In this document: positions 1 through 64,000 of the stretch, piece by piece
Position numbering within the stretch: the first letter of the stretch is position 1
How the letters are laid out: every line of letters starts with the position of its first letter
The notes under the pieces: generated by a model
The model's database searches: none
Told to the model about the DNA's origin: nothing
What the model saw: the letters and a program-made list of their open reading frames with translations, nothing else
Translations under genes and position numbers: made by a program
Assembly (NCBI RefSeq): GCF_017357865.1
Contig: NZ_CP060096.1
Span: forward strand, 1,178,001 to 1,242,000
From: Aceticella autotrophica
GTDB lineage: Bacteria > Bacillota > Thermoanaerobacteria > Thermoanaerobacterales > Thermoanaerobacteraceae
Length of the DNA: 64,000 nucleotides
Direction: 5' to 3'

Positions 1-694
1 ATATGACTTTGCAAAAAAATTAGGACATACGATAATAGATTTAAAACCCTCTCTTGTTCCACTTGTTACATATGAGAATACGAAGGAATTAATGGGTTTA
101 TCATTAAAAAATATTAATGCAGGTATATATTATAAAAATAAATTGATAAAAGAAGAATTTGGTGAATTGCTTTTTACACATTTTGGACTGTCAGGACCTA
201 TAATTTTAACACTAAGTAGATATATAAAAGATTATGTAGGTAAAGAACTTTTAATCAAAATTGATTTAAAACCAGCTTTATCAAATGACAAATTGGATAA
301 CAGATTATTGAGGGATTTTGAAAAATATTCAAAAAGAGTATTAAAAAATTCATTAGATGATTTGCTTCCACAGACATTAATTCCCTATATAATAAAAATA
401 TCTGAGATAGATCCAGAAAAAAAGACATCTAAGATTACTAAGGAAGAAAGGAAAAAATTAATACAGCATTTAAAACGGCTTACATTTAAAATAAAGGGAA
501 CATTACCTATAGAAGAAGCAATAATAACAAGTGGTGGAATCTTCACAAAAGAAATAAATCCATCAACGATGGAATCTAAAATTATAAAAGGATTATTTTT
601 TGCTGGTGAGATTATAGATGTTGACGGATTGACAGGGGGATTTAATCTGCAAATAGCCTTTTCAACAGGTTATGTTGCTGGTCTTAATTCATAA
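1..694 (+). CDS. NAD(P)/FAD-dependent oxidoreductase, HI0933/YhiN family (C-terminal part)
   Basis: The reading frame is already open at base 2 and enters from outside the window, so only about the last 230 residues are present. The end of the protein carries the family's C-terminal FAD signature: GGIFTKEINPSTMESK, then GLFFAGEIIDVDG and GGFNLQIAFSTGYVAG. These flavoproteins are of uncertain substrate; membership is clear from the motif order. An internal ATG at 92 is not the true start. The gene is followed by a hairpin terminator. Confidence 0.85.
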   Translation, partial: YDFAKKLGHTIIDLKPSLVPLVTYENTKELMGLSLKNINAGIYYKNKLIKEEFGELLFTHFGLSGPIILTLSRYIKDYVGKELLIKIDLKPALSNDKLDNRLLRDFEKYSKRVLKNSLDDLLPQTLIPYIIKISEIDPEKKTSKITKEERKKLIQHLKRLTFKIKGTLPIEEAIITSGGIFTKEINPSTMESKIIKGLFFAGEIIDVDGLTGGFNLQIAFSTGYVAGLNS

Positions 695-698
695 TAAG

Positions 699-722
699 TG
701 CAGAATACTGCATTTTTTTTTA
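699..722 (+). terminator. Rho-independent terminator after the flavoprotein gene
   Basis: A TGCAG/CTGCA stem with a 4-nt AATA loop is followed directly by a run of nine T. It lies a few bases after the stop codon. Confidence 0.7.
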
Positions 723-765
723 TTATACACATAAAATATAAAATAAATAAGATAGGAGGATAATC

Positions 766-1224
766 GTGGGTAAAAGATTAAAGAAATCAAGCCGTTTTAT
801 TTGTTTTGAAAATTTAATAGCTTTACTTATAATAGCAGGTTTTATTACTATCATATTATTTCAAACTACAATGCTCAATAGTACTCTTAGAGTATATTTG
901 AATTCTACAGAAAAAATCGAAGGTATAAATGTAAATACATACTTATCAAAGGAGGGAACATTAAAAATCGAGGTTATAAATGAAGAAAATGCAAATAATG
1001 CCTACATATTAGTTGATGGAGAACCTAAAGAGAATTTTACAAACAAATATATTAATATAAAAGTAAAATCCGGTCAATTAATCGAAATAGATGGAACTAA
1101 ATGTAATACGGATATGTATTTCAAAATTTCTGATATAAGCTATAATGTTATTGAACCGCAAAAGACTGCTATTATAAAAGTTGAAAAAAACATTGCCACA
1201 GTAGGAAGAGTAAGATTAAAATAA
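766..1224 (+). CDS. hypothetical membrane-anchored protein
   Basis: 152 residues from a GTG start that follows a GGAGG site. A basic N-terminus (KRLKKSSR) precedes one hydrophobic segment at about residues 17-36, then a soluble, extracytoplasmic-looking domain rich in Asn, Ile and Lys. I do not recognise a family. The topology suggests a single-pass protein with its C-terminal domain outside. It sits between a terminator and aroH, so it may start the downstream transcription unit. Confidence 0.6.
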   Translation: MGKRLKKSSRFICFENLIALLIIAGFITIILFQTTMLNSTLRVYLNSTEKIEGINVNTYLSKEGTLKIEVINEENANNAYILVDGEPKENFTNKYINIKVKSGQLIEIDGTKCNTDMYFKISDISYNVIEPQKTAIIKVEKNIATVGRVRLK

Positions 1225-1286
1225 TATTGTGATAAATTAATTTTTAATATATAATATAAAAAAGGATAGGGAAAGGAGAATGTTCT

Positions 1287-1634
1287 ATTAACGCAATTAG
1301 AGGAGCAATTACTACTGAAAATACAAAAGAGAAAATTTTTTCTGATACTGAGGAGCTGATAAAAAAGATTATCGAAGAAAATAATTTAAAAATAGATGAT
1401 ATTATTTCGATTATATTCAGCGCAACAAAGGATTTGGATGCGGCATATCCGGCTGAAGCTGTCAGAAATATTGGAATAACTACAATACCACTGATGTGCT
1501 TTCAGGAAATGAATGTAATTGGTAGCTTAAAGAAATGTATAAGAGTAATAATATATGTAAATTGTAATAACAACAGAAAAATTACACACGTATATTTAAA
1601 AGGCGCAAAAGTTTTACGTCCCGATATAATTTGA
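1287..1634 (+). CDS. aroH: chorismate mutase, AroH type
   Basis: Converts chorismate to prephenate for Phe/Tyr synthesis. The frame reads INAIRGAITTENTKE, then FSATKDLDAAYPAEAVR, IPLMCFQEM and VYLKGAKVLRPD, the conserved course of monofunctional AroH (about 115 residues). The start is odd. The frame has no ATG, GTG or TTG before AINAIRG; an ATT at 1287 lies 8 nt after a GGAG site. The nearby ATG at 1280 is out of frame and meets a stop after three codons. Either ATT is used or a 2-bp deletion has broken the start. cmk follows after 12 bp, so the two are probably cotranscribed. Confidence 0.8.
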   Translation: MNAIRGAITTENTKEKIFSDTEELIKKIIEENNLKIDDIISIIFSATKDLDAAYPAEAVRNIGITTIPLMCFQEMNVIGSLKKCIRVIIYVNCNNNRKITHVYLKGAKVLRPDII

Positions 1635-1646
1635 GGCGGTGAATAG

Positions 1647-2300
1647 ATGACTATAAAAATTGCTATTGATGGACCTGCAGGTTCTGGAAAAAGTACTGTT
1701 GCTAAAATCCTTGCTAAAAAACTAAATTTTGTATATGTAGATACAGGTGCATTATATAGAGCGATTACATATAAAATATTGAAAGAAGGTATCAATATAA
1801 ATGAGAAAAAAGCTATCCTAAATATTATTAATAACTTTGATATAACATTAAAAAGTGAAAGAATTTTTTTAGATGGCATAGATATTACTGAAGAGATACG
1901 AAAACCATATATTTCTCAGAATGTTTCACAAATATCTCAAATTCCAGAAATAAGAGAGTTTATGGTTAAATTACAAAAAGAATTGGCTAATAAAAATAAT
2001 ATAGTAATGGATGGACGAGATATTACGACTGTAGTTATGCCTGATGCACAATTTAAATTTTATATTACTGCAACTGAAGAAGTTAGAGCTAAAAGACGTT
2101 ATAACGAACTAAAAGCAAATAATTTTAACATTTCATTCAAAGATATTCTGAACGAAATTAAGATAAGAGATAAAATGGATATGGAAAGAAGTATTGCACC
2201 TTTAAAAATAGCCGAAGATGCAATAGTAGTAGATACATCTGATATGACTATTGATGAAGTAACAAATAAATTATATGATATTATTATAAAACAATTATAG
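1647..2300 (+). CDS. cmk: cytidylate kinase
   Basis: Phosphorylates CMP and dCMP using ATP. The N-terminal P-loop GPAGSGKST is at about residues 9-17, followed by FVYVDTGALYRAIT and MDGRDITTVV, all typical of bacterial Cmk. Length of 217 residues is normal. It is closely spaced with aroH upstream and plsC downstream, a common clostridial arrangement. Confidence 0.96.
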   Translation: MTIKIAIDGPAGSGKSTVAKILAKKLNFVYVDTGALYRAITYKILKEGININEKKAILNIINNFDITLKSERIFLDGIDITEEIRKPYISQNVSQISQIPEIREFMVKLQKELANKNNIVMDGRDITTVVMPDAQFKFYITATEEVRAKRRYNELKANNFNISFKDILNEIKIRDKMDMERSIAPLKIAEDAIVVDTSDMTIDEVTNKLYDIIIKQL

Positions 2301-2314
2301 GGGGATTCATCAAA

Positions 2315-2893
2315 ATGTTTTATTATATTGCAAAATATATTGTACTTTTCATAATTAAGATATTATTCAAAATACATATAGAAAATATTGAAAATATTCC
2401 CAAAGAAGGACCTATAATAATATGTCCTAACCATATTAGTCTACTTGATCCCCCTGTTATTGGTGCATTATTAAACAGAAGAATCTATTTTATGGCTAAA
2501 TCAGAACTTTTTAAAAACCCTATTTTAGGTTTTATTCTCAAAAATGGTTTTGGAGCATTTCCTGTTAAAAGAGACAAACCTGATTTAACAGCTATTAAAA
2601 CAGCTTTAAAACATTTAAAAAACGGACATGCAATATGCATTTTTCCTGAAGGAACAAGGAGCAAAACAGGTAATCTTCAAAAAGCCGAACCAGGTGCGTC
2701 TTTATTATCTGCAAAAGCACATGCACCTGTTATACCTATTGGAATTAACGGAAATTATAAATTATTTTCTAATATTATTATAAAAGTAGGAAAACCAATT
2801 CATCCGGATAATTTTTCAAATGGACATATTTCACAGCAGAACATGGCTCAAATTGGAGAGATTATAATGAATGAAATTTCAAAATTACTTTAG
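2315..2893 (+). CDS. plsC: 1-acyl-sn-glycerol-3-phosphate acyltransferase
   Basis: Membrane-associated acyltransferase that makes phosphatidic acid. It has an N-terminal hydrophobic stretch (residues 2-20), the catalytic NHISLLD (HX4D) motif at about residue 39, and the substrate-binding FPEGTRS motif at about 110. Its 192 residues fit the short Firmicutes PlsC form. It starts 14 bp after cmk with a GGGG-type ribosome site. Confidence 0.94.
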   Translation: MFYYIAKYIVLFIIKILFKIHIENIENIPKEGPIIICPNHISLLDPPVIGALLNRRIYFMAKSELFKNPILGFILKNGFGAFPVKRDKPDLTAIKTALKHLKNGHAICIFPEGTRSKTGNLQKAEPGASLLSAKAHAPVIPIGINGNYKLFSNIIIKVGKPIHPDNFSNGHISQQNMAQIGEIIMNEISKLL

Positions 2894-2955
2894 AATATAA
2901 ACGAAAAATCAGGCAATATATTAAGATAATATTACTATATCATGGAGGAATTACT

Positions 2956-3804
2956 GTGAAAGTTATTGTAGCAAATCATGCCGGATTTTGCTTTGGGGTT
3001 AAAAGGGCTGTTGAAAAAGCATACGAACAATTGAATAAAAAAGACAATATTAAAACATATACCTTAGGTGAATTGATACATAATCCACATGTAGTAAATG
3101 ACCTTTATGAAAAGGGTATTAAAAGTATTGAAGATATTAACAGTATTAATGAAAATAGTAGAATAATAATTAGAACACATGGTATTTCTGAAGACCTTTA
3201 TAGTAAATTAAAAGAAAAAAATTTAGAAATTGAAGATATGACATGTCCATTTGTTAAAAAGGTACAAAATATTGTAAAAAAATATTACAATAATGGATAT
3301 AATATAATAATTGTTGGTGACGAAAAACATCCTGAAGTTAGAGGAGTAAACGGATGGTGTAATAATACTGCATATATAATTAATTCAAGTGAAAATATGG
3401 AAATAATTCCAAAATTCAACAAAGCCTGCGTTGTTGCACAAACGACAATAACACAGGAACAATGGGAAAAGGTTTTAAAAATATTAAAAAATAAAGTTAA
3501 AGAGTTAATATCATTTAATACAATTTGTGATGCAACAAACAAAAGGCAAAAGGCAGCTGAAGAGCTTTCACATATAGTTGATATAATGATAGTGATAGGC
3601 GGGAAAAAAAGTTCTAATACTCAGAAACTTAAAAAAATCTGTGAAAAAAATTGTAAAAAAACATACCAAATTGAAAGTAAAGAAGAGCTAAATTTAATTT
3701 TATTTAAAAAAGACTATACCATTGGTATTACAGCTGGTGCCTCTACACCAGGTTATATAATAAATGATGTTGTAAATGAATTAATGTATAAAAAAGGAGA
3801 ATAA
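2956..3804 (+). CDS. ispH: 4-hydroxy-3-methylbut-2-enyl diphosphate reductase
   Basis: Last step of the MEP isoprenoid pathway; an iron-sulfur enzyme giving IPP and DMAPP. The three cluster cysteines are visible: C12 in GFCFGVKRAV, C97 in DMTCPFV and C191 in TICDATNKRQ. The start is GTG after GGAGG. At 282 residues it is the stand-alone form; many clostridia carry ispH fused to ribosomal protein S1, which is absent here. Confidence 0.96.
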   Translation: MKVIVANHAGFCFGVKRAVEKAYEQLNKKDNIKTYTLGELIHNPHVVNDLYEKGIKSIEDINSINENSRIIIRTHGISEDLYSKLKEKNLEIEDMTCPFVKKVQNIVKKYYNNGYNIIIVGDEKHPEVRGVNGWCNNTAYIINSSENMEIIPKFNKACVVAQTTITQEQWEKVLKILKNKVKELISFNTICDATNKRQKAAEELSHIVDIMIVIGGKKSSNTQKLKKICEKNCKKTYQIESKEELNLILFKKDYTIGITAGASTPGYIINDVVNELMYKKGE

Positions 3805-3828
3805 TTAACTGCTGTCATGTAAAATACC

Positions 3829-3856
3829 TTGACAAAACTCAAAAATCTGATAAAAT
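3829..3856 (+). promoter_or_regulatory. sigma-A-type promoter for speD
   Basis: TTGACA at 3829-3834, a 16-bp spacer and TAAAAT at 3851-3856, about 50 bp before the speD start. Confidence 0.65.
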
Positions 3857-3904
3857 TTATCTTATTGAATATTAACTTTAATTATGAGGAGGAACGATAG
3901 TAGA

Positions 3905-4279
3905 ATGAATGCTTTGGGTCGTCATATTTTGGCAGAAATTTATGGTTGCGATAACAAAATCCTTGACGATTGTAAATTGATTGAGGAGATAATGGTAAAA
4001 GCAGCTATAGAAGCAGGTGCAGAGGTGTGTGAAGTTGCTTTCCATAAATTCAGCCCCCAGGGCGTAAGCGGGGTAGTAGTTATTTCTGAATCTCATTTAA
4101 CTATTCATACTTGGCCAGAATTAAATTATGCTGCTGTTGATGTATTTACATGTGGAAGTAATGTTAATCCATGGGATGCTTGTAGTTATTTAACTAAATT
4201 ATTAAAGGCAAAAAATATGACAGCAACAGAAGTTAAAAGAGGAGTATTTGAACAGCCTGTTAAGGTTTTAAGTTCATAA
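3905..4279 (+). CDS. speD: S-adenosylmethionine decarboxylase proenzyme, SpeH type
   Basis: Makes decarboxylated AdoMet for spermidine synthesis. The self-cleavage site is seen in [12 protein letters not shown], so Glu62-Ser63 should be cut and Ser63 converted to the pyruvoyl group. I chose the ATG at 3905 because a GAGGAGG ribosome site lies 10-15 nt before it; an earlier in-frame ATG at 3884 overlaps that site. The resulting 124 residues match prokaryotic SpeH. It has its own promoter and is followed by hairpins, so it is probably monocistronic. No spermidine synthase gene is near. Confidence 0.95.
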
Positions 4280-4314
4280 AATTTTTAATATGATTTGTAT
4301 ATTAAAAAATTTTT
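4278..4314 (+). terminator. AT-only hairpin after speD
   Basis: AAAATTTTTAATAT pairs with ATATTAAAAAATTTT across a short loop. It overlaps the speD stop codon and ends in T residues. It is AT-rich, so termination strength is uncertain. Confidence 0.45.
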
Positions 4315-4371
4315 AGTTAAAACTATTAAAGAACCTCACAAATACATTGAAACCCCCTTTACATCATTTAC

Positions 4372-4397
4372 AGTGGCTATATCTTAGCCACTTTTTT
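4372..4397 (+). terminator. strong Rho-independent terminator
   Basis: AGTGGCTA/TAGCCACT stem with a short loop and six T. It separates speD from cheR. Confidence 0.85.
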
Positions 4398-4426
4398 ACA
4401 TAATAAAATTTTTGGAGGTAAAATTC

Positions 4427-5203
4427 ATGCTAACATATGAAGATTTTGTTTTGAAAATATGCCAATTAACCGGCATAGATTTATCACTATATAAAGAAAA
4501 ACAAATGAAAAGAAGAATTAATTCATTAATTTTAAACAGTAATTATAAAAATTATGATGACTATTATAAAGCATTAACGACAAATAAAAATTTATATAAT
4601 GAATTTATAAATTATATAACGATAAATGTAACTGAATTCTTTAGAAACTTAGATCAATGGATCGTTTTGGAAAATGAAATATTGCCCTATCTAATTAAAA
4701 AAAACTTAAAAATATGGAGTGCCGCATGCTCAACAGGGGAGGAACCGTATACTTTAGCAATGATATTATCAAAGCATATAAATCTTGAAGATGTTAATAT
4801 TATAGCAACAGATATTGATGAAAATGCGCTTGCTAAAGCACAGAAAGGTATATATACAGATAAAAGTTTGGAAAAAGTGCCTGCTGAATATATAAAAAAA
4901 TTCTTTACAAAGGTTAATAATACTTCTTACATAATTAGTGAAACATTGAGAAAAAATATAATTTTTAAAAAACATAATTTACTCACGGATAAATATCCTG
5001 AAAATGTGAATTTGGTTATATGTCGTAATGTTTTAATATACTTCAATGATAAGGCAAAAAATGATACATATAAAAAAATATATGATTGTCTATCAAATGA
5101 TGGTATTTTTTTTGTAGGCGGTACTGAACAAATAATTCTTCCATATAGATATAATTTTGAACCTATAAAAACTTTCTTTTATAAAAAAATCAGCAATAAT
5201 TAG
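4427..5203 (+). CDS. cheR: CheR-type protein-glutamate methyltransferase
   Basis: AdoMet-dependent methylation of chemoreceptor glutamates. It shows the N-terminal helical CheR domain, NVTEFFRNLDQW, the AdoMet-binding IWSAACSTGEEPYTLAM, NIIATDIDENAL, and CRNVLIYFND. The ATG at 4427 has GGAGG 8 nt upstream, giving 258 residues. No other chemotaxis gene is in the window, so it is an isolated cheR between housekeeping genes. Confidence 0.93.
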   Translation: MLTYEDFVLKICQLTGIDLSLYKEKQMKRRINSLILNSNYKNYDDYYKALTTNKNLYNEFINYITINVTEFFRNLDQWIVLENEILPYLIKKNLKIWSAACSTGEEPYTLAMILSKHINLEDVNIIATDIDENALAKAQKGIYTDKSLEKVPAEYIKKFFTKVNNTSYIISETLRKNIIFKKHNLLTDKYPENVNLVICRNVLIYFNDKAKNDTYKKIYDCLSNDGIFFVGGTEQIILPYRYNFEPIKTFFYKKISNN

Positions 5204-5312
5204 ACTAAGTTAACTATAAGAAACCCTTACATTTGATTTATAATTGCTTGTGGTAAATCCTTATATAATATATAATATTAAAGTAAGTTGCTTGATGGAG
5301 GTATATTTATAA

Positions 5313-6725
5313 ATGAATGAAAAAAAAAGCATAATCATAACAGATGAAGCTATAAAGGCACAAAGAAATATTATTAATAAAATTGCAAATTTAAATAAAA
5401 ACAAATGTCTAAAATTTCATATTAAAACATACGGGTGTCAAATGAATGTACATGATTCAGAGAAACTATCTGGCATGTTAAAGGAAATGGGATATATAAA
5501 TACAAAAAATATTGAAGAAGCAGATATAATACTTTTTAATACATGTTGTGTGCGAGAACATGTTGAAATAAAAATTCTAAGTAGGGTATCTCAAATCAAA
5601 GAACTTAAAACAAGAAAACCAGATGTAATTATTGGTATATGTGGGTGTATGATGCAAGAGAAAGAAATAGTCGATAAAATAAAAAATTATTATCCATATG
5701 TGGACCTTGTTTTTGGTACACACAATTTATTTAAATTTCCAGAAATTCTATTAAAAGCAATTTTTTCAGATTCTACAGTAATTGATATATGGGATGATAA
5801 TCCAAATATCATTGAGAATATACCAATAAAAAGAGCTGATGCTATTAAAGCGTGGATAGATATTAATTATGGATGTAATAATTTTTGTACGTATTGTATA
5901 GTTCCATATGTAAGGGGAAGAGAAAAAAGCAGAAGACCGGAAAATATTCTTAATGAGATAAAATCTCTGGCTAACAAGGGATATAAAGAAATAACACTTT
6001 TGGGGCAAAATGTTAATTCATATGGTAATGACCTGCATGAAGGCATAACATTTGCAAAGCTTTTGTACATGGTTAATGAAATAAATGGTATAGAACGGAT
6101 AAGGTTTATGACTTCGCATCCAAAAGATTTATCCGATGAGTTGATTTTTGCCATGAGGGATCTTGGAAAAGTTTGCGAACATTTGCATTTACCTATTCAA
6201 TCTGGGAGCAATAGAATACTTAAAAAAATGAATAGAAAATATACAAAAGAAAGTTATTTGGAAATAATAGACAAATTAAGAGTAAATATACCTGATATAG
6301 CTATAACAACAGATATTATTGTAGGTTTTCCAGGTGAAACTGAAGAAGATTTTAAAGAAACTTTAGATCTTGTTAAAAAAGTTCGATATGATGCAGCATA
6401 TACTTTTATATACTCTAAAAGGTCTGGAACACCTGCAGCTAATATGGAAGAACAGGTTGATAAAAATATAAAACACGAAAGGCTCGAAAAATTAATTGAA
6501 CTACAAAACAAGATAAGTATAGAAAAGAATGCAGAATTAAATGGAAAGATATTGGAGGTATTGGTTGAAGGGATTAGCAAAAGAGATAAAGAGAAATTAA
6601 CAGGAAGAACAAGAACAAATAAGATTGTTCACTTTTTAGGAAAACCTGATTTAATAGGTAATTTTGTAAATCTAAAGATTAAGGAAACAAAGGCATGGAC
6701 AATGCAAGGAGAGTTAATTCAATAA
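5313..6725 (+). CDS. miaB: tRNA-2-methylthio-N6-dimethylallyladenosine synthase
   Basis: Radical SAM methylthiotransferase acting on i6A37 of tRNA, downstream of MiaA in the pathway. The N-terminal MTTase domain has cluster cysteines in TYGCQMN (C42), NTCCVRE and ICGCMMQEK. The radical SAM cluster is CNNFCTYC (C188, C192, C195). A C-terminal TRAM domain follows (about residues 405-470). Its 470 residues are slightly long because of an N-terminal extension of about 30 residues. mutS begins about 90 bp downstream and miaA follows mutL, so modification and repair genes are grouped. Confidence 0.96.
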
Positions 6726-6818
6726 ATATTGAACATAATTGCTCAGTTTAAACATTGTTTTACCTATTATAATATGTATTTTGAAAACTCTAATTTTAGT
6801 TTTGGGAGGTTTGGAACT

Positions 6819-9410
6819 TTGGCTTTTACTCCAATGATGGAACAATACCTTAAAATTAAAAATAAATATAAAGATGCAATTCTTTTTTTCAGACTTGGAG
6901 ATTTCTATGAGATGTTTTTCGATGATGCAATAATTGCAGCAAAAGAACTTGAAATAGCTTTAACCGGAAAAGACTGCGGGCAAAGTGAAAGAGCTCCAAT
7001 GGCAGGTATACCATATCATACAGCTGATAATTACATTGATAAATTAATTAAAAAAGGATATAAAGTTGCTATATGTGAACAACTGGAAGACCCCTCAATG
7101 TCTAAGGGATTAGTTGAGAGAGATGTGGTTAGAATTTATACCCCAGGAACAATAATAAATTTAAATTCTATAGAGGAAAAATCAAATAATTATTTAGTAT
7201 CAGTATACAAATATAAATTAAATTATGGAATATCAATTGTAGATGTTACAACCGGAGATTTATTTGTAACCGAAATTATAAATTGTAATAATATAAATAA
7301 AATTTATGATGAAATTATTAGGTATGAACCATCGGAAATAATAGCAAATTCAGATTTTTTTTCAAATAATAAGCTTATTAAAGCTATTAAAAGCAAACAC
7401 TGTTATTTAAATAAATTTACATCTGAAAATACATATGAAGAAATGGTTGAACTAATTGAAAATCAATTTAATAATTCTATAGATGAACTTAATTTAGGAA
7501 ATAAAAAATATGCTATAATTTCTTTATCGTTACTTTTAGAATATTTAAACAATCTTCATAAGGTACCTTTAAAACAGATAAATAAAATTAACTATTATAA
7601 AGACGACTCATTTATGGTCCTTGATAGTAACACTATCAAAAATCTAGAAATAATCGAATCAAGTAAAACAAATTCTAAAAAAGGGTCATTACTGGGAGTT
7701 TTAGATAAAACGGTTACTCCAATGGGTGGAAGACTTTTAAAAAAATGGCTTGAAGAACCTTTGATTAAAACAGATAAAATTCAAGTAAGACTTGATGCAG
7801 TTGAAGAATTATTAAATGATTATAAAGGAAGGTTAGAACTTAATGAAGCTTTAAATGGAATTTATGATTTAGAAAGACTATCAAGCAAAATAGTTTATCA
7901 GAATATAAACCCAAAAGATTTTATTTCAATAAAAATTTCACTTGAAAAATTACCTCAAGTCAAAGAAAATTTGAAAAAATATAATACATTACTTTTAAAA
8001 GAATTATATTTAAAATTAGATACCTTAGAAGATATATACAAGCTGATTGAAGAATCTATTAAAGAAGATCCTTCAACCTCATTAAAAGAAGGTAATATAA
8101 TAAAAGATGGTTATGATGAAAATATTGATAAACTGCGTAAAGCTTCAATAGAAGGTAAAGATTGGATTGCAAATCTTGAAGCAAGTGAAAGGGACAAAAC
8201 AGGGATTAAAACATTAAAAGTCGGATACAACAAGGTATTTGGGTATTATATAGAAATAACTAAGTCAAACTTATCTATGGTTCCAGATACTTACATAAGA
8301 AAGCAGACTCTATCAAATGCAGAAAGATTTATTACTCCTGAATTAAAAGAAATAGAAGAAACAATTTTAACTGCAGAGGAAAAATTAATCAACATGGAAT
8401 ATGAAGTATTTAATAATATAAGAAGGAAACTTGAAATACAGATAAATAGAATCCAAAATGCCGCAAAAATTATTGCATTTTTGGATGTATTACTTTCACT
8501 TGCTGTTGTAGCAGAAACGAATTATTATGTTAAACCATTAGTAAACAATAACAATAAAATTTTTATAAAAGATGGAAGACATCCAGTTATAGAAACAATT
8601 TTGGAAGAAAATTTCGTTTCAAATGATATAGAGTTAAGCAGCCAAGATCCAATAATGATAATTACTGGACCTAATATGGCAGGTAAATCAACATATATGA
8701 GACAGATTGCACTAATTATTTTAATGGCACAGATAGGCTCCTTTGTACCTGCATCATATGCTGAAATAGGAATTGTTGATAGAATATTTACAAGAGTGGG
8801 AGCTTCTGATGATTTGTTTTCAGGTCAAAGCACATTTATGGTTGAAATGAGTGAAGTATCAAATATTTTAAAGTCTGCTACAGATAAAAGCCTGATAATA
8901 CTTGATGAGGTTGGACGTGGGACCAGCACATATGATGGTATGAGCATTGCATGGTCAGTTCTTGAATATATACATGAAACAATAAAAGCTAAAACATTAT
9001 TTGCTACACATTATCATGAACTGACAAATTTGGAAAAACAATTAAATGGAATAAAAAATTATAATATTTCTGTTGTAGAAAAAAACGATGATATAATATT
9101 TTTAAGAAAAATAATACCAGGTGCGGCTGATAAAAGTTATGGAATACAAGTATCAAAACTTGCTGGATTACCAGACTGTATTATAGAAAAAGCAAAAGAA
9201 ATTTTAAATAATCTTGAAAATAATAAAAAAGAAATTATTACGGAAACTGCAGCAACGACTCAAATAGATATCTTTGGGATAGAAAAGGATAATTTCATAA
9301 AAGAAATATCTGAATGCGATATAGATAACATGACACCGCTTAATGCTTTAAATTATCTAAATGTCCTAAAGAAAAAAGCTTCTGTTTTAAGGTGTGATAA
9401 TCATGAATAA
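6819..9410 (+). CDS. mutS: DNA mismatch repair protein MutS
   Basis: Recognises mismatches. The N-terminal mismatch-binding motif FFRLGDFYEMFFDDA is present (Phe and Glu of the FXE motif), then GKDCGQSERAPMAGIPYH, and the C-terminal ATPase with Walker A GPNMAGKST, LILDEVGRGTSTYDG and ATHYHEL. The TTG at 6819 is chosen because GGGAGG lies 9 nt before it; an upstream TTG at 6729 adds 30 unconserved residues. This gives 863 residues. The 3' end overlaps mutL by 8 bp, so the two are translationally coupled. Confidence 0.96.
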   Translation: MAFTPMMEQYLKIKNKYKDAILFFRLGDFYEMFFDDAIIAAKELEIALTGKDCGQSERAPMAGIPYHTADNYIDKLIKKGYKVAICEQLEDPSMSKGLVERDVVRIYTPGTIINLNSIEEKSNNYLVSVYKYKLNYGISIVDVTTGDLFVTEIINCNNINKIYDEIIRYEPSEIIANSDFFSNNKLIKAIKSKHCYLNKFTSENTYEEMVELIENQFNNSIDELNLGNKKYAIISLSLLLEYLNNLHKVPLKQINKINYYKDDSFMVLDSNTIKNLEIIESSKTNSKKGSLLGVLDKTVTPMGGRLLKKWLEEPLIKTDKIQVRLDAVEELLNDYKGRLELNEALNGIYDLERLSSKIVYQNINPKDFISIKISLEKLPQVKENLKKYNTLLLKELYLKLDTLEDIYKLIEESIKEDPSTSLKEGNIIKDGYDENIDKLRKASIEGKDWIANLEASERDKTGIKTLKVGYNKVFGYYIEITKSNLSMVPDTYIRKQTLSNAERFITPELKEIEETILTAEEKLINMEYEVFNNIRRKLEIQINRIQNAAKIIAFLDVLLSLAVVAETNYYVKPLVNNNNKIFIKDGRHPVIETILEENFVSNDIELSSQDPIMIITGPNMAGKSTYMRQIALIILMAQIGSFVPASYAEIGIVDRIFTRVGASDDLFSGQSTFMVEMSEVSNILKSATDKSLIILDEVGRGTSTYDGMSIAWSVLEYIHETIKAKTLFATHYHELTNLEKQLNGIKNYNISVVEKNDDIIFLRKIIPGAADKSYGIQVSKLAGLPDCIIEKAKEILNNLENNKKEIITETAATTQIDIFGIEKDNFIKEISECDIDNMTPLNALNYLNVLKKKASVLRCDNHE

Positions 9411-11235
9411 AATTATGCTTCTTGAAGAATCTTTAATAAACAAAATTTCAGCAGGTGAAGTAGTAGAAAAACCTGCCTCAATTGTAAAAGAATTGGTTGA
9501 AAATTCTATAGATGCAGATAGCAAAAATATAACAATCGAAATAGAAGGCGGTGGCATACCCTATATAAAAATAACTGATGATGGTTGTGGTATGAATGAA
9601 ATTGATGCCGTACTCGCCTTTGGCAGGCATGCTACTAGCAAAATAAAATCTATAAACGATTTATATAATATAAATACCCTTGGGTTTAGAGGTGAAGCTC
9701 TTGCAAGTATATCATCAATTTCAAAAGTAACACTACATACCCGTGAAGATAATGCATTATATGGGACAAAAATCGTAATAGAAGGTGGCAAAATAATCGA
9801 AAAAAATACCTGTGGATGTCAAAAAGGCAGTACTGTTGAAGTTAGAGATGTGTTTTTTAATACACCTGCCAGAAGAAAATTTCTAAAACGCCCTTCAACA
9901 GAAGCCATGTATATAACTAATATTATTACAAAAATCTGTCTTGCACATCCGGAAATATCATTTAAATATATTAAAGATAAAAAACTGGAATTTATAACTT
10001 CTGGAAATGAGGATGTATTAGATGTCATATTAAGATTATATGGAAAAGAAATATATACTTCATTAATAAAGACTGAATATAATAATGAATATTTAAAGAT
10101 AAAAATGTATCTTAGTAAGCCTGAATTTACAAAATCAAATAGGGAAATGCAATTATTATTTGTGAATGGAAGATATGTGAAAAATAAAGTATTTAATGCA
10201 GCAATTGAAGAAGGATATAAAACCTTAATACCTGTTAATAGATACCCCGCAGTTATAACATATATTTATCTTGATTCCAGAGAAATTGATGTTAATGTGC
10301 ATCCAACAAAATTAGAAATAAGGTTTTCAGATGAAAAAACTATTTTTAATTCAATATATAAAACTATAAAGGATTGCTTAGAAAAAACAAATATAATACC
10401 TGAAGCAAGGATCAATAATTATTTTAAGCTTGAAAGCCATAAAGAGTCCATTGATAAACAAAACAGCCTTTTTCTTGCCCATTCTTTACAGGATAATAAA
10501 TCAGAACAAAATCAAAAAGAAGAGCAATGTGGTATTGATGATAATAATACTAAAACAATTTTTGAAAGTAAGGAATCTGAAAAAGTATTTGATAAAAATT
10601 TCAATGATAGTGAATCAATGTATCTATATAGCAAAAACTATAAATGTGACGCTATGTATGATAATTACGATTTTAAAATAATAGGTACTTTATTTTCAAC
10701 ATATATCATTATTGAAAAAAATAATGTGTGTTATTTAATTGATCAACATGCAGCACATGAGAGAATTTTATATGAAAAATTTATGTCCCAATATAACAAA
10801 ATAGAAGGAAAACAAACAACAATACCCATAGTTGTTGATATGGCACCTGGCAATGAAGAAATTTTAAAGCAAAATATAAATATATTAAGAAGGTTAGGGT
10901 ATAAATTTGAATGGTTTGGCAATAATTCTGTGATATTAAGGGAAGTTCCAATTATTTTAGGACAACCCGAAGCAAGACAATTATTCATAGATATTATTGA
11001 TAAACTTAAAGAAAAAGATTCTATAAATAATATCAATTTAAAAGAAGAAGATATAATAATGATGGCCTGCAAAAAAGCGGTAAAATCAATGGATAAATTA
11101 TCACATGAAGAGATTTATAAATTATTTAATGACTTAAAAATAACTGAAAATCCATATACATGCCCACATGGACGTCCAGTTATTGTATCTATAACAAAAT
11201 ATCAACTTGAAAAAATGTTTAAGCGTATTAAATAG
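9403..11235 (+). CDS. mutL: DNA mismatch repair protein MutL
   Basis: GHKL ATPase linking MutS to strand processing. N-terminal motifs: SAGEVVEKPASIVKELVENSIDA, DDGCGM and GFRGEALASI. The C-terminal domain carries DQHAAHERILYE, the metal-binding DQHAX2EX4E motif of endonuclease-active MutL, plus ACKKAVK and CPHGRP. It is therefore the nicking type used by bacteria lacking MutH. The middle linker (about residues 330-420) is low complexity. Confidence 0.96.
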   Translation: MNKIMLLEESLINKISAGEVVEKPASIVKELVENSIDADSKNITIEIEGGGIPYIKITDDGCGMNEIDAVLAFGRHATSKIKSINDLYNINTLGFRGEALASISSISKVTLHTREDNALYGTKIVIEGGKIIEKNTCGCQKGSTVEVRDVFFNTPARRKFLKRPSTEAMYITNIITKICLAHPEISFKYIKDKKLEFITSGNEDVLDVILRLYGKEIYTSLIKTEYNNEYLKIKMYLSKPEFTKSNREMQLLFVNGRYVKNKVFNAAIEEGYKTLIPVNRYPAVITYIYLDSREIDVNVHPTKLEIRFSDEKTIFNSIYKTIKDCLEKTNIIPEARINNYFKLESHKESIDKQNSLFLAHSLQDNKSEQNQKEEQCGIDDNNTKTIFESKESEKVFDKNFNDSESMYLYSKNYKCDAMYDNYDFKIIGTLFSTYIIIEKNNVCYLIDQHAAHERILYEKFMSQYNKIEGKQTTIPIVVDMAPGNEEILKQNINILRRLGYKFEWFGNNSVILREVPIILGQPEARQLFIDIIDKLKEKDSINNINLKEEDIIMMACKKAVKSMDKLSHEEIYKLFNDLKITENPYTCPHGRPVIVSITKYQLEKMFKRIK

Positions 11236-11248
11236 AGGGTGATTAAGT

Positions 11249-12196
11249 GTGTCTATACCTTTGTTAATAATTGTAGGACCAACTGCTACAGGAAAAACAA
11301 AACTATCCATAGAACTGGCCAAATATTATGATGGAGAAATAATATCATCAGATTCAATGCAGATATATAAAAAAATGAATATTGGAACGGCTAAAATAAG
11401 CAATGAAGAAAAATTAGATATACCACATTATATGCTGGACATAGTAGAACCAAATGAAGAATTCAGTGTAGCAGAGTATGAAAAAATGGTAAAACCAATT
11501 ATCAAAGACATAAACGAAAGGGGTAAATTGCCAATTATCGTTGGAGGAACAGGTTTATATATTAATTCAATAATATATACAATGAATTTTTCAGAATGTA
11601 TCAATAATCCTGATTATAGAAACAAAATGAAAGAATTATCTAAAAAAAATGGTAATGAATTTTTACATGCCAAATTAAAAAAAATTGACCCTGAAACAGC
11701 AAAAAAATTACACCCTAATGATGTAAAAAGGATAATTAGAGCATTAGAAGTTTATGAATTTACAGGAAAACCAATTTCATATTATCAAAAAGAAAGCGGT
11801 AAAAAATTGAATAAAGACTATAATCCGTATATGATTGGTTTGAATTATAGAGACAGAAATATACTTTATGAGAAGATTAACAAAAGAATAGATCAAATGA
11901 TTGAAAATAATTTGATTGAAGAAGTGGTAAACTTACTCAAAATAGGATATAATAAATATGATACAGCTATGCAGGCTTTAGGATATAAGGAAATTGTAGA
12001 ATATCTTGAAGGTAAAACAACCTTGGAAGAAGCCATTGAAAAGTTGAAAAAAGGGACAAGGAGGTATGCAAAAAGGCAAATTACCTGGTTTAAAAGCTAT
12101 GATTTTATTAAGTGGTTTTATGTAGATGACTTTCACGATTTCAAAGAACTTAAAAAAAAAATTATTGAATATTTAGCAGGAAAATTAAGATTTTAA
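11249..12196 (+). CDS. miaA: tRNA dimethylallyltransferase
   Basis: Adds the dimethylallyl group to A37 of tRNA, giving the MiaB substrate. P-loop [11 protein letters not shown] at residues 10-20, then [28 protein letters not shown] and GGTGLYINS. It starts 13 bp after mutL with a GTG codon behind GAGGGTG. Its 315 residues are typical. Confidence 0.96.
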
Positions 12197-12239
12197 TAGA
12201 ATAAAAAATAATATTATAACATCAAAAAGGGGGATGGCT

Positions 12240-12494
12240 ATGAATCAAAAAACAGCTATCAATTTACAAGATATTTTTTTAAACCAGGTTAGAAAAGAAC
12301 ATATTTCAGTAACGGTATACTTAATTAATGGTTTTCAATTAAAGGGAATGGTAAAAGGATTTGATAATTTTACTGTTGTTTTAGAAACCGAAAACAAACA
12401 ACAGCAGTTGATTTATAAGCATGCTGTTTCTACAATAACTCCTTTAAAACCTGTAATATTTTCTGCAACTGAAAAGGAAGAAAGCAGTAAGTAA
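12240..12494 (+). CDS. hfq: RNA chaperone Hfq
   Basis: Sm-like hexameric RNA-binding protein. Sm1 is seen in [20 protein letters not shown] and Sm2 in [12 protein letters not shown] chose the ATG at 12240, 7 nt after AGGGGG; the ATG at 12234 nearly abuts that site. It has 84 residues. The miaA-hfq pairing is conserved in many bacteria. A terminator follows. Confidence 0.95.
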
Positions 12495-12510
12495 TATGCA
12501 AACAAAAAAA

Positions 12511-12538
12511 CAGTATTAGCATCTCTAATACTGTTTTT
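12511..12538 (+). terminator. Rho-independent terminator after hfq
   Basis: Perfect 9-bp stem CAGTATTAG/CTAATACTG, 5-nt loop, five T. Confidence 0.85.
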
Positions 12539-12563
12539 GCAATAAAGAAGGGATGTGTTTAAA

Positions 12564-13358
12564 GTGAGGATTGGCTTCATTGGTATGGGTAATATGGGAA
12601 CAGCATTATTAAAAACAATTATTAATGCTAAGTTATTAAGCCCAAAAAACATATTTGTATACGATATTTCGCATGATAAATTAAATAAATTAAAAAATGA
12701 ATTATATGTAAATATTTCAGCTAATAATAAATCTCTGGTAGAAAACAGTGATATAATAATTCTTGCAGTTAAACCTAATATTTATGATACGGTTTTAAGA
12801 GAAATTAAGGATTTAATAGATAATAATAAAATAATAATAACAATAGCTCCTGGAATTTCTATCGAACATGTAAGAAATATTATATCAAAAGGTAAAATCG
12901 CTCGCACAATACCAAATACACCGGCTTTAATTGGAGAGGGTATTACCGCGATAACATATTCAAATGATTTTAGTGAAGAAAATAAAAAAATAGTACAGGA
13001 TATATTTAAATCATGTGGTGAGATTGTAGAGATAGATGAAAAATTGATAGATATTGCAATGGCGGTTTCCAGTTGCAGTCCTGCATTTGTATATATGTTT
13101 ATAGAGGCAATTGCCGATGCTGGAGTATCACTTGGTTTAACAAGAGATATAGCATACAAACTTGCATCAAAAGCTGTTTCTGGCTCAGGAAGTATGGTTT
13201 TAAAAACAGGAATGCATCCTGGTCAGCTTAAAGATATGGTGACATCACCTGCTGGCACAACAATACAAGGGGTAAGAACGTTAGAAAAATATGGCATGAG
13301 AAGTGCTGTAATAGAAGCAATAATAGCTTCATATGAAAAGGTTAAAAGTTTAAAATGA
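12564..13358 (+). CDS. proC: pyrroline-5-carboxylate reductase
   Basis: Last step of proline synthesis, NAD(P)H dependent. The N-terminal dinucleotide fold GFIGMGNMGTALL is followed by AVKPNIYDTVL, RTIPNTPALIGEG and the C-terminal helical domain with LKDMVTSPAGTTIQG. The GTG at 12564 lies at a better distance from AAGGGA than the in-frame GTG at 12555. It overlaps rnhA by 4 bp (ATGA). Confidence 0.95.
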   Translation: MRIGFIGMGNMGTALLKTIINAKLLSPKNIFVYDISHDKLNKLKNELYVNISANNKSLVENSDIIILAVKPNIYDTVLREIKDLIDNNKIIITIAPGISIEHVRNIISKGKIARTIPNTPALIGEGITAITYSNDFSEENKKIVQDIFKSCGEIVEIDEKLIDIAMAVSSCSPAFVYMFIEAIADAGVSLGLTRDIAYKLASKAVSGSGSMVLKTGMHPGQLKDMVTSPAGTTIQGVRTLEKYGMRSAVIEAIIASYEKVKSLK

Positions 13359-13810
13359 TAAAAGGTGATAAAAAAGCTTTAGTAGAAATTTATACAGATG
13401 GGGCTTGCAGTGGAAATCCAGGTCCTGGTGGTTGGGGTGCAATATTGATTTATGAGGGCATTAAGAAAGAAATATCAGGTTATGAAGAAAACACAACAAA
13501 TAATAGAATGGAACTTACAGCAGCTATAAAAGCTTTAAGTATGTTAAAAAAACCATGTAACGTTAATTTATATAGTGACAGCAGTTATTTGGTAAATGCT
13601 TTTAATCAGGGTTGGATTGCTAAATGGCAAAAGAAAAATTGGGTAAAATCAGATAAAACACCTGTCGAAAATCAAGACCTTTGGAATAAGTTGTTAGAAC
13701 TAACATCTATACATAATGTAAACTGGATAAAAGTTAAAGGACATGCAGATAATGAATACAATAATAAATGTGATAAACTTGCAACAGAACAAATTAAAAA
13801 GATGAAATAA
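13355..13810 (+). CDS. rnhA: ribonuclease HI
   Basis: Degrades RNA in RNA-DNA hybrids. Catalytic acidic residues lie in IYTDGACSGNPGPGGWGA, NRMELTAA, LYSDSSYLVNAF and VKGHADNEYNNKCD. At 151 residues it is a normal RNase HI without the N-terminal hybrid-binding domain. It begins inside the proC stop codon, which implies coupled translation. Confidence 0.95.
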   Translation: MIKGDKKALVEIYTDGACSGNPGPGGWGAILIYEGIKKEISGYEENTTNNRMELTAAIKALSMLKKPCNVNLYSDSSYLVNAFNQGWIAKWQKKNWVKSDKTPVENQDLWNKLLELTSIHNVNWIKVKGHADNEYNNKCDKLATEQIKKMK

Positions 13811-13842
13811 ATAATTTTTACAATATTTTATTAAGTTTTTAA

Positions 13843-13893
13843 TAGGCAAGTATAATAGTATTATTTGAAAATACTTGCATACTTGCCTAATTT
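13843..13893. terminator. bidirectional hairpin between rnhA and ytaF
   Basis: TAGGCAAGTA pairs with TACTTGCCTA around a 27-nt AT-rich loop, between two convergent genes. Confidence 0.6.
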
Positions 13894-13903
13894 TAAATCG
13901 GAT

Positions 13904-14521
13904 TTAAGTAAAAGATTCAATTAGCCCTAAAATGACTATGATAATACCAGACGCTAACGGAGCATAGTAACCAAAAATTTTTGATAAACAGCAATTTCCT
14001 ATTAAATACCCTAAAATAATAGACAAAATACTAAAGAAAAATGTCAAACATGTAGTTATCAATATATTTAATCCTGCCAAACCTGCTGCAACACCAAGAC
14101 CTATATTATTAATTGTCAATGCAAATGCCAAAGGTATTGATTCTTTAATAGTTATATATCCTGAATTATCTAAATCTGCTTTTTCTGGTTTATCCAAAAG
14201 TTCTTTATAGTTTTTAATATCATTATCGCATTTTTCAGAAGGAATTTTTTGATTCTTTTTTAAAAAAAAGTCTAGTATAAACCATAAACCAATTAATATT
14301 AACATAATACTGCCAATAAGATTAGTTATATTTAAAAATATAAGTTTGCCAATAATTTTGCCTATCAATAATGATAAATATGTTCCTGTAGTTGAAACAA
14401 CAGCAATTAATAAATTGCTATAAAAACCTATTTTTATTTTCTTAATTCCATATGCAATACCGACAACAAAATTATCTATATTTGCTGAAATTGAATATAA
14501 GATTGGTAAGAAAAAATACAT
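13904..14521 (-). CDS. ytaF: YtaF-like sporulation membrane protein (MntP-related)
   Basis: About 205 residues, with hydrophobic segments at both ends flanking a polar loop (about residues 80-125, containing KNQKIPSEKCDND). The first and later segments hold the paired acidic sites typical of the family: ISANIDNFVVGIAYG and ALTINNIGLGVAAGL. The ATG at 14521 follows GGAGG closely. The family is linked to sporulation in Firmicutes; substrate is unknown. It is convergent with rnhA. Confidence 0.8.
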   Translation of the reverse strand: MYFFLPILYSISANIDNFVVGIAYGIKKIKIGFYSNLLIAVVSTTGTYLSLLIGKIIGKLIFLNITNLIGSIMLILIGLWFILDFFLKKNQKIPSEKCDNDIKNYKELLDKPEKADLDNSGYITIKESIPLAFALTINNIGLGVAAGLAGLNILITTCLTFFFSILSIILGYLIGNCCLSKIFGYYAPLASGIIIVILGLIESFT

Positions 14522-14679
14522 TATCCATACCTCCAAGTCTAAATAAATTTATTATTATATTAAATATCTTATTCTTGTTTAAAAGTAATGTTACAGAACG
14601 TTATAGAATAGATTATTAAGAATATCATATGGCTTTAATTTTTGATATAATATCAATAGAGGGAGGTGAAAGTTTATAA

Positions 14680-15108
14680 ATGATTATATGGATTATTATT
14701 GCAATATTTGCAGCTTTGGTTGATCTTATAACAGCAAATGTGTTTTTTGTATCCTTTTCATTTGGAAGTCTTGCAGCATTATTGATGTATTATTTTCAAT
14801 TGCCATTATTAATACAAGTAATTGCCTTCATTGTTATATCGAGTATTTCAATGATTTTAAGCTATGTTTTTGTAAGGAAATTTTTAAAAAAAAATGTTCC
14901 TGTTTTTAAAACAAAAGAAGAAGAATTAATCGGAAAAGAAATTATTCTTGATAAAGACATTGAAAATGAGGGACAAATTAAAGTTGACGGTATATATTGG
15001 CTTATCAGAAACGCTGGGGAAGAACCTTTAAAGGCAGGTGATCGAATAAAAATCATTAATATTGCAGAAAACAGATTAATAGTTAAAAAGGGTTTAAAAG
15101 TTTCTTAA
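14680..15108 (+). CDS. NfeD-family membrane protein
   Basis: 142 residues: two hydrophobic segments in the first 65 residues, then a soluble OB-fold domain beginning GKEIILDKDIENEGQIKVDGIYW. This is the short NfeD form that sits next to SPFH/stomatin genes, as here (24 bp upstream). It probably helps assemble or stabilise the SPFH membrane complex. Confidence 0.88.
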   Translation: MIIWIIIAIFAALVDLITANVFFVSFSFGSLAALLMYYFQLPLLIQVIAFIVISSISMILSYVFVRKFLKKNVPVFKTKEEELIGKEIILDKDIENEGQIKVDGIYWLIRNAGEEPLKAGDRIKIINIAENRLIVKKGLKVS

Positions 15109-15132
15109 AAAGTATAGAAAAGGAGAATGTAT

Positions 15133-16059
15133 ATGATGGTTTTAATAGTTTTATTAATCTTAGTTTTAATAACAATACTTACAACTATCAAAATTGTTAA
15201 TACGGGTAAAGTATATGTGATAGAACGTTTTGGGCAATTCTATAAAGTTTTAACACCCGGTTGGCATGTAATAATTCCGTTTGTAGACTTTGTAAGGGCA
15301 AAACTTTCCACTAAACAACAAATTTTAGATATTGAACCACAATCTGTAATAACAAAAGATAATGTAAGAATATCAATTGATAATGTTATTTTCTATAAAA
15401 TAATGAACGCAAAAGACGCTGTATACAATATAGAAAACTATTTGTCAGGCATTATGTATTCCACAATAACAAACATGAGAAATATCGTTGGGAATATGAC
15501 ATTGGACGAAGTTTTATCAGGTAGGGATAAGATTAATATGGAACTTTTAAAGGTAATAGATGAGATAACCGATGCATATGGCATTAAAATACTGTCAGTT
15601 GAAATTAAGAACATAATTCCGCCGGAAGAAATTCAGCAAGCTATGGAAAAACAGATGAAAGCCGAGAGAGATAAACGTGCTACAATACTTATCGCTGAAG
15701 GCGAAAAGCAAAGTGCAATAGCAAAAGCAGAAGGTCTAAAACAGGCAAAAATACTTGAAGCGGAGGCAGAAAAAGAAGCGAATATAAGGCGTGCAGAAGG
15801 CTTAAAAGAATCACAGTTGCTTGAGGCTGAAGGTAAAGCCAAAGCAATAGAGGCTGTTGCGGAGGCACAGGCACAAGCAATAAACATGGTTAACAAAGCT
15901 ATTATTGAATCAGGTACTAATGAAACTGTAATAGCGGTAAAACAGGTTGAGGCACTGCAAGAAATGGCAAAAAATCCTGCAAATAAATTAATACTTCCTA
16001 ATGAAATTATATCAACAATGGGAAGTATTGCAGCAGCCGCAGAAATGTTAAAAAAATAG
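15133..16059 (+). CDS. SPFH/stomatin-like membrane protein
   Basis: 308 residues. One N-terminal membrane segment is followed by the SPFH core (VYVIERFGQFYKVLTPGWHVIIPFVDFV ... DNVRISIDNVIFYKI) and a long Ala/Glu/Lys-rich coiled coil (about residues 170-245, repeats of AEGEKQSAIAKAEG type). It resembles QmcA/paraslipin proteins that form membrane microdomains. The ATG at 15133 is best placed behind AAAGGAG. It forms a pair with the NfeD gene. Confidence 0.92.
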   Translation: MMVLIVLLILVLITILTTIKIVNTGKVYVIERFGQFYKVLTPGWHVIIPFVDFVRAKLSTKQQILDIEPQSVITKDNVRISIDNVIFYKIMNAKDAVYNIENYLSGIMYSTITNMRNIVGNMTLDEVLSGRDKINMELLKVIDEITDAYGIKILSVEIKNIIPPEEIQQAMEKQMKAERDKRATILIAEGEKQSAIAKAEGLKQAKILEAEAEKEANIRRAEGLKESQLLEAEGKAKAIEAVAEAQAQAINMVNKAIIESGTNETVIAVKQVEALQEMAKNPANKLILPNEIISTMGSIAAAAEMLKK

Positions 16060-16122
16060 TTTAAGATAAAAAATCATAAATTCTAATAATATAATATCAT
16101 AGGTAAAAATATTTTGTATTAA

Positions 16123-16152
16123 TTGACAAATATATTCAATCTATGGTATTAT
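16123..16152 (+). promoter_or_regulatory. sigma-A-type promoter before the Xer-like recombinase
   Basis: TTGACA at 16123-16128 and TATTAT at 16147-16152 with an 18-bp spacer. Transcription would begin almost at the edge of the palindrome at 16163. Confidence 0.5.
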
Positions 16153-16162
16153 ATTATAATAA

Positions 16163-16198
16163 TCCAATTATACGAAATAGTTATTTCGTATAATTGGA
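16163..16198. promoter_or_regulatory. perfect 36-bp palindrome just downstream of the recombinase promoter
   Basis: Left arm TCCAATTATACGAAATA, a 2-bp centre, then the exact reverse complement (17-2-17). It lies between the promoter and the ribosome site of the recombinase gene. It could be an autoregulatory operator, a recombinase-binding site or an mRNA 5' hairpin. The sequence alone does not say which. Confidence 0.7.
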
Positions 16199-16217
16199 TA
16201 TAGAAAGGAGAATTTGT

Positions 16218-17189
16218 ATGGATTACATAAATACTCAGGTTAAACTTCCTTCTATTTTAGAAGAATTCCTTAATTATTTTTCTACTATAAAAGCAAGGTC
16301 TCCTAACACTGTCAAAGCATATGCATATGACCTCGTTCTATTTTTTAGATTTGTTAAAATACATAAAGGTCTTATAGATAAAAATCAGGATTTTAATGAT
16401 ATAGATGTTTCTGACATAGATACCTCTATTATTGAATCAATCGATTTAAATACCATTTATGCATATTTATCCTTTGTTACTCAAAAGCGTTCAAATACGC
16501 CCTCCGCTCGCGCCCGCAAGGTTGCAAGCTTAAGGTCATTTTATAATTATCTTTATGCAAAGGCAAAGGTTATTTCAAAAAACCCTACGCAGGAATTAGA
16601 ATCCCCAAAGCTTGGCATAAGACAACCGGTTTATTTAACATTGGATGAAAGCAAAAAACTTTTGGATTCAATTGAAGGTTCTTTCAAAAAAAGAGATTAT
16701 GCTATAATTACACTTTTTTTGAATTGCGGTTTAAGGCTTTCAGAACTTGCAAATATCAATATAAATGATATCAAAGATGACAAACTTACAGTTATAGGTA
16801 AAGGCAACAAGCAACGAACCGTATATTTAAATGAGGCCTGCATTAATGCTATTAATGATTATTTAAAGATTCGTCCCCATAACAATGTAAAAGATAAAAA
16901 AGCTCTATTTTTAAGTAAAAGATTACAGAGAATCAGTATAAAAACCATACAGTATATTGTAAAAAAGCATTTAAAGAATGCTAATCTTGAAGATAAAAAA
17001 TATTCAACTCATAAGTTACGCCATACTGCTGCTACATTAATGTACAGATATGGTAAAGTAGACATAAGAACCCTTCAAAAACTTCTTGGTCATTCTAATG
17101 TATCTACGACTCAGATTTATACACATGTGGATGATACGCAGCTTAGGGATGCTGCATTCAAAAATCCGTTGTCGGATAAAAAGAACTAA
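16218..17189 (+). CDS. tyrosine recombinase, XerC/XerD-like
   Basis: 323 residues. N-terminal SAM-like core-binding domain (about 10-110), then catalytic domain with Arg in NCGLRLSELANI, Lys in VIGKGNKQRTV, His-X-X-Arg in HKLRHTAATLMYR, His in LLGHSNVSTTQIYTH and the Tyr nucleophile in that last motif. All catalytic residues are present. The ATG at 16218 follows AAAGGAG. It lies next to lexA as in several clostridia. Whether it is the dif-acting Xer protein is not shown. Confidence 0.88.
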   Translation: MDYINTQVKLPSILEEFLNYFSTIKARSPNTVKAYAYDLVLFFRFVKIHKGLIDKNQDFNDIDVSDIDTSIIESIDLNTIYAYLSFVTQKRSNTPSARARKVASLRSFYNYLYAKAKVISKNPTQELESPKLGIRQPVYLTLDESKKLLDSIEGSFKKRDYAIITLFLNCGLRLSELANININDIKDDKLTVIGKGNKQRTVYLNEACINAINDYLKIRPHNNVKDKKALFLSKRLQRISIKTIQYIVKKHLKNANLEDKKYSTHKLRHTAATLMYRYGKVDIRTLQKLLGHSNVSTTQIYTHVDDTQLRDAAFKNPLSDKKN

Positions 17190-17221
17190 TGTTTGATTAT
17201 TTTATTGGCTTATGATATAAT
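17182..17221 (+). promoter_or_regulatory. lexA promoter with a LexA-type SOS box
   Basis: TTGATT at 17193-17198, a 17-bp spacer and TATAAT at 17216-17221. GAAC-TAAT-GTTT at 17183-17194 matches the half-sites of the Firmicutes LexA box (GAAC N4 GTTC) with one mismatch and overlaps the -35 element, as expected for autorepression. It also overlaps the end of the recombinase gene. Confidence 0.6.
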
Positions 17222-17240
17222 AAAAAATAGTGGAGGGAAA

Positions 17241-17861
17241 ATGATGAAAACAAAAATAAGCGAAAAACAACAAGAAATTATCAATTTTATAAAAGATGAA
17301 TTAAATAGAAAGGGATATCCGCCTTCTGTCAGAGAAATTTGCAAAGCTGTTGGCTTACGGTCAACATCAACCGTACATGGGCATCTTTCTCGGCTTGAAA
17401 AAAAAGGTTATATAAGACGTGATCCTACTAAGCCAAGGGCAATTGAAATCCTATGTTCAGAAAACCGTTATGGAAATGATATAGTTAAATTGCCTATTAT
17501 CGGTAAGGTTACTGCCGGTACTCCAATACTTGCCATTGAAAACATTGAGGAATATTATGCAATACCAACAGATATGGTAAAAGGATTTGAAAGTGAAAGT
17601 TTTATATTAAAAGTACGAGGAGAAAGTATGATTAACGCCGGTATACTTGATGGAGATTATATTATCGTTAGAAAACAATCTTATGCAGATAATGGAGATA
17701 TTATAGTTGCTTTAATTGATGATGAAGCCACAGTAAAAAGATTTTATAAAGAAAATGATCATATAAGACTGCAACCTGAAAACCCAACTATGGAACCTTT
17801 GACTCTTCAAAATATAATAATACTTGGTAAAGTAATTGGTGTAATAAGAAAGCTAAAATAG
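17241..17861 (+). CDS. lexA: LexA repressor
   Basis: SOS repressor, 206 residues. Winged helix DNA-binding domain: [21 protein letters not shown]. Cleavage site VTAGTP, cut between Ala92 and Gly93. Catalytic Ser129 in RGESM and Lys166 in ATVKRFY. The ATG at 17241 follows GGAGGG; a second ATG is adjacent. A LexA-type box lies in its promoter. Confidence 0.96.
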
Positions 17862-17901
17862 AGGCTGTGAAAAATTGTATCTAAAACTGATTAAAAACTT
17901 A

Positions 17902-17949
17902 AAAAACCTCTTTCTTTAGGATATATTATAAACCAAGAAAGAGGTTTTT
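17902..17949. terminator. bidirectional terminator between lexA and the efflux operon
   Basis: AAAAACCTCTTTCTT pairs with AAGAAAGAGGTTTTT across an 18-nt loop. A and T runs flank the stem on both sides, so it serves both converging units. Confidence 0.88.
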
Positions 17950-17963
17950 AATACAGTGCTTTT

Positions 17964-19178
17964 TTATTCATACCTTAAAGCTTCGATAGGATCAAGGTCT
18001 GCTGCTCTTTTTGCCGGATACACTCCAAATATTATACCGAGGGCAATTGAACCTAAGAAAGCCAGTATTACAACAGTATAATTAACAGTAGAAGGTATTT
18101 TGATTATATTTGCTATAATCATACCAGCACCTATTCCCAGTATTATCCCAATGATTCCTCCTATGCCTGTCATAATAATTGATTCTGTTAAAAATTGAAG
18201 AATGATATCTCTTTTTTGTGCCCCAAGGGCTTTTCTCAATCCGATTTCCTTTATCCTTTCTGTTACAGATACAAGCAATATATTAACTATACCTATTCCG
18301 CCAACTATAAGCGTTATTGCTGCAATTACCAACAGCACTGATGATATAACAGATAATACACTATTGACGATTTTTTGTACATCCTGGACATTTTGTGCCA
18401 TATATTTCCCTTTGCTTTGATGTGTCAATTCTAAAATTTTTATCGCTCTTTGGCTTATGTCATTTAACTGATCCCTTTTTTCTGTTGAAACATAAAGCGT
18501 ATTTATTTTATCACCATTATTATACATACCTTGCAATGTAGTAAGAGGTATATAAATCGTTATGGGAAAATCATCACTGCTCATTCCCGGTGCTATAATT
18601 ATATTGCCCGCTTGTTTTAAAACACCAATTATCGTGAATTTGTTGCTTACACCATTACTGCTTATTACCTCAACAACCCTACCAATGGGGTTATTGTTTT
18701 TAAAATATTTTTTTGCAAAATTTTCATCAACAACAACGACATTTCTTTTCCCTTTATCATCAAAATCATTAAACATTCTTCCAGCAGCCATATCTGCCGG
18801 AAAAAAATTTTTGTATTGTGCTGTTATACCATATACAAAAGCATTTCTGCTCTTGCCGTTAACTTTTACCTCGGCATTTCTCTGTGACGCTGCACATATA
18901 TTTTTTATTTCGGGTACAGCTTTTTTAACCTTATCCATATCACTCATGCTAAGTAAATTATCGTCAGGATTACTACCGTACTTTGCCTGTATATTTATTA
19001 CATTTGCACCTATTTTCTCGAATTGTGAATTCATATATGCGGTTGTTGCATTACTTATCGCTACAATTGTAATAACCGAAAATACTCCCATTATTATACC
19101 CAGCATTGTAAGTATTGAGCGAAGTTTGTTGTTTTTAAGGCTGTCAAAAGCCTGTTTGAAACTTTCCAGAAAGCTCAT
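17964..19178 (-). CDS. MacB-type ABC transporter permease
   Basis: 404 residues of the FtsX/MacB fold: first membrane segment after LRSILTMLGIIMGVFSVITIV, a large extracytoplasmic MacB_PCD domain (about residues 45-270), then three C-terminal segments with VSVTERIKEIGLRKALGA and the ending PAKRAADLDPIEALRYE. It works with the ATPase at 20839-21576 and the adaptor upstream. It is the last gene of the four-gene operon, 10 bp after the adaptor. Likely role is export of peptides, drugs or lipids. Confidence 0.93.
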   Translation of the reverse strand: MSFLESFKQAFDSLKNNKLRSILTMLGIIMGVFSVITIVAISNATTAYMNSQFEKIGANVINIQAKYGSNPDDNLLSMSDMDKVKKAVPEIKNICAASQRNAEVKVNGKSRNAFVYGITAQYKNFFPADMAAGRMFNDFDDKGKRNVVVVDENFAKKYFKNNNPIGRVVEVISSNGVSNKFTIIGVLKQAGNIIIAPGMSSDDFPITIYIPLTTLQGMYNNGDKINTLYVSTEKRDQLNDISQRAIKILELTHQSKGKYMAQNVQDVQKIVNSVLSVISSVLLVIAAITLIVGGIGIVNILLVSVTERIKEIGLRKALGAQKRDIILQFLTESIIMTGIGGIIGIILGIGAGMIIANIIKIPSTVNYTVVILAFLGSIALGIIFGVYPAKRAADLDPIEALRYE

Positions 19179-19187
19179 TTTAAAACC

Positions 19188-20105
19188 TCACTTTTTATTA
19201 TTTGTTACGATTGCTTTAGAACCATCTGTTAAATTTGGCTGTGGATCGATTATTACTGCATCTCCTGATTTTAATCCACTTAATATCTCTGCATTAAAAT
19301 CAGATACTATACCCAATTTTATGCCTTGCTTGTGTATTATGTTATTGCTGTCAACCTTATACACATATTGATTCCCATCTTTGTCTTCCATAAGCATATC
19401 AAGTGATAACAGCGGAACATCCTTTTTTTCACTTGTGAGTATATCACATGATACATTGAGTCCCGGCCTTATAATGGAATTTAATTTATCAACAGAAATT
19501 GTAGCCTGAATTACAGTCTGTGCACCGGTACTTGTTTTTTGCTGTGTCGCTACAGGTGCTATGCTTAAAACCTTACCTGTTATGTTTTCTGATTTATCGA
19601 TAGCATCACCATATATCTTGACACTCTGTCCAACCTTTACTTTTGGCAAATCAGCTTCTTTTATATCTGCCTTTACAACTAAATCCTTTATATCTACAAT
19701 CCGCATTGCCGGTGTCATGGTGTTTGTATAGGACCCTTTTTCTACATTTATTTCACTGACAACACCATCAATAGGACTTTTTGCTGTATCACTTATATTA
19801 TTTGTAACAACATCTATAAGTTTATCATTTTTTTCAACAGTCTGACCAACTTCAACATATATTTTATCTACCTTTGAAGGTACGGGAAAATTTATATCTG
19901 CACTATTTTTTGCATCAATTACACCATTTGCTGTTACAATTGAAGATATATTGCCGTTTTCAATCTTTTTAGTTTCTACATTGAATGTCTTTCCATTTCC
20001 AGTCGCAAGCGCACTTTTATTCTTTTTACTTTGATAAATATTTGCTGCAACAAATAAAACTATCAAAATTATTACAAAACTGCCTATCCAAAATTTTTTC
20101 TTCAT
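19188..20105 (-). CDS. efflux periplasmic-adaptor-type protein (MacA/HlyD-like)
   Basis: 305 residues. One N-terminal membrane anchor (residues 5-23), then a biotinyl-lipoyl hairpin domain (KIYVEVGQTVEKNDKLIDV ... SPIDGVVSEINVEKG) and beta-barrel (VKVGQSVKIYGDA). In Gram-positive bacteria such proteins link MacB-type permeases to the outside surface. Part of the operon with the MacB-type permease and ATPase. Confidence 0.91.
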   Translation of the reverse strand: MKKKFWIGSFVIILIVLFVAANIYQSKKNKSALATGNGKTFNVETKKIENGNISSIVTANGVIDAKNSADINFPVPSKVDKIYVEVGQTVEKNDKLIDVVTNNISDTAKSPIDGVVSEINVEKGSYTNTMTPAMRIVDIKDLVVKADIKEADLPKVKVGQSVKIYGDAIDKSENITGKVLSIAPVATQQKTSTGAQTVIQATISVDKLNSIIRPGLNVSCDILTSEKKDVPLLSLDMLMEDKDGNQYVYKVDSNNIIHKQGIKLGIVSDFNAEILSGLKSGDAVIIDPQPNLTDGSKAIVTNNKK

Positions 20106-20123
20106 TATATATATCCTCCATAT

Positions 20124-20822
20124 TTATGACAATTTCAAGCTGTTAGCAGATAAAAGAATCATCACAATATATACAGCGGATACTACTGAATATACCTTTG
20201 CACTGCTTAATTTGCTGACTACTTTTAGTCCTATGGCATAAACGATAAATTGCCATATGCTAAATAAATTAATTCCGCGAATTATACCATATAGAAAGCT
20301 TCCCTTTAAATCTGGAGCAAAAAGATTTGTTATACTTGCAAGTGAGGTGTCTAAAATTAATGAGCCTGTAAAATATGATGCAATAAGAGTGACGATCATG
20401 GATATTATGACTATTGTATAAGCATATCCTGTTACTGATAGATATTGCTTAAATTTGCCTTCTCCTTTAAATATCCTTAATATCCCCCAAAAGATAAATG
20501 TAATGACTATCCACATTATAATAACTCCAATAGGGGCTGTGATTAAACCAATTTTAGTTGAAAATGAAATCATAGATGGTGTCATTTGTGCTGCCTGTGG
20601 AGTATTCTCAAGTTTTGTTTTCACCATCTGCTCAAATAAGGGATATCTTATTAAATAGAAAATGGGTGTAGTTAATAACATTGCAAGAATGGGATACAAA
20701 ATGTCTGACTTTTGTGCAATTGCTTCCATTGCTTTTTTGGGTGATACTATAACACCTATAACCCTTTGTAAGAAACTCATCTGTTTTACTTCTTTATCAT
20801 TTCTTAATTCCATATTCTCCAT
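20124..20822 (-). CDS. Yip1-family membrane protein
   Basis: 232 residues with about five hydrophobic segments; the N-terminal FLQRVIGVIVSPKKAMEAIAQKSD is characteristic of bacterial Yip1-domain proteins found beside MacAB-type pumps. Function is unknown. It lies between the ATPase and the adaptor, with short spacers (17-19 bp), so it is probably part of the pump. Confidence 0.82.
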   Translation of the reverse strand: MENMELRNDKEVKQMSFLQRVIGVIVSPKKAMEAIAQKSDILYPILAMLLTTPIFYLIRYPLFEQMVKTKLENTPQAAQMTPSMISFSTKIGLITAPIGVIIMWIVITFIFWGILRIFKGEGKFKQYLSVTGYAYTIVIISMIVTLIASYFTGSLILDTSLASITNLFAPDLKGSFLYGIIRGINLFSIWQFIVYAIGLKVVSKLSSAKVYSVVSAVYIVMILLSANSLKLS

Positions 20823-20838
20823 TTTATTTTCCTCCCTT

Positions 20839-21576
20839 TTATTGATTTACGGCTTTCGCCTTTTTTAAAGCTAAAATATCATTTGCAATAAGTGTATTTT
20901 CAACAATGACGTCTTTTATCATCTGCCCGTCCCTAAATGTTATTATGCGTTTTGCATGTTGTGCTATATCCATCTCATGTGTGACAAGCAATAATGTTAC
21001 CCCTTCTTTATTGAGTTCTTGAAATACTGCCATCACCTCCTCCCCTGAAAAACTGTCGAGATTTCCTGTGGGTTCATCTGCAAGGATAATTGTGGGATTA
21101 TTGACAAGAGCTCTTGCTATCGCAACTTTTTGTTTCTGACCTCCTGATAATTCATTGGGTTTATGATTCATCCTGTCTGCAAGATTTACACGTGATAATG
21201 CTTCAATCGCTCTTTTCCTTCTTTCTTTAGCAGGTACACCTGCATATACCATTGGAATCTCAACATTCATAAGTGCTGTCATTCTTGGAAGTAAATTAAA
21301 TGATTGGAATACAAAGCCTATTTTTTTGTTTCTAATCCTTGCAAGCTCTGCATCATTTAATTTGGAGATATTGATGCCTTCAAGTTCATATTCCCCTGAC
21401 GTCGCTCTGTCAAGGCAGCCTATGATATTCATAAGAGTAGATTTGCCTGAACCGGATGCGCCCATTATAGCGACAAATTCATTTTTTTCTACTTCGAGAT
21501 TAATATGTCTTAGTGCCTTTACTTCTATCGGTCCTGTTTTGTAGGTTTTACAGATGTCTTTTATTTCAATAATCAT
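20839..21576 (-). CDS. MacB/LolD-type ABC transporter ATP-binding protein
   Basis: 245 residues. Walker [11 protein letters not shown]-loop [19 protein letters not shown], signature [15 protein letters not shown], Walker [13 protein letters not shown] and the H-loop [11 protein letters not shown]. First gene of the efflux operon. A perfect 18-bp palindrome lies 61 bp before its start, identical to two copies near the LuxR-type regulator. Confidence 0.95.
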
Positions 21577-21636
21577 AATAAACTCTCCATTAATATAATT
21601 TTATAAATATTTTACCTTATTTTAGAAAGGATTTCT

Positions 21637-21654
21637 ACTATACTTTTGTATAGT
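21637..21654. promoter_or_regulatory. 18-bp palindromic operator, copy 3
   Basis: ACTATACTTTTGTATAGT, a 7-4-7 inverted repeat identical to the sites at 28593 and (inverted) 28632. It lies between the exporter stop codon and the start of the MacAB-type operon. Confidence 0.75.
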
Positions 21655-21660
21655 GCATCA

Positions 21661-23301
21661 TCAGTTTTGTGAATTTTCAACATTTATATTTAGATCAATA
21701 TCAAGATACGGTACATCTTCGTGAGATATCATTATAATAATTTTATCCTTTTTAATTTGATCTAAGTATTTACAAAAATTTTCCTTTGAATAGTCGTCTA
21801 AAAATGTCAATGCTTCGTCCAATATAATGATTTGAGGATCATGTGCTAAAGCTCTTAAAATCGTAATTTTTCTTTTTTGCCCCCCTGATAAGTTATCTCC
21901 GTTGTTTGTAATTATACTGCTAAGATTCAAAATCTTATCATTTATTAAATCATTAAAACCCAGCTTTTCACACAAAGTTGTTATTCTATTATCATCAATG
22001 TCTCTTCCCATTTTTATATTGCTTTTTATTGTATCATTAAATAAATATGTATTTTGCGGTACAATTCCAACAAGTTTTTTTAATGAGTATATATTTATAT
22101 TTTTTATATCTATATCATCAAATTTCACAACACCAGATTGAGGAGTTAACAAACCACACATTATATCAATTAATGTCGTTTTCCCTTTGCCATTGGCTCC
22201 TGCAATTCTTATGATTTTACCAATCTCTAATTTTAAGCTTAAATTATTGATTATACTATTATCTTTTTGATATGAAAAAGTTACATTTTCTAATGTTATA
22301 CAATTCTTTATCTTTGACATCTTTATATCGTCTGTTTTTTCTTTTTTATCTTTTCCTACAATTTCTAAATATCTTTTTAATGCTACTTTTGATTTTTGCA
22401 AATCTATATTTATATTTGATAATGATTTTATTGGTTGAAATAGTTGGTTAATATATGCCGATAATGCTACAATACCGCCTATAGTTAATCTCCCTTGTAT
22501 TACCTGATATCCACCATATAAAAGTAAAATCAGCGAAGGAATAAAAAATAAAAACGACAGTAATGTATTGCTTATGCTATTTATATAAACACTATCAAAT
22601 CTTTTATTTATATATTCATGCAATACAAACGAAAATCTCCTTTGAGCAAATTTATATGCTTTTAAATATTTTATTATTTTTATATTAAAAATATTTTCCT
22701 GTAATACATTACTAATTTTTGAATTAATCTGCATAAATTTTAAATTTATATTTCTAAATATTGGATTATAATATCTTAAAACAATGTAAATCATAGGTGT
22801 TACTAATAATGAAATAATTGTTATATCCCTATTTATGGTAAACATTATTACAAAAGCTATAATTAGAGTTGCTACCTGTGTAATTATATTTATAAATGTC
22901 CCAGCAAATAAATTCACAACATCAGGTAATTCATTTAAAATTCTTGACATAATCTCACCTGTTTGTTTTTCATTAAAGAAAGTAATTTCTTTATTCACAA
23001 CACTCTTATATAAATTTAATCTTAAATCATACAGCATTTTCTCTCCAATATAAGTAAAAATATATGACTGAATAATATTTAAAATAGTTCCTAATATATA
23101 AATAACTGCAAAAATTATTATATACCTTATTAAATTATGTACATCCTTATTTGCTATTGCAATATCTATGATTAATTTAATAATGTACGGATTCAACAAC
23201 GATATAATAGTTGATATAATTATTATAAAAAATCCTATAATTTCTTTTATCATATAAGGTTTTATTATTGAATATACATGCCTAAACTCATCTTTTTTCA
23301 T
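21661..23301 (-). CDS. ABC exporter (fused membrane and ATPase domains) of the RiPP locus
   Basis: 546 residues: six-helix type 1 exporter domain in the first 310 residues, then ATPase with Walker A GANGKGKTTL, signature NLSGGQKRKI and Walker B IIILDEALTFLDD. There is no N-terminal C39 peptidase, so it cannot remove a leader itself. It is the last gene of the run that holds the radical SAM enzyme and precursor. It probably exports the modified peptide or gives self-protection. Confidence 0.88.
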   Translation of the reverse strand: MKKDEFRHVYSIIKPYMIKEIIGFFIIIISTIISLLNPYIIKLIIDIAIANKDVHNLIRYIIIFAVIYILGTILNIIQSYIFTYIGEKMLYDLRLNLYKSVVNKEITFFNEKQTGEIMSRILNELPDVVNLFAGTFINIITQVATLIIAFVIMFTINRDITIISLLVTPMIYIVLRYYNPIFRNINLKFMQINSKISNVLQENIFNIKIIKYLKAYKFAQRRFSFVLHEYINKRFDSVYINSISNTLLSFLFFIPSLILLLYGGYQVIQGRLTIGGIVALSAYINQLFQPIKSLSNINIDLQKSKVALKRYLEIVGKDKKEKTDDIKMSKIKNCITLENVTFSYQKDNSIINNLSLKLEIGKIIRIAGANGKGKTTLIDIMCGLLTPQSGVVKFDDIDIKNINIYSLKKLVGIVPQNTYLFNDTIKSNIKMGRDIDDNRITTLCEKLGFNDLINDKILNLSSIITNNGDNLSGGQKRKITILRALAHDPQIIILDEALTFLDDYSKENFCKYLDQIKKDKIIIMISHEDVPYLDIDLNINVENSQN

Positions 23302-23333
23302 AATTCACCCCAAATTTAATATATTCTTTAACT

Positions 23334-25004
23334 TTAGCTTATTTCATAATATCTTTTAGAACCAAAATAAAGCAAAAGTTTATAAAGAATGAATAACAAT
23401 ATTCCTAAACCAATAAGAACCATAAAATATTTATTAGTTATAAATCTCAAAATCTTTATTATAAAGTTGCTCATGAAAATTACAAATATAATTAATATTA
23501 GCATAGATATGAGTACATTAATATTTTGCCTTACCACCACCCTTTGATTCTCCCAATTCAACATAGGTAAACAAAACTCACAAAATATCCCTATAATAAA
23601 ATAAATGTTTAATACTAAAAATCCTATTATAAAAGCAACTAAAAGATAAATTACACTTAATTTAGTTAGAAAAAAACTAAAAATACAAGTTAACACACCA
23701 AATAAAATACTTAAAATATTACAGTGCAATAATTTTGCTTTTATATATTCTTCAGGACTTATTGGTAATGATTTAATATAATAAAAAGTCTTGCCTTCTC
23801 GTGATAGTGCTGTTGATGCTATTAAATTAGATCCCCCAAGTAAGATATAAGCCAAAGAGATAAACATAATAATTAAATATTTTGTTTCTAAATTTTTATT
23901 TGCATTTTGAATCTTCAGTAATATATCCGGCATTCCTGAATAAAAAGAATAAAATAAAAACAGTGGAATAATTAATGTCATAATTAATCCATAAATAATA
24001 AACGTAGAATCACGATAAAATAGTTTCATATCCCTTTGTAACAATGCTAAGACCTTACTTTGATATTTAGAAAATGAATCCATTATATTAAAAGTTCTCT
24101 GCTTATTTATTCCACTTACTTCATTATTACGTGATATAATATAAACTAAGTTATTGGATAATAATTTTAATATAAGAATGAGTCCTGCCACTGAAATAAA
24201 AATAAATATTATCATATATTCAAAAGAAATTAATCCTTTTTTAATAATAGCCTCATAGGCAATATTTACAGGATAAAATATTTTTGAAATATGTTCCAAT
24301 TGAAAAACTCTTTGCTTTATTAAGTTTATTCCAGTATTAGTGTTACTTTTAAGATAATTCTGCATACCTGTAATTTCTTTTGCCAAGATTATAAAACATA
24401 TATTTATTATAAACGCCATAATGTTGGCAAAACCTCTTTTATCAAAAAAATACCCAATCCTTTGTAGCAATATAATAACAAAAAATTGTAATGCCATTGG
24501 AAGCATAGGAATTAATGTTGTTATTATTAATGCAAAAATATAATATGTAAAAGGTTTGTCCGAATTTACACCATTGATAATAACTCCCGGCATTAATACA
24601 ATTAATGCAATAGCTAATTGGAATATATACCCTGATGCAAATCTGCTAAGTAAAATTTGCCATGATTCAAGTGGAAAAGTCATAATATAGTTATATTGTT
24701 TATTACTGCTTATTAATGAAATATATGAACCAAATAAACCAAGTGTTAATAATAAAATAAACGTAAAGTTTAAAAGACCTTTTATCATTAAATTTTGCTC
24801 ACCTGTTAAGCTCAGATTATGATAAATAAATTCATTAATTTGTATATAACCACTGATTATATTATAAAACAAAAATAAAAGTATCCCATATATAAATAAT
24901 CTTAAATATAATTTTTCTCTTTCGTATTTCCATGAATAATTAAATCCATGAAATCCATATAATGATTTGTAATGGTATTTTAATAATGTCCATATTTCTT
25001 TCAT
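23334..25004 (-). CDS. ABC transporter permease, large multi-pass
   Basis: 556 residues with about twelve hydrophobic segments and no ATPase domain. The start overlaps the stop of the ATPase gene by 4 bp, so they form a two-gene transporter. The layout resembles ABC-2-type permeases in bacteriocin self-immunity or export systems. Sequence motifs are weak. Confidence 0.8.
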   Translation of the reverse strand: MKEIWTLLKYHYKSLYGFHGFNYSWKYEREKLYLRLFIYGILLFLFYNIISGYIQINEFIYHNLSLTGEQNLMIKGLLNFTFILLLTLGLFGSYISLISSNKQYNYIMTFPLESWQILLSRFASGYIFQLAIALIVLMPGVIINGVNSDKPFTYYIFALIITTLIPMLPMALQFFVIILLQRIGYFFDKRGFANIMAFIINICFIILAKEITGMQNYLKSNTNTGINLIKQRVFQLEHISKIFYPVNIAYEAIIKKGLISFEYMIIFIFISVAGLILILKLLSNNLVYIISRNNEVSGINKQRTFNIMDSFSKYQSKVLALLQRDMKLFYRDSTFIIYGLIMTLIIPLFLFYSFYSGMPDILLKIQNANKNLETKYLIIMFISLAYILLGGSNLIASTALSREGKTFYYIKSLPISPEEYIKAKLLHCNILSILFGVLTCIFSFFLTKLSVIYLLVAFIIGFLVLNIYFIIGIFCEFCLPMLNWENQRVVVRQNINVLISMLILIIFVIFMSNFIIKILRFITNKYFMVLIGLGILLFILYKLLLYFGSKRYYEIS

Positions 25005-25726
25005 GCTTCAGTCATCTCCAGAAAAATTTCTTCTAAATCCTTTTTATTATCTTTTTTAATTTTTAATTCATTAACAGTCCCAGAATAAATAATCCTACCG
25101 CCCTTTATAATCGCGATTCTGTCACATATGTCTTCTGCCATTTTTATAAGGTGTGTTGTAATAAATACCGTTTTGCCTTGATCAGCTAAAGTCCGCATAA
25201 TATTTTTTAAGTTTCTGATTGCCTTTGCATCAAGCCCAATTATTGGTTCATCCATAATTAAAATAGATGGTTCATGGATTAGTGCTCCTAAAATTAATAA
25301 TTTTTGCTTCATACCATGCGAATAACTCTCTATTTTCATATTTAATACATCATTAATTTCTAATATTCCACCGAATTTCTCTATGTTTAGCTGCCTTGTT
25401 TTATTATTTATTTCATATATATCTGATATAAATCTTAAATATTCAAATCCTGTAAGTTTATTAAATATTTCAGGGTCATCCGGTACATAACCTATTTCCT
25501 TTTTTGCTTTAAGAGGGTCTTTCAATATATCATATCCATTGATTAAAACTTTTCCACTATCGGGTTTTAATATACCGGTAATAATTTTTACAGTTGTTGT
25601 TTTACCAGAACCATTTGGACCAAGAAAACCGAAAATCTCACCTTTATATACTTCAAGGTTTAATGAGTCCACAGCTTTTTTATCACAGCCATAATATATC
25701 TTTGAAATATTATATAAATTGATCAT
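25001..25726 (-). CDS. ABC-2-type transporter ATP-binding protein
   Basis: 241 residues. Walker A GPNGSGKTTTVKI, Q-loop GYVPDDPEIFNKLTGFEYL, signature SYSHGMKQKLL (a common variant), Walker B ILIMDEPIIGLD and H-loop TTHLIKMAEDICD. It resembles the BcrA/CcmA group often found in peptide immunity. Partner of the overlapping downstream permease. Confidence 0.93.
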   Translation of the reverse strand: MINLYNISKIYYGCDKKAVDSLNLEVYKGEIFGFLGPNGSGKTTTVKIITGILKPDSGKVLINGYDILKDPLKAKKEIGYVPDDPEIFNKLTGFEYLRFISDIYEINNKTRQLNIEKFGGILEINDVLNMKIESYSHGMKQKLLILGALIHEPSILIMDEPIIGLDAKAIRNLKNIMRTLADQGKTVFITTHLIKMAEDICDRIAIIKGGRIIYSGTVNELKIKKDNKKDLEEIFLEMTEA

Positions 25727-25759
25727 AAATTGTTAGCAGCTCCTTCAGAATATTTCAAT

Positions 25760-26080
25760 TTATAACACTTTTAAATTTATCAGAATAATTATTATATCGA
25801 CAATCAGTAAAAGCATACTTACAAACATATAGGAAATATCATTATAGATATTCGTTGTTTTACCTTTTGCTTTAATTTTTTTTATTATATAAATTATTGT
25901 CTGTATTACAGGTAAGATAAAAATAAATTGCAATTTAGATGCAGTATTTGAGATATTCCCATTGAATTGCCATTGAATAGCAACTGTTTCAGGCAATGCC
26001 TTATAAAAAATTATATTTATAATAAATGTAAAAACAGCAAATATCCATCCATGTTTATTCAAAAATCTTATTGATCGCAT
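25760..26080 (-). CDS. small DUF1648-like membrane protein
   Basis: 106 residues with three or four membrane segments. The motif FYKALPETVAIQWQFNGNIS is the DUF1648 signature (LP..ia.HWn..G). The domain occurs in SdpI-type immunity proteins, so self-protection is plausible here. It directly follows the precursor gene in the RiPP run. Another DUF1648 protein lies at 29891-30391. Confidence 0.75.
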   Translation of the reverse strand: MRSIRFLNKHGWIFAVFTFIINIIFYKALPETVAIQWQFNGNISNTASKLQFIFILPVIQTIIYIIKKIKAKGKTTNIYNDISYMFVSMLLLIVDIIIILINLKVL

Positions 26081-26183
26081 AAGATATTCTCTCCCTCCTT
26101 TTGTATAATAAATCTTACTTATAATAAGTCATATTTGCCAACTTTATTATAAAATTATATTATTTCTCAATTTTACAGAAAAG

Positions 26184-26220
26184 ATAGGGAGAAAGTATAA
26201 TAAAAATTTATTCTCCCTAT
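26184..26220 (-). terminator. hairpin after the RiPP precursor gene
   Basis: ATAGGGAGAA pairs with TTCTCCCTAT (10 bp) with a 17-nt loop. Read on the - strand it is followed by CTTTTCTG, a weak U-run. It may act as a leaky terminator or an RNA stabiliser that raises precursor mRNA over the transporter genes. Confidence 0.55.
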
Positions 26221-26244
26221 TTAAACAATTTAAACAGTTAACGT

Positions 26245-26445
26245 TTATTTTTCATTCTTTTCTGCAAGTGGAACAACATCGAGTACAGCCCACGCTACAG
26301 CTGCTAATGCTACAAAATAACCTACAGCTATAGTATCTGTATATACAGCTGTATTACTATACCAAATTCCTGTAGGTTGCAGTTCCCCATTTAGGTTGAT
26401 ATTTTGAGAACCCAATGTTTGAACTGTAGGTTTTACATATGACAT
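26245..26445 (-). CDS. RiPP precursor peptide, cysteine-free
   Basis: 66 residues from an ATG 6 nt after GGAGGTG (a longer frame from 26469 would include that site). The N-terminal part MSYVKPTVQTLGSQNINLNG looks like a leader. The rest holds ELQPTGIWYSNTAVYTDTI, then a hydrophobic stretch VGYFVALAAVAWAVLDVVPLA and a charged tail. There is no Cys, so thioether chemistry is excluded. It has Trp, Tyr, Asn and Asp as possible sites for radical SAM C-C cross-linking. It directly follows the radical SAM gene. I do not recognise the class. Confidence 0.7.
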   Translation of the reverse strand: MSYVKPTVQTLGSQNINLNGELQPTGIWYSNTAVYTDTIAVGYFVALAAVAWAVLDVVPLAEKNEK

Positions 26446-26475
26446 TTTCTTCACCTCCACCAATGACATTATATT

Positions 26476-26515
26476 ATTAAGTTAATAATCAATTAAAATT
26501 GACCATTAACTTAAT
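26476..26515 (-). promoter_or_regulatory. hairpin between radical SAM gene and precursor gene
   Basis: ATTAAGTTAAT pairs with ATTAACTTAAT, with further AT pairing inside the loop. It overlaps the radical SAM stop codon and ends just before the precursor's ribosome site. It may be an attenuator or processing site. Confidence 0.45.
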
Positions 26516-27555
26516 GAATATGCCTCTCTTTCCTTTGACATCTCATCTATAAAGTCTACAAATATATCATTTTCAAGCCAAACAGTCGGTACATCTTCTT
26601 TAACATTATTCATATCCATTATAGAAAGTACATTTTGAGCCATTTTTCTAGGCAATTCTTTTTGCCAAAGTTTTGCAAGCCCGGCTTTCCAATATTCACT
26701 AAATCTATGTTTTCGAATATTTCCAACTACTAAAGGAAGATAAGGAGATGCTACAATATCGCCATTTGCTCTAATTGAAACATAATTAACACAATCCATA
26801 GCTATAGTTCTAAATCTTATCAAATGATCGATCGGATCACCCCATTCAACTATTGGTTTTTTCCCTTTTAAATTGATATCATGTATATATTTTACTAATT
26901 GTCTATATTGAAGTTGTGTAGGCATTATCTCATTTAAATGTTGATTTGCTCTACCTAATAACATCAACGGTTGTACCCTTAATTCTTGTATATCTAATTT
27001 ATTTAACAAATTATGTACTTCGTCAAATTCATTAATATTAAAAGCTGTTGGACAAAAAGAAACATTAACATTTGATATTCCTGTGTCTTTTAAAATTTTT
27101 ATTGCGTTAATAGCCCTATTAAATGCACCGTTTTTATTTCTTAATCTATCATGTGTATTCGGGCTTGCTCCATCAATACTTATTTGTATACGATCAATAC
27201 CATTCTTTTTTAATTGATAAGCTATATCTTCTGTCATTAAATAACCATTAGTTACAAGCGATACGTGACTTGTTTTTGCCTCAATTAATAATTTAGCACA
27301 TTCATAAATTAATTCTCTTCTTATTAGTGGCTCTCCACCACAAAAACATACATTAAGTAGCTTCATCTCTGCTATTTCTTTTATAAAATTTATAACTTCC
27401 TGATCTGTTAATTCATTATCTACTACTATATTTTCACCACTTGAATTATAACAATGAAGGCATCTAAAATTACATTTGTTAGTTATATCAAATGATAACT
27501 GATGTGGACCTTTTAAAATTTCAATATTATCAATTAATATATTCTCTTTTCTCAT
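26506..27555 (-). CDS. radical SAM peptide maturase
   Basis: 349 residues. The CX3CX2C cluster motif is CNFRCLHC (about residues 28-35), followed by CFCGGEPLIRRELI and LVTNGYLM. The C-terminal region has CVNYVSIRANGDIVASPYLPLVVGN, which follows the SPASM-type pattern but lacks the usual cluster cysteines after the first, so auxiliary clusters are absent or reduced. It is placed between a PqqD-GNAT fusion and the small precursor and should modify that peptide. The exact reaction cannot be read from sequence. Confidence 0.88.
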   Translation of the reverse strand: MRKENILIDNIEILKGPHQLSFDITNKCNFRCLHCYNSSGENIVVDNELTDQEVINFIKEIAEMKLLNVCFCGGEPLIRRELIYECAKLLIEAKTSHVSLVTNGYLMTEDIAYQLKKNGIDRIQISIDGASPNTHDRLRNKNGAFNRAINAIKILKDTGISNVNVSFCPTAFNINEFDEVHNLLNKLDIQELRVQPLMLLGRANQHLNEIMPTQLQYRQLVKYIHDINLKGKKPIVEWGDPIDHLIRFRTIAMDCVNYVSIRANGDIVASPYLPLVVGNIRKHRFSEYWKAGLAKLWQKELPRKMAQNVLSIMDMNNVKEDVPTVWLENDIFVDFIDEMSKEREAYSLS

Positions 27556-27600
27556 AAATGTTCATTCCTTTCTTCAAAAAAATATAAATAGATCATATTA

Positions 27601-28482
27601 TCATATCAAAAAGTATGAATAAATGCATAGGTCATTTCTCCCTAATTCATATTTCAAAATACCTTCATTTACAAAGCCAGCATTTATCAAATTATTTTCT
27701 ATTATTTTTGCTTCATTCATATCTTTTAATATTTGTAATTCAATTTTTGTTATCTCTTTCACGCAGATTTGTGGAACATTTTTAGCTATATAGTCAATCA
27801 TATTTTTAATGTACTTGCCATTTAACACCATAACACCAATTTTTGCTACAGTAGAATATTTTTCAACAGGTATCCTTAACGTAATAATTCCAATGATTTT
27901 GTTGTTTTCTTTTAGTACAAAAAATTCTTCAGAATAATTAAATAATTTTTGTCGTAATATTAATTCACTTAAATATTCATTAAATTGTATTGTTGGATTA
28001 ATATAAGTCAACTTATCATTTTGTCTTTCATTCTTTAAAAAAATAATTTGAAAATACTGATAAATTTCTCTTAGTTCGTCTTCCATAACAGTGCTAATAC
28101 TAAGGTCACCTTCCAATGTTTCTTCATTAATATACATAAACGGATTATTCCCTCCTTCCCATCGTATTAAATTACACATCGAAAAATCAAACAACACATC
28201 AACAACATCTTTTGTAATTTTATCTTTAGCAACATCAGAGTATAAAGTTAATAATTTATCACGTATTATTTTTGGTATATTTTTACCATTACAAAGTTTT
28301 AAAATTATTTTAGCTGTGGGGTTTATAATTAAATAGTTCACTAATGGAAAATTTTTAGGTACACATGTTATATATCCCATATTTTCTTCTCGATAGAAAC
28401 TCAAATTTGATTTGACAAACATAGGTTTTTCATTTATTTTCTCAATAAAATATGGGTTTATCCTTTCTTTAGTTAAAAACAC
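27601..28482 (-). CDS. PqqD-like (RRE) and GNAT acetyltransferase fusion
   Basis: About 293 residues. Residues ~40-115 follow the PqqD/RiPP-recognition pattern: INPTAKIILKLCNGKNIPKIIRDKL, then DVVDVLFDFSMCNLIRWEG. The C-terminal half has a GNAT-like fold with FFVLKENNKIIGIITLRIP and IENNLINAGFVNEGILKYELG. The first half should bind the leader and present it to the radical SAM enzyme; the second may acetylate the product. I chose the GTG at 28482, 6 nt after GGAGGTG; the GTG at 28491 lies inside the ribosome site. Two 18-bp palindromes precede it. Confidence 0.75.
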   Translation of the reverse strand: MFLTKERINPYFIEKINEKPMFVKSNLSFYREENMGYITCVPKNFPLVNYLIINPTAKIILKLCNGKNIPKIIRDKLLTLYSDVAKDKITKDVVDVLFDFSMCNLIRWEGGNNPFMYINEETLEGDLSISTVMEDELREIYQYFQIIFLKNERQNDKLTYINPTIQFNEYLSELILRQKLFNYSEEFFVLKENNKIIGIITLRIPVEKYSTVAKIGVMVLNGKYIKNMIDYIAKNVPQICVKEITKIELQILKDMNEAKIIENNLINAGFVNEGILKYELGRNDLCIYSYFLI

Positions 28483-28592
28483 TATTTTCACCTCCAGTTT
28501 AATAAAATACTTAATTATTAAAGTTTGGATTCTTATTAAATATTTTTACCATATCTTTATTTCCATTTTACAACGATATCTTTCCAATGTCT

Positions 28593-28610
28593 ACTATACT
28601 TTTGTATAGT
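28593..28610. promoter_or_regulatory. 18-bp palindromic operator, copy 1
   Basis: ACTATACTTTTGTATAGT, perfect 7-4-7 inverted repeat, about 110 bp before the PqqD-GNAT start. Confidence 0.75.
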
Positions 28611-28631
28611 TTTAACATAAAAAGCAAAAAA

Positions 28632-28649
28632 ACTATACAAAAGTATAGT
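28632..28649. promoter_or_regulatory. 18-bp palindromic operator, copy 2 (inverted centre)
   Basis: ACTATACAAAAGTATAGT is the exact reverse complement of copy 1. The starts are 39 bp apart, close to four helical turns. Together the two copies can also fold into a 21-bp hairpin, so a terminator role for the regulator gene ending at 28658 is possible, although no U-run follows. Confidence 0.75.
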
Positions 28650-28657
28650 CTTAAAAT

Positions 28658-29443
28658 TCACTCTATATCTATTAAATTTAATTTAACCGCTTTTGCAACT
28701 GCTTCCTGAATGCTTGTTACACATAGCTTCTCAATTATTTTCCTCTTATGGTATTTTACAGTAACAGGTTTAATTCCAATCTCTATCGATATGGCCAATT
28801 CTTTATAACCCTTTGCAAGCATTAGCAATATCTCTATCTGATTATCAGTTAAATTTATATTGCCGTTATTTAGTTCTTGCTCTTTTATATTGGTTTTATA
28901 TTCATTGGCAATTTTATCTGCAAGCAATTCTAAAACTATAGTCATTTCATTCACCATGCCATGTTCTATCGTCGATACATCAAGATATCCTATTATCATT
29001 TCATCTATAATGATAGGCGCTGCAATACAATACCATTTTTTCAAAATGTCACAGTAATGATGCTGAGGTTCTAAATAAACTAATCTTCTTAATTTCATCG
29101 CCATTGAAATGGCATTTGTCCCTACGGCTTCTTCTTTAAAAGACGTACCTATTCTAAAACCCGATTTATCTATGCAACAGCGTGTTTTCTTATTACATCT
29201 TATATTTAGAAGATAACCATCGTAATCAGTTAATAAAAATATGTATTCTCCTTTAGTCTGATTTAAAATATTATCAACACAATTATGAAATACATTAATA
29301 AGTCCTATGTTTTTATTTAATCTGATTTGTAAATCTTCTTCTTTTAAAGTTATAGCTGGACATGGTATTGAACTTTTGATGCCTATCTCCATACATCTTT
29401 TATAAGAAGAAAGCATTTCATTATATATTTGTAATTCTTCCAC
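28658..29443 (-). CDS. GAF-domain LuxR-type transcriptional regulator
   Basis: 261 residues. The middle region GTSFKEEAVGTNAISMAMKL ... QHHYCDILKKWYCIAAPIIID ... IGYLDVST is a GAF sensor of the type found in AcoR-like activators. The C-terminal LuxR helix-turn-helix is LTDNQIEILLMLAKGYKELAISIEIGIKPVTVKYHKRKI. A Cys-rich CNKKTRCCIDKSGF could bind metal or sense redox. It is the first gene of the RiPP block and the natural candidate to bind the nearby palindromes. Confidence 0.85.
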   Translation of the reverse strand: MEELQIYNEMLSSYKRCMEIGIKSSIPCPAITLKEEDLQIRLNKNIGLINVFHNCVDNILNQTKGEYIFLLTDYDGYLLNIRCNKKTRCCIDKSGFRIGTSFKEEAVGTNAISMAMKLRRLVYLEPQHHYCDILKKWYCIAAPIIIDEMIIGYLDVSTIEHGMVNEMTIVLELLADKIANEYKTNIKEQELNNGNINLTDNQIEILLMLAKGYKELAISIEIGIKPVTVKYHKRKIIEKLCVTSIQEAVAKAVKLNLIDIE

Positions 29444-29890
29444 AAAAACTCACCTCATTAATTACTCACAGACACGTTCCAATACAATTTATTATTTCTA
29501 CAAAATATTTCATATTCCTTCTATTCAATTAAAAAAATTACTATTATTCGCAAAGTTTTTTTGTAAAAAAATAAGCTGCTGTACAATCTATACAGTGCTT
29601 TTGTTTAGTTATAGTTTATTATTTTGATTTTTATAAAACATTCAAAATGAAATTATGGCATCTTATTAAAAGAGAGGCAATTGTTTAATTTTATTTTCTT
29701 TTGTATTTTATCGTTTCTCATATCAATAATTAGTATTTCTGCATTTTTTGTAAACGGGAAGTACTTCCAGATAAATTTCGGAAAATAATTTTCTTGAATT
29801 TTTTCCATATGTCCATTAAAAACTTTTACCTATTATTTTAAAAAGTCACATCTGTATGTTAAACTTCTGTATCCTTTTTATCTACAATTT
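29444..29890. other. intergenic region before the regulator, with a degenerate operator
   Basis: No gene seen. At 29592-29609 the sequence ACAGTGCTTTTGTTTAGT matches the 18-bp palindrome at 14 of 18 positions, about 150 bp before the regulator start, which would fit autoregulation. The rest is AT-rich, without a convincing ORF or terminator. Confidence 0.5.
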
Positions 29891-30391
29891 TCACCTTAGT
29901 TTTATTGATTTTATAATAAAATATACTATTGTAACAAAAATTATTATCAATAAAATAGCAATAGAGCCGATTCCAAGTTCTTTAAACTTCCCTAAAGCTA
30001 TAAAGATATCTTTATATAAAATAAATAAAAACATAAAAATAATCTCTCCCTTTAAACAAGTCATAAGCGTACGCGCATTTCTATATTGTCGCTCTGCATT
30101 TTCCTCAGTAATTTCAGGAATATAATTAAATATATGAGGAAATCTATTTATATATGAAAACATAAAATATAATAAAATGCTCACTATAGGTATTAAAAAA
30201 AGAGTTTCTTTGCTACTCCAAGAATCTGGATTACCAGATAAACTATAATGTATTGGAACTTTATTTGGAAGATATGGCCAATACCTAATAAATAGTAATA
30301 ATTCTAAAATGAGATTAATTATTACTATTATTTCGATAACTTTTTCAAATGTTGAAAATTTTAACTTTAAAACAGACCTATTTTTATACAT
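29891..30391 (-). CDS. DUF1648-domain membrane protein
   Basis: 166 residues, four membrane segments. The DUF1648 signature is RYWPYLPNKVPIHYSLSGNPDSW. Such domains occur in SdpI-like immunity proteins, so it may protect against the RiPP product. Its promoter region is cut by the IS21 end at 30422, 31 bp before the start codon. Confidence 0.78.
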   Translation of the reverse strand: MYKNRSVLKLKFSTFEKVIEIIVIINLILELLLFIRYWPYLPNKVPIHYSLSGNPDSWSSKETLFLIPIVSILLYFMFSYINRFPHIFNYIPEITEENAERQYRNARTLMTCLKGEIIFMFLFILYKDIFIALGKFKELGIGSIAILLIIIFVTIVYFIIKSIKLR

Positions 30392-30511
30392 TTAATTTTC
30401 ATTCCTTTCATAAATTGTTTATGTTACACTAAAAGTACCCCAGTATTTCAGTTGAAAAATCCCCCACTTTAAGATAAAATTTCTCTCATGAAATAAGATC
30501 ATGAGGGAGCG

Positions 30512-30957
30512 GTGGAGTTGATTTCTTTGAAGAACAAACAGGAAATAATATTATCATATATAAGAGATGGTAAATCTCAAAGACAAATATCTAGAGAAAC
30601 TGGTATTGATAGAAAAGTTATTAGAAAATATATTAAAAAATATGAAGAAAAGAGAAGGGACTTGATAAATGAAGGGAAAATAGATGGAAATGCCGATATT
30701 CAAGAGATTATTGATGATATAATCGAAAGGCCTAAGTACAATAGCGAAAACAGACATAAACGAAAATTAACCGAGAAAGTGATAAATCGTATAAAATTTT
30801 ATCTTAGAGAAAATGAGCAAAAAAGATATTTAGGACAGTCCAAACAACAAAAAAAGAAAATTGATATATATAATGTCTTAAGAGAAGAAGGCTATGACAT
30901 CGGTTATACATCCGTTTGTCAAGCAATAAATGAAATATTAAATGACCAAAAAGAGGC
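30512..30957 (+). CDS. istA: IS21 transposase IstA, exon 1
   Basis: N-terminal part (first 148 codons plus 2 nt) from a GTG after GGGAGCG. It holds a helix-turn-helix (DGKSQRQISRETGIDRKVIRKYIKKY). The frame runs up to GAG GC, then the intron begins with GTGCG. Joined to 37091-38243 it gives exactly 533 codons including the stop, with the junction reading KEAYIKAEYQLGDVCEFDWGEV, the expected IstA sequence. The gene is functional only if the intron splices. Confidence 0.9.
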
Positions 30958-31850
30958 GTGCGCTGCGTTTGTGCGATAATCTTATCCTAATAAGATAAGA
31001 AAAACGCCAACATGTCAGAAATGGCATGATAACTGATTCATCGAATTCAAAGGTGAAATTCCTTTGCCACACAGAACTAACACTGATGAAGCAAATCAAA
31101 ACTGAAGTGGTGTGCGTGCTAATACTCCTGCATGCTGACATATATCGCTATATATGACAGTATGAAGCCAGGTGAAGTCGTAACCTGAAAACCTAAACTT
31201 AATAGGTTTCATAGGAAATCTATTAAGCATGGATAATAATGGTGCGGGCATCCAAGACCCATGGAGACGCAAGGAAGATACGTATGAAGTTCCTTAATTG
31301 GTCGCTTACCGAAAGGTAGAAACAATGGAAGTCAAGTATAATACTGCTTCTTTATTATTCTTGTATAAGCCTGAAATGACTTATAACAGCCAATGAATAA
31401 CTGTGGTTCAAACATTGGTGTGAACTTTCCGGAATATAGTATCCTCCTAAGGGTCTTAATCAAGGATAGATGAATCGGAACGCAGGAGAGCCTATAAGTG
31501 GAATATAGCGACATAATGAAACTTATAGGAAGTCAGAGGTGTCATAGTAGTAATGAAGTGCTATAACATAAATAGCATAGAGCGAAGGACACCAGACGGT
31601 TAGTACCTATAATAATTCTCAAAAGGCAAGCCTTGAAAGTCCTTGGAATATAGGTAATTAACCACAGTGTTATACAGCAAATTATTTCAATATAAAAAAT
31701 GATATAAAAAGCAAAATAATTTAACCTTATCCATTATGTAAAGTTAATTAATTTTCATATCCATGTATAAGATTGGTTAATCTTGCCTACAATTATAGAA
31801 AAAAATAATGGGGCGGTAAAATTAATTACCTCCCCAAGAAAGGTATCACA

Positions 31851-32423
31851 ATGATAATTATAGCCTTTCCAATTAAAAATATACATGAATATATCGAAAA
31901 TAAATCATATTTGTACATAGATACACCATCTGGATGCCCTAATTGCAATTACAACGGTAAATTGCACAGGCATGGCTATTACTGCAGGGGTGTCTTTATC
32001 GACAATAATTGCATAGATATTACCATAGCAAGAGTTATTTGTCCTGTATGCCATAAAACACATGCTTTAATACCGGACTTTTTAGTGCCATATTTCATCT
32101 ATCCTTTATCTGTTATTCTAACTTCCTTGAAAAAAATATTTATCGATGGACATGGCACTACATATGTTGCTGATGAGATCATTAAAGAGTTTAATTTGTC
32201 TTTTGTGAAACAGCAAAATATCAGTTATTTCAAAATGAGATTTCTCTCGATTATGAATTATATTCACAGCTTTTTTGCTAATTTTCAAGAATACATTGAA
32301 ACAATGAACAGTTTATCACCTAAAACTTTGATAAGCAATATTTATAAATATACAAAAGAAAAGGTAAAGTTTAATTTACACTATTTTGATTTGATGAAAG
32401 TACATTTTTTCAAAAAAGTTTAG
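31851..32423 (+). CDS. DUF6431-like zinc-ribbon protein of the transposable element
   Basis: 190 residues. Two CXXC pairs, GCPNCNYNGKLHRHGYY and VICPVCHKTHALIPDFLVPYF, give a zinc ribbon followed by a helical region. It matches the DUF6431 pattern seen with transposable elements in Firmicutes. Its role is unknown; target selection or end binding is a guess. A GGGG...CCCC hairpin at 31809-31836 precedes the start. The copy at 63642 differs upstream by a 2-bp indel. Confidence 0.75.
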   Translation: MIIIAFPIKNIHEYIENKSYLYIDTPSGCPNCNYNGKLHRHGYYCRGVFIDNNCIDITIARVICPVCHKTHALIPDFLVPYFIYPLSVILTSLKKIFIDGHGTTYVADEIIKEFNLSFVKQQNISYFKMRFLSIMNYIHSFFANFQEYIETMNSLSPKTLISNIYKYTKEKVKFNLHYFDLMKVHFFKKV

Positions 32424-32653
32424 ACTTAATTCTTGGTAGATTTTTTTTGCTTTTTTGCAAAAGTCATATTTTATCATAATTTAATCGCTATTTTTGACTG
32501 TATAATTATTTTAATTCGATTAAAAATGTTTAATCTGAATTTGTCTATGTAAATTTATCTAATTCGCATTTTATTTCTCCACATAACATTTGTGAATGCA
32601 CCATCATTATCCAGTTAATAATACTTTCAAAGATAATTGAGGAGGCTTTTAGA

Positions 32654-33892
32654 ATGGATAATGATGTTAAACAAAAAATTGCTTATTTTAAATTTTCTTT
32701 GATAGCACCGCTTATCAATGAAAATTACACTCAGGAAACAGCAAAAGAATATATGGAGGTTATTACTTCTAAGGTTTATGATGTGCCTTCGTTAGGTAAA
32801 AGAGAATTTTCTCCTAATACAATTAAGACATGGCTTTACTGTTACAGAAAATATGGATTTGAAGGTCTATATCCTAAAAGCAGATGCGACAAAGGTGCTT
32901 CAAGAGTTTTAACTGATGACATTAAAGCCTATATTAAGAATCTAAAAGTTGATAATCCAAGAAGATCAGCTAAGTCAATCTATCAGGAACTTTTAGTTAA
33001 AAAGTTTATTGACCTTGATAAGGTATCCTTATCTACAATCCAAAGATATCTTCGAAAAACTAAAATATCTACATCAGCATTGAATACAAAAGACAGGAGA
33101 GCTTTTGAAATGGAGTATCCTAATGACTGCTGGCAATCTGATATATCTATGGGTCCATACTTAGTTATTAACGGCAAGAAGATTAAGACATACCTTATTG
33201 CTTTTCTGGATGATTCATCAAGGTTAATAACACATGCAGAATTTTATGAGACAGATAATGTCATATCACTTATTGATGCATACAAAAAAGCTGTTTCAAA
33301 AAGAGGTGTTCCTAAAAAACTATTTGTTGATAACGGCAAGGTATTCCAAAGCGAACAATTGCATTTAATATGTGCATCATTAGGAACGTCTTTATGTTAT
33401 GCTGAACCGTATTCGCCAGAATCGAAAGGAAAAATTGAAAGGTTTTTCAGAACATTAAAAGACCAATGGATGTATGGATTTGATTGGCAGAAAATATCTT
33501 CCATAGACGAATTGAATGAGAACTTGAATAAATATATTGAAGGAATATACCATCAAACAGTACATTCATCAATAAATATGAAGCCCATAGAGAAATTCAT
33601 TAAATATACTGACACGATGAAATTCATAGATTCTAAAGAAGAGATTGATAACATATTTCTCTATAGAGTCAAAAGGCGTGTAATTAAAGATGCCACAGTA
33701 TCAATAGAAAAAGTCAAATTTGAAGTGCCAATGCAGTATATCGGTGATTATGTAAATATACGATATTATCCAAAATCACTTGATAAAGCATATATTTTTA
33801 GTGAAGACGGCAAACTCTTGCAAACAATACATCCCGTAAACAAAATTGATAATTCTAAGATAAGAAGAAAAGAAATAGACTTTTCTTTGTAA
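32654..33892 (+). CDS. DDE transposase, TnsB/TniA-like (Mu-type integrase core)
   Basis: 412 residues. Helix-turn-helix domains in the first 140 residues (SPNTIKTWLYCYRKYGFEGL, SLSTIQRYLRK). The rve core has D163 in CWQSDIS, D226 in FVDNGKVF and E262 in SPESKGKIERFF, so the DDE triad is intact. The C-terminal beta-barrel domain is of the Mu-transposase type. It starts after GGAGG and is followed at once by the ATPase gene. Confidence 0.9.
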   Translation: MDNDVKQKIAYFKFSLIAPLINENYTQETAKEYMEVITSKVYDVPSLGKREFSPNTIKTWLYCYRKYGFEGLYPKSRCDKGASRVLTDDIKAYIKNLKVDNPRRSAKSIYQELLVKKFIDLDKVSLSTIQRYLRKTKISTSALNTKDRRAFEMEYPNDCWQSDISMGPYLVINGKKIKTYLIAFLDDSSRLITHAEFYETDNVISLIDAYKKAVSKRGVPKKLFVDNGKVFQSEQLHLICASLGTSLCYAEPYSPESKGKIERFFRTLKDQWMYGFDWQKISSIDELNENLNKYIEGIYHQTVHSSINMKPIEKFIKYTDTMKFIDSKEEIDNIFLYRVKRRVIKDATVSIEKVKFEVPMQYIGDYVNIRYYPKSLDKAYIFSEDGKLLQTIHPVNKIDNSKIRRKEIDFSL

Positions 33893-33913
33893 ATGAAGAA
33901 AGAAGGAAAAACA

Positions 33914-34717
33914 ATGTTCAATGTATATTATGGATTAACTTTTAATCCATTTTCTAAAGAATGTGATGTAAAATATCACTACAAATCACAGGATTATATA
34001 CAAGCAATGAGCAGATTAGAATTTTTAAAAGACAAAAAAGGATTTGGGCTAATAACAGGAGATCCTGGATCTGGTAAGTCATATACACTAAAATGCTTTG
34101 TAAATTCTTTAAATCCTAATATGTACAAGGTTGTATACATACCGATATCAACGCTTACAGTTATGGATTTTTACAAGTATTTGTCCGACGGCCTCGGATT
34201 AATACCGAAGCATAGAAAATGCGATATGTTTCGCCAGATACAGGATGTAATATTAAGCTATCATTCAAAAAACATAACTCCCGTTATCATCGTTGATGAG
34301 GCTCAGTTCATAAGCAACTCAATCCTTGATGATTTACGCATTATATTTAATTTTGACATGGACACAAAAAATTATGCATTACTTATATTATCAGGACAGA
34401 CACAATTAATTATACAGTTGAATAGACAAGCACATGAAGCATTAAGGCAGCGAATAGTTTTAAATTATTCATTTAAGGGTTTAAACAAAGATGAAACAAA
34501 AGAATATATAACATCCAGATTAAAATGTGCAAACTGCAATGAAACAATATTTACTGATGACGCAATTGAATTAATATATTCAAGCACAAATGGATATTTA
34601 AGAAAAATTAATTTACTTGCAGAAATGTCAATGATATTAGGAGCTAAAGAAAGTCAAAAAACTATAAATGGCGAGCTAGTATTTAGAGCTCAAAGCGATA
34701 TAAATATTACAGAGTAA
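33914..34717 (+). CDS. ExeA/TnsC-like AAA ATPase of the transposable element
   Basis: 267 residues. The N-terminal YYGLTFNPFSKECD is the ExeA-type opening, Walker A is GDPGSGKSYTLKCF, Walker B VIIVDEAQFI, and sensor residues lie near LLILSGQTQL and REALRQRIVLNY-like sequence. Such ATPases choose targets and activate the transposase (TnsC, TniB, MuB). The ATG at 33914 has AAGGA at good spacing; one at 33893 abuts the transposase stop. Confidence 0.88.
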   Translation: MFNVYYGLTFNPFSKECDVKYHYKSQDYIQAMSRLEFLKDKKGFGLITGDPGSGKSYTLKCFVNSLNPNMYKVVYIPISTLTVMDFYKYLSDGLGLIPKHRKCDMFRQIQDVILSYHSKNITPVIIVDEAQFISNSILDDLRIIFNFDMDTKNYALLILSGQTQLIIQLNRQAHEALRQRIVLNYSFKGLNKDETKEYITSRLKCANCNETIFTDDAIELIYSSTNGYLRKINLLAEMSMILGAKESQKTINGELVFRAQSDINITE

Positions 34718-34730
34718 TTGTATGTATGAG

Positions 34731-34845
34731 TGTATCTTCTTCTCCGGAGGGGATAGGGAAATGCAGGGGTGCAACCTGAGCACTTCGGAGAGGGTTGGTG
34801 CCATAAAATAACTTTCTCCCGGTTCAATCCGGGGGAGAAGATACA
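34731..34845 (+). ncRNA. candidate structured RNA downstream of the ATPase gene
   Basis: TGTATCTTCT at 34731-34740 pairs with AGAAGATACA at 34836-34845, closing a GC-rich 95-nt interior in otherwise AT-rich DNA. Inside are CTCCGGAG, GGGGTGCAACCTGAGCAC and a CCCGG-TTCAAT-CCGGG hairpin resembling a tRNA T-arm. No ORF covers it. It may be an element-specific RNA or a structured mRNA end. No known RNA family was recognised. Confidence 0.45.
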
Positions 34846-35083
34846 TTCAAGATGGCATTTACCCAAAAAGCGTAAAACCCAAAAATGAATATCCTTAAAA
34901 CAATAGGACTATGATTTTAGAATAATAGGATCTTGTAGATTGTATAATGTGAATTTTTGAGTAAAAATAATATTTAGTGATTGTTTAATCTTTATACTTT
35001 TTTATGATAAGTCAGCTTGTTTAATCTCTATTTTTTAGGATGTAATATATTGCTGTTTAACACCACAGAGGAGGCGATGCCCT

Positions 35084-36979
35084 GTGCATATAAATAGCAA
35101 GGTAGAGACTGAAGGACAGCTAAAGGAACGACTTGACTTAATCTTTTTAAGAAGTAAAGAAGGAAGAACTTTTCATGGAATATGGGAATTGGCGTTTAAT
35201 CCTATTACAATAGTAACTGCAATACACAATATAAAAAGCAATCAAGGTTCGAAAACATCAGGAATTGATAAACAAAACATCGATTATTATTTGCAGATGC
35301 CATACGAAGAATTAATAAACCTTATAATAAACACAGCAAAGAACTATCAACCGAAACCAGTCAGAAGGGTATATATACCAAAAACGAATGGCAAAATGAG
35401 ACCATTAGGAATTCCGTCAATGCTGGATAGAATTATACAAGAATGTATAAGAATAGTTATTGAGCCAATATGCGAAGCAAGATTTTATCCACATAGTTAT
35501 GGTTTTAGACCCTACAGAGCAACTAAGCATGCAGTAAAAGAGATAGTTCACAATATAAACATAACAAAGAAAAATATACCAAAATATGTTATAGAAGGCG
35601 ATATAAAAGGTTGCTTTGATAATATTAATCACCGCATATTACTAAATAAATGCTATCGTATTGGAATACATGATAAGAGAATTTTGATGATGATAAAACA
35701 AATGTTAAAAGCAGGATATATCGAAAATGATTTATTTAATATAACTGAACAAGGAACGCCACAAGGCGGAATTATATCACCATTACTTGCAAATATATAT
35801 CTAAACAATTTTGACTGGACTATTGGTAGAATGTATCAAGAACCTAAACAGCAATGCAAAAGAATTTGCAATGACAGAAACAGACTGAAGAACAAAGGAA
35901 TCATACCAAAATATCTAACAAGATATGCTGATGATTGGGTAATCATGACAACAACAGAAAAAGAAGCCAAAAGAATACTGAAATATCTAAGAAAATATTT
36001 CAAACATAAATTAAAATTAGAACTATCCGAAGACAAAACAATTATAACAGATATAACACAACATTATGTTAAATTCCTTGGTTTCTTAACAAAAGCAGAT
36101 TACAAACGAAAAACGCCGGACAATCCTCATCCTGATAAATTGGTAGGCAAATCTTACCCGAATCATAAAAAGGTTAAGGAACAAATTAAAGCAATAAATA
36201 AAGAAATCAAGAAACTAAAAGATATTCCAAAAGATATTGATAAAGCCATACAAATCGAAAGAATAAATGCTAAAATAATAGGAATGGCTGAATACTGGAA
36301 AACAGGAATATGTTCAAATACCTTCAAATATATCGATGATAAAATAAACAGAAGTGCATTCAGAATATTCAAAAAAATATACATTAAAGATTATATGAGC
36401 CATTGCATTGAATTAAATAAACTTAGTAATAGACCTAACAGACATCAAAAATATGCTGCTAAAACATTTGCAGTTAAAATAAATGAACAATATATAGGAA
36501 TTACTAAAGCATTTATAACACACAGTCAATGGTGCAAATATCCATATAATCAGAAAATGACGCCCTATACTAAAGAAGGAAGAGAATTATACTCAAAACA
36601 ATTCCAAAAGAAAAAGACATTACCATTAGACAGACCACCATTATATGATATAGATAACCTAATATACGCCAAAGAAAATAAGAAATATAATTTTGAATAC
36701 TATATGAATAGGGAATATGCCTACAACAGAGATAAAGGAAAATGCAGGATATGCGGGAAACCGCTTGAAAAAGGCAATAGAGAGTGTCATCATATCCAAC
36801 CATCACTGCCAATAAACCAAATGAACAAAGTATCAAATTTAGCGTGGCTATGTAAGAAATGTCATTATATAATCCATGGGAAAGAAATACCTAAGACATA
36901 TAAAGAAAACCAAATTAAAAAGATTAATAAAATGAGAGAATTATTACAGGCAGATAAAAACGGTGACGTTGTTATCTGA
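35084..36979 (+). CDS. ltrA: group II intron reverse transcriptase/maturase with HNH endonuclease
   Basis: 631 residues from a GTG behind GAGGAGG. Order: RT domains (PKTNGKMRPLGIPS, EGDIKGCFDNINH, GTPQGGIISPLLANIYL, catalytic RYADDWVI), thumb and maturase domain X (about 400-500), then the zinc/HNH endonuclease CRICGKPLEKGNRECHHIQP ... LAWLCKKCH. All key residues are present, so the enzyme looks active. It assists splicing and retrohoming of the host intron. Confidence 0.95.
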   Translation: MHINSKVETEGQLKERLDLIFLRSKEGRTFHGIWELAFNPITIVTAIHNIKSNQGSKTSGIDKQNIDYYLQMPYEELINLIINTAKNYQPKPVRRVYIPKTNGKMRPLGIPSMLDRIIQECIRIVIEPICEARFYPHSYGFRPYRATKHAVKEIVHNINITKKNIPKYVIEGDIKGCFDNINHRILLNKCYRIGIHDKRILMMIKQMLKAGYIENDLFNITEQGTPQGGIISPLLANIYLNNFDWTIGRMYQEPKQQCKRICNDRNRLKNKGIIPKYLTRYADDWVIMTTTEKEAKRILKYLRKYFKHKLKLELSEDKTIITDITQHYVKFLGFLTKADYKRKTPDNPHPDKLVGKSYPNHKKVKEQIKAINKEIKKLKDIPKDIDKAIQIERINAKIIGMAEYWKTGICSNTFKYIDDKINRSAFRIFKKIYIKDYMSHCIELNKLSNRPNRHQKYAAKTFAVKINEQYIGITKAFITHSQWCKYPYNQKMTPYTKEGRELYSKQFQKKKTLPLDRPPLYDIDNLIYAKENKKYNFEYYMNREYAYNRDKGKCRICGKPLEKGNRECHHIQPSLPINQMNKVSNLAWLCKKCHYIIHGKEIPKTYKENQIKKINKMRELLQADKNGDVVI

Positions 36980-37005
36980 ACCCTATTAAAGGAGACTAAT
37001 CGTTG

Positions 37006-37090
37006 GAAAGCCGTATGAAGCGAAAACTTCACGTACGGTTTGGAGTGGGGGAAAAGGTGGAGATAGCATCAAAGCCTTACCTATCACTAT
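37006..37090 (+). ncRNA. group II intron domains V and VI
   Basis: AAAGCCGTATGAAGCG and CTTCACGTACGGTTT form the conserved domain V hairpin with a GAAA-type loop. Domain VI (37042-37090) pairs GGTGGAGATAG with the strand ending TTACCTATCACTAT. The exon begins at 37091. Confidence 0.88.
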
Positions 37091-38243
37091 ATATATAAAG
37101 GCAGAATATCAACTTGGAGATGTATGTGAATTCGATTGGGGCGAAGTTAAATTATTTATTAAAGGCAAGCTAAAAATATTTCAAATGGCTGTATTTACAA
37201 GTGCCAAAGGTAATTACAGATTTGCAAAACTTTTTCCAAAACAAGATACTTCATGCTTTCAAGAAGCACATGTATCATTCTTTGAAGATATAAAAGGTGT
37301 TTATCATACAGTAGTATATGACAACGCCAAGGTTATGGTTAAAAAATTTATAGGAAGGAGTGAAAAAGAACCAACAGAAAGACTTTTGAAATTATCAATA
37401 TATTTCTGCTTTAAATTTAGATTTTGCAATACATATCAAGGCAATGAAAAAGGACACGTTGAAAGAAGTGTAGAATTTGTAAGAAGAAAGGCATTTTCTA
37501 ATAAAGACTGCTTTGACTCCATGGAAGAAGCTAATAAATATCTTTATGAAGTATGTAAAAAACTAAATAATACAAAGAATCCTTTAAAAGGCAATAAGTC
37601 ACCTGCAGAGATACTTGAAGAAGAAAGGTCGTATTTATTGCCGCAATTACCACCATTTGATGCAGCAAGATGTGCAGACCTGCGTGCAGATAAATATTCA
37701 ACAATAGTTGTAGACTCATGTCATTATTCTGTGCCAGATGCATATGTCGGTAAAATCATATTTACAAAAATATATTCACATAAAATACTTTGCTATTATG
37801 ACAATGTAAAAATTGCTGAACATGAGCGAATGTACGGATTTAACGAATGGTCAATAAAAATAGAGCACTACTTGAATACACTAAAGAAAAAACCTGGGGC
37901 ACTGCCGTCAAGCACAGCGCTTAATCAGGCAGACCCAAGGTTGCAACAAATCTACCATATTTATTATACCACCAGAGAGAAAGAATTCATAGATCTCTTG
38001 CAATATGTAGGTATAGTAGGTATGCAAAAAATACTTGATGCTATTGATAAATTAAGAAAAATAGATCCAATTGAAATTACAACAGATAAAATAAAAATAA
38101 TATGTGAAAGGAAGGTTGATAAATATATAGAAAATACAAAAACAAATAATGAAATAGAAGATAAATCGAAAGATATGCTTTTAAAGTTCGGTAGCTTAAT
38201 GCCTAAAGAGGCTGAAAATTTCAAAGAGGAGGCCGTCATTTAA
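37091..38243 (+). CDS. istA: IS21 transposase IstA, exon 2
   Basis: Continues the frame from exon 1: AYIKAEYQLGDVCEFDWGEVKLF. It carries the DDE core: Asp in EFDWGEV, Asp in VYDNAKVMV and Glu in EKGHVERSVEF, then the C-terminal domain (DKYSTIVVDSCHYSVPDAYVG). The first ATG (37185) is internal and not a real start. It stops directly before istB. Confidence 0.9.
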
Positions 38244-39014
38244 ATGAATAAAAAAGAAATATCAAAAGAAATAGAACAATTTGCAACAAGCTTAAGACTG
38301 CCAGGAATAAAAAAATACTTTCAGGAAAATGCAAAGGAGGCTGCGACAAGAGATATAAGCTATGAAGAATACTTATACGGATTGCTTCAAAAAGAATATG
38401 ATCTAAGGCAGGAGCATGCAAAAGAAAACCGTATAAGATTAGCTAATTTTCCATACAAAAAATATATAGAAGACCTAAAAATAGAGTATCTACCAGATGA
38501 TGCGAATAGAAAATTAAAGGTGTTAAGTTCACTTGAATTTATTAAGAATGGACAAAATGTAATACTTGCTGGAAATCCAGGCACAGGCAAAACGCATATA
38601 GCAATAGGCTTAGGCATAAAAGCCTGTTTAGCAGGATTAAGAGTACTATTTACAACAATTCCAACTTTAATAAATCAATTAAAAGAAAGTAGGTCAGAGA
38701 AAACATTACAGACTTTTGAAAATAAATTTGCAAAATATGACCTAGTAATAGCAGACGAACTTGGCTATATCTCGTTTGATAAAGAGGGATCTGAGCTTTT
38801 ATTTACAAACTTATCATTAAGAGCGGGAAGAAAATCAACGATAATAACGACAAACTTATCATTTGAAAGGTGGGCTGAAATATTTCAAGATCCAGTGATG
38901 ACAGCAGCGATGGTAGATAGACTAACGCATAAAGCCTATTTAGTGAATATGAATGGAAATTCATATAGACTTAAAGAAACGGAGGAATGGATAAAGAGTC
39001 AGAATATTGCTTGA
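38244..39014 (+). CDS. istB: IS21 helper ATPase IstB
   Basis: 256 residues. Walker A GNPGTGKTHIAIGLG, Walker B DLVIADELGYISFDKEG, sensor TTNLSFERWAEIF and the C-terminal MVDRLTHKAYLVNMNGNSYRLKET. DnaC-like AAA ATPase that promotes IstA transposition. Its ATG follows the istA stop codon immediately. Confidence 0.95.
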   Translation: MNKKEISKEIEQFATSLRLPGIKKYFQENAKEAATRDISYEEYLYGLLQKEYDLRQEHAKENRIRLANFPYKKYIEDLKIEYLPDDANRKLKVLSSLEFIKNGQNVILAGNPGTGKTHIAIGLGIKACLAGLRVLFTTIPTLINQLKESRSEKTLQTFENKFAKYDLVIADELGYISFDKEGSELLFTNLSLRAGRKSTIITTNLSFERWAEIFQDPVMTAAMVDRLTHKAYLVNMNGNSYRLKETEEWIKSQNIA

Positions 39015-39074
39015 TTTTTTATACACTAAGTGGAGGAAAATTCGATTGAAATTTGGAGTATTTTTCACTTGACA

Positions 39075-39396
39075 AATACAATTTCTGAAAATCAAGGTCT
39101 TTATGGTTAATGCTGTATATTGTTTCTCCTTTTTTTACTTTATCGCCGTCTTTTACAAATACCTTTTCAACATTTCCAGTTATTTTATTTACTATTATAC
39201 TTTCTCTGATGTATGGTCGTATAATCCCATCAGCATTTACAACTATTTCTTTTTCACTAAGATATGACCAAATAAATGCTGCTATGATTATAGATATAAG
39301 GATATATATAAAAATCACTGTAAATGGATGTACTCTTGACTCCATTATTTCTCTGCTATCAGTAAATTCCTTTATATCAAATACCATATTTTTCAC
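39075..39396 (-). pseudogene. HlyD-family bacteriocin secretion protein, truncated by IS21
   Basis: About 107 residues remain: an N-terminal cytoplasmic tail, a membrane anchor (TVIFIYILISIIIAAFIWSYL) and the start of the lipoyl hairpin (IVNKITGNVEKVFVKDGDKVKKGETIYSI). The frame then runs into the IS21 right end. The C-terminal two thirds are absent from the other side of the IS21. Its start overlaps the end of the C39 exporter gene by 20 bp, showing it was the exporter's partner. Confidence 0.9.
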
Positions 39397-41623
39397 TACA
39401 TATTCCCCCTTGCATACTCGATGCGGCTACTTCTGCTCGGGTGTATCCTATTGCATTAAATTCAGGTATCTGGTCTTTCCAAAGGTCATAATATTTCCCG
39501 CCTTTATTCATAAGTTCGATATGTGTCCCGCTTTCAATGATCTTGCCATTTTCTATTACATATATTCTATCACATCTCATTATTGTACTTAATCTATGAG
39601 CAATAATTATCGTTGTTATATCCTTGCTGAAATCTCTAATTGTTTTTTCTATTGCTTTTTCTGTAATAGAATCCATATTGCTTGTTGCCTCATCCATTAT
39701 TAAGATATCGGGTTTCTTTAAAATTGCCCTTGCTATTGCAAGTCTTTGCTTTTGTCCTCCCGAAAGATTAGCGCCATTTTCTTCTATCATAGTATCATAC
39801 CTCAAGGGCAATTCATTAATAAAATCATGGATCTGTGACTTTTTACAAGCATCAATAATTTCATCTAATTTTATTTCATCATCACCCAATGATAAATTTT
39901 CCTTTATTGTACCATTAAACAAAAATATATCCTGTGATATGTATGAGATATGCCTTCTCAAAACCTCTATATTTATATCTTTTATATTATAGCCATTTAT
40001 GAGTATTTCGCCTTTTTCACATTGATAAAAATTCATAAGCAATTTTACCAATGTTGTTTTACCTGACCCGCTTTCACCAACAAAAGCTATTTTTTCTCCA
40101 TTTTCTATTTTTAGACTTATATTCTGAAGTACCAGTTGCCTTGTTCCATATCTAAACGAAACATTTTTATATTCTATTTCACCTTTTAGAGTAACAGGCT
40201 TGATTTTCTTATCTTCATCTTTGCTCTTCTCTATTTCCAAATCAAGAATCTCACTTAGTCTATCCGCAGCTACAATTGCCGTTTGAAGCTGCGGCTGGAG
40301 ATTTATAATATTTTCAATGGGATTAAGAAAATAAGCAAGCAATGCATTAAATGTTAAGAGTTCACCAATTGATAATCCTCCATGTATTACTTCAAATGCT
40401 CCAACCCAAAGTATTAAAACACCAAAAATCAATTTGACACCACTTTTTAATGATGTCTGAAAATTATTAATAACACTGTTTTTAAACACACTTTTTATTA
40501 ATTTAATAAATCGCTTTTCCGTATTATAACTTGCTTTTTCTTCAGCATTAAAAGCTTTTATTGTTTCAATACCGTTGAGGGATTCCACTAAATAAGATGT
40601 CAGCTTTGCATTATTTTCCATAGTTATCCTGTTTATTTTTTCTATAGGTTTATTAAAAGACAATACTATAATTGCATAAAGCATAATTGGTATAAGTGTT
40701 AAACCAAACAGCAAATGATTTTGTGTATATAAAATAATTCCACCTATTAATACCATTAATGTATCTATCATCATAGACAATGTCGCGCCTGATATAGCAT
40801 CCCTGATTTTTGATGCGTCATTAAATCTTGATATTATTTCACCTACTTCTCTTATAAAAAAATTCATTGGCAGTTCTAAGACATGATTATAATAACCAAG
40901 CATTAATGGTATATCAATGTTCTGTCCTAAATATATTAGCATCTGTGTCCTAAAAGCATTTAACATAACTTGAAATATACTTAACATTACTATACCAATG
41001 GAAAGTATATTTAATGTTTTAATTAAACCATCTGGTATAACCGAATCCATTAAAAATTTAAAATAAAATGATCCTAATATTCCCAATATAGTATAGACAA
41101 TTGAAGCAAAAAATATATTTGTCAAAAGCTGTTTCTGTGGTTTTAATAAATCAAAAAATCGTGAAAATACTCCTTTTGTTTCGTCACCTTTTTTAAACTG
41201 AACTGTTGGTACTATTATAATCAAAACACCTGTCCATATTTTAAAAAATTCTTCAGGAGTATATTTTACAATTCCTTTTCCTGGATCTGCAATAATCAAT
41301 TCTTTTTTATTTATTTTATGTATTACAACATAATGAAGAAGCTTTCCGTCAAGAATTACATGAGCTATAGCAGGAAGCGGAAATTCACTAAAAATATCTT
41401 CCGGTTTATTCGCCTTGACTCCTTTTGCCGTAAAACCAAGTTTTTCAGCTGCTTTTATTAATCCATATGCACTTGTTCCCTGCTTATCAGTTCCTGCAGC
41501 CTCTCGTATTTTTGATATAGGTATTTTAAGTCCGTACTGCTTTGATATCGTAGCAAGACATGCAGCACCGCAATCTTTTATGTCGTGCTGTTTAATGCAT
41601 ATGTAACGCTTAAATATGTTCAT
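39377..41623 (-). CDS. C39-peptidase ABC exporter for double-glycine peptides
   Basis: 748 residues, complete. The N-terminal C39 peptidase has Cys18 in KDCGAACLATIS, His in LLHYVVIHK and Asp in IIADPGKG. It is followed by the six-helix domain (about 160-450) and the ATPase: GESGSGKTTLVKLL, LSGGQKQRLAIARAI, ILIMDEATSNMD. It cleaves leaders after Gly-Gly and exports the mature peptides. It is the only intact copy in the window and should serve the whole precursor array upstream. Partner gene hlyD is truncated. Confidence 0.96.
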   Translation of the reverse strand: MNIFKRYICIKQHDIKDCGAACLATISKQYGLKIPISKIREAAGTDKQGTSAYGLIKAAEKLGFTAKGVKANKPEDIFSEFPLPAIAHVILDGKLLHYVVIHKINKKELIIADPGKGIVKYTPEEFFKIWTGVLIIIVPTVQFKKGDETKGVFSRFFDLLKPQKQLLTNIFFASIVYTILGILGSFYFKFLMDSVIPDGLIKTLNILSIGIVMLSIFQVMLNAFRTQMLIYLGQNIDIPLMLGYYNHVLELPMNFFIREVGEIISRFNDASKIRDAISGATLSMMIDTLMVLIGGIILYTQNHLLFGLTLIPIMLYAIIVLSFNKPIEKINRITMENNAKLTSYLVESLNGIETIKAFNAEEKASYNTEKRFIKLIKSVFKNSVINNFQTSLKSGVKLIFGVLILWVGAFEVIHGGLSIGELLTFNALLAYFLNPIENIINLQPQLQTAIVAADRLSEILDLEIEKSKDEDKKIKPVTLKGEIEYKNVSFRYGTRQLVLQNISLKIENGEKIAFVGESGSGKTTLVKLLMNFYQCEKGEILINGYNIKDINIEVLRRHISYISQDIFLFNGTIKENLSLGDDEIKLDEIIDACKKSQIHDFINELPLRYDTMIEENGANLSGGQKQRLAIARAILKKPDILIMDEATSNMDSITEKAIEKTIRDFSKDITTIIIAHRLSTIMRCDRIYVIENGKIIESGTHIELMNKGGKYYDLWKDQIPEFNAIGYTRAEVAASSMQGGICSEKYGI

Positions 41624-41932
41624 TAGCTATCACCTTTTATCTATAAGTTTACTCGGAATCACCAATTTTTAATTTTCCTTCACCAAATAAATATCATTTT
41701 TTCTTAATTTATATTAATTTATATTAAGATTCAGGTAAAAAGGCTTTATTGTTCCCTAAACATAGCATTGTTTAAGCAATTTTTAATGTATCTGCTTTGT
41801 TTCTTGTCTAAGTTGTCAGAATTACTCCTGGAATCATACTATAAGTAGAACCTATTACATAAAAATAGTTATATTGACAAAGATTCAATTGCTTTTATTA
41901 ATTTGCCTCATATGCCATAATAGACCTCTTAA
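41624..41932. other. spacer before the C39 exporter with a precursor remnant
   Basis: No intact gene. On the - strand 41808-41855 reads GSTYSMIPGVILTT then stop, which resembles GFTYGVIPGVYFG in the precursor at 61000-61227; I take it as a decayed precursor end. Bases 41873-41930 also recur almost unchanged at 51351-51402. Confidence 0.45.
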
Positions 41933-42292
41933 TTAATACCTGCCTGTTATCATCTTCCACCATTTTTTCAGTTTTTCCTCTTCTTTTATCAAAACTATTA
42001 TAATAATAAGGATTAACGGAATAGCTGCCAATAAGTTTGATTTTAGATTATCTGGATTTGTGGTTCTAAATAACTTTAGGTAAATAAGGGCAAGAATCTG
42101 CATGTAAACAGAATATATGCCAAATAAAATTGTTATTCGCCGTTCTGTCCATTTATATGACGCAAAAGATGCCAACAAAAGAATCAGAAAACTGCTATGA
42201 ATGTATGCATTATTAAACCACAATACAAAGGTAATAAATGCAGATACAATCATTAGACCATAATAGACAAAGGTAATAGTGAACTTTTTCAT
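41933..42292 (-). CDS. small four-helix membrane protein, probable immunity protein
   Basis: 119 residues, four hydrophobic segments, basic C-terminus (KKWWKMITGRY). The ATG at 42292 follows GGAAGGA. It is paralogous to 55345-55713, and both lie just after a precursor of the MEELTQTELL type, so they are probably matched immunity proteins. No known family was recognised. Confidence 0.65.
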   Translation of the reverse strand: MKKFTITFVYYGLMIVSAFITFVLWFNNAYIHSSFLILLLASFASYKWTERRITILFGIYSVYMQILALIYLKLFRTTNPDNLKSNLLAAIPLILIIIIVLIKEEEKLKKWWKMITGRY

Positions 42293-42394
42293 AAATATCA
42301 ATCCTTCCTAAATAGAATCATATCGTCCAATAATTTCTGGAAGATCTTTCATTTTTATTTATAGCTTCTTGTATGCTACAAAATCATTCAATTA

Positions 42395-42574
42395 CTATGA
42401 TTTTAAGAACTTATATAAGTAATAGCATTCGAGACCCGCACCTAACACGCCAAAAACTACAGCATCTTCAGGAAGGGATGCGACTGCCAGAGCGCATAAA
42501 CCAGCATCCGCATAATAGTCCCAGTTGTATCCACCGTTTATGTTTAATAATTCTGTTTGAGTAAGTTCTTCCAT
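42395..42574 (-). CDS. double-glycine bacteriocin precursor, 59 aa (type MEELTQ)
   Basis: Leader MEELTQTELLNINGG, predicted cut after Gly15, then a core starting YNWDYYADAGLCALAV, with two Cys (30 and 50). It follows a strong GGAGAGGAGGG site. The paralogue at 56093-56272 shares the whole leader and YNWDY. A C39 gene fragment lies directly upstream, and the usual poly(A) leader region is deleted here. Confidence 0.82.
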   Translation of the reverse strand: MEELTQTELLNINGGYNWDYYADAGLCALAVASLPEDAVVFGVLGAGLECYYLYKFLKS

Positions 42575-42634
42575 TTCTTTCCCTCCTCTCCTTTTCCTTT
42601 TCGTTTTTCATCCGGATGTTTATTTCCAATTTAT

Positions 42635-42838
42635 TCGCCTTGACTCCTTTTGCCGTAAGCCCAAGCTTTTCTGCTGCCTTTATTAACCCATATGCACTTG
42701 TTCCCTGCTTATCAGTTCCTGCAGATTCTCGTATTTTTGATATAGGTATTTTAAGTCCGTACTGCTTTGATATCGTAGCAAGACATGCAGCACCGCAATC
42801 TTTTATGTCATGCATATGTAGTGTTTAAATATGTTCAT
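42635..42838 (-). pseudogene. C39 exporter 5' fragment (scar 1)
   Basis: Reads KDCGAACLATISKQYGLKIPISKIRESAGTDKQ, nearly identical to the intact exporter, with a small deletion near codon 9 that shifts the frame. It ends at VKANK, then joins the precursor's ribosome region. Confidence 0.88.
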
Positions 42839-42991
42839 TAGCTATCACTTTTATCAAGTGTTTAATCTTGTTTTTATTATAAAATCATAAATTTATATTA
42901 TATTTTTAAAAAAACCTATATCATTCACACTTAGTATTTTATCACAGACCAAGTACTTAATAATTTTATACTAATTCAATAATTCTATTTA

Positions 42992-43357
42992 TTAATGTTT
43001 CCTTAATCTTATTATAGCTATCATAAGAGCAAATGTTCCAAATCCAAAAGCAAATATAAAACTTATTGCATTTATGTAAAATGGGATAAGTGTTAATCTA
43101 TTAATTAATCTCATTAAAGAAAAAGTACATAAAAAAAGGATACCATAATATTCTAATCTGACCCGTCGTTCCATACCTATTTTGACCGCATAATAATTTA
43201 CTCTATATAATATCAGAACAACTATAATTACAAAAAAATTAGAAAAAACGTCATAATTAGCTTTAGTTATAAAGGTTTGTATAAACATAATAATGTTCAA
43301 TAAAACAGTTATTATTGCTCCAAATAAAGGAAGATAAATTTTTTCAAATTTATTCAT
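42992..43357 (-). CDS. small four-helix membrane protein, probable immunity (copy A)
   Basis: 121 residues, about four membrane segments, ends FGTFALMIAIIRLRKH. It lies downstream of the precursor at 43469-43702. The protein is identical to 56939-57304, and surrounding non-coding DNA is also nearly identical. Family not recognised; an immunity role is inferred from position. Confidence 0.68.
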   Translation of the reverse strand: MNKFEKIYLPLFGAIITVLLNIIMFIQTFITKANYDVFSNFFVIIVVLILYRVNYYAVKIGMERRVRLEYYGILFLCTFSLMRLINRLTLIPFYINAISFIFAFGFGTFALMIAIIRLRKH

Positions 43358-43468
43358 TTTAATTGCTCCTCATATTAAAATTTTTCAATCTTTTAAAGTT
43401 TTGTATACCCATCATAAACATATATATTTTCATGATAGGTATACAAAGAAATACTACATAATCAATTA

Positions 43469-43702
43469 CTAATCTGTTGCCAAACCATATCCTATATATG
43501 CACCTGAAGCCGCACTTAGTGCCCAATATGTCCCAATTGCAACCCAACCAATTGGTTCACTCATAGCAGCAATTGCCAATGTTGCACCTGCAAATGTTAC
43601 GAATCCTGCAAAAACTCTATCATAATTAACTCCCCCATCTACAGCTATCAAATTATCTTCTGTCAATTCCATAAATCCATTCATTGGCATTACAGCTTCC
43701 AT
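43469..43702 (-). CDS. double-glycine bacteriocin precursor, 77 aa
   Basis: Leader MEAVMPMNGFMELTEDNLIAVDGG, cut expected after Gly24; core VNYDRVFAGFVTFAGATLAI ..., hydrophobic with small residues, as in pore-forming class II bacteriocins. The ATG at 43702 is behind GGAGAGGAGGG; an in-frame extension to 43801 overlaps that site. Close paralogue of 57420-57653. Confidence 0.85.
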   Translation of the reverse strand: MEAVMPMNGFMELTEDNLIAVDGGVNYDRVFAGFVTFAGATLAIAAMSEPIGWVAIGTYWALSAASGAYIGYGLATD

Positions 43703-43800
43703 CTCTTTCCCTCCTCTCCTTTGTATTTTCTTTTGTATTGACTCAGCCGGCTGATTTTTATATGATTTCTCATGATGATAAAAATTAATGTGCTTTATCA

Positions 43801-44020
43801 TGAAAGATCTTCCAGAAATAATTTAACATTCATTTTTATCTCGTACAAACCTTAAATATTATCATTTTTATCCAATTTCAGCCGTTTTTTTTTTTTTTTT
43901 TTTTGAATTATTTCATTCTTACTTTAATTTACTCTGTTTTTCTTTAATTTTCAAAATTTTTATGTATTTTTAAGCCTTTTCGTGATACTTTATTTTTATT
44001 TTTAACATAAATTTTACATT
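43801..44020 (-). repeat. conserved promoter/leader repeat L1 with a 20-nt poly(A) tract
   Basis: About 220 bp shared by seven precursor regions. On the - strand it has TTGAAA, a 17-bp spacer and a TAAAWT -10, then a homopolymeric A tract (T20 at 43885-43904), then GGTTTGTACGAGATAAAAAT and a conserved end before the ribosome site. It begins right after a C39 fragment. Confidence 0.88.
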
Positions 44021-44255
44021 GATATCTGAAATTTCACTAAAAATATCTTCCGGTTTATTCGCCTTGACTCCTTTTGCCGTAAACCCAAGCTTTTCTGCTG
44101 CCTTTATTAACCCATATGCACTTGTTCCCTGCTTATCAGTTCCTGCAGCTTCTCGTATTTTTGATATAGGTATTTTAAGTCCGTACTGCTTTGATATCGT
44201 AGCAAGACATGCAGCACCGCAATCTTATGCATATGTAACGCTTAAATATGTTCAT
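44021..44255 (-). pseudogene. C39 exporter 5' fragment (scar 2)
   Basis: Carries the first ~80 codons of the exporter gene with an ~20-bp deletion around the DIKDC codons, so the catalytic Cys region is lost. It ends at EDIFSE, then passes into leader repeat L1. Confidence 0.88.
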
Positions 44256-44476
44256 AATATCTCATCTTTTACTCTTCTATTTAGCTTGATTAATAAACCT
44301 GTCTTATTATTTTTTCTTTTTTTAGGAAACTTTATATAATTCAAAATTTTTGATGTTGAAAATTTTAAATACTTGTTAATAATCATACCTAACTTCAAAA
44401 GTATATACTTTTATCTTAACTTCAAATAACTCTATATAGACATTTCATGAATTCATTTTCTGAATATAAAGATAAA

Positions 44477-44875
44477 TTATTTATCTTTATGAAAAAATAG
44501 TACCGCTGATAAATCTTTAAAAAATTTAGAATAAAATTTATAATATTCATTTTTATTTTTTATAAAGTAAAATATTAACCATATATTAAAAATTACTATA
44601 GGTGTTATACATATAAGATTTAATAAATCCGAAAAAATAAAAATACTTCTTAAAACCTGAACTAAGTTTAAATAAGTTATAATAATAATACCAAATAGAG
44701 CTAAATTTTTTTTAGAAGATTTTATTGTGTTTAAACATAGTAAAACAACGAATATCAAAAAAAGAAATGTAATATTATATTTTTGCCTACTATAATTGAA
44801 AAGCCATAAATCAGAAATAAGACTTATAAGTACTAAAATATTAATTATTATTTTATTTGATAGTAATTTAATCAA
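44477..44875 (-). CDS. small membrane protein, probable immunity
   Basis: 132 residues with four or five hydrophobic segments and a charged C-terminus (FFHKDK). It lies after the precursor at 45024-45254. No family recognised. Confidence 0.6.
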   Translation of the reverse strand: MIKLLSNKIIINILVLISLISDLWLFNYSRQKYNITFLFLIFVVLLCLNTIKSSKKNLALFGIIIITYLNLVQVLRSIFIFSDLLNLICITPIVIFNIWLIFYFIKNKNEYYKFYSKFFKDLSAVLFFHKDK

Positions 44876-45023
44876 ATATTTCGCCTCCTATTCTAATATG
44901 AATTTCAATTCAACAAAGTAAACTTAATTTACTTCAATATTTTTCAGGTTTATAAAATTTGTAATATAATATTCATTTATTTTTATTATTGCTTTGCTGA
45001 ATTGAAATTAAACAATTTAATTT

Positions 45024-45254
45024 TTAATTTGAATATATCCCATATATTGAATATCCGCATCCAGCAGCCATCAAGACTCCAGCAATAACTGCAGCTGGAA
45101 TTGAAACTTCTGGTACTAATGCAACTGCTAAAGCTGCTGAAAATTCTACTGTATTCCCTGCAAAAATTCTATCATAATTAACTCCACCATCAATCACCAT
45201 CAAATTATCTTCTGTCAACTCCATAAATCCATTCATTGGCATTACAGCTTCCAT
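45024..45254 (-). CDS. double-glycine bacteriocin precursor, 76 aa
   Basis: Leader MEAVMPMNGFMELTEDNLMVIDGG then core VNYDRIFAGNTVEFSAALAV ..., with one Cys and a Gly/Tyr-rich end. The core's first nine residues match those of 43469-43702 and 57420-57653, after which they diverge. The ATG at 45254 is chosen by ribosome site; an upstream in-frame ATG exists at 45353. Confidence 0.84.
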   Translation of the reverse strand: MEAVMPMNGFMELTEDNLMVIDGGVNYDRIFAGNTVEFSAALAVALVPEVSIPAAVIAGVLMAAGCGYSIYGIYSN

Positions 45255-45352
45255 CTCTTTCCCTCCTCTCCTTTGTATTTTCTTTTGTATTGACTCAGCC
45301 GGCTGATTTATATATGATTTCTCATGATGATAAAAATTAATGTGCTTTATCA

Positions 45353-45571
45353 TGAAAGATCTTCCAGAAATAATTTAACATTCATTTTTATCTCGTACAA
45401 ACTTTAAATATTATCATTTTTATCCAATTTCAGCCGTTTTTTTTTTTTTTTTTTTGAATTATCTTATTCTTACTTTATTTTACTCTGTTTTTCTTTAATT
45501 TTCAAAATTTTTATGTATTTTTAAGCCTTTTCGTGATACTATATTTTTATTTTTAACATAAATTTTACATT
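45353..45571 (-). repeat. promoter/leader repeat L2, 19-nt poly(A)
   Basis: Same organisation as L1. The tract is T19 on the + strand near 45437-45455. It follows C39 fragment 3. Confidence 0.87.
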
Positions 45572-45825
45572 GCTATCTGGAAATTCACTAAAAATATCTT
45601 CCAGTTTATTCGCCTTGACTCCTTTTGCTGTAAAACCAAGTTTTTCAGCTGCTTTTATTAATCCATATGCACTTGTCTCCCCTGCTTATCCGTTTCTGCA
45701 GCTTCTCGTATTTTTGATATAGGTATTTTAAGTCCGTACTGCTTTGATATCGTAGCAAGACATGCAGCACCGCAATCTTTTATGTCATGCTGTTTAATGC
45801 ATACATAGCGCTTAAATATGTTCAT
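45572..45825 (-). pseudogene. C39 exporter 5' fragment (scar 3)
   Basis: Includes the start codon MNIFKRY and the intact DIKDCGAACLATIS region. It has a frameshifting insertion in the GTDKQG segment and ends at the shared breakpoint near LEDIFSE before L2. Confidence 0.88.
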
Positions 45826-46000
45826 TAGCTATCACCTTTTATCAAAATATACTTTTAATCATATTAAACAATTATTCTTTATATAGTTAAAATTAAATCT
45901 TATTTTCTATTTTTTATATCTTTTGCTAATAACACTAAACAATAATTACAGATAAACAACCTACTAAAAATGGTATAATAAGTTTCAATAAAAAATATTT

Positions 46001-46393
46001 CTAAAGATATTTCTTATCTAAATATTTCACCATTATTATTACTAACGTAATTACTATCCACGATATGATCAAGTTAGTATTTGTTAATGGATTTTGTTTT
46101 GTATTTATTCCCTCTATAAATGTTAAACTTATAAAAAGTAAATTTGCCCAATTAATAAGTAACATTCCATAAAACAATTTTCTTATACTTTTTAATCCAT
46201 TAGTAACATTATAATTGAAAATTGAATAGCCATTTAAAATAAGTTGTGAGGAAGAAAACATAAGAATTAAAAACGTATATATAAAATCTTTATTAGATAT
46301 ACCATCACCTATAGCTACATCTATAATTAAAACAATATTTAATATAATAGTAAGAATCGATAAAGAATAAGTTAGAGGTAATATTTTTTTCAT
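46001..46393 (-). CDS. small four-helix membrane protein, probable immunity
   Basis: 130 residues, four hydrophobic segments, ending IIMVKYLDKKYL. A decayed relative is readable at about 48440-48600. It lies after a broken precursor (46484-46590). Family not recognised. Confidence 0.6.
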   Translation of the reverse strand: MKKILPLTYSLSILTIILNIVLIIDVAIGDGISNKDFIYTFLILMFSSSQLILNGYSIFNYNVTNGLKSIRKLFYGMLLINWANLLFISLTFIEGINTKQNPLTNTNLIISWIVITLVIIMVKYLDKKYL

Positions 46394-46483
46394 TTCTAAA
46401 AAACTCCTTAAATTTAATATAATTTAATAAAATGAAAAAAAATAAAGGTCAACCTTAAATCAAAAATAAATTTTTATATTTTA

Positions 46484-46590
46484 TCAATCCTTTAAACCAT
46501 GATAAAGCAAATCCCATGAAGTACCTAACCCAAAATAGTATGCAGCTACAACTGGAATAGTAATTTCTGGTGCTGCTGCTAATGTTTCAA
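46484..46590 (-). pseudogene. precursor fragment, C-terminal end only
   Basis: Reads ETLAAAPEITIPVVAAYYFG, continuing to ...LLYHGLKD and a stop, a core-like sequence without leader or start. It is joined directly to the end of the CPBP-like gene, so a deletion removed its front. Confidence 0.6.
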
Positions 46591-46914
46591 TTGTATAAAA
46601 TTAACCGCAAATGCAATAATATTATGAATACTATGTATCAAAAATACTATCATAAATCGAGAAATATATTTACTTTTATGAATTAAATATGAATAATTTA
46701 AAATCAATCCTGCCAAAAATGTTGAAAAAATATAAATATAACTATAACAATGCGATATACCAAAAATTATTGAAGCTACAATTATAAGTAATATTTTATG
46801 ATTATTTAAATAATTTATTTTTTTTAATTGATAAATCAAAACAACTTGATACAAGTACGTTTCAAATACTGGGCCAATAATTCCAACTAAAATCAGAGTT
46901 AATATTGGTGACAT
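46579..46914 (-). CDS. CPBP-family membrane protease-like protein, short
   Basis: 111 residues. It has the CPBP order ETYLYQ (degenerate EExxxR), FGISHCYSY and HSIHNIIAF. CPBP proteins (PF02517) are often bacteriocin immunity or maturation proteins. It lacks the N-terminal half of usual members, and its end overlaps a precursor fragment, so it may be a damaged gene. Confidence 0.6.
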   Translation of the reverse strand: MSPILTLILVGIIGPVFETYLYQVVLIYQLKKINYLNNHKILLIIVASIIFGISHCYSYIYIFSTFLAGLILNYSYLIHKSKYISRFMIVFLIHSIHNIIAFAVNFIQLKH

Positions 46915-47188
46915 GTCAAATTTAGGACCATTAAACTTTATATTTGAAATGTTGGTATATATCGCTATTACATTATCTATTTAAAAGGAAAATACCACCA
47001 TCTTTAAGATATAACCATGAGCTGATTGCTTAAAAAATATGACTATTCTAAATATTAACGTAAAATTTACTAAGTTAATAATTCTTTATCAATATACTAT
47101 TCAAAAAGAATAATTCATCTTTTTTTTGTAGGTATGTTCAGCTTTCACAAAACTCCATTTTTATTTGATTTTTAAATTATCTTTATAC

Positions 47189-47443
47189 TTATTCTTTATT
47201 CAAAAAGTACTTTACAATTTTGAATATACCATAAATTAATATTGTTAAAAAGGCTAAAAGAACGACAATGAATAATATTGCTCCTATTTTCTTTGACAAA
47301 AATGAATATATAGGTAAAGCCACCAAAAATTCAAAAACTATAGCAATAATAAAAATCAGAGAAATCTTAGGGATCTTTTTGTCTTGAATATTAAATACTT
47401 TTATAAAGAATCCCTCTAACCCATCTTTATCGTTTTTTTTCAT
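47189..47443 (-). CDS. two-helix membrane protein, probable immunity
   Basis: 84 residues from ATG after AGGAGG. Polar N-terminus (KKNDKDGLEGFFIKVFN), two membrane segments, basic end. It follows the precursor at 47522-47812. Family not recognised. Confidence 0.6.
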   Translation of the reverse strand: MKKNDKDGLEGFFIKVFNIQDKKIPKISLIFIIAIVFEFLVALPIYSFLSKKIGAILFIVVLLAFLTILIYGIFKIVKYFLNKE

Positions 47444-47521
47444 ACCTAAACCTCCTAAAGTCATATACTGCCAATACTAGTTGAAAATAACTAGCATTGG
47501 CAGTATGCAAAAATTGATTTA

Positions 47522-47812
47522 TTAAATACCCCAATATGTTGCCAATGCTGCACCAGTACCTGCTCCTGCTAAAGCACCCGCACCTGCACCTGCCCATGCA
47601 CCTACAGCTGCACCACTAACAGTACCAACTATTGGAAGTGCCACAGTACCTACAGCTGCACCTGCAATACCTCCGCCAAAGAATCCAGCGACACCTCCAC
47701 CAACCGTACAAGTACCAATAAGTACATTCCCCCACAAACCACCTGCATCAATAATTTCCAATTCATTTTGGTTCAATTCCATAAACCCATTCATTGGCAT
47801 TACCGTTTCCAT
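47522..47812 (-). CDS. double-glycine bacteriocin precursor, Gly/Ala-rich, 96 aa
   Basis: Leader METVMPMNGFMELNQNELEIIDAGG, core LWGNVLIGTCTVGGGVAGFF then a run of GxxxG/AxxxG motifs to the end. Such motifs are typical of two-peptide (class IIb) pore formers. Ribosome site and leader repeat L3 are upstream. Confidence 0.84.
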   Translation of the reverse strand: METVMPMNGFMELNQNELEIIDAGGLWGNVLIGTCTVGGGVAGFFGGGIAGAAVGTVALPIVGTVSGAAVGAWAGAGAGALAGAGTGAALATYWGI

Positions 47813-47871
47813 TTATTTCTCCATCCTTTCTTTTTTTCGTTTTTTCATCCGGATGTTTATTATTTTTTCCA

Positions 47872-48094
47872 ATGAAAGATCTTCCAAAAATAATGTAACA
47901 TTTATTTTTATCTTATACAAACCTTAAATATTATCATATTCATCCAAATTCAGGCGTTTTTTTCTTTTTTTTTTTTTTTGAATTATTTCATTCTTACTTT
48001 ATTTTACTCTGTTTTTCTTTAATTTTCAAAATTTTTATGTATTTTTAAGCCTTTTTGTAATATTATATTTTTATTTTTAACATAAATTTTACAT
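47872..48094 (-). repeat. promoter/leader repeat L3, interrupted poly(A)
   Basis: Same layout as L1, but the homopolymer is broken: T7, C, T15 on the + strand. More diverged than the other copies. Confidence 0.82.
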
Positions 48095-48605
48095 TTTTCC
48101 CTGCAACCTTATGCTTTTTTACTTTAGAATCTTAACTCATATTGTTTCGATATTATTGCAATACATACTGTGCCACAGTCTTTTATGTCATGTTGTTTAA
48201 CGCATACACACCGCTTAAATATGTTAATAATATCTTCTCATCTTTTCCTCTTAGGCTTATTTTATTCTTATTTGGTATATTGTACTTATTATCAACGTTT
48301 TATTACTCTAATTGCAGCTATTATAAGAGCAAATATTCCAAAATCTTATTTTTTATTTTTATTCTTGTTTCTTAATTATTACAATAATCTAACAACAACT
48401 ACTTCTATTTTCAAAAAACTTCATTTTTATCAAGAAACTTTATTATAATAATAAATATTGTTATAATTATCCATGAACATATTATTTTATTATTACTAAA
48501 TGGGTTTTGTGCGGCATTTATGCCTTCAATAAAAGCAAAAGATAAAAAATATAGTTTTATCAAATATATAAAAAAAACTACATTTACTATTTTTTAATAC
48601 TCCCT
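48095..48605 (-). pseudogene. decayed block: C39 fragment (scar 4) and immunity-gene remnants
   Basis: 48125-48225 reads FKRCVCVKQHDIKDCGTVC..., a decayed start of the exporter gene. 48290-48345 resembles the FGTFALMIAIIRLRK end of the 121-aa membrane protein. 48440-48600 resembles the end of the 130-aa membrane protein. No intact ORF. Confidence 0.65.
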
Positions 48606-48699
48606 CTATAATCTTTAATAATCTTTAATTTTCTTTAATTTCCTCACTTATTCTTAGATTTTCATAATTAACAAAATAAAGCTTATGGATAGAATTTAT

Positions 48700-49014
48700 A
48701 TTAATAAGAAATATTGGAATCATAGGTACGACTTTAATAAATATAGCTTATTTCTGGTAAATTATGTTTGCTAATGGATATCCACATGTCTCAAGGTGGT
48801 CTACCCTCCCATGTCTCACAGGATCATCGTCTCTAAATTCCTTCGTTCAACCTATCCATGAGGTGGATGTCAGTTATGCTCCTTTACAGGGTCATCGCCC
48901 TAATTGTGATTTATACTACCGACTACTCCTTGCTTTATTTTGTCAAAGATCATTTCTAAAAATCTGTGGGTAATTATATTTTATTAAAAACAGTTATTAA
49001 CTTATTAACATTAG
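48700..49014 (-). other. non-coding region downstream of the IS110 transposase
   Basis: No gene seen. 48780-48960 is less AT-rich than its surroundings and contains two similar blocks (CACAGGATCATCG and TACAGGGTCATCG). It could be the element's end and might contain its guide RNA, but no structure was established. Confidence 0.3.
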
Positions 49015-50316
49015 TTAAGCAGCATTACCTGTAATTTCTGTATGTTTAATGTCATTTATCAACTTTTGTGGATTGTAAGAAACACATTTTGTTCCTATTG
49101 CATAAAGAACTCTTATAAGCTTATAACACAATGCTATAAGTGATTGCTTTTTCTTTAGAGGATTCTTTGTACGTGTTGTATAATACTGATGTAATGCCTT
49201 AAATTCTTTGTTTTTTGCTACCATTGGCATTATTGCTTTGAATAGTAATGCTCTTAGCTTTCGCCTTCCTCTTTTGGTTATCGTTGTTTGTCCTATATGC
49301 TTCCCCGAGCTATATTCTTTCAACGTAAGACCAGCGAGTTTCTGAATTTGGCGTGGATGTCCATATTGTGCCAATCCACAAACTTCAGATAGAAAACCTG
49401 CAATTGTTACAAGCCCAAGACCTGGTATTAGCATCATTTCTTTTGCTCCGGGTATTTCATTTAGGATAACTGCAACTTTCGGCATTAGATCTTTTAATTT
49501 ATACATTACACTATCATATTTGTCCAACAGGTACTGTAGCTCATATTCAGCCATTTCTATGCCTTCTGTTACGCCTATAGATATTTTTGCTTTTTCTACA
49601 AGCAATTCAGCACGTTTTATGCCTACGGCTCTTTTGACTTCTGTTTTCCACAATTTTACGATATCTTCTGTATTTGTTTTAGCAATTTTAGATGGTGTTG
49701 ATAAATGTCTTAGTGTTAGTAAAGCTGCTTTTCCTTCCCAAGATGAAAATACTTCTTCAAATTCGGGAAAATACATATCAAGCCAACGCGATATTCTTGC
49801 TTTTACACTGTTTAGCTCTTTTATCAGCACATCTCTAAGATCCATTGATATTCTTAAATCTGCATAGACTCCCTGAGGAATATTAGGTTCTGCAAATCTG
49901 CCATCTTTAACAAGCTGTGCTATGACTCTCGCATCTTTTGGGTCATTTTTGGTCGGAGAGTTATCATCAAGTTCTTTACTTTTCTTGACATGCATAGGAT
50001 TAACAATAGCTATTTTAATTCCTTTTTCTCTAAGAAACTTTGCTAAGCAAAACCAATAGTGTCCTGTAGATTAGTGTCCTGTAGATTCCATACCCACTAT
50101 GACGTTATTTTTAGAATGCTCTTTGCTTATTTTAGTAAACCAATTATAGAATTCAATAAAGCCTCTGTTATTATTGGTAAAGCTAAGAGTTTTACCATAC
50201 TCGATTCCTCTAAAGTCCTGTGCTCTTGCTACATGTTTTTCTTTCGCAATATCAACACCAACAATTAATGTTTGTTTATTTATTTGCATTATTTTTTTAT
50301 TTTGGTTATAATTCAT
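49015..50316 (-). pseudogene. IS110-family transposase with an internal stop
   Basis: N-terminal RuvC-like DEDD domain (LIVGVDIAKEKHVARAQ ... VIVGMESTGHYW) and C-terminal Tnp20 region (PGLGLVTIAGFLSEVCGL ... GRRKLRALL). A 15-bp tandem duplication (AGTGTCCTGTAGATT twice, near 50058-50087) adds five codons, one of them TAA, right after ESTGH. Loss of one repeat unit would restore the 433-codon frame. Confidence 0.9.
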
Positions 50317-50526
50317 TTTAGGTACCTGCGATGATAGTTTTATTTATTTAGGGATGGATAATCATTTAAATGCTTCCCTACCCTGTATTCTATCAGGAGG
50401 TGCCTTTTTTATCAATCCTTATATTTATTCATTACAGAAATACTCCTTTTTTAAAAATAAAAAAAGGACATTCCAGAACTTGTTTCGCCTTTGAATATAC
50501 CTTGATTTGACATTATTGTTTACTTT

Positions 50527-50967
50527 TTAGTTGTCATTAATTTGATTAAGCAATGTTACTTTTATTTCTTCTATTTTTTTAAGTTGATCGTCATTAGTTA
50601 TAAATGTATCGGCATTTTCAGCTATTCCTGTTGCTATAAAAACAGCATCAGGTGTTTTTATATTGTATTTAGCACGCAATTTTGCAGAAATGATCGCTAT
50701 ATCTTTATCAACATCTTTGATTATTAGGTTAGGAAATGTAGCAAGCAAAACATTATATTTGTTTGCAATTGTTGTATTTCCTTCTTTAAGTGGATTTGAA
50801 AGAACTTCTGTATATATTAGTGATGAAGTTACACCAATCAATTGACCTTTTTGAATCTTATCAAAAATCAATTTTACTGTAGGAAAATAATTTTGATTTT
50901 TTTCTATAAGATATATGAACAAGTTGGTATCTAAAGCAATTTTTTGACCAGCATCTAATCGTTCCAT
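50527..50967 (-). CDS. PIN-domain toxin (VapC-like)
   Basis: 146 residues. PIN acidic residues: ALDTNLFIYLIE, TSSLIYTEVLSNP, IKTPDAVFIATGIA and FITNDDQLKK. These act as Mg-dependent RNases. It overlaps the upstream antitoxin-like gene by 13 bp, typical of a toxin-antitoxin pair. Confidence 0.88.
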   Translation of the reverse strand: MERLDAGQKIALDTNLFIYLIEKNQNYFPTVKLIFDKIQKGQLIGVTSSLIYTEVLSNPLKEGNTTIANKYNVLLATFPNLIIKDVDKDIAIISAKLRAKYNIKTPDAVFIATGIAENADTFITNDDQLKKIEEIKVTLLNQINDN

Positions 50968-51218
50968 TCATTTCTCATCTCTTCAATATATTTTGTTCCA
51001 CCAACCTGTTTCCATATATCTTCTCCGAGTCCAGCTAAAGCATCAGTATATGATTCAGGACGTTTCATGATTATTAGTTCTCCAGTTATTTTGTTATAGT
51101 CCCAAATGATATTATCACCTAACATTTCTATGATGTACTTGATTGTATCTATTGGTATTGATATTTTCTTTATATTGTTAATATCATTAGCTGTTTTTTG
51201 CATTTCTATCACCACCAT
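50955..51218 (-). CDS. antitoxin of the PIN-domain toxin
   Basis: 87 residues. IKKISIPIDTIKYIIEMLGD, then the C-terminal ALAGLGEDIWKQVGGTKYIEEMRNEW, a common end of antitoxins next to PIN toxins. The start follows AGGAGG. It is flanked by IS elements, so the pair may have arrived with them. Confidence 0.75.
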   Translation of the reverse strand: MVVIEMQKTANDINNIKKISIPIDTIKYIIEMLGDNIIWDYNKITGELIIMKRPESYTDALAGLGEDIWKQVGGTKYIEEMRNEWND

Positions 51219-51376
51219 TTTTATTATTTCCTCCTTTAATTATATCATTTTTTAACTTATTTTTATACTCCTCACCACAAATAATGGGACTTTCTCTGTG
51301 TTTCTAGTAAAAAGAAAAAACATAACAATTAAGGTACGTCCCCTTATGTCTATTGACAAAGATTCAATCGCTTTTA

Positions 51377-53218
51377 TTAATTTGCCTGATATGCCATAAT
51401 ATCCTGACTTTTGCAGCAAAAAGAGATAAAAAATGCCCTCAACCACTTTAAAATAAAGGGTTTGGGGCATTCTAATTTTGTCAAAAAGTTGTAGTGGAAA
51501 TCAACTTTTTTCGTCTCCCCTAAAAATTTTTTTATATCTTTTAAAGTCATAATCTTTTTACTAAAATCAATATTTAACTCTTTTCCGATATCTTCAAGAA
51601 TATCATTATAAAAATCAAAAAGATAATAATTCTCCTTTATATGACTACAGGAGGCTTTACTCAGACTCTCAAGCATTTCTCTTACAGAATATTTACCCTT
51701 TAATCTATGTTCAAGTATCCTTACAATTACAAGTGATATAAAGCATGTCAGAAAATAAGCATCAATATGCTCCTTTAACGACAAATAAACCGGTCTACTC
51801 TCAAAATCACTTTTGGTTACCTTGAAGGACTCTTCTATCTTCCAAAGTCCACGGTACATCTCAATTATTTTCTCGGGTGACTCCTTATATTCACTGGTAA
51901 CAATAGCATAATAACCGTCGAACTTTTCTTCTTCACGTAACTTCTCTTCATTAAAAGCTAAATGTTGACGTACACTCTCCGATATTTCACCAGTATTAGC
52001 ATCAAATGTAAGGTTTTTTACGTATTTTAAAGCACCATAAGATATAGACTTATTGTACCTTGCAGGATTTTTAATAAGGTCCATTGCCTTAGCTAATGCA
52101 GCTGCTCGATCTTGCTTTGCCTTTGCAGCATATTCGGGGCTATAGAAGATAACCTGTCTTTCATCCACTATCTTTTTTATCTTTTTTCCATTCGTTGCAG
52201 TCACTTGAATTTCTCTTGGATAAAGTCTTGATTTTATTTTAAAACCATCACCTTTGCTAACATATCCATTTTCATCAAGGACATACTTCTGAAAATTTTT
52301 GTCGGCACCGCGAACAGAATAACTTAATACATAACCATTTTTAGCAGATAGAATATACCAAATGTTATCTCCTGTGGTTAATCCTCTGTCTGCTACCACG
52401 ATAATTCTGCCTAAGGAATATTCACGTTGAATCCCGCTTAGAGACGGAATCAGAGTAGTTTTATCCGGCGTATTTCCTGGAAAAAGCTTATATGTAATAG
52501 GTATACCATTTGTGTCCATAAATAATCCCATCTGTACAATCGGATCAGGACGAAGTTCTTTAGAAACTCCTTTTTTACGCAAGTCATCCTGTTCATCTAT
52601 TTCAAAATAATAATTTGTGACATCATAGTAAACAAGATCTGTGTTGCGATTATACTGAGATTTAATGTGTTCATGCAGCCAAAGCTGAAGAGCATCACTG
52701 TGTTTGTTAAACAGAGTAAGGCATCTGTATATATCATCTAAAGAAAAATTAAATTTTTCAAAGAATATATCCCTGTTTTCATAAGTTTTTTTCTTAGAAG
52801 CAGGATAAAGCAGGCGTGAAAATACAAGCAGTTTCATGATGGCATTTGCATCATATTTTTCTTTTGAATGCCGTTGTCTGTTTCTTAAGAATGTATCTAC
52901 ATCAAGTTCATGATAAATTTTACTCAAAGCTGCATAACCGAAATTCTTGCGGTTAAATGAGTTGGCTAAAATTAACTCATTTTTTGCAATAGTAAACGTA
53001 AGAGGTGAATTCTCCGATAGCCTTTCTTCCTCCAGCTTTTTTGCCTCGTTGGTGAAAAATCCAATAGGGTCATCATACTCTTTTTCTAATTTATCAAGAT
53101 AGCCAAGGGATTTTACAGTAATAGATCTTGTAGTTTTAGTATTTTTATCCCAATAATTATGAACGATAGATAGGTATGTACGTCCTGTTTTTTTATTAGT
53201 GGCTTTTCTAAGATACAT
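51377..53218 (-). CDS. IS1634/IS4-superfamily transposase
   Basis: About 613 residues from ATG after GAGGGGAG. DDE motifs: YYDVTNYYFE, VVADRGLTTGDNIWY and the YREK-like MYRGLWKIEESFKVTKSDFESRPVYLS. It looks intact. The frame runs through the terminal repeat and stops in flanking DNA, so the last eight residues or so depend on the insertion site. Confidence 0.9.
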   Translation of the reverse strand: MYLRKATNKKTGRTYLSIVHNYWDKNTKTTRSITVKSLGYLDKLEKEYDDPIGFFTNEAKKLEEERLSENSPLTFTIAKNELILANSFNRKNFGYAALSKIYHELDVDTFLRNRQRHSKEKYDANAIMKLLVFSRLLYPASKKKTYENRDIFFEKFNFSLDDIYRCLTLFNKHSDALQLWLHEHIKSQYNRNTDLVYYDVTNYYFEIDEQDDLRKKGVSKELRPDPIVQMGLFMDTNGIPITYKLFPGNTPDKTTLIPSLSGIQREYSLGRIIVVADRGLTTGDNIWYILSAKNGYVLSYSVRGADKNFQKYVLDENGYVSKGDGFKIKSRLYPREIQVTATNGKKIKKIVDERQVIFYSPEYAAKAKQDRAAALAKAMDLIKNPARYNKSISYGALKYVKNLTFDANTGEISESVRQHLAFNEEKLREEEKFDGYYAIVTSEYKESPEKIIEMYRGLWKIEESFKVTKSDFESRPVYLSLKEHIDAYFLTCFISLVIVRILEHRLKGKYSVREMLESLSKASCSHIKENYYLFDFYNDILEDIGKELNIDFSKKIMTLKDIKKFLGETKKVDFHYNFLTKLECPKPFILKWLRAFFISFCCKSQDIMAYQAN

Positions 53219-53374
53219 GGTAATAACACTCCCCTCTATTACTTCTATTATATCATACCAATCCAAAAAAATCCATAAAAATATGACAAAAATTTAAAAA
53301 AATTTTACCCGAAATCATTAGTAAAATTAATGGTTTCGGGTTATGTTACTTTAAAATGTGCTGCAAAAGTGGGG
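51403..53374 (-). mobile_element. IS1634-like insertion sequence
   Basis: Terminal inverted repeats of about 16 bp: CCTGACTTTTGCAGCA at 51403 and TGCTGCAAAAGTGGGG at 53359-53374. A further hairpin ACCCGAAA/TTTCGGGT lies at 53308-53342 before the gene. No clear target duplication. Confidence 0.8.
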
Positions 53375-53400
53375 TAATGGGACTTTCTCTGTGCTTCTAG

Positions 53401-55308
53401 GAGTCCACTCGGAAAGAGCTTATCTACAGGTTAAAAATTTTTATCATCACAAAAATTATCAGAATAATCTCTATTTAACTAAATATATATGACTTTGTTA
53501 TTGATTTTAATATGTATGTTCTGCTTTATTGATCTGTTATTGCTATTTTTAATCTCATTAACCATTCTTTAAGCCGTTTTTGGGCAGACTTCTCCCTTCT
53601 TAATTTGTCTATTAGAAATTTTAGAAATATGTTTCATTATTACTTTGATATTATTGTTTATTGCTACCATTATCATTTGCCATCTTATTTTTAATTTCCC
53701 TCTATACCTTCCTTTACGTCCGCCATGCCTGGTAAGTTCTGATATGTTTCTTTCTACATTCGGTCTTTTTGCATAGTCTTCTTTAAATTAATCTGTTTTT
53801 TGATATTCTCTTTGTTCTTGTATCTCTTTTTCATATGGATGTATATTTATTGTTCTCCCTTTTTTTTGATTTTGTACATTGGTCTTTTAGCGGACAATCA
53901 TTACATTCTTCTGCTCTAAATTTTACTGTAACTTGCTCATGTTTTTGCGTTTTTTCAGTATCAAATTGTTTTATGTGTCCGTTGGGACATTCTACTGTTC
54001 CTTTTTCTAAATCAATTTTGAATTCTTCTTTTGAAAATCCTCCACTTGGATTTGTTGCTTCCGGTACTCTAATGCAAAAATCTGTTCCTTCTTCTTTCCT
54101 TTTTTCTATTTCTTCAAAGTCACTATATGCACAATCTCCATACAGTTTATCTATATCAACGCCGTTTCTTCGGCTTTGTTCTATAAGATCACTCATATGT
54201 TCACCATCTGCTATATTTGCTCCATCGACTTCTATTCCTACTACTACTGAGCCTTTTTCTCCTCCTGTTATAATTTCAGCTTTGTATCCATCTGATAATT
54301 TCGATGAGGTCTTTCTCCCATGGCGCATTTCGTCATCTACTACTGATATTATTCTGTCTTTCGCTGTTCCTTTTATCATTTTTACATGCCCATCGTTTGT
54401 TATTTCAACATCTTGTAATGCTATTCTTTCTAATAATTCAATTGCTTTTTTTAAATCATCTTTTATATCTTTTTTTGTTTTTATATTTTCTACGAGTGAT
54501 AGTGCATCTTTAACAAGTTCTTCGAGTAATTTTGCTTTTTCTTTTTCATTTTCCCATGCTATTTTGGGTTTTTTGATATTTTCTTCATAATCTGTTCTTT
54601 TCAGTATTTTTTTTGATGCATCTTCCATTTCGTAAAACTTCATGAAACGGAGAACCATCTTTATCCCTTGGTATATCATAGTGTAAGTATCTTGTCTGGC
54701 ACAAGAGCCCCAAATCATGAATGAATCTATTATATGTAAGTTGTCTTTATTAAACAGTCCTACTTCTTTTGCCTGACTAATTGTTTTAATAAATATTTCT
54801 TTTCCTATTTCACTGTTAAACAGTCTTTTTCTATGATCACATAATGTTACTGCATCTATTCCATCAAAATCCCGTGGTGCGGTTAATGCATATTTAATTC
54901 TATCATCGAATCGTGATTCTTCTTCCATTTCACGATCAGAATATCCTTTTTCAAATTGTATCAGCATCGCTGTAAATGTATATACTGGGGATATGGATTC
55001 TCTGCCATAGTATGAGAAAAGTGGCTGAAACATTTCTTCATTAAGATTATTAAATACCCATGTTCTTAATCTATGATAATAACTTACTTCAGAAATTTTC
55101 CCAAGTAACCAATAATCTGAAAATGACATTTGTCTATCTGCTTTTCCTATCATTTTTATCACCACATTTTTTTATATTATTTATATTATACCATAAAAAA
55201 TACCTCTTAAGTGCTTATTTCGTGTGTGTTTAGGAGTATTTTTTTTGTAAATTATATGGCTTTCAATAACATATTTGTTAATTTATGATTGATGATTCCG
55301 AGTGGACT
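53401..55308 (-). mobile_element. IS1182-family element
   Basis: Inverted ends GAGTCCACTCGGAA and TTCCGAGTGGACTC, flanked by CTAG at 53397-53400 and 55309-55312. A palindromic 4-bp target duplication is typical of IS1182. Confidence 0.88.
53569..55153 (-). pseudogene. IS1182-family transposase, frameshifted
   Basis: N-terminal region QMSFSDYWLLGKISEVSYYHRLRTWVF and the Cys-rich EECNDCPLKDQCTKSKKRE are typical. The frame stops at 53831; the expected continuation (RTINIHPYEKEIQEQREYQ) is in another frame from about 53865, and a further stop lies at about 53790. The transposase is dead. Confidence 0.88.
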
Positions 55309-55344
55309 CCTAGTTTTCTGGTATCATTATAATAGACCTCTTAA

Positions 55345-55713
55345 TTAATACCTACCTGTTATTATCTTCCACAAATTTTTCAGGTTTCCTTTTCCTTTTA
55401 TTAAAAATACTATGGTAATAAGGATTAAAGGAACAAGTATTAATAAAGAAGATTTTAAATCATTTAGATCATTTAAATCTAAAATTCCAAATAATTTTAA
55501 GTAAATAAGAGCAAGGATTTGTATATAAACAGAATATATGCCAGCTAGTATTGTTATTCGACGTCCTGTCCATTTATATAAAATAAAACTTCCCAATAAA
55601 AGAATTAGATAACTGCTATGAATATGCGCATTATTAAGCCACAATACAAGAGTAATAAATGCTGATACAATCATTAGACCATAATAGACAAAAGTAATAG
55701 TGAATTTTTTCAT
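55345..55713 (-). CDS. small four-helix membrane protein, probable immunity
   Basis: 122 residues, paralogue of 41933-42292 (both begin MKKFTITFVYYGLMIVSAFIT and end in a basic IITGRY or MITGRY). It lies 380 bp downstream of the MEELTQ-type precursor at 56093-56272, as its paralogue does with 42395-42574. This gives two matched precursor-immunity pairs. Confidence 0.65.
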   Translation of the reverse strand: MKKFTITFVYYGLMIVSAFITLVLWLNNAHIHSSYLILLLGSFILYKWTGRRITILAGIYSVYIQILALIYLKLFGILDLNDLNDLKSSLLILVPLILITIVFLIKGKGNLKNLWKIITGRY

Positions 55714-56092
55714 AAATATCAATCTTCCTCTCCCAAACAGGACAATTTCGTCCCAAGCTTATTTATAGTATTTTATTTACTTTTTTTATTTTTTACCTCA
55801 TTAACTCATAAAATTATACCAGACAACTTCTTTATGAGTAAAAACTATATAGAAGTGTCCAACTGTCTTAACGTTTCATCAGAAAAATTCATTAATTATA
55901 CTGAAATCAGGACTGTGTTCCAACCGCCATCAAAAAACCAAAAAAATCTGACATCATATTCTGAGATCATATATAGTAGTTCTACTTCAACAGATACTAA
56001 AAATTAAGATTCTTTTAACTATAATATGTAATGTGGGGCAGATTGGATATTAAATACCTCATCTGCTCCAGCATCATTTAATTATCTTTTAT
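55714..56092. other. spacer between immunity gene and precursor
   Basis: No confident gene. On the - strand around 55895-55985 a short frame reads RFFWFFDGGWNTVLISV, possibly a remnant of a double-glycine peptide; support is too weak to call it. Confidence 0.3.
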
Positions 56093-56272
56093 TTACGAAG
56101 TTATGAATTTGTATTCATTGTAAGCAGCGGCAGCACCATAAATCACACCAACAGCTATAGCATCTTCAGGAAGGGTTGCAACTGCAGCAATGCATAAAAC
56201 TGCATCAACAGCATAGTCCCAGTTGTATCCACCGTTTATGTTTAATAATTCTGTTTGAGTAAGTTCTTCCAT
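56093..56272 (-). CDS. double-glycine bacteriocin precursor, 59 aa (type MEELTQ)
   Basis: Leader MEELTQTELLNINGG and core YNWDYAVDAVLCIAAVATLP ..., same length and leader as 42395-42574, while the core has diverged, including loss of the second Cys. Ribosome site GGAGAGGAGGG. The full leader repeat L4 is present upstream. Confidence 0.82.
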   Translation of the reverse strand: MEELTQTELLNINGGYNWDYAVDAVLCIAAVATLPEDAIAVGVIYGAAAAYNEYKFITS

Positions 56273-56321
56273 CTCTTTCCCTCCTCTCCTTTTCAGTTTT
56301 TCATCCGGATGTTTATTTCCA

Positions 56322-56542
56322 ATGAAAGATCTTCTAGAAATAATTTAACATTCATTTTTATTTCGTACAAACCTTAAATATTATCATTTTTATCCAATTT
56401 CAGCCGTTTTTTTTTTTTTTTTTTTTTGAATTATCTTATTCTTACTTTATTTTACTCTGTTTTTCTTTAATTTTCAAAATTTTTATGTATTTTTAAGCCT
56501 TTTCGTGATACTTTATTTTTATTTTTAACATAAATTTTACAT
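56322..56542 (-). repeat. promoter/leader repeat L4, 21-nt poly(A)
   Basis: Same layout as L1; T21 on the + strand around 56407-56427. It joins C39 fragment 5. Confidence 0.88.
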
Positions 56543-56785
56543 TGATATCTGGAATTTCACTAAAAATATCTTCCGGTTTATTCGCCTTGACTCCTTTTGC
56601 CGTAAACCCAAGCTTTTCTGCTACCTTTATTAAGCCATATGCACTTGTTCCATGCTTATCCGTTCCTGCAGTTTCTCTTATTTTTGATATAGGTATTTTA
56701 AGTCCGTACTGCTTTGATATCGTAGCAAGACATGCAGCACCGCAATCTTTTATGTCATGCATATGTAGTGTTTAAATATGTTCAT
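56543..56785 (-). pseudogene. C39 exporter 5' fragment (scar 5)
   Basis: Codons 1 to about 82 with a small deletion near codon 9 (same as scar 1), then HDIKDCGAACLATISKQYGLK ... VKANKPEDIFSE, ending at the shared breakpoint. Confidence 0.9.
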
Positions 56786-56938
56786 TAGCTATCACTTTTA
56801 TCAAGTGTTTAATCTTGTTTTTATTATAAAATCATAAATTTATATTATATTTTTAAAAAAACCTATATCATTCACACTTAGTATTTTATCACAGACCAAG
56901 TACTTAATAATTTTATACTAATTCAATAATTCTATTTA

Positions 56939-57304
56939 TTAATGTTTCCTTAATCTTATTATAGCTATCATAAGAGCAAATGTTCCAAATCCAAAAGCAA
57001 ATATAAAACTTATTGCATTTATGTAAAATGGGATAAGTGTTAATCTATTAATTAATCTCATTAAAGAAAAAGTACATAAAAAAAGGATACCATAATATTC
57101 TAATCTGACCCGTCGTTCCATACCTATTTTGACCGCATAATAATTTACTCTATATAATATCAGAACAACTATAATTACAAAAAAATTAGAAAAAACGTCA
57201 TAATTAGCTTTAGTTATAAAGGTTTGTATAAACATAATAATGTTCAATAAAACAGTTATTATTGCTCCAAATAAAGGAAGATAAATTTTTTCAAATTTAT
57301 TCAT
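56939..57304 (-). CDS. small four-helix membrane protein, probable immunity (copy B)
   Basis: 121 residues identical to 42992-43357. It lies after the precursor at 57420-57653, the closest paralogue of 43469-43702. Flanking non-coding DNA matches over about 600 bp. Confidence 0.68.
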   Translation of the reverse strand: MNKFEKIYLPLFGAIITVLLNIIMFIQTFITKANYDVFSNFFVIIVVLILYRVNYYAVKIGMERRVRLEYYGILFLCTFSLMRLINRLTLIPFYINAISFIFAFGFGTFALMIAIIRLRKH

Positions 57305-57419
57305 TTTTTTTAATTGCTCCTCATATTAAAATTTTTCAATCTTTTAAAGTTTTGTATACCCATCATAAACATATATATTTTCATGATAGGTATACAAACA
57401 AATACTACATAATCAATTA

Positions 57420-57653
57420 CTAATCAGTAGCAAAACCATATCCCATATATGCACCTGAAGCAGCAGAAATTCCCAAATATGCTCCAGCTGCAATCCAACC
57501 TATAGGCTCGCTCATTGCAGCAATTGCCAATGTTGCACCTGCATATGTTACGAATCCTGCAAAAATTCTATCATAATTTACTCCCCCATCTACAGCCATC
57601 AAATCATTTTCTTTAAGTTCCATAAATCCATTCATCGGCATTACAGCTTCCAT
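57420..57653 (-). CDS. double-glycine bacteriocin precursor, 77 aa
   Basis: Leader MEAVMPMNGFMELKENDLMAVDGG and core VNYDRIFAGFVTYAGATLAI ..., close to 43469-43702 with scattered substitutions concentrated in the second half. Ribosome site GAGAGGAGGG. Its leader region is split by a ~150-bp insertion. Confidence 0.84.
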   Translation of the reverse strand: MEAVMPMNGFMELKENDLMAVDGGVNYDRIFAGFVTYAGATLAIAAMSEPIGWIAAGAYLGISAASGAYMGYGFATD

Positions 57654-57693
57654 TTCTTTCCCTCCTCTCATTTTCAGTTTTTCATCCGGATGT

Positions 57694-57848
57694 TTGGTGG
57701 TGTAGTACCACTGCCACAGCTAATGGGGTTGCAGGGGGACAGAGGCTCGATGTCAAGGTTTTTTCGGAGTGAGCTTCTTCTATATATTAACTTGATTATG
57801 CAGATACTTTACGAGAATTTTTTAAAAAGGGGGTGTTTTTTTTCCCCA
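57694..57848. other. unrecognised ~150-bp insertion within a leader repeat
   Basis: Other copies read CATCCGGATGTTTATTTCC directly into AATGAAAGATC; here about 150 bp of richer sequence (GGGGTTGCAGGGGGACAGAG, then AAAAAGGGGGTG) intervenes. It includes no ORF of note. It may be an IS remnant or a small non-autonomous element. Confidence 0.5.
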
Positions 57849-57849
57849 A

Positions 57850-58076
57850 TGAAAGATCTTCCAGAAATAATGTAACATTCATTTTTATCTCGTACAAACT
57901 TTAAATATTATCATTTTTATCCAATTTCAGCCGTTTTTTTTTTTTTTTTTTTTTTTTTTTGAATTATCTTATTCTTACTTTATTTTACTCTGTTTTTCTT
58001 TAATTTTCAAAATTTTTATGTATTTTTAAGCCTTTTCGTGATACTATATTTTTATTTTTAACATAAATTTTACATT
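57850..58076 (-). repeat. promoter/leader repeat L5, 27-nt poly(A)
   Basis: Same layout as L1 with the longest tract seen, T27 on the + strand at about 57934-57960. Upstream of it (higher coordinates) lies the ynbB fragment instead of a C39 fragment. Confidence 0.87.
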
Positions 58077-58114
58077 ATATATTCTTGATATAAGAATTTT
58101 AAGCCTATTTTATT

Positions 58115-58246
58115 TTAATATTATTACAAGACGAAGATAAGGTAATAATGGCTGCAGGAGGATTTATTCAAGGGTCATCTATTGAGCTTAGTGCAGATGC
58201 TCCAATAAGAAAACCATATATTGCGTATATTCAGGGTGGATTATAA
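58115..58246 (+). pseudogene. C-terminal fragment of a YnbB-like (methionine gamma-lyase family) gene
   Basis: Reads LLQDEDKVIMAAGGFIQGSS, then IELSADAPIRKPYIAYIQGG, L and stop: the conserved C-terminus of the YnbB/aluminium-resistance PLP family. The rest of the gene is missing. In many Firmicutes this gene neighbours miaA/hfq, but here it is far from hfq (12.2 kb) and on the edge of an IS110. Confidence 0.75.
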
Positions 58247-58280
58247 TATAGCCAAATCAAGTTGAGTATCATGATTGCTG

Positions 58281-59315
58281 TTAATAACATGATAAAAAAC
58301 GTTTATCATCTTTAAGCATATGGTAAATGGCAATCAATATTGAGTAAGCTACTGCTACAATTGCACGGTTCTTTCCGCGTCTTACAACTAAGCGTTGATA
58401 TTGTGCATAAGAGAATATTCCTTCTCTTTTTACTGCAGATTTTGCACATTGAATTAATGTGGTTTTTAATGTCTTATTCCCCTTGGTTTTGCTGTTTCGT
58501 CGATTGCCTGCACTTTCATTGTTGCCTGGGGCAAGCCCTGCCCAACTTGATATATGTGCATCACTCGGAAAGCGTTCCATCTCTAATCCAATTTCCGCTA
58601 AAATCGTTTCTGCATTTTGTATCCCAATACCTGGAACTTCATCAAGCTTTTTAATTGCTTTTTGATATTTGTCCAAGTAAATCGAAATTAGTTTATACAT
58701 ATCTTCTACGCGTCTACTCATATCATTTATATGGTCAATGATATTTCGCATTAATTGAAGTTGCTCTTCGTCTAATTTCTTGCCTTCTAAGAGAGGATTT
58801 AATATTCTCCGAGTGCTTTTACCATTAATATCGGAAGTAAAACTAGATAATTTGATATTAGCTCCTTCTAACATTTTTTGCAGTCGATTCAATTCACGTG
58901 CTCGCTCTTAGATTAGGCTTTTGCGATAGCGAGATGCTTCACGCAATTCTCTTTGCTCTCTATTAGGAACATAGCTAGCCTTAAGCAAACCATGCTGGAG
59001 AAGATCTGCAATCCATTCTGCGTCTTTTACATCTGTCTTTCGCCCAGGAACAGCTTTCATGTCCCTTGCATTTACTACTATAGCATCTAATCCGGAAAGC
59101 TCGAATATTTTGTATAATGGTTTCCAATAAGAAGCAGTGCTTTCCATAGCTATCATTTCACACTTTTCATTAAGTAGCCATGCAGTGAGTTCTCTTAATT
59201 CTGCTGCTGTTGTTCCGTACTCACGGATTTCCTGATCATTGCCATGTTTAAAGCAAGCGACTATCATTTTTTTGTGTAGATCAATCCCACAACAACGCTC
59301 GTATAATCTATCCAT
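58281..59315 (-). pseudogene. IS110-family transposase with one nonsense codon
   Basis: N-terminal RuvC-like part CGIDLHKKMIVACF ... MIAMESTASYWKPLY ... RKTDVKDAEWIADLLQHG and C-terminal PGIGIQNAETILAEIG ... SWAGLAPGNNESAGNRR. The two parts are in the same frame, separated by one TAA after RYRKSLI (58908-58910), where relatives have Glu-Glu-Arg; a single GAA to TAA change explains it. Confidence 0.9.
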
Positions 59316-59650
59316 AACTTTTCACCTCATAAAGGAAAATTTTACGGTGCGGCTCCCTTATATTTCCTTATTTTACTATACGTCCTTTTGAACATTTTGT
59401 TCTGGACAGATGATGGTGCAAAAAGGAAGCCCGATCAGTTTATTTTACGGGTTTGAATCCCAAATAATACCCGGTCTCTGTATCGTATACTTTAATTATA
59501 TCACGATTACTACTGTCTAACGTGCTAGTTTTCGTTTATCGTAATGCTGTCAATGCATGATGTTTATTTTGTGCAAACCTTAAATACTTTTATTATTCTT
59601 ACCATCATCAATAGTTCCATATTATGATACAGTTCAGTTTATATTATGTT
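59316..59650. other. upstream region of the second IS110 with a leader-repeat remnant
   Basis: No gene. The first ~200 bp would be the element's 5' non-coding end, where IS110-group elements carry their guide RNA; no structure was established. At 59572-59600 GTGCAAACCTTAAATACTTT resembles the leader repeat, so the element probably cut a former leader copy. Confidence 0.35.
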
Positions 59651-59839
59651 TTACTTTTTAAACTTCTTATTATACATAAAATCAAATATAATTTTATATA
59701 TAAATTCACTACCACATACAATTATAATACTAAGAATAAACGATAAATAAAAATTCATATTTCTTGTTAAATAATTTGATAATTCTATGGATATGATTAA
59801 AATTATAAAAAAATATTTTTTAAAACTCTTATTATCCAT
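59651..59839 (-). CDS. two-helix membrane protein, probable immunity
   Basis: 62 residues from ATG after AGGAG. Basic ends (DNKSFKKY ... YNKKFKK), two membrane segments. It follows the precursor at 59924-60205. Family not recognised. Confidence 0.55.
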   Translation of the reverse strand: MDNKSFKKYFFIILIISIELSNYLTRNMNFYLSFILSIIIVCGSEFIYKIIFDFMYNKKFKK

Positions 59840-59923
59840 ATTGATTCTCCTAATATATAATATAGACAAGATAAATGATTCTTTACAATATTTTACCTTG
59901 CCTATATTGTATAAATTTTTGAT

Positions 59924-60205
59924 TTAATAAATAATTAAAGGAAGAAGTGGAGGATCAGGATGTTCAAGAGCATAATCAACCATATTATTTGTAGCACCAA
60001 ACAAACCTGCTTCAAGTGCAAATTCTTCTGCTCCGGTTGCACATGCTCCACCAAATCCTTCAATAAAACCTTTGGAACCAGCTTTCCAAAGTGGACTATA
60101 ATCAGGTTGATATATTCCACTTATTATAGCACTTCCCCCATCTACAGCTATCAAATTATCTTCTGTCAATTCCATGAATCCATTTAATGGCATTACGGCT
60201 TTCAT
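59924..60205 (-). CDS. double-glycine bacteriocin precursor, 93 aa
   Basis: Leader MKAVMPLNGFMELTEDNLIAVDGG; core SAIISGIYQPDYSPLWKAGS ..., with one Cys and an unusual Pro-rich end (PDPPLLPLIIY). The upstream region differs from the L-type leader and is shared with 62117-62296 (TTTTGACTA...CCG, GATTTTCATCATTTTAACC on the + strand). Confidence 0.8.
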   Translation of the reverse strand: MKAVMPLNGFMELTEDNLIAVDGGSAIISGIYQPDYSPLWKAGSKGFIEGFGGACATGAEEFALEAGLFGATNNMVDYALEHPDPPLLPLIIY

Positions 60206-60267
60206 CTCTTTTTCTCCCTTTCTTTTGACTAGAACCGCACGATTTTCATCATTTTAACCATGTTCAA

Positions 60268-60360
60268 TTTTTTTGCCATAAGTAAGAGTTTTTCAGTCGC
60301 TTTTATTAAGTTATATACACCTGTCACTTGTTTATTTTTTTCTACAATAAAAGATATAAT
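60268..60360 (-). pseudogene. decayed C39 exporter fragment (scar 6)
   Basis: On the - strand it reads EKNKQVTGVYNLIKATEKLL, alignable with GTDKQGTSAYGLIKAAEKLG of the exporter. Strongly diverged, no start. Confidence 0.6.
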
Positions 60361-60476
60361 ATTATGGTAATGGAAATCACTTAATTCTATCCATAATTTA
60401 CTGCTTCATCTGTTGAATGTCAACACTAATCATCTTTTGACAACCGATGTTTAAATTCACAATTCATCAATTATAG

Positions 60477-60917
60477 CTATCTAATTATCATATTATTCTG
60501 AATAGGTCTAAAATATTTAAATAAAATATTTCTTGCCGCAGTAATTACTATTTTATCATCAGTATTTTTTATGTAAATTTTGCCATAAAACCAATCCATT
60601 AATTTATTTGAAGAAGAAATTATTATTTCATTTCCGTTTTTATTTACTATATCGTATTTAAATGATTTTGCCTTTAATTCGATATCTGACAATTTATACT
60701 GTTCTTTACTTAGGTAATATGTTTCCGGAGACGCATAAAAGTATCCTAGCATCCCCATCGTCAATGACCAACCCACTATAGCAATTATAAATAAAAACGA
60801 AACTATAGAATCAATTTTTAGATTATTAATCAATCCTATCGCTAAAACAATTATACCTATACACAACGGGGTTAAAAAAAAGTATAAGAAAAATCTTATA
60901 AAAGTTTTATTTAACAT
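60477..60917 (-). CDS. membrane protein with C-terminal soluble domain
   Basis: 146 residues: two membrane segments in the first 65, then a polar domain (ETYYLSKEQYKLSDIELKAK ... IYIKNTDDKIVITAARNI). The ATG at 60917 is 8 nt after AAAGGTGG. It lies after the two-peptide locus at 61000-61493 and may be its immunity protein. Family not recognised. Confidence 0.6.
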   Translation of the reverse strand: MLNKTFIRFFLYFFLTPLCIGIIVLAIGLINNLKIDSIVSFLFIIAIVGWSLTMGMLGYFYASPETYYLSKEQYKLSDIELKAKSFKYDIVNKNGNEIIISSSNKLMDWFYGKIYIKNTDDKIVITAARNILFKYFRPIQNNMIIR

Positions 60918-60999
60918 AATATTTTCCACCTTTCAAATGAATATGTAAGTATAGATGTATGAAACGATTTAACCATTTCATACATCTATACTTTAATAA

Positions 61000-61227
61000 T
61001 TATGGTTCAGGTAATACAGCACCTATACCTCCACCTAATATTGTTGATGTCCAGGTTATTTTGGCTGCTTCACTCAATGAGTGATCTTTAACTCCAAAAT
61101 AAACGCCTGGAATCACTCCATAAGTAAAACCGAGAAGTGCACCTGCACATGCTCCAATAAAACCTCCACCGTTAATTTCATCTGTTCTATTTATTGGAGT
61201 AAAGTTCTCCAATTTAATACTATCCAT
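61000..61227 (-). CDS. double-glycine bacteriocin precursor, 75 aa (two-peptide partner)
   Basis: Leader MDSIKLENFTPINRTDEINGG differs from the MEAVMP type; core GFIGACAGALLGFTYGVIPG ... ends GGGIGAVLPEP. GxxxG motifs suggest a class IIb subunit. The ATG at 61227 follows AAGGTGG; a GTG at 61239 overlaps that site. It is 33 bp after the core ORF at 61261-61413. Confidence 0.78.
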   Translation of the reverse strand: MDSIKLENFTPINRTDEINGGGFIGACAGALLGFTYGVIPGVYFGVKDHSLSEAAKITWTSTILGGGIGAVLPEP

Positions 61228-61260
61228 TATTATCACCACCTTATCGACATATAACTGATT

Positions 61261-61413
61261 CTATTGATCAAGCAACCAATATACTCCTCCTCCGACGATT
61301 GCACCGATTAATGCACCAGCAGGTCCGGCTGAGGAACCATATATAGATCCAGCTATAACCGATCCCATAGCACCTCCACCTAAGCCGCTTAAATAAAATC
61401 CCATGTCATTCAT
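61261..61413 (-). CDS. bacteriocin core ORF without leader, 50 aa
   Basis: MNDMGFYLSGLGGGAMGSVI, then AGSIYGSSAGPAGALIGAIV, ending GGGVYWLLDQ, rich in GxxxG. Its ATG overlaps the stop of the leader ORF (61410-61493) as ATGA. Either it is translated as a leaderless peptide or a frameshift has detached it from its leader. It pairs with the next precursor as a likely two-peptide bacteriocin. Confidence 0.65.
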   Translation of the reverse strand: MNDMGFYLSGLGGGAMGSVIAGSIYGSSAGPAGALIGAIVGGGVYWLLDQ

Positions 61414-61493
61414 CCCAATTTACCACCATCAATTAGCATCAAATTATCTTCTGTCAATTCCATAAATCCATTCATTGGCATTACAGCTTCCAT
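61410..61493 (-). CDS. leader-only ORF, 27 aa
   Basis: MEAVMPMNGFMELTEDNLML, then IDGGKLG and a stop: a complete double-glycine leader with three residues after it. The core lies in another frame directly downstream. Insertion of one base near the junction would restore a 76-codon precursor. Confidence 0.65.
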   Translation of the reverse strand: MEAVMPMNGFMELTEDNLMLIDGGKLG

Positions 61494-61590
61494 CTCTTTC
61501 CCTCCTCTCCTTTGTATTTTCTTTTGTATTGACTCAGCCGGCTGATTTTTATATGATTTCTCATTATGATAAAAATTAATGTGCTTTATC

Positions 61591-61813
61591 ATGAAAGATC
61601 TTCCAGAAATAATTTAACATTCATTTTTATTTCGTACAAACCTTAAATATTATCATTTTTATCCAATTTCATCCGTTTTTTTTTTTTTTTTTTTTTTGAA
61701 TTATCTCATTCTTACTTTATTTTACTCTGTCTTTCTTTAAATTTCAAAATTTTTATGTATTTTTAAGCCTTTTTGTGATACTTTATTTTTATTTTTAACA
61801 TAAATTTTACAAT
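61591..61813 (-). repeat. promoter/leader repeat L6, 22-nt poly(A)
   Basis: Same layout as L1; T22 on the + strand around 61676-61697. Between it and the 54-aa gene upstream (61814-61936) no C39 fragment is seen. Confidence 0.87.
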
Positions 61814-61936
61814 GTTGTTTTGTTCTATTTATAAATAGCACTTTTTAATCTAAATATGCACAAAAATATCTATACTTCAATTACAGCAAAAATTAAAATT
61901 GGTATTGTAACTTCTTTTTTGAAATATAAATCCTGT

Positions 61937-62101
61937 TTATTTTTTTGTAAAAAACGGAATTCCCAAAATAACAAAAATTATTGATGGCAATATCGCTATA
62001 GCTACATTATTTTTTAAAACTTTAAAAGCTATAAAAAGAGCTATTATCTGAACAATTATCCATCCACTAATAAAAAATATTCCTTTGCATTTTTTAGACA
62101 T
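61937..62101 (-). CDS. small two-helix membrane protein, probable immunity
   Basis: 54 residues: MSKKCKGIFFISGWIIVQII, then ALFIAFKVLKNNVAIAILPS, ending IIFVILGIPFFTKK. It starts 15 bp after the precursor at 62117-62296, with AGGAG inside that gene's end as ribosome site. Position suggests immunity. Confidence 0.6.
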   Translation of the reverse strand: MSKKCKGIFFISGWIIVQIIALFIAFKVLKNNVAIAILPSIIFVILGIPFFTKK

Positions 62102-62116
62102 TTTAACAACTCCTTC

Positions 62117-62296
62117 TTAACTCCTCTTAAAAAAAATTCCTACTGCTCCAACAGTTCCATCTTCTACAGCTCCAGCAGCAGCTGTTGTACCCATCCATAC
62201 TCCCAAATCATGAGTAGACCACGTACCAGCATCAATTAGCATCAAATTATCTTCTGTCAATTCCATAAATCCATTCATTGGCATTACAGCTTCCAT
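62117..62296 (-). CDS. bacteriocin precursor with Ala-Gly leader end, 59 aa
   Basis: Leader MEAVMPMNGFMELTEDNLML then IDAG instead of IDGG (Gly-Ala variant of the C39 cleavage site), core TWSTHDLGVWMGTTAAAGAV ... GIFFKRS. Upstream region is the second leader type shared with 59924-60205. Confidence 0.78.
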   Translation of the reverse strand: MEAVMPMNGFMELTEDNLMLIDAGTWSTHDLGVWMGTTAAAGAVEDGTVGAVGIFFKRS

Positions 62297-62435
62297 CTCT
62301 TTACCTTCCTTTCTTTTGACTACAACCGAGCGATTTTCATCATTTTAACCTGCCATGCATGGCAAATTTTTTATCAACTATACGATATGTAAAAACTGGC
62401 TTTTCTTTTTTGCTTTTCCTAAACCTACTACTACG

Positions 62436-62480
62436 TTTTTCTATAGTTTTTATATTTTTTTCCTCCAAACTATAGAAAAA
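62436..62480 (-). terminator. hairpin after the 62511-62831 gene
   Basis: TTTTTCTATAGTTT pairs with AAACTATAGAAAAA. No clear U-run follows on the - strand, so termination is uncertain. Confidence 0.4.
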
Positions 62481-62510
62481 TATAAGGTGGCTTTTTATTT
62501 TTCTTGAAAC

Positions 62511-62831
62511 TCAAATTTGAAATATAGTAAGAACTATTGTTAGTAAAACTACTATTGAAATAGCCCAGATAAATCCTATAATTATTTTTTCTTTCACTTC
62601 ATCAGGTTGTTTCAATGGGGAATACTTGTAATTCTTAGTGTATACTATATAATTAAGTATTAAAATTACACATGGGTCAAATATCAAAGCTATTACCACT
62701 ATAATATTTGTATTAGCAATATTACCTGAAATCAATAAGTACATTAAAAATACCAAAGAAGACAAAACTGAAATTATGGAAATTAAAAAAGTCAAAAAAA
62801 ACAATAGTTTTTCCATTTTCTTAGAAGGCAT
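62511..62831 (-). CDS. four-helix membrane protein, probable immunity
   Basis: 106 residues from MPSKKMEKLLFF, four membrane segments with a polar loop (YTKNYKYSPLKQPDEVKEK). It follows the precursor at 62906-63175. Family not recognised. Confidence 0.6.
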   Translation of the reverse strand: MPSKKMEKLLFFLTFLISIISVLSSLVFLMYLLISGNIANTNIIVVIALIFDPCVILILNYIVYTKNYKYSPLKQPDEVKEKIIIGFIWAISIVVLLTIVLTIFQI

Positions 62832-62905
62832 TTTATCGTACCTCATTTCTTTAGTTTTGAGTTATCAGCAAGTAAACTTGCTGATAACTCAAAGTTTCAA
62901 TTAGA

Positions 62906-63175
62906 TTAATGACTAAAACCATAGCCAATTGTTGCACCGCCTATACCAGATGCAGCAACTGTCAAACCTGCAAGTGCAATTTCACCTGATGTTCCAGCTC
63001 CTAAGATAACAGCAACAGGTACAAAAGCAAGTCCAACACTAACCGCTAAAGCTGCAGCTCCTAATACAATGCCTGTACCTGCTGCAACAACAGCCCAATT
63101 AACTCCACCATCAATAACCATTAAGTCTTCTTCTGTCAATTCCATAAATCCATTTAATGGCATTACAGCTTCCAT
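62906..63175 (-). CDS. double-glycine bacteriocin precursor, 89 aa
   Basis: Leader MEAVMPLNGFMELTEEDLMV then IDGG, core VNWAVVAAGTGIVLGAAALA ... ASGIGGATIGYGFSH, hydrophobic, Gly/Ala-rich, no Cys. The VN- start and the IGYG-F end resemble the 77-aa precursors. Ribosome site GGAGGGA. Confidence 0.84.
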   Translation of the reverse strand: MEAVMPLNGFMELTEEDLMVIDGGVNWAVVAAGTGIVLGAAALAVSVGLAFVPVAVILGAGTSGEIALAGLTVAASGIGGATIGYGFSH

Positions 63176-63239
63176 CTCTTTCCCTCCTAAAATAATTTTA
63201 ATTTTCAGTTTTTCATCCGGATGTTTATTATTTTTCCAA

Positions 63240-63455
63240 TGAAAGATCTTCCAGAAATAATGTAACATTTATTTTTATCTTGTACAAACCTTAAATATTA
63301 TCATTTTTATCCAATTTCATCCGTTTTTTTTTTTTTTTTGAATTATCTCATTCTTACTTTAGTTTACTTTGTTTTTCTTTAATTTTCAAAATTTTTATGT
63401 ATTTTTAAGCCTTTTTGTGATACTATATTTTTATTTTTAACATAAATTTTACATT
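63240..63455 (-). repeat. promoter/leader repeat L7, 16-nt poly(A)
   Basis: Same layout as L1 with the shortest tract, T16 at about 63324-63339. The transposable element copy at 63461 sits where C39 fragments lie in other cassettes. Confidence 0.86.
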
Positions 63456-63460
63456 GATAT

Positions 63461-64000
63461 TGTTATACAGCAAATTATTTCAATATAAAAAATGATATAA
63501 AAAGCAAAATAATTTAACCTTATCCATTATGTAAAGTTAATTAATTTTCATATCCATGTATAAGATTGGTTAATCTTGCCTACAATTATAGAAAAAAATA
63601 ATGGGGCGGTAAAATTAATTACCTCCCCAAGAAAGGTCACAATGATAATTATAGCCTTTCCAATTAAAAATATACATGAATATATCGAAAATAAATCATA
63701 TTTGTACATAGATACACCATCTGGATGCCCTAATTGCAATTACAACGGTAAATTGCACAGGCATGGCTATTACTGCAGGGGTGTCTTTATCGACAATAAT
63801 TGCATAGATATTACCATAGCAAGAGTTATTTGTCCTGTATGCCATAAAACACATGCTTTAATACCGGACTTTTTAGTGCCATATTTCATCTATCCTTTAT
63901 CTGTTATTCTAACTTCCTTGAAAAAAATATTTATCGATGGACATGGCACTACATATGTTGCTGATGAGATCATTAAAGAGTTTAATTTGTCTTTTGTGAA
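63461..64000 (+). mobile_element. second copy of the TnsB/TnsC-like element, left end (continues outside)
   Basis: Begins TGTTATACAGCAAATTATTT and matches 31668-32209 base for base except for a 2-bp deletion before the DUF6431 start (GGTCACAATG versus GGTATCACAATG). The near identity implies recent transposition. Confidence 0.92.
63642..64000 (+). CDS. DUF6431-like zinc-ribbon protein (N-terminal part)
   Basis: Same sequence as the first 119 residues of 31851-32423, with both CXXC pairs. The gene runs off the window. Confidence 0.75.
   Translation, partial: MIIIAFPIKNIHEYIENKSYLYIDTPSGCPNCNYNGKLHRHGYYCRGVFIDNNCIDITIARVICPVCHKTHALIPDFLVPYFIYPLSVILTSLKKIFIDGHGTTYVADEIIKEFNLSFV

What the first reader, a model, noticed from the sequence alone, without database searches (positions are those of the whole stretch)
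21661..29443. Unclassified RiPP locus: cysteine-free precursor, radical SAM enzyme and PqqD-GNAT fusion
A 66-aa precursor without Cys follows a radical SAM enzyme whose SPASM-like region lacks the usual cluster cysteines. The leader-binding domain is fused to a GNAT domain. I do not recognise this combination. Absence of Cys excludes sactipeptide or ranthipeptide thioethers; acetylation plus C-C linkage or epimerisation are possible.
Basis: partly seen in the sequence, partly recalled or inferred. Interest (0 to 1): 0.75.

Follow-up and report, generated by a model that had tools for sequence, protein, structure and literature searches.

The report
Likely ribosomal D-amino-acid pore-peptide gene cluster
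This heat-loving bacterium carries a small gene cluster, with relatives scattered through gut bacteria and even archaea, that probably makes a membrane-piercing peptide by flipping alternate amino acids to their mirror-image form, using an enzyme family that I could not find described.

Summary
The window holds a Cys-free 66-aa precursor, a radical SAM (rSAM) enzyme without auxiliary-cluster cysteines, and a PqqD-GNAT fusion. It belongs to an unannotated RiPP family that I traced into about 35 genomes (Bacillota, Collinsella, Planctomycetota, Acidobacteriota, archaea). The rSAM enzymes share only the three RS-cluster Cys plus a C-x-C-GGE motif beside the SAM site (28/28 and 27/28). The GNAT domain has the fold but lacks the acetyl-CoA motif in every member, so acetylation is unlikely. 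Precursors share a YxxP leader and Val/Ala-rich cores whose hydropathy repeats every six residues (z about 8). Five clusters have Asn-hexad cores (NX5N): all 58 Asn lie in one alternating register, and each cluster carries a PF05175/NPPF-type methyltransferase, the PoyE/AerE family of polytheonamide biosynthesis. Four others carry a B12-rSAM enzyme, as PoyB/PoyC do. Best reading: the rSAM is an epimerase that makes alternating D,L beta-helical, membrane-active peptides. It works like PoyD but shares neither its HMM family nor its leader. The window cluster is a minimal, Cys-free version with its own regulator, operator and exporters. Epimerisation itself is inferred, not shown. The window's own core shows only weak periodicity (p 0.06).

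The parts
26368..26445 (-). precursor leader, aa 1-26 MSYVKPTVQTLGSQNINLNGELQPTG
   Evidence: YxxP motif (28 of 31 family precursors); residues 1-28 are the part conserved in L013/L015 (64-71% identity); the leader/core border is inferred from the recurring xPxG / GG
26245..26367 (-). precursor core, aa 27-66 IWYSNTAVYTDTIAVGYFVALAAVAWAVLDVVPLAEKNEK, plus stop; Cys-free
   Evidence: polar tail PLAEKNEK resembles L092 PLSEQGGQDEQ
26506..27555 (-). radical SAM enzyme, proposed peptide epimerase; RS cluster C28/C32/C35, conserved C70 and C72 in C-x-C-GGE; no auxiliary cluster
   Evidence: AF2 pLDDT 86; Foldseek SkfB E 9e-17, EpeE E 1e-11
27601..28491 (-). PqqD-type leader-binding domain (about aa 20-110) fused to a GNAT fold without CoA motif (aa 130-294); likely start GTG 28482
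28565..28610 (-). promoter: palindrome ACTATACAAAAGTATAGT (28610-28593) just upstream of -35 TAGACA, 17-bp spacer, -10 TAAAAT (28570-28565)
   Evidence: same architecture in L013, L014, L015, L018, L019
28632..28649 (.). second copy of the palindrome, at the 3' end of the regulator gene, followed by a T-run on the minus strand (operator and/or terminator)
28658..29443 (-). GAF-like + LuxR-type HTH regulator, proposed activator of the cluster
   Evidence: PF00196 E 3e-11; PF01590 19.7 bits, below cut-off
25760..26080 (-). DUF1648 small membrane protein, proposed immunity protein (SdpI-like proteins sit in relatives)
   Evidence: PF07853 E 3e-14; SdpI/DUF1648 in L038, L039, L041, L093
25001..25726 (-). 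ABC transporter ATPase
23334..25004 (-). ABC-2 type permease
21661..23301 (-). ABC exporter (membrane + ATPase; no C39 peptidase domain found)
21637..21654 (.). third copy of the palindrome, with a promoter-like sequence reading into the MacAB-like operon
17964..21576 (-). MacAB-like operon: ABC ATPase (20839-21576), Yip1 protein (20124-20822), HlyD-type fusion protein (19188-20105), MacB/FtsX permease (17964-19178); proposed co-regulated export or self-protection
   Evidence: membership inferred from the shared promoter architecture

Best explanation
A RiPP cluster of an undescribed family. The PqqD domain grips the YxxP leader and presents the Val/Ala-rich core to the rSAM enzyme. That enzyme has only its SAM-binding [4Fe-4S] cluster. 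The 5'-deoxyadenosyl radical takes an alpha-hydrogen from core residues, and a conserved thiol of the C-x-C-GGE motif (C70/C72) gives a hydrogen back on the other face, turning L into D residues, preferably every second one. The leader is then cut off near QPTG and the peptide is exported by the ABC systems. It folds as an alternating D,L beta-helix (about six residues per turn) that acts on membranes, and the DUF1648 protein and the MacAB-like pump protect the producer. The GNAT-fold domain is a non-catalytic docking or substrate-binding module. A GAF-LuxR activator switches the operon on through ACTATAC-N4-GTATAGT. SHOWN here: architecture, conservation, motifs, family periodicity, promoter architecture, confidently predicted folds. 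INFERRED: epimerisation, thiol role, beta-helix, membrane action, cleavage site, immunity, regulator binding.
For: (1) Only C28/C32/C35 plus C70 (28/28) and C72 (27/28) are conserved in 28 rSAM enzymes; most outgroup paralogues read I-x-F-S-GGE and carry 7-11 C-terminal Cys. Proteusin epimerases likewise have only the RS cluster, an RRE and a conserved Cys as H donor (PMC8326336). (2) Core hydropathy repeats at lag 6, z 8.1 over 25 cores; TM-segment controls peak at lags 3-4 and show nothing at 6. (3) NX5N hexads in L016, L024, L033, L039-L043. In the five clusters with a methyltransferase, 58 of 58 Asn share one alternating register. (4) Those five carry a methyltransferase with an NPPF motif, PF05175 where scanned (L033, L039, L042), whose nearest NCBIfam models include HemK2/PrmC-type glutamine-amide methyltransferases. 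PF05175 is the family of PoyE/AerE (PMC9259500), and methyl-Asn at 16/22/28 staples the polytheonamide beta-helix (PMC11285071). The Asn-hexad core of L040 turned up only after its methyltransferase had been seen. (5) B12-rSAM enzymes, the PoyB/PoyC type, sit beside the precursor in L035, L038, L045, L093. (6) SdpI/DUF1648 membrane proteins recur. (7) EpeE is among the Foldseek matches.
Against: No chemistry was tested. The window's own core has no NX5N and only weak lag-6/7 periodicity (p about 0.06). In Asn-poor cores the signal is spread over lags 5-7. The methyltransferase clusters form one clade, so that association is one evolutionary event rather than five. The PoyD model TIGR04517 does not match the enzyme. 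That C70/C72 lie near the SAM follows from their place before GGE, not from a model with ligand. No protease is encoded nearby.
Confidence: 0.62

Rival explanations
1. The rSAM enzyme forms a C-C or C-O cross-link (e.g. at Trp/Tyr/Asn/Asp of the core) or desaturates residues, giving a cyclised or oxidised peptide instead of D residues.
For: The window core has W, Y, N, D residues; several RiPP rSAM relatives in the Foldseek list (SuiB, SkfB) make bonds.
Against: No auxiliary-cluster Cys to take up the extra electron; many family cores lack aromatic or acidic acceptors (e.g. L022b LAVVVETVAVVAVAVAAVAVATVVA); hexad register and PoyE/PoyB-type partners are unexplained.
Confidence: 0.16
2. The GNAT domain is an active acyltransferase that caps or acylates the peptide, as in selidamides, possibly besides the rSAM reaction.
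For: GNAT fold is confident, best matches RimJ/SpeG; the fusion to a leader-binding domain would place it on the precursor; cores are hydrophobic like gramicidin, which is N-capped.
Against: CoA pyrophosphate motif [QR]xxGx[GA] missing at beta4-alpha3 in 25/25 and sequence conservation of the domain is very low; few cores have Lys.
Confidence: 0.1
3. The product is a lasso-like or otherwise ordinary bacteriocin whose YxxP leader and PqqD protein reflect only shared leader recognition; the core acts as a plain transmembrane helix.
For: YxxP/PqqD recognition is shared with lasso peptides (PMC12710340); cores are hydrophobic.
Against: No lasso cyclase or leader protease gene in the cluster; helix controls peak at lags 3-4, the cores do not.
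Confidence: 0.06
4. The window cluster itself is degenerate or silent, while family members elsewhere are functional.
For: Related clusters in the same bacterial family are decayed (L013 rSAM frameshift and C72R; remnants in L014, L019; regulator fossils in L097, L098).
Against: All window genes are open and intact, with a good Shine-Dalgarno for the precursor and a conserved promoter.
Confidence: 0.1

Closest known systems
Polytheonamide/aeronamide-type proteusins (PoyD epimerase, PoyE Asn-N-methyltransferase, PoyB/PoyC B12-rSAM C-methyltransferases)
   Same: single-cluster rSAM with a conserved non-cluster Cys and an RRE; relatives have NX5N cores, PF05175 methyltransferases and B12-rSAM enzymes; Val/Ala/Asn/Gly-rich cores
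   Different: short YxxP leader instead of the nitrile-hydratase-like leader; rSAM not matched by TIGR04517; separate PqqD-GNAT protein; the window cluster lacks the methyltransferases
Epipeptides (YydF/EpeX with EpeE)
   Same: proposed rSAM epimerase with a Cys H donor; membrane-active product; Bacillota
   Different: EpeE has a second [4Fe-4S] cluster; no PqqD-GNAT partner; unlike precursor
Sactipeptides / SkfB-type maturases
   Same: closest solved fold (SkfB, 6efn); alpha-carbon radical chemistry
   Different: no Cys in the window core, no auxiliary-cluster Cys; only the two-rSAM cassettes of the family (L014, L016, L023, L031, L034, L037) regularly have a core Cys
Lasso peptides
   Same: YxxP leader read by a PqqD-like RRE
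   Different: no asparagine-synthetase-like cyclase, no B2 protease
Selidamides (GNAT-acylated RiPPs)
   Same: a GNAT fold in the pathway
   Different: here fused to PqqD and without the CoA motif

Membership tests
Polytheonamide-type proteusins | nitrile-hydratase-like leader peptide | tested here: not met
   leader of about 20-30 aa with YxxP; no significant Pfam or NCBIfam family for any precursor scanned
Polytheonamide-type proteusins | PoyD-family rSAM epimerase (TIGR04517) | tested here: not met
   model gives no match to the window enzyme at E <= 10
Polytheonamide-type proteusins | only the RS cluster plus a conserved catalytic Cys | tested here: met
   C28/C32/C35 + C70/C72 only; catalytic role not tested
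Polytheonamide-type proteusins | NX5N core motif | tested here: inconclusive
   absent from the window core; present in L016, L024, L033, L039-L043
Polytheonamide-type proteusins | PF05175 Asn N-methyltransferase | tested here: inconclusive
   absent in the window cluster; PF05175 found by Pfam in L033, L039, L042, and an NPP[FY] motif in these and the same-position genes of L040, L041, L094, L096
Polytheonamide-type proteusins | D-amino acids / beta-helix | not testable with these tools
   needs MS in D2O, Marfey analysis, NMR
Epipeptides (EpeE) | rSAM epimerase with an auxiliary [4Fe-4S] cluster | tested here: not met
   no conserved C-terminal Cys
Sactipeptides / ranthipeptides | core Cys forming thioethers | tested here: not met
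   no Cys in the precursor
Lasso peptides | leader YxxP read by a PqqD-like RRE | tested here: met
   motif and domain present; binding itself not tested
Lasso peptides | lasso cyclase and B2 protease | tested here: not met
   Pfam scan of the cluster ORFs between 21661 and 30391
PqqD family (PF05402) | profile match over the curated cut-off | tested here: met
   23.5 vs 23.4 bits in the window; 34.1 in L020, 26.7 in L042
GNAT acetyltransferases | GNAT fold | tested here: met
   AF2 + Foldseek, E 1e-8
GNAT acetyltransferases | CoA-binding motif [QR]xxGx[GA] at beta4-alpha3 | tested here: not met
   absent there in 25 of 25
SPASM enzymes (PF13186) | cluster-binding Cys of the SPASM domain | tested here: not met
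   15.2 bits, below the cut-off of 21.5; no conserved Cys

The most novel reading that the evidence does not exclude
A second, independent route to ribosomal gramicidin/polytheonamide-like D,L beta-helical channel peptides, spread patchily through anaerobic Bacillota, gut Collinsella and Lachnospiraceae, and archaea. It would run on a new single-cluster rSAM epimerase family with a C-x-C-GGE thiol relay and a PqqD-pseudo-GNAT chaperone, and swap whole biosynthetic cassettes between a fixed regulator and fixed transporters.
Probability: 0.5. Interest if true: 0.85.

Novelty: new variant of a known kind. Interest (0 to 1): 0.74.

Why it matters
Extensively epimerised beta-helical RiPPs are known from a few proteusin pathways. 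A separate enzyme and leader lineage reaching the same sequence signature (period-six cores, Asn ladders, PF05175 and B12-rSAM partners) would be convergent evolution of D,L channel peptides. It would give short, leader-driven epimerases from thermophiles for peptide engineering, point to membrane-active peptides of gut bacteria, and make the open question of how the epimerase thiyl radical is reduced again testable through the conserved C-x-C pair. The prediction is concrete and cheap to test.

Tried and rejected
Acetylation by the GNAT domain: rejected as the leading idea because the CoA motif is absent. PoyD membership: tested with TIGR04517, no match. Thioether chemistry for this product: no Cys. 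Lasso peptide: no cyclase or protease. Plain transmembrane-helix bacteriocin: lag 3-4 periodicity absent. Viral relatives: none for the PqqD-GNAT protein in IMG/VR; only one weak phage hit for the rSAM enzyme; one Collinsella hit among plasmids. Primary papers on PoyD and SPL are not held, so the comparison with the SPL and PoyD thiol donors rests on reviews and on memory. Literature searches found no earlier description, but the library holds open-licence papers only.
Full report
OBSERVATION. The reported genes are present and intact on the minus strand: GAF-LuxR regulator 29443-28658, PqqD-GNAT 28491-27601 (likely start 28482), rSAM 27555-26506, precursor 26445-26245 (66 aa, no Cys), DUF1648 26080-25760, ABC ATPase and permease 25726-23334, ABC exporter 23301-21661. 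The host lies in the family that also holds Thermoanaerobacterium: relative G013, in the same family, has the same 55,309-base contig as the T. saccharolyticum NTOU1 record of L030.

A FAMILY, NOT A ONE-OFF. In most loci that are not cut off, a PqqD-type protein lies next to it. It is rare and patchy: 5 of 398 genomes of the phylum had a clear match (307 bits or more), a sixth a borderline one (208 bits); 2 of 299 in one Lachnospiraceae sample. MAG contigs may carry binning errors, so single odd phyla should be read with care.

THE ENZYMES. In 28 rSAM enzymes only five Cys are conserved: the CxxxCxxC triad, C70 (28/28) and C72 (27/28, the exception being the frameshifted L013 gene), in a C-x-C-GGE motif just before the SAM-binding GGE. 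Most related paralogues outside the family read I-x-F-S-GGE and have 7-11 Cys in their last 150 residues; the family has 0-5, none conserved. So the auxiliary clusters are absent and a thiol pair sits at the SAM site. The AF2 model (pLDDT 86) matches SkfB best and the epimerase EpeE among others. The PoyD HMM does not match. The second protein is a PqqD domain joined to a confident GNAT fold, but the acetyl-CoA motif is missing at its proper place in 25 of 25 relatives; it is most simply a pseudo-GNAT.

THE PRECURSORS. Thirty-one precursors were collected. The YxxP leader motif is present in 28 and is the known recognition type of PqqD-like RREs (PMC12710340). Cores are rich in Val, Ala, Ile and Gly. 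Pooled hydropathy repeats at lag 6 (z 8.1, 25 cores); 27 transmembrane windows used as control peak at lags 3 and 4 (z 3.8, 4.7) and show nothing at 6. Asn hexads (NX5N) occur in L016, L024, L033, L039-L043, e.g. L039 ...NANVGLNANAILNANVYTNANANLVANANGAVNANIGANWN. In the five clusters with a methyltransferase, 58 of 58 Asn lie in one alternating register. Lag 6 in Asn-poor cores is weaker and spread over 5-7, and for the window core alone it is not significant (p 0.06).

THE PARTNERS. L033, L039, L040, L041 and L042 carry a methyltransferase with an NPPF motif. Pfam places those of L033, L039 and L042 in PF05175, and NCBIfam puts that of L039 near HemK2/PrmC-type enzymes. PoyE and AerE are PF05175 (PMC9259500); PoyE methylates eight Asn in polytheonamide, and methyl-Asn 16/22/28 staple its beta-helix, with GNINVN as one turn (PMC11285071). 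Methyltransferase clusters have NX5N cores in 5 of 5 against 1 of 18 without, though these five form a single clade. B12-binding rSAM enzymes, as PoyB/PoyC are, sit next to the precursor in L035, L038, L045, L093. Cassettes with a second, Cys-rich SPASM rSAM have a Cys in the core, mostly at its C-terminal end: 6 of 6 against 2 of 20 (p 1e-4). This explains why the window precursor, from a one-rSAM cassette, is Cys-free. In L032, L035 and L038 the leader ends in GG, and a large transporter nearby begins with what reads as a C39-type peptidase (sequence reading).

REGULATION AND EXPORT. ACTATAC-N4-GTATAGT occurs six times in the 2.27-Mb genome and never in the reversed control. Two copies lie between regulator and operon and one upstream of a MacAB-like operon (21576-17964). 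The other three sit at the ends of truncated copies of the same regulator. The palindrome abuts a TAGACA-17-TAAAAT promoter, conserved in L013, L014, L015, L018 and L019. In L014 the same regulator (93%), DUF1648 (90%) and ABC genes (97-99%) surround a different, two-rSAM cassette, with remnants of a window-type PqqD-GNAT and rSAM still in front of it; L019 has the same regulator (91%), smaller remnants and the same type of cassette. Cassettes are therefore swapped between fixed regulation and transport, which suggests that different products are handled alike.

INTERPRETATION. Taken together, the family makes peptides with the sequence logic of D,L beta-helices, and recruits the same tailoring enzymes as polytheonamides, while the one enzyme common to all clusters is a single-cluster rSAM with a conserved thiol pair. 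Epimerisation is the reaction that fits. For the window, the proposed product is a 40-residue (or shorter, after trimming of PLAEKNEK) epimerised hydrophobic peptide. It works like PoyD-type systems but is not a proteusin: the tested defining features (NHLP leader, TIGR04517) are not met.

LIMITS. No biochemistry; the leader/core border and cleavage are inferred; the thiol position is inferred from sequence; the literature check covers open-licence papers only.

Noticed in passing
L097:7640-8005 and L098:9002-9490 (same genome, outside the window): Truncated copies of the cluster's regulator, each followed by the same palindrome and promoter: fossils of further cluster copies.
   Followed up: partly
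window 17964-21576: MacAB-like ABC operon (ATPase, Yip1, HlyD-type fusion protein, MacB) under the same operator-promoter architecture; probably part of the system.
   Followed up: partly
L014:5084-13222 and L019:5526-10347: Cassette replacement: remnants of window-type PqqD-GNAT and rSAM, then a complete two-rSAM cassette with core LAIAVAVAGVVWNVGGVYSYAAVAVAAVVAAVAFVW.
   Followed up: yes
L014, L016, L023, L031, L034, L037: Two-rSAM cassettes: the second, SPASM-type rSAM goes with a core Cys, mostly C-terminal (6/6 vs 2/20), suggesting a C-terminal thioether or similar.
   Followed up: partly
L022:11072-11758: Four tandem precursor genes behind one PqqD-GNAT/rSAM pair.
   Followed up: no
L045:4241-4435: Planctomycetota precursor with GVAA repeats ending YYYYYYQTQTQTE, near a B12-rSAM enzyme.
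   Followed up: no
L096:3163-9251: Variant cluster with two AMP-binding enzymes and an NPPF methyltransferase between PqqD-GNAT and rSAM; no precursor recognised.
   Followed up: no
L092:4013-5365: Second family copy in a Collinsella genome; its precursor has a polar tail (PLSEQGGQDEQ) like the window's PLAEKNEK.
   Followed up: no
window 30512-36979: By reading of the ORFs only: IS-like fragment, a TniA/TniB-like transposase pair (32654-34717) and a group II intron reverse transcriptase (35084-36979) beside the cluster.
   Followed up: no
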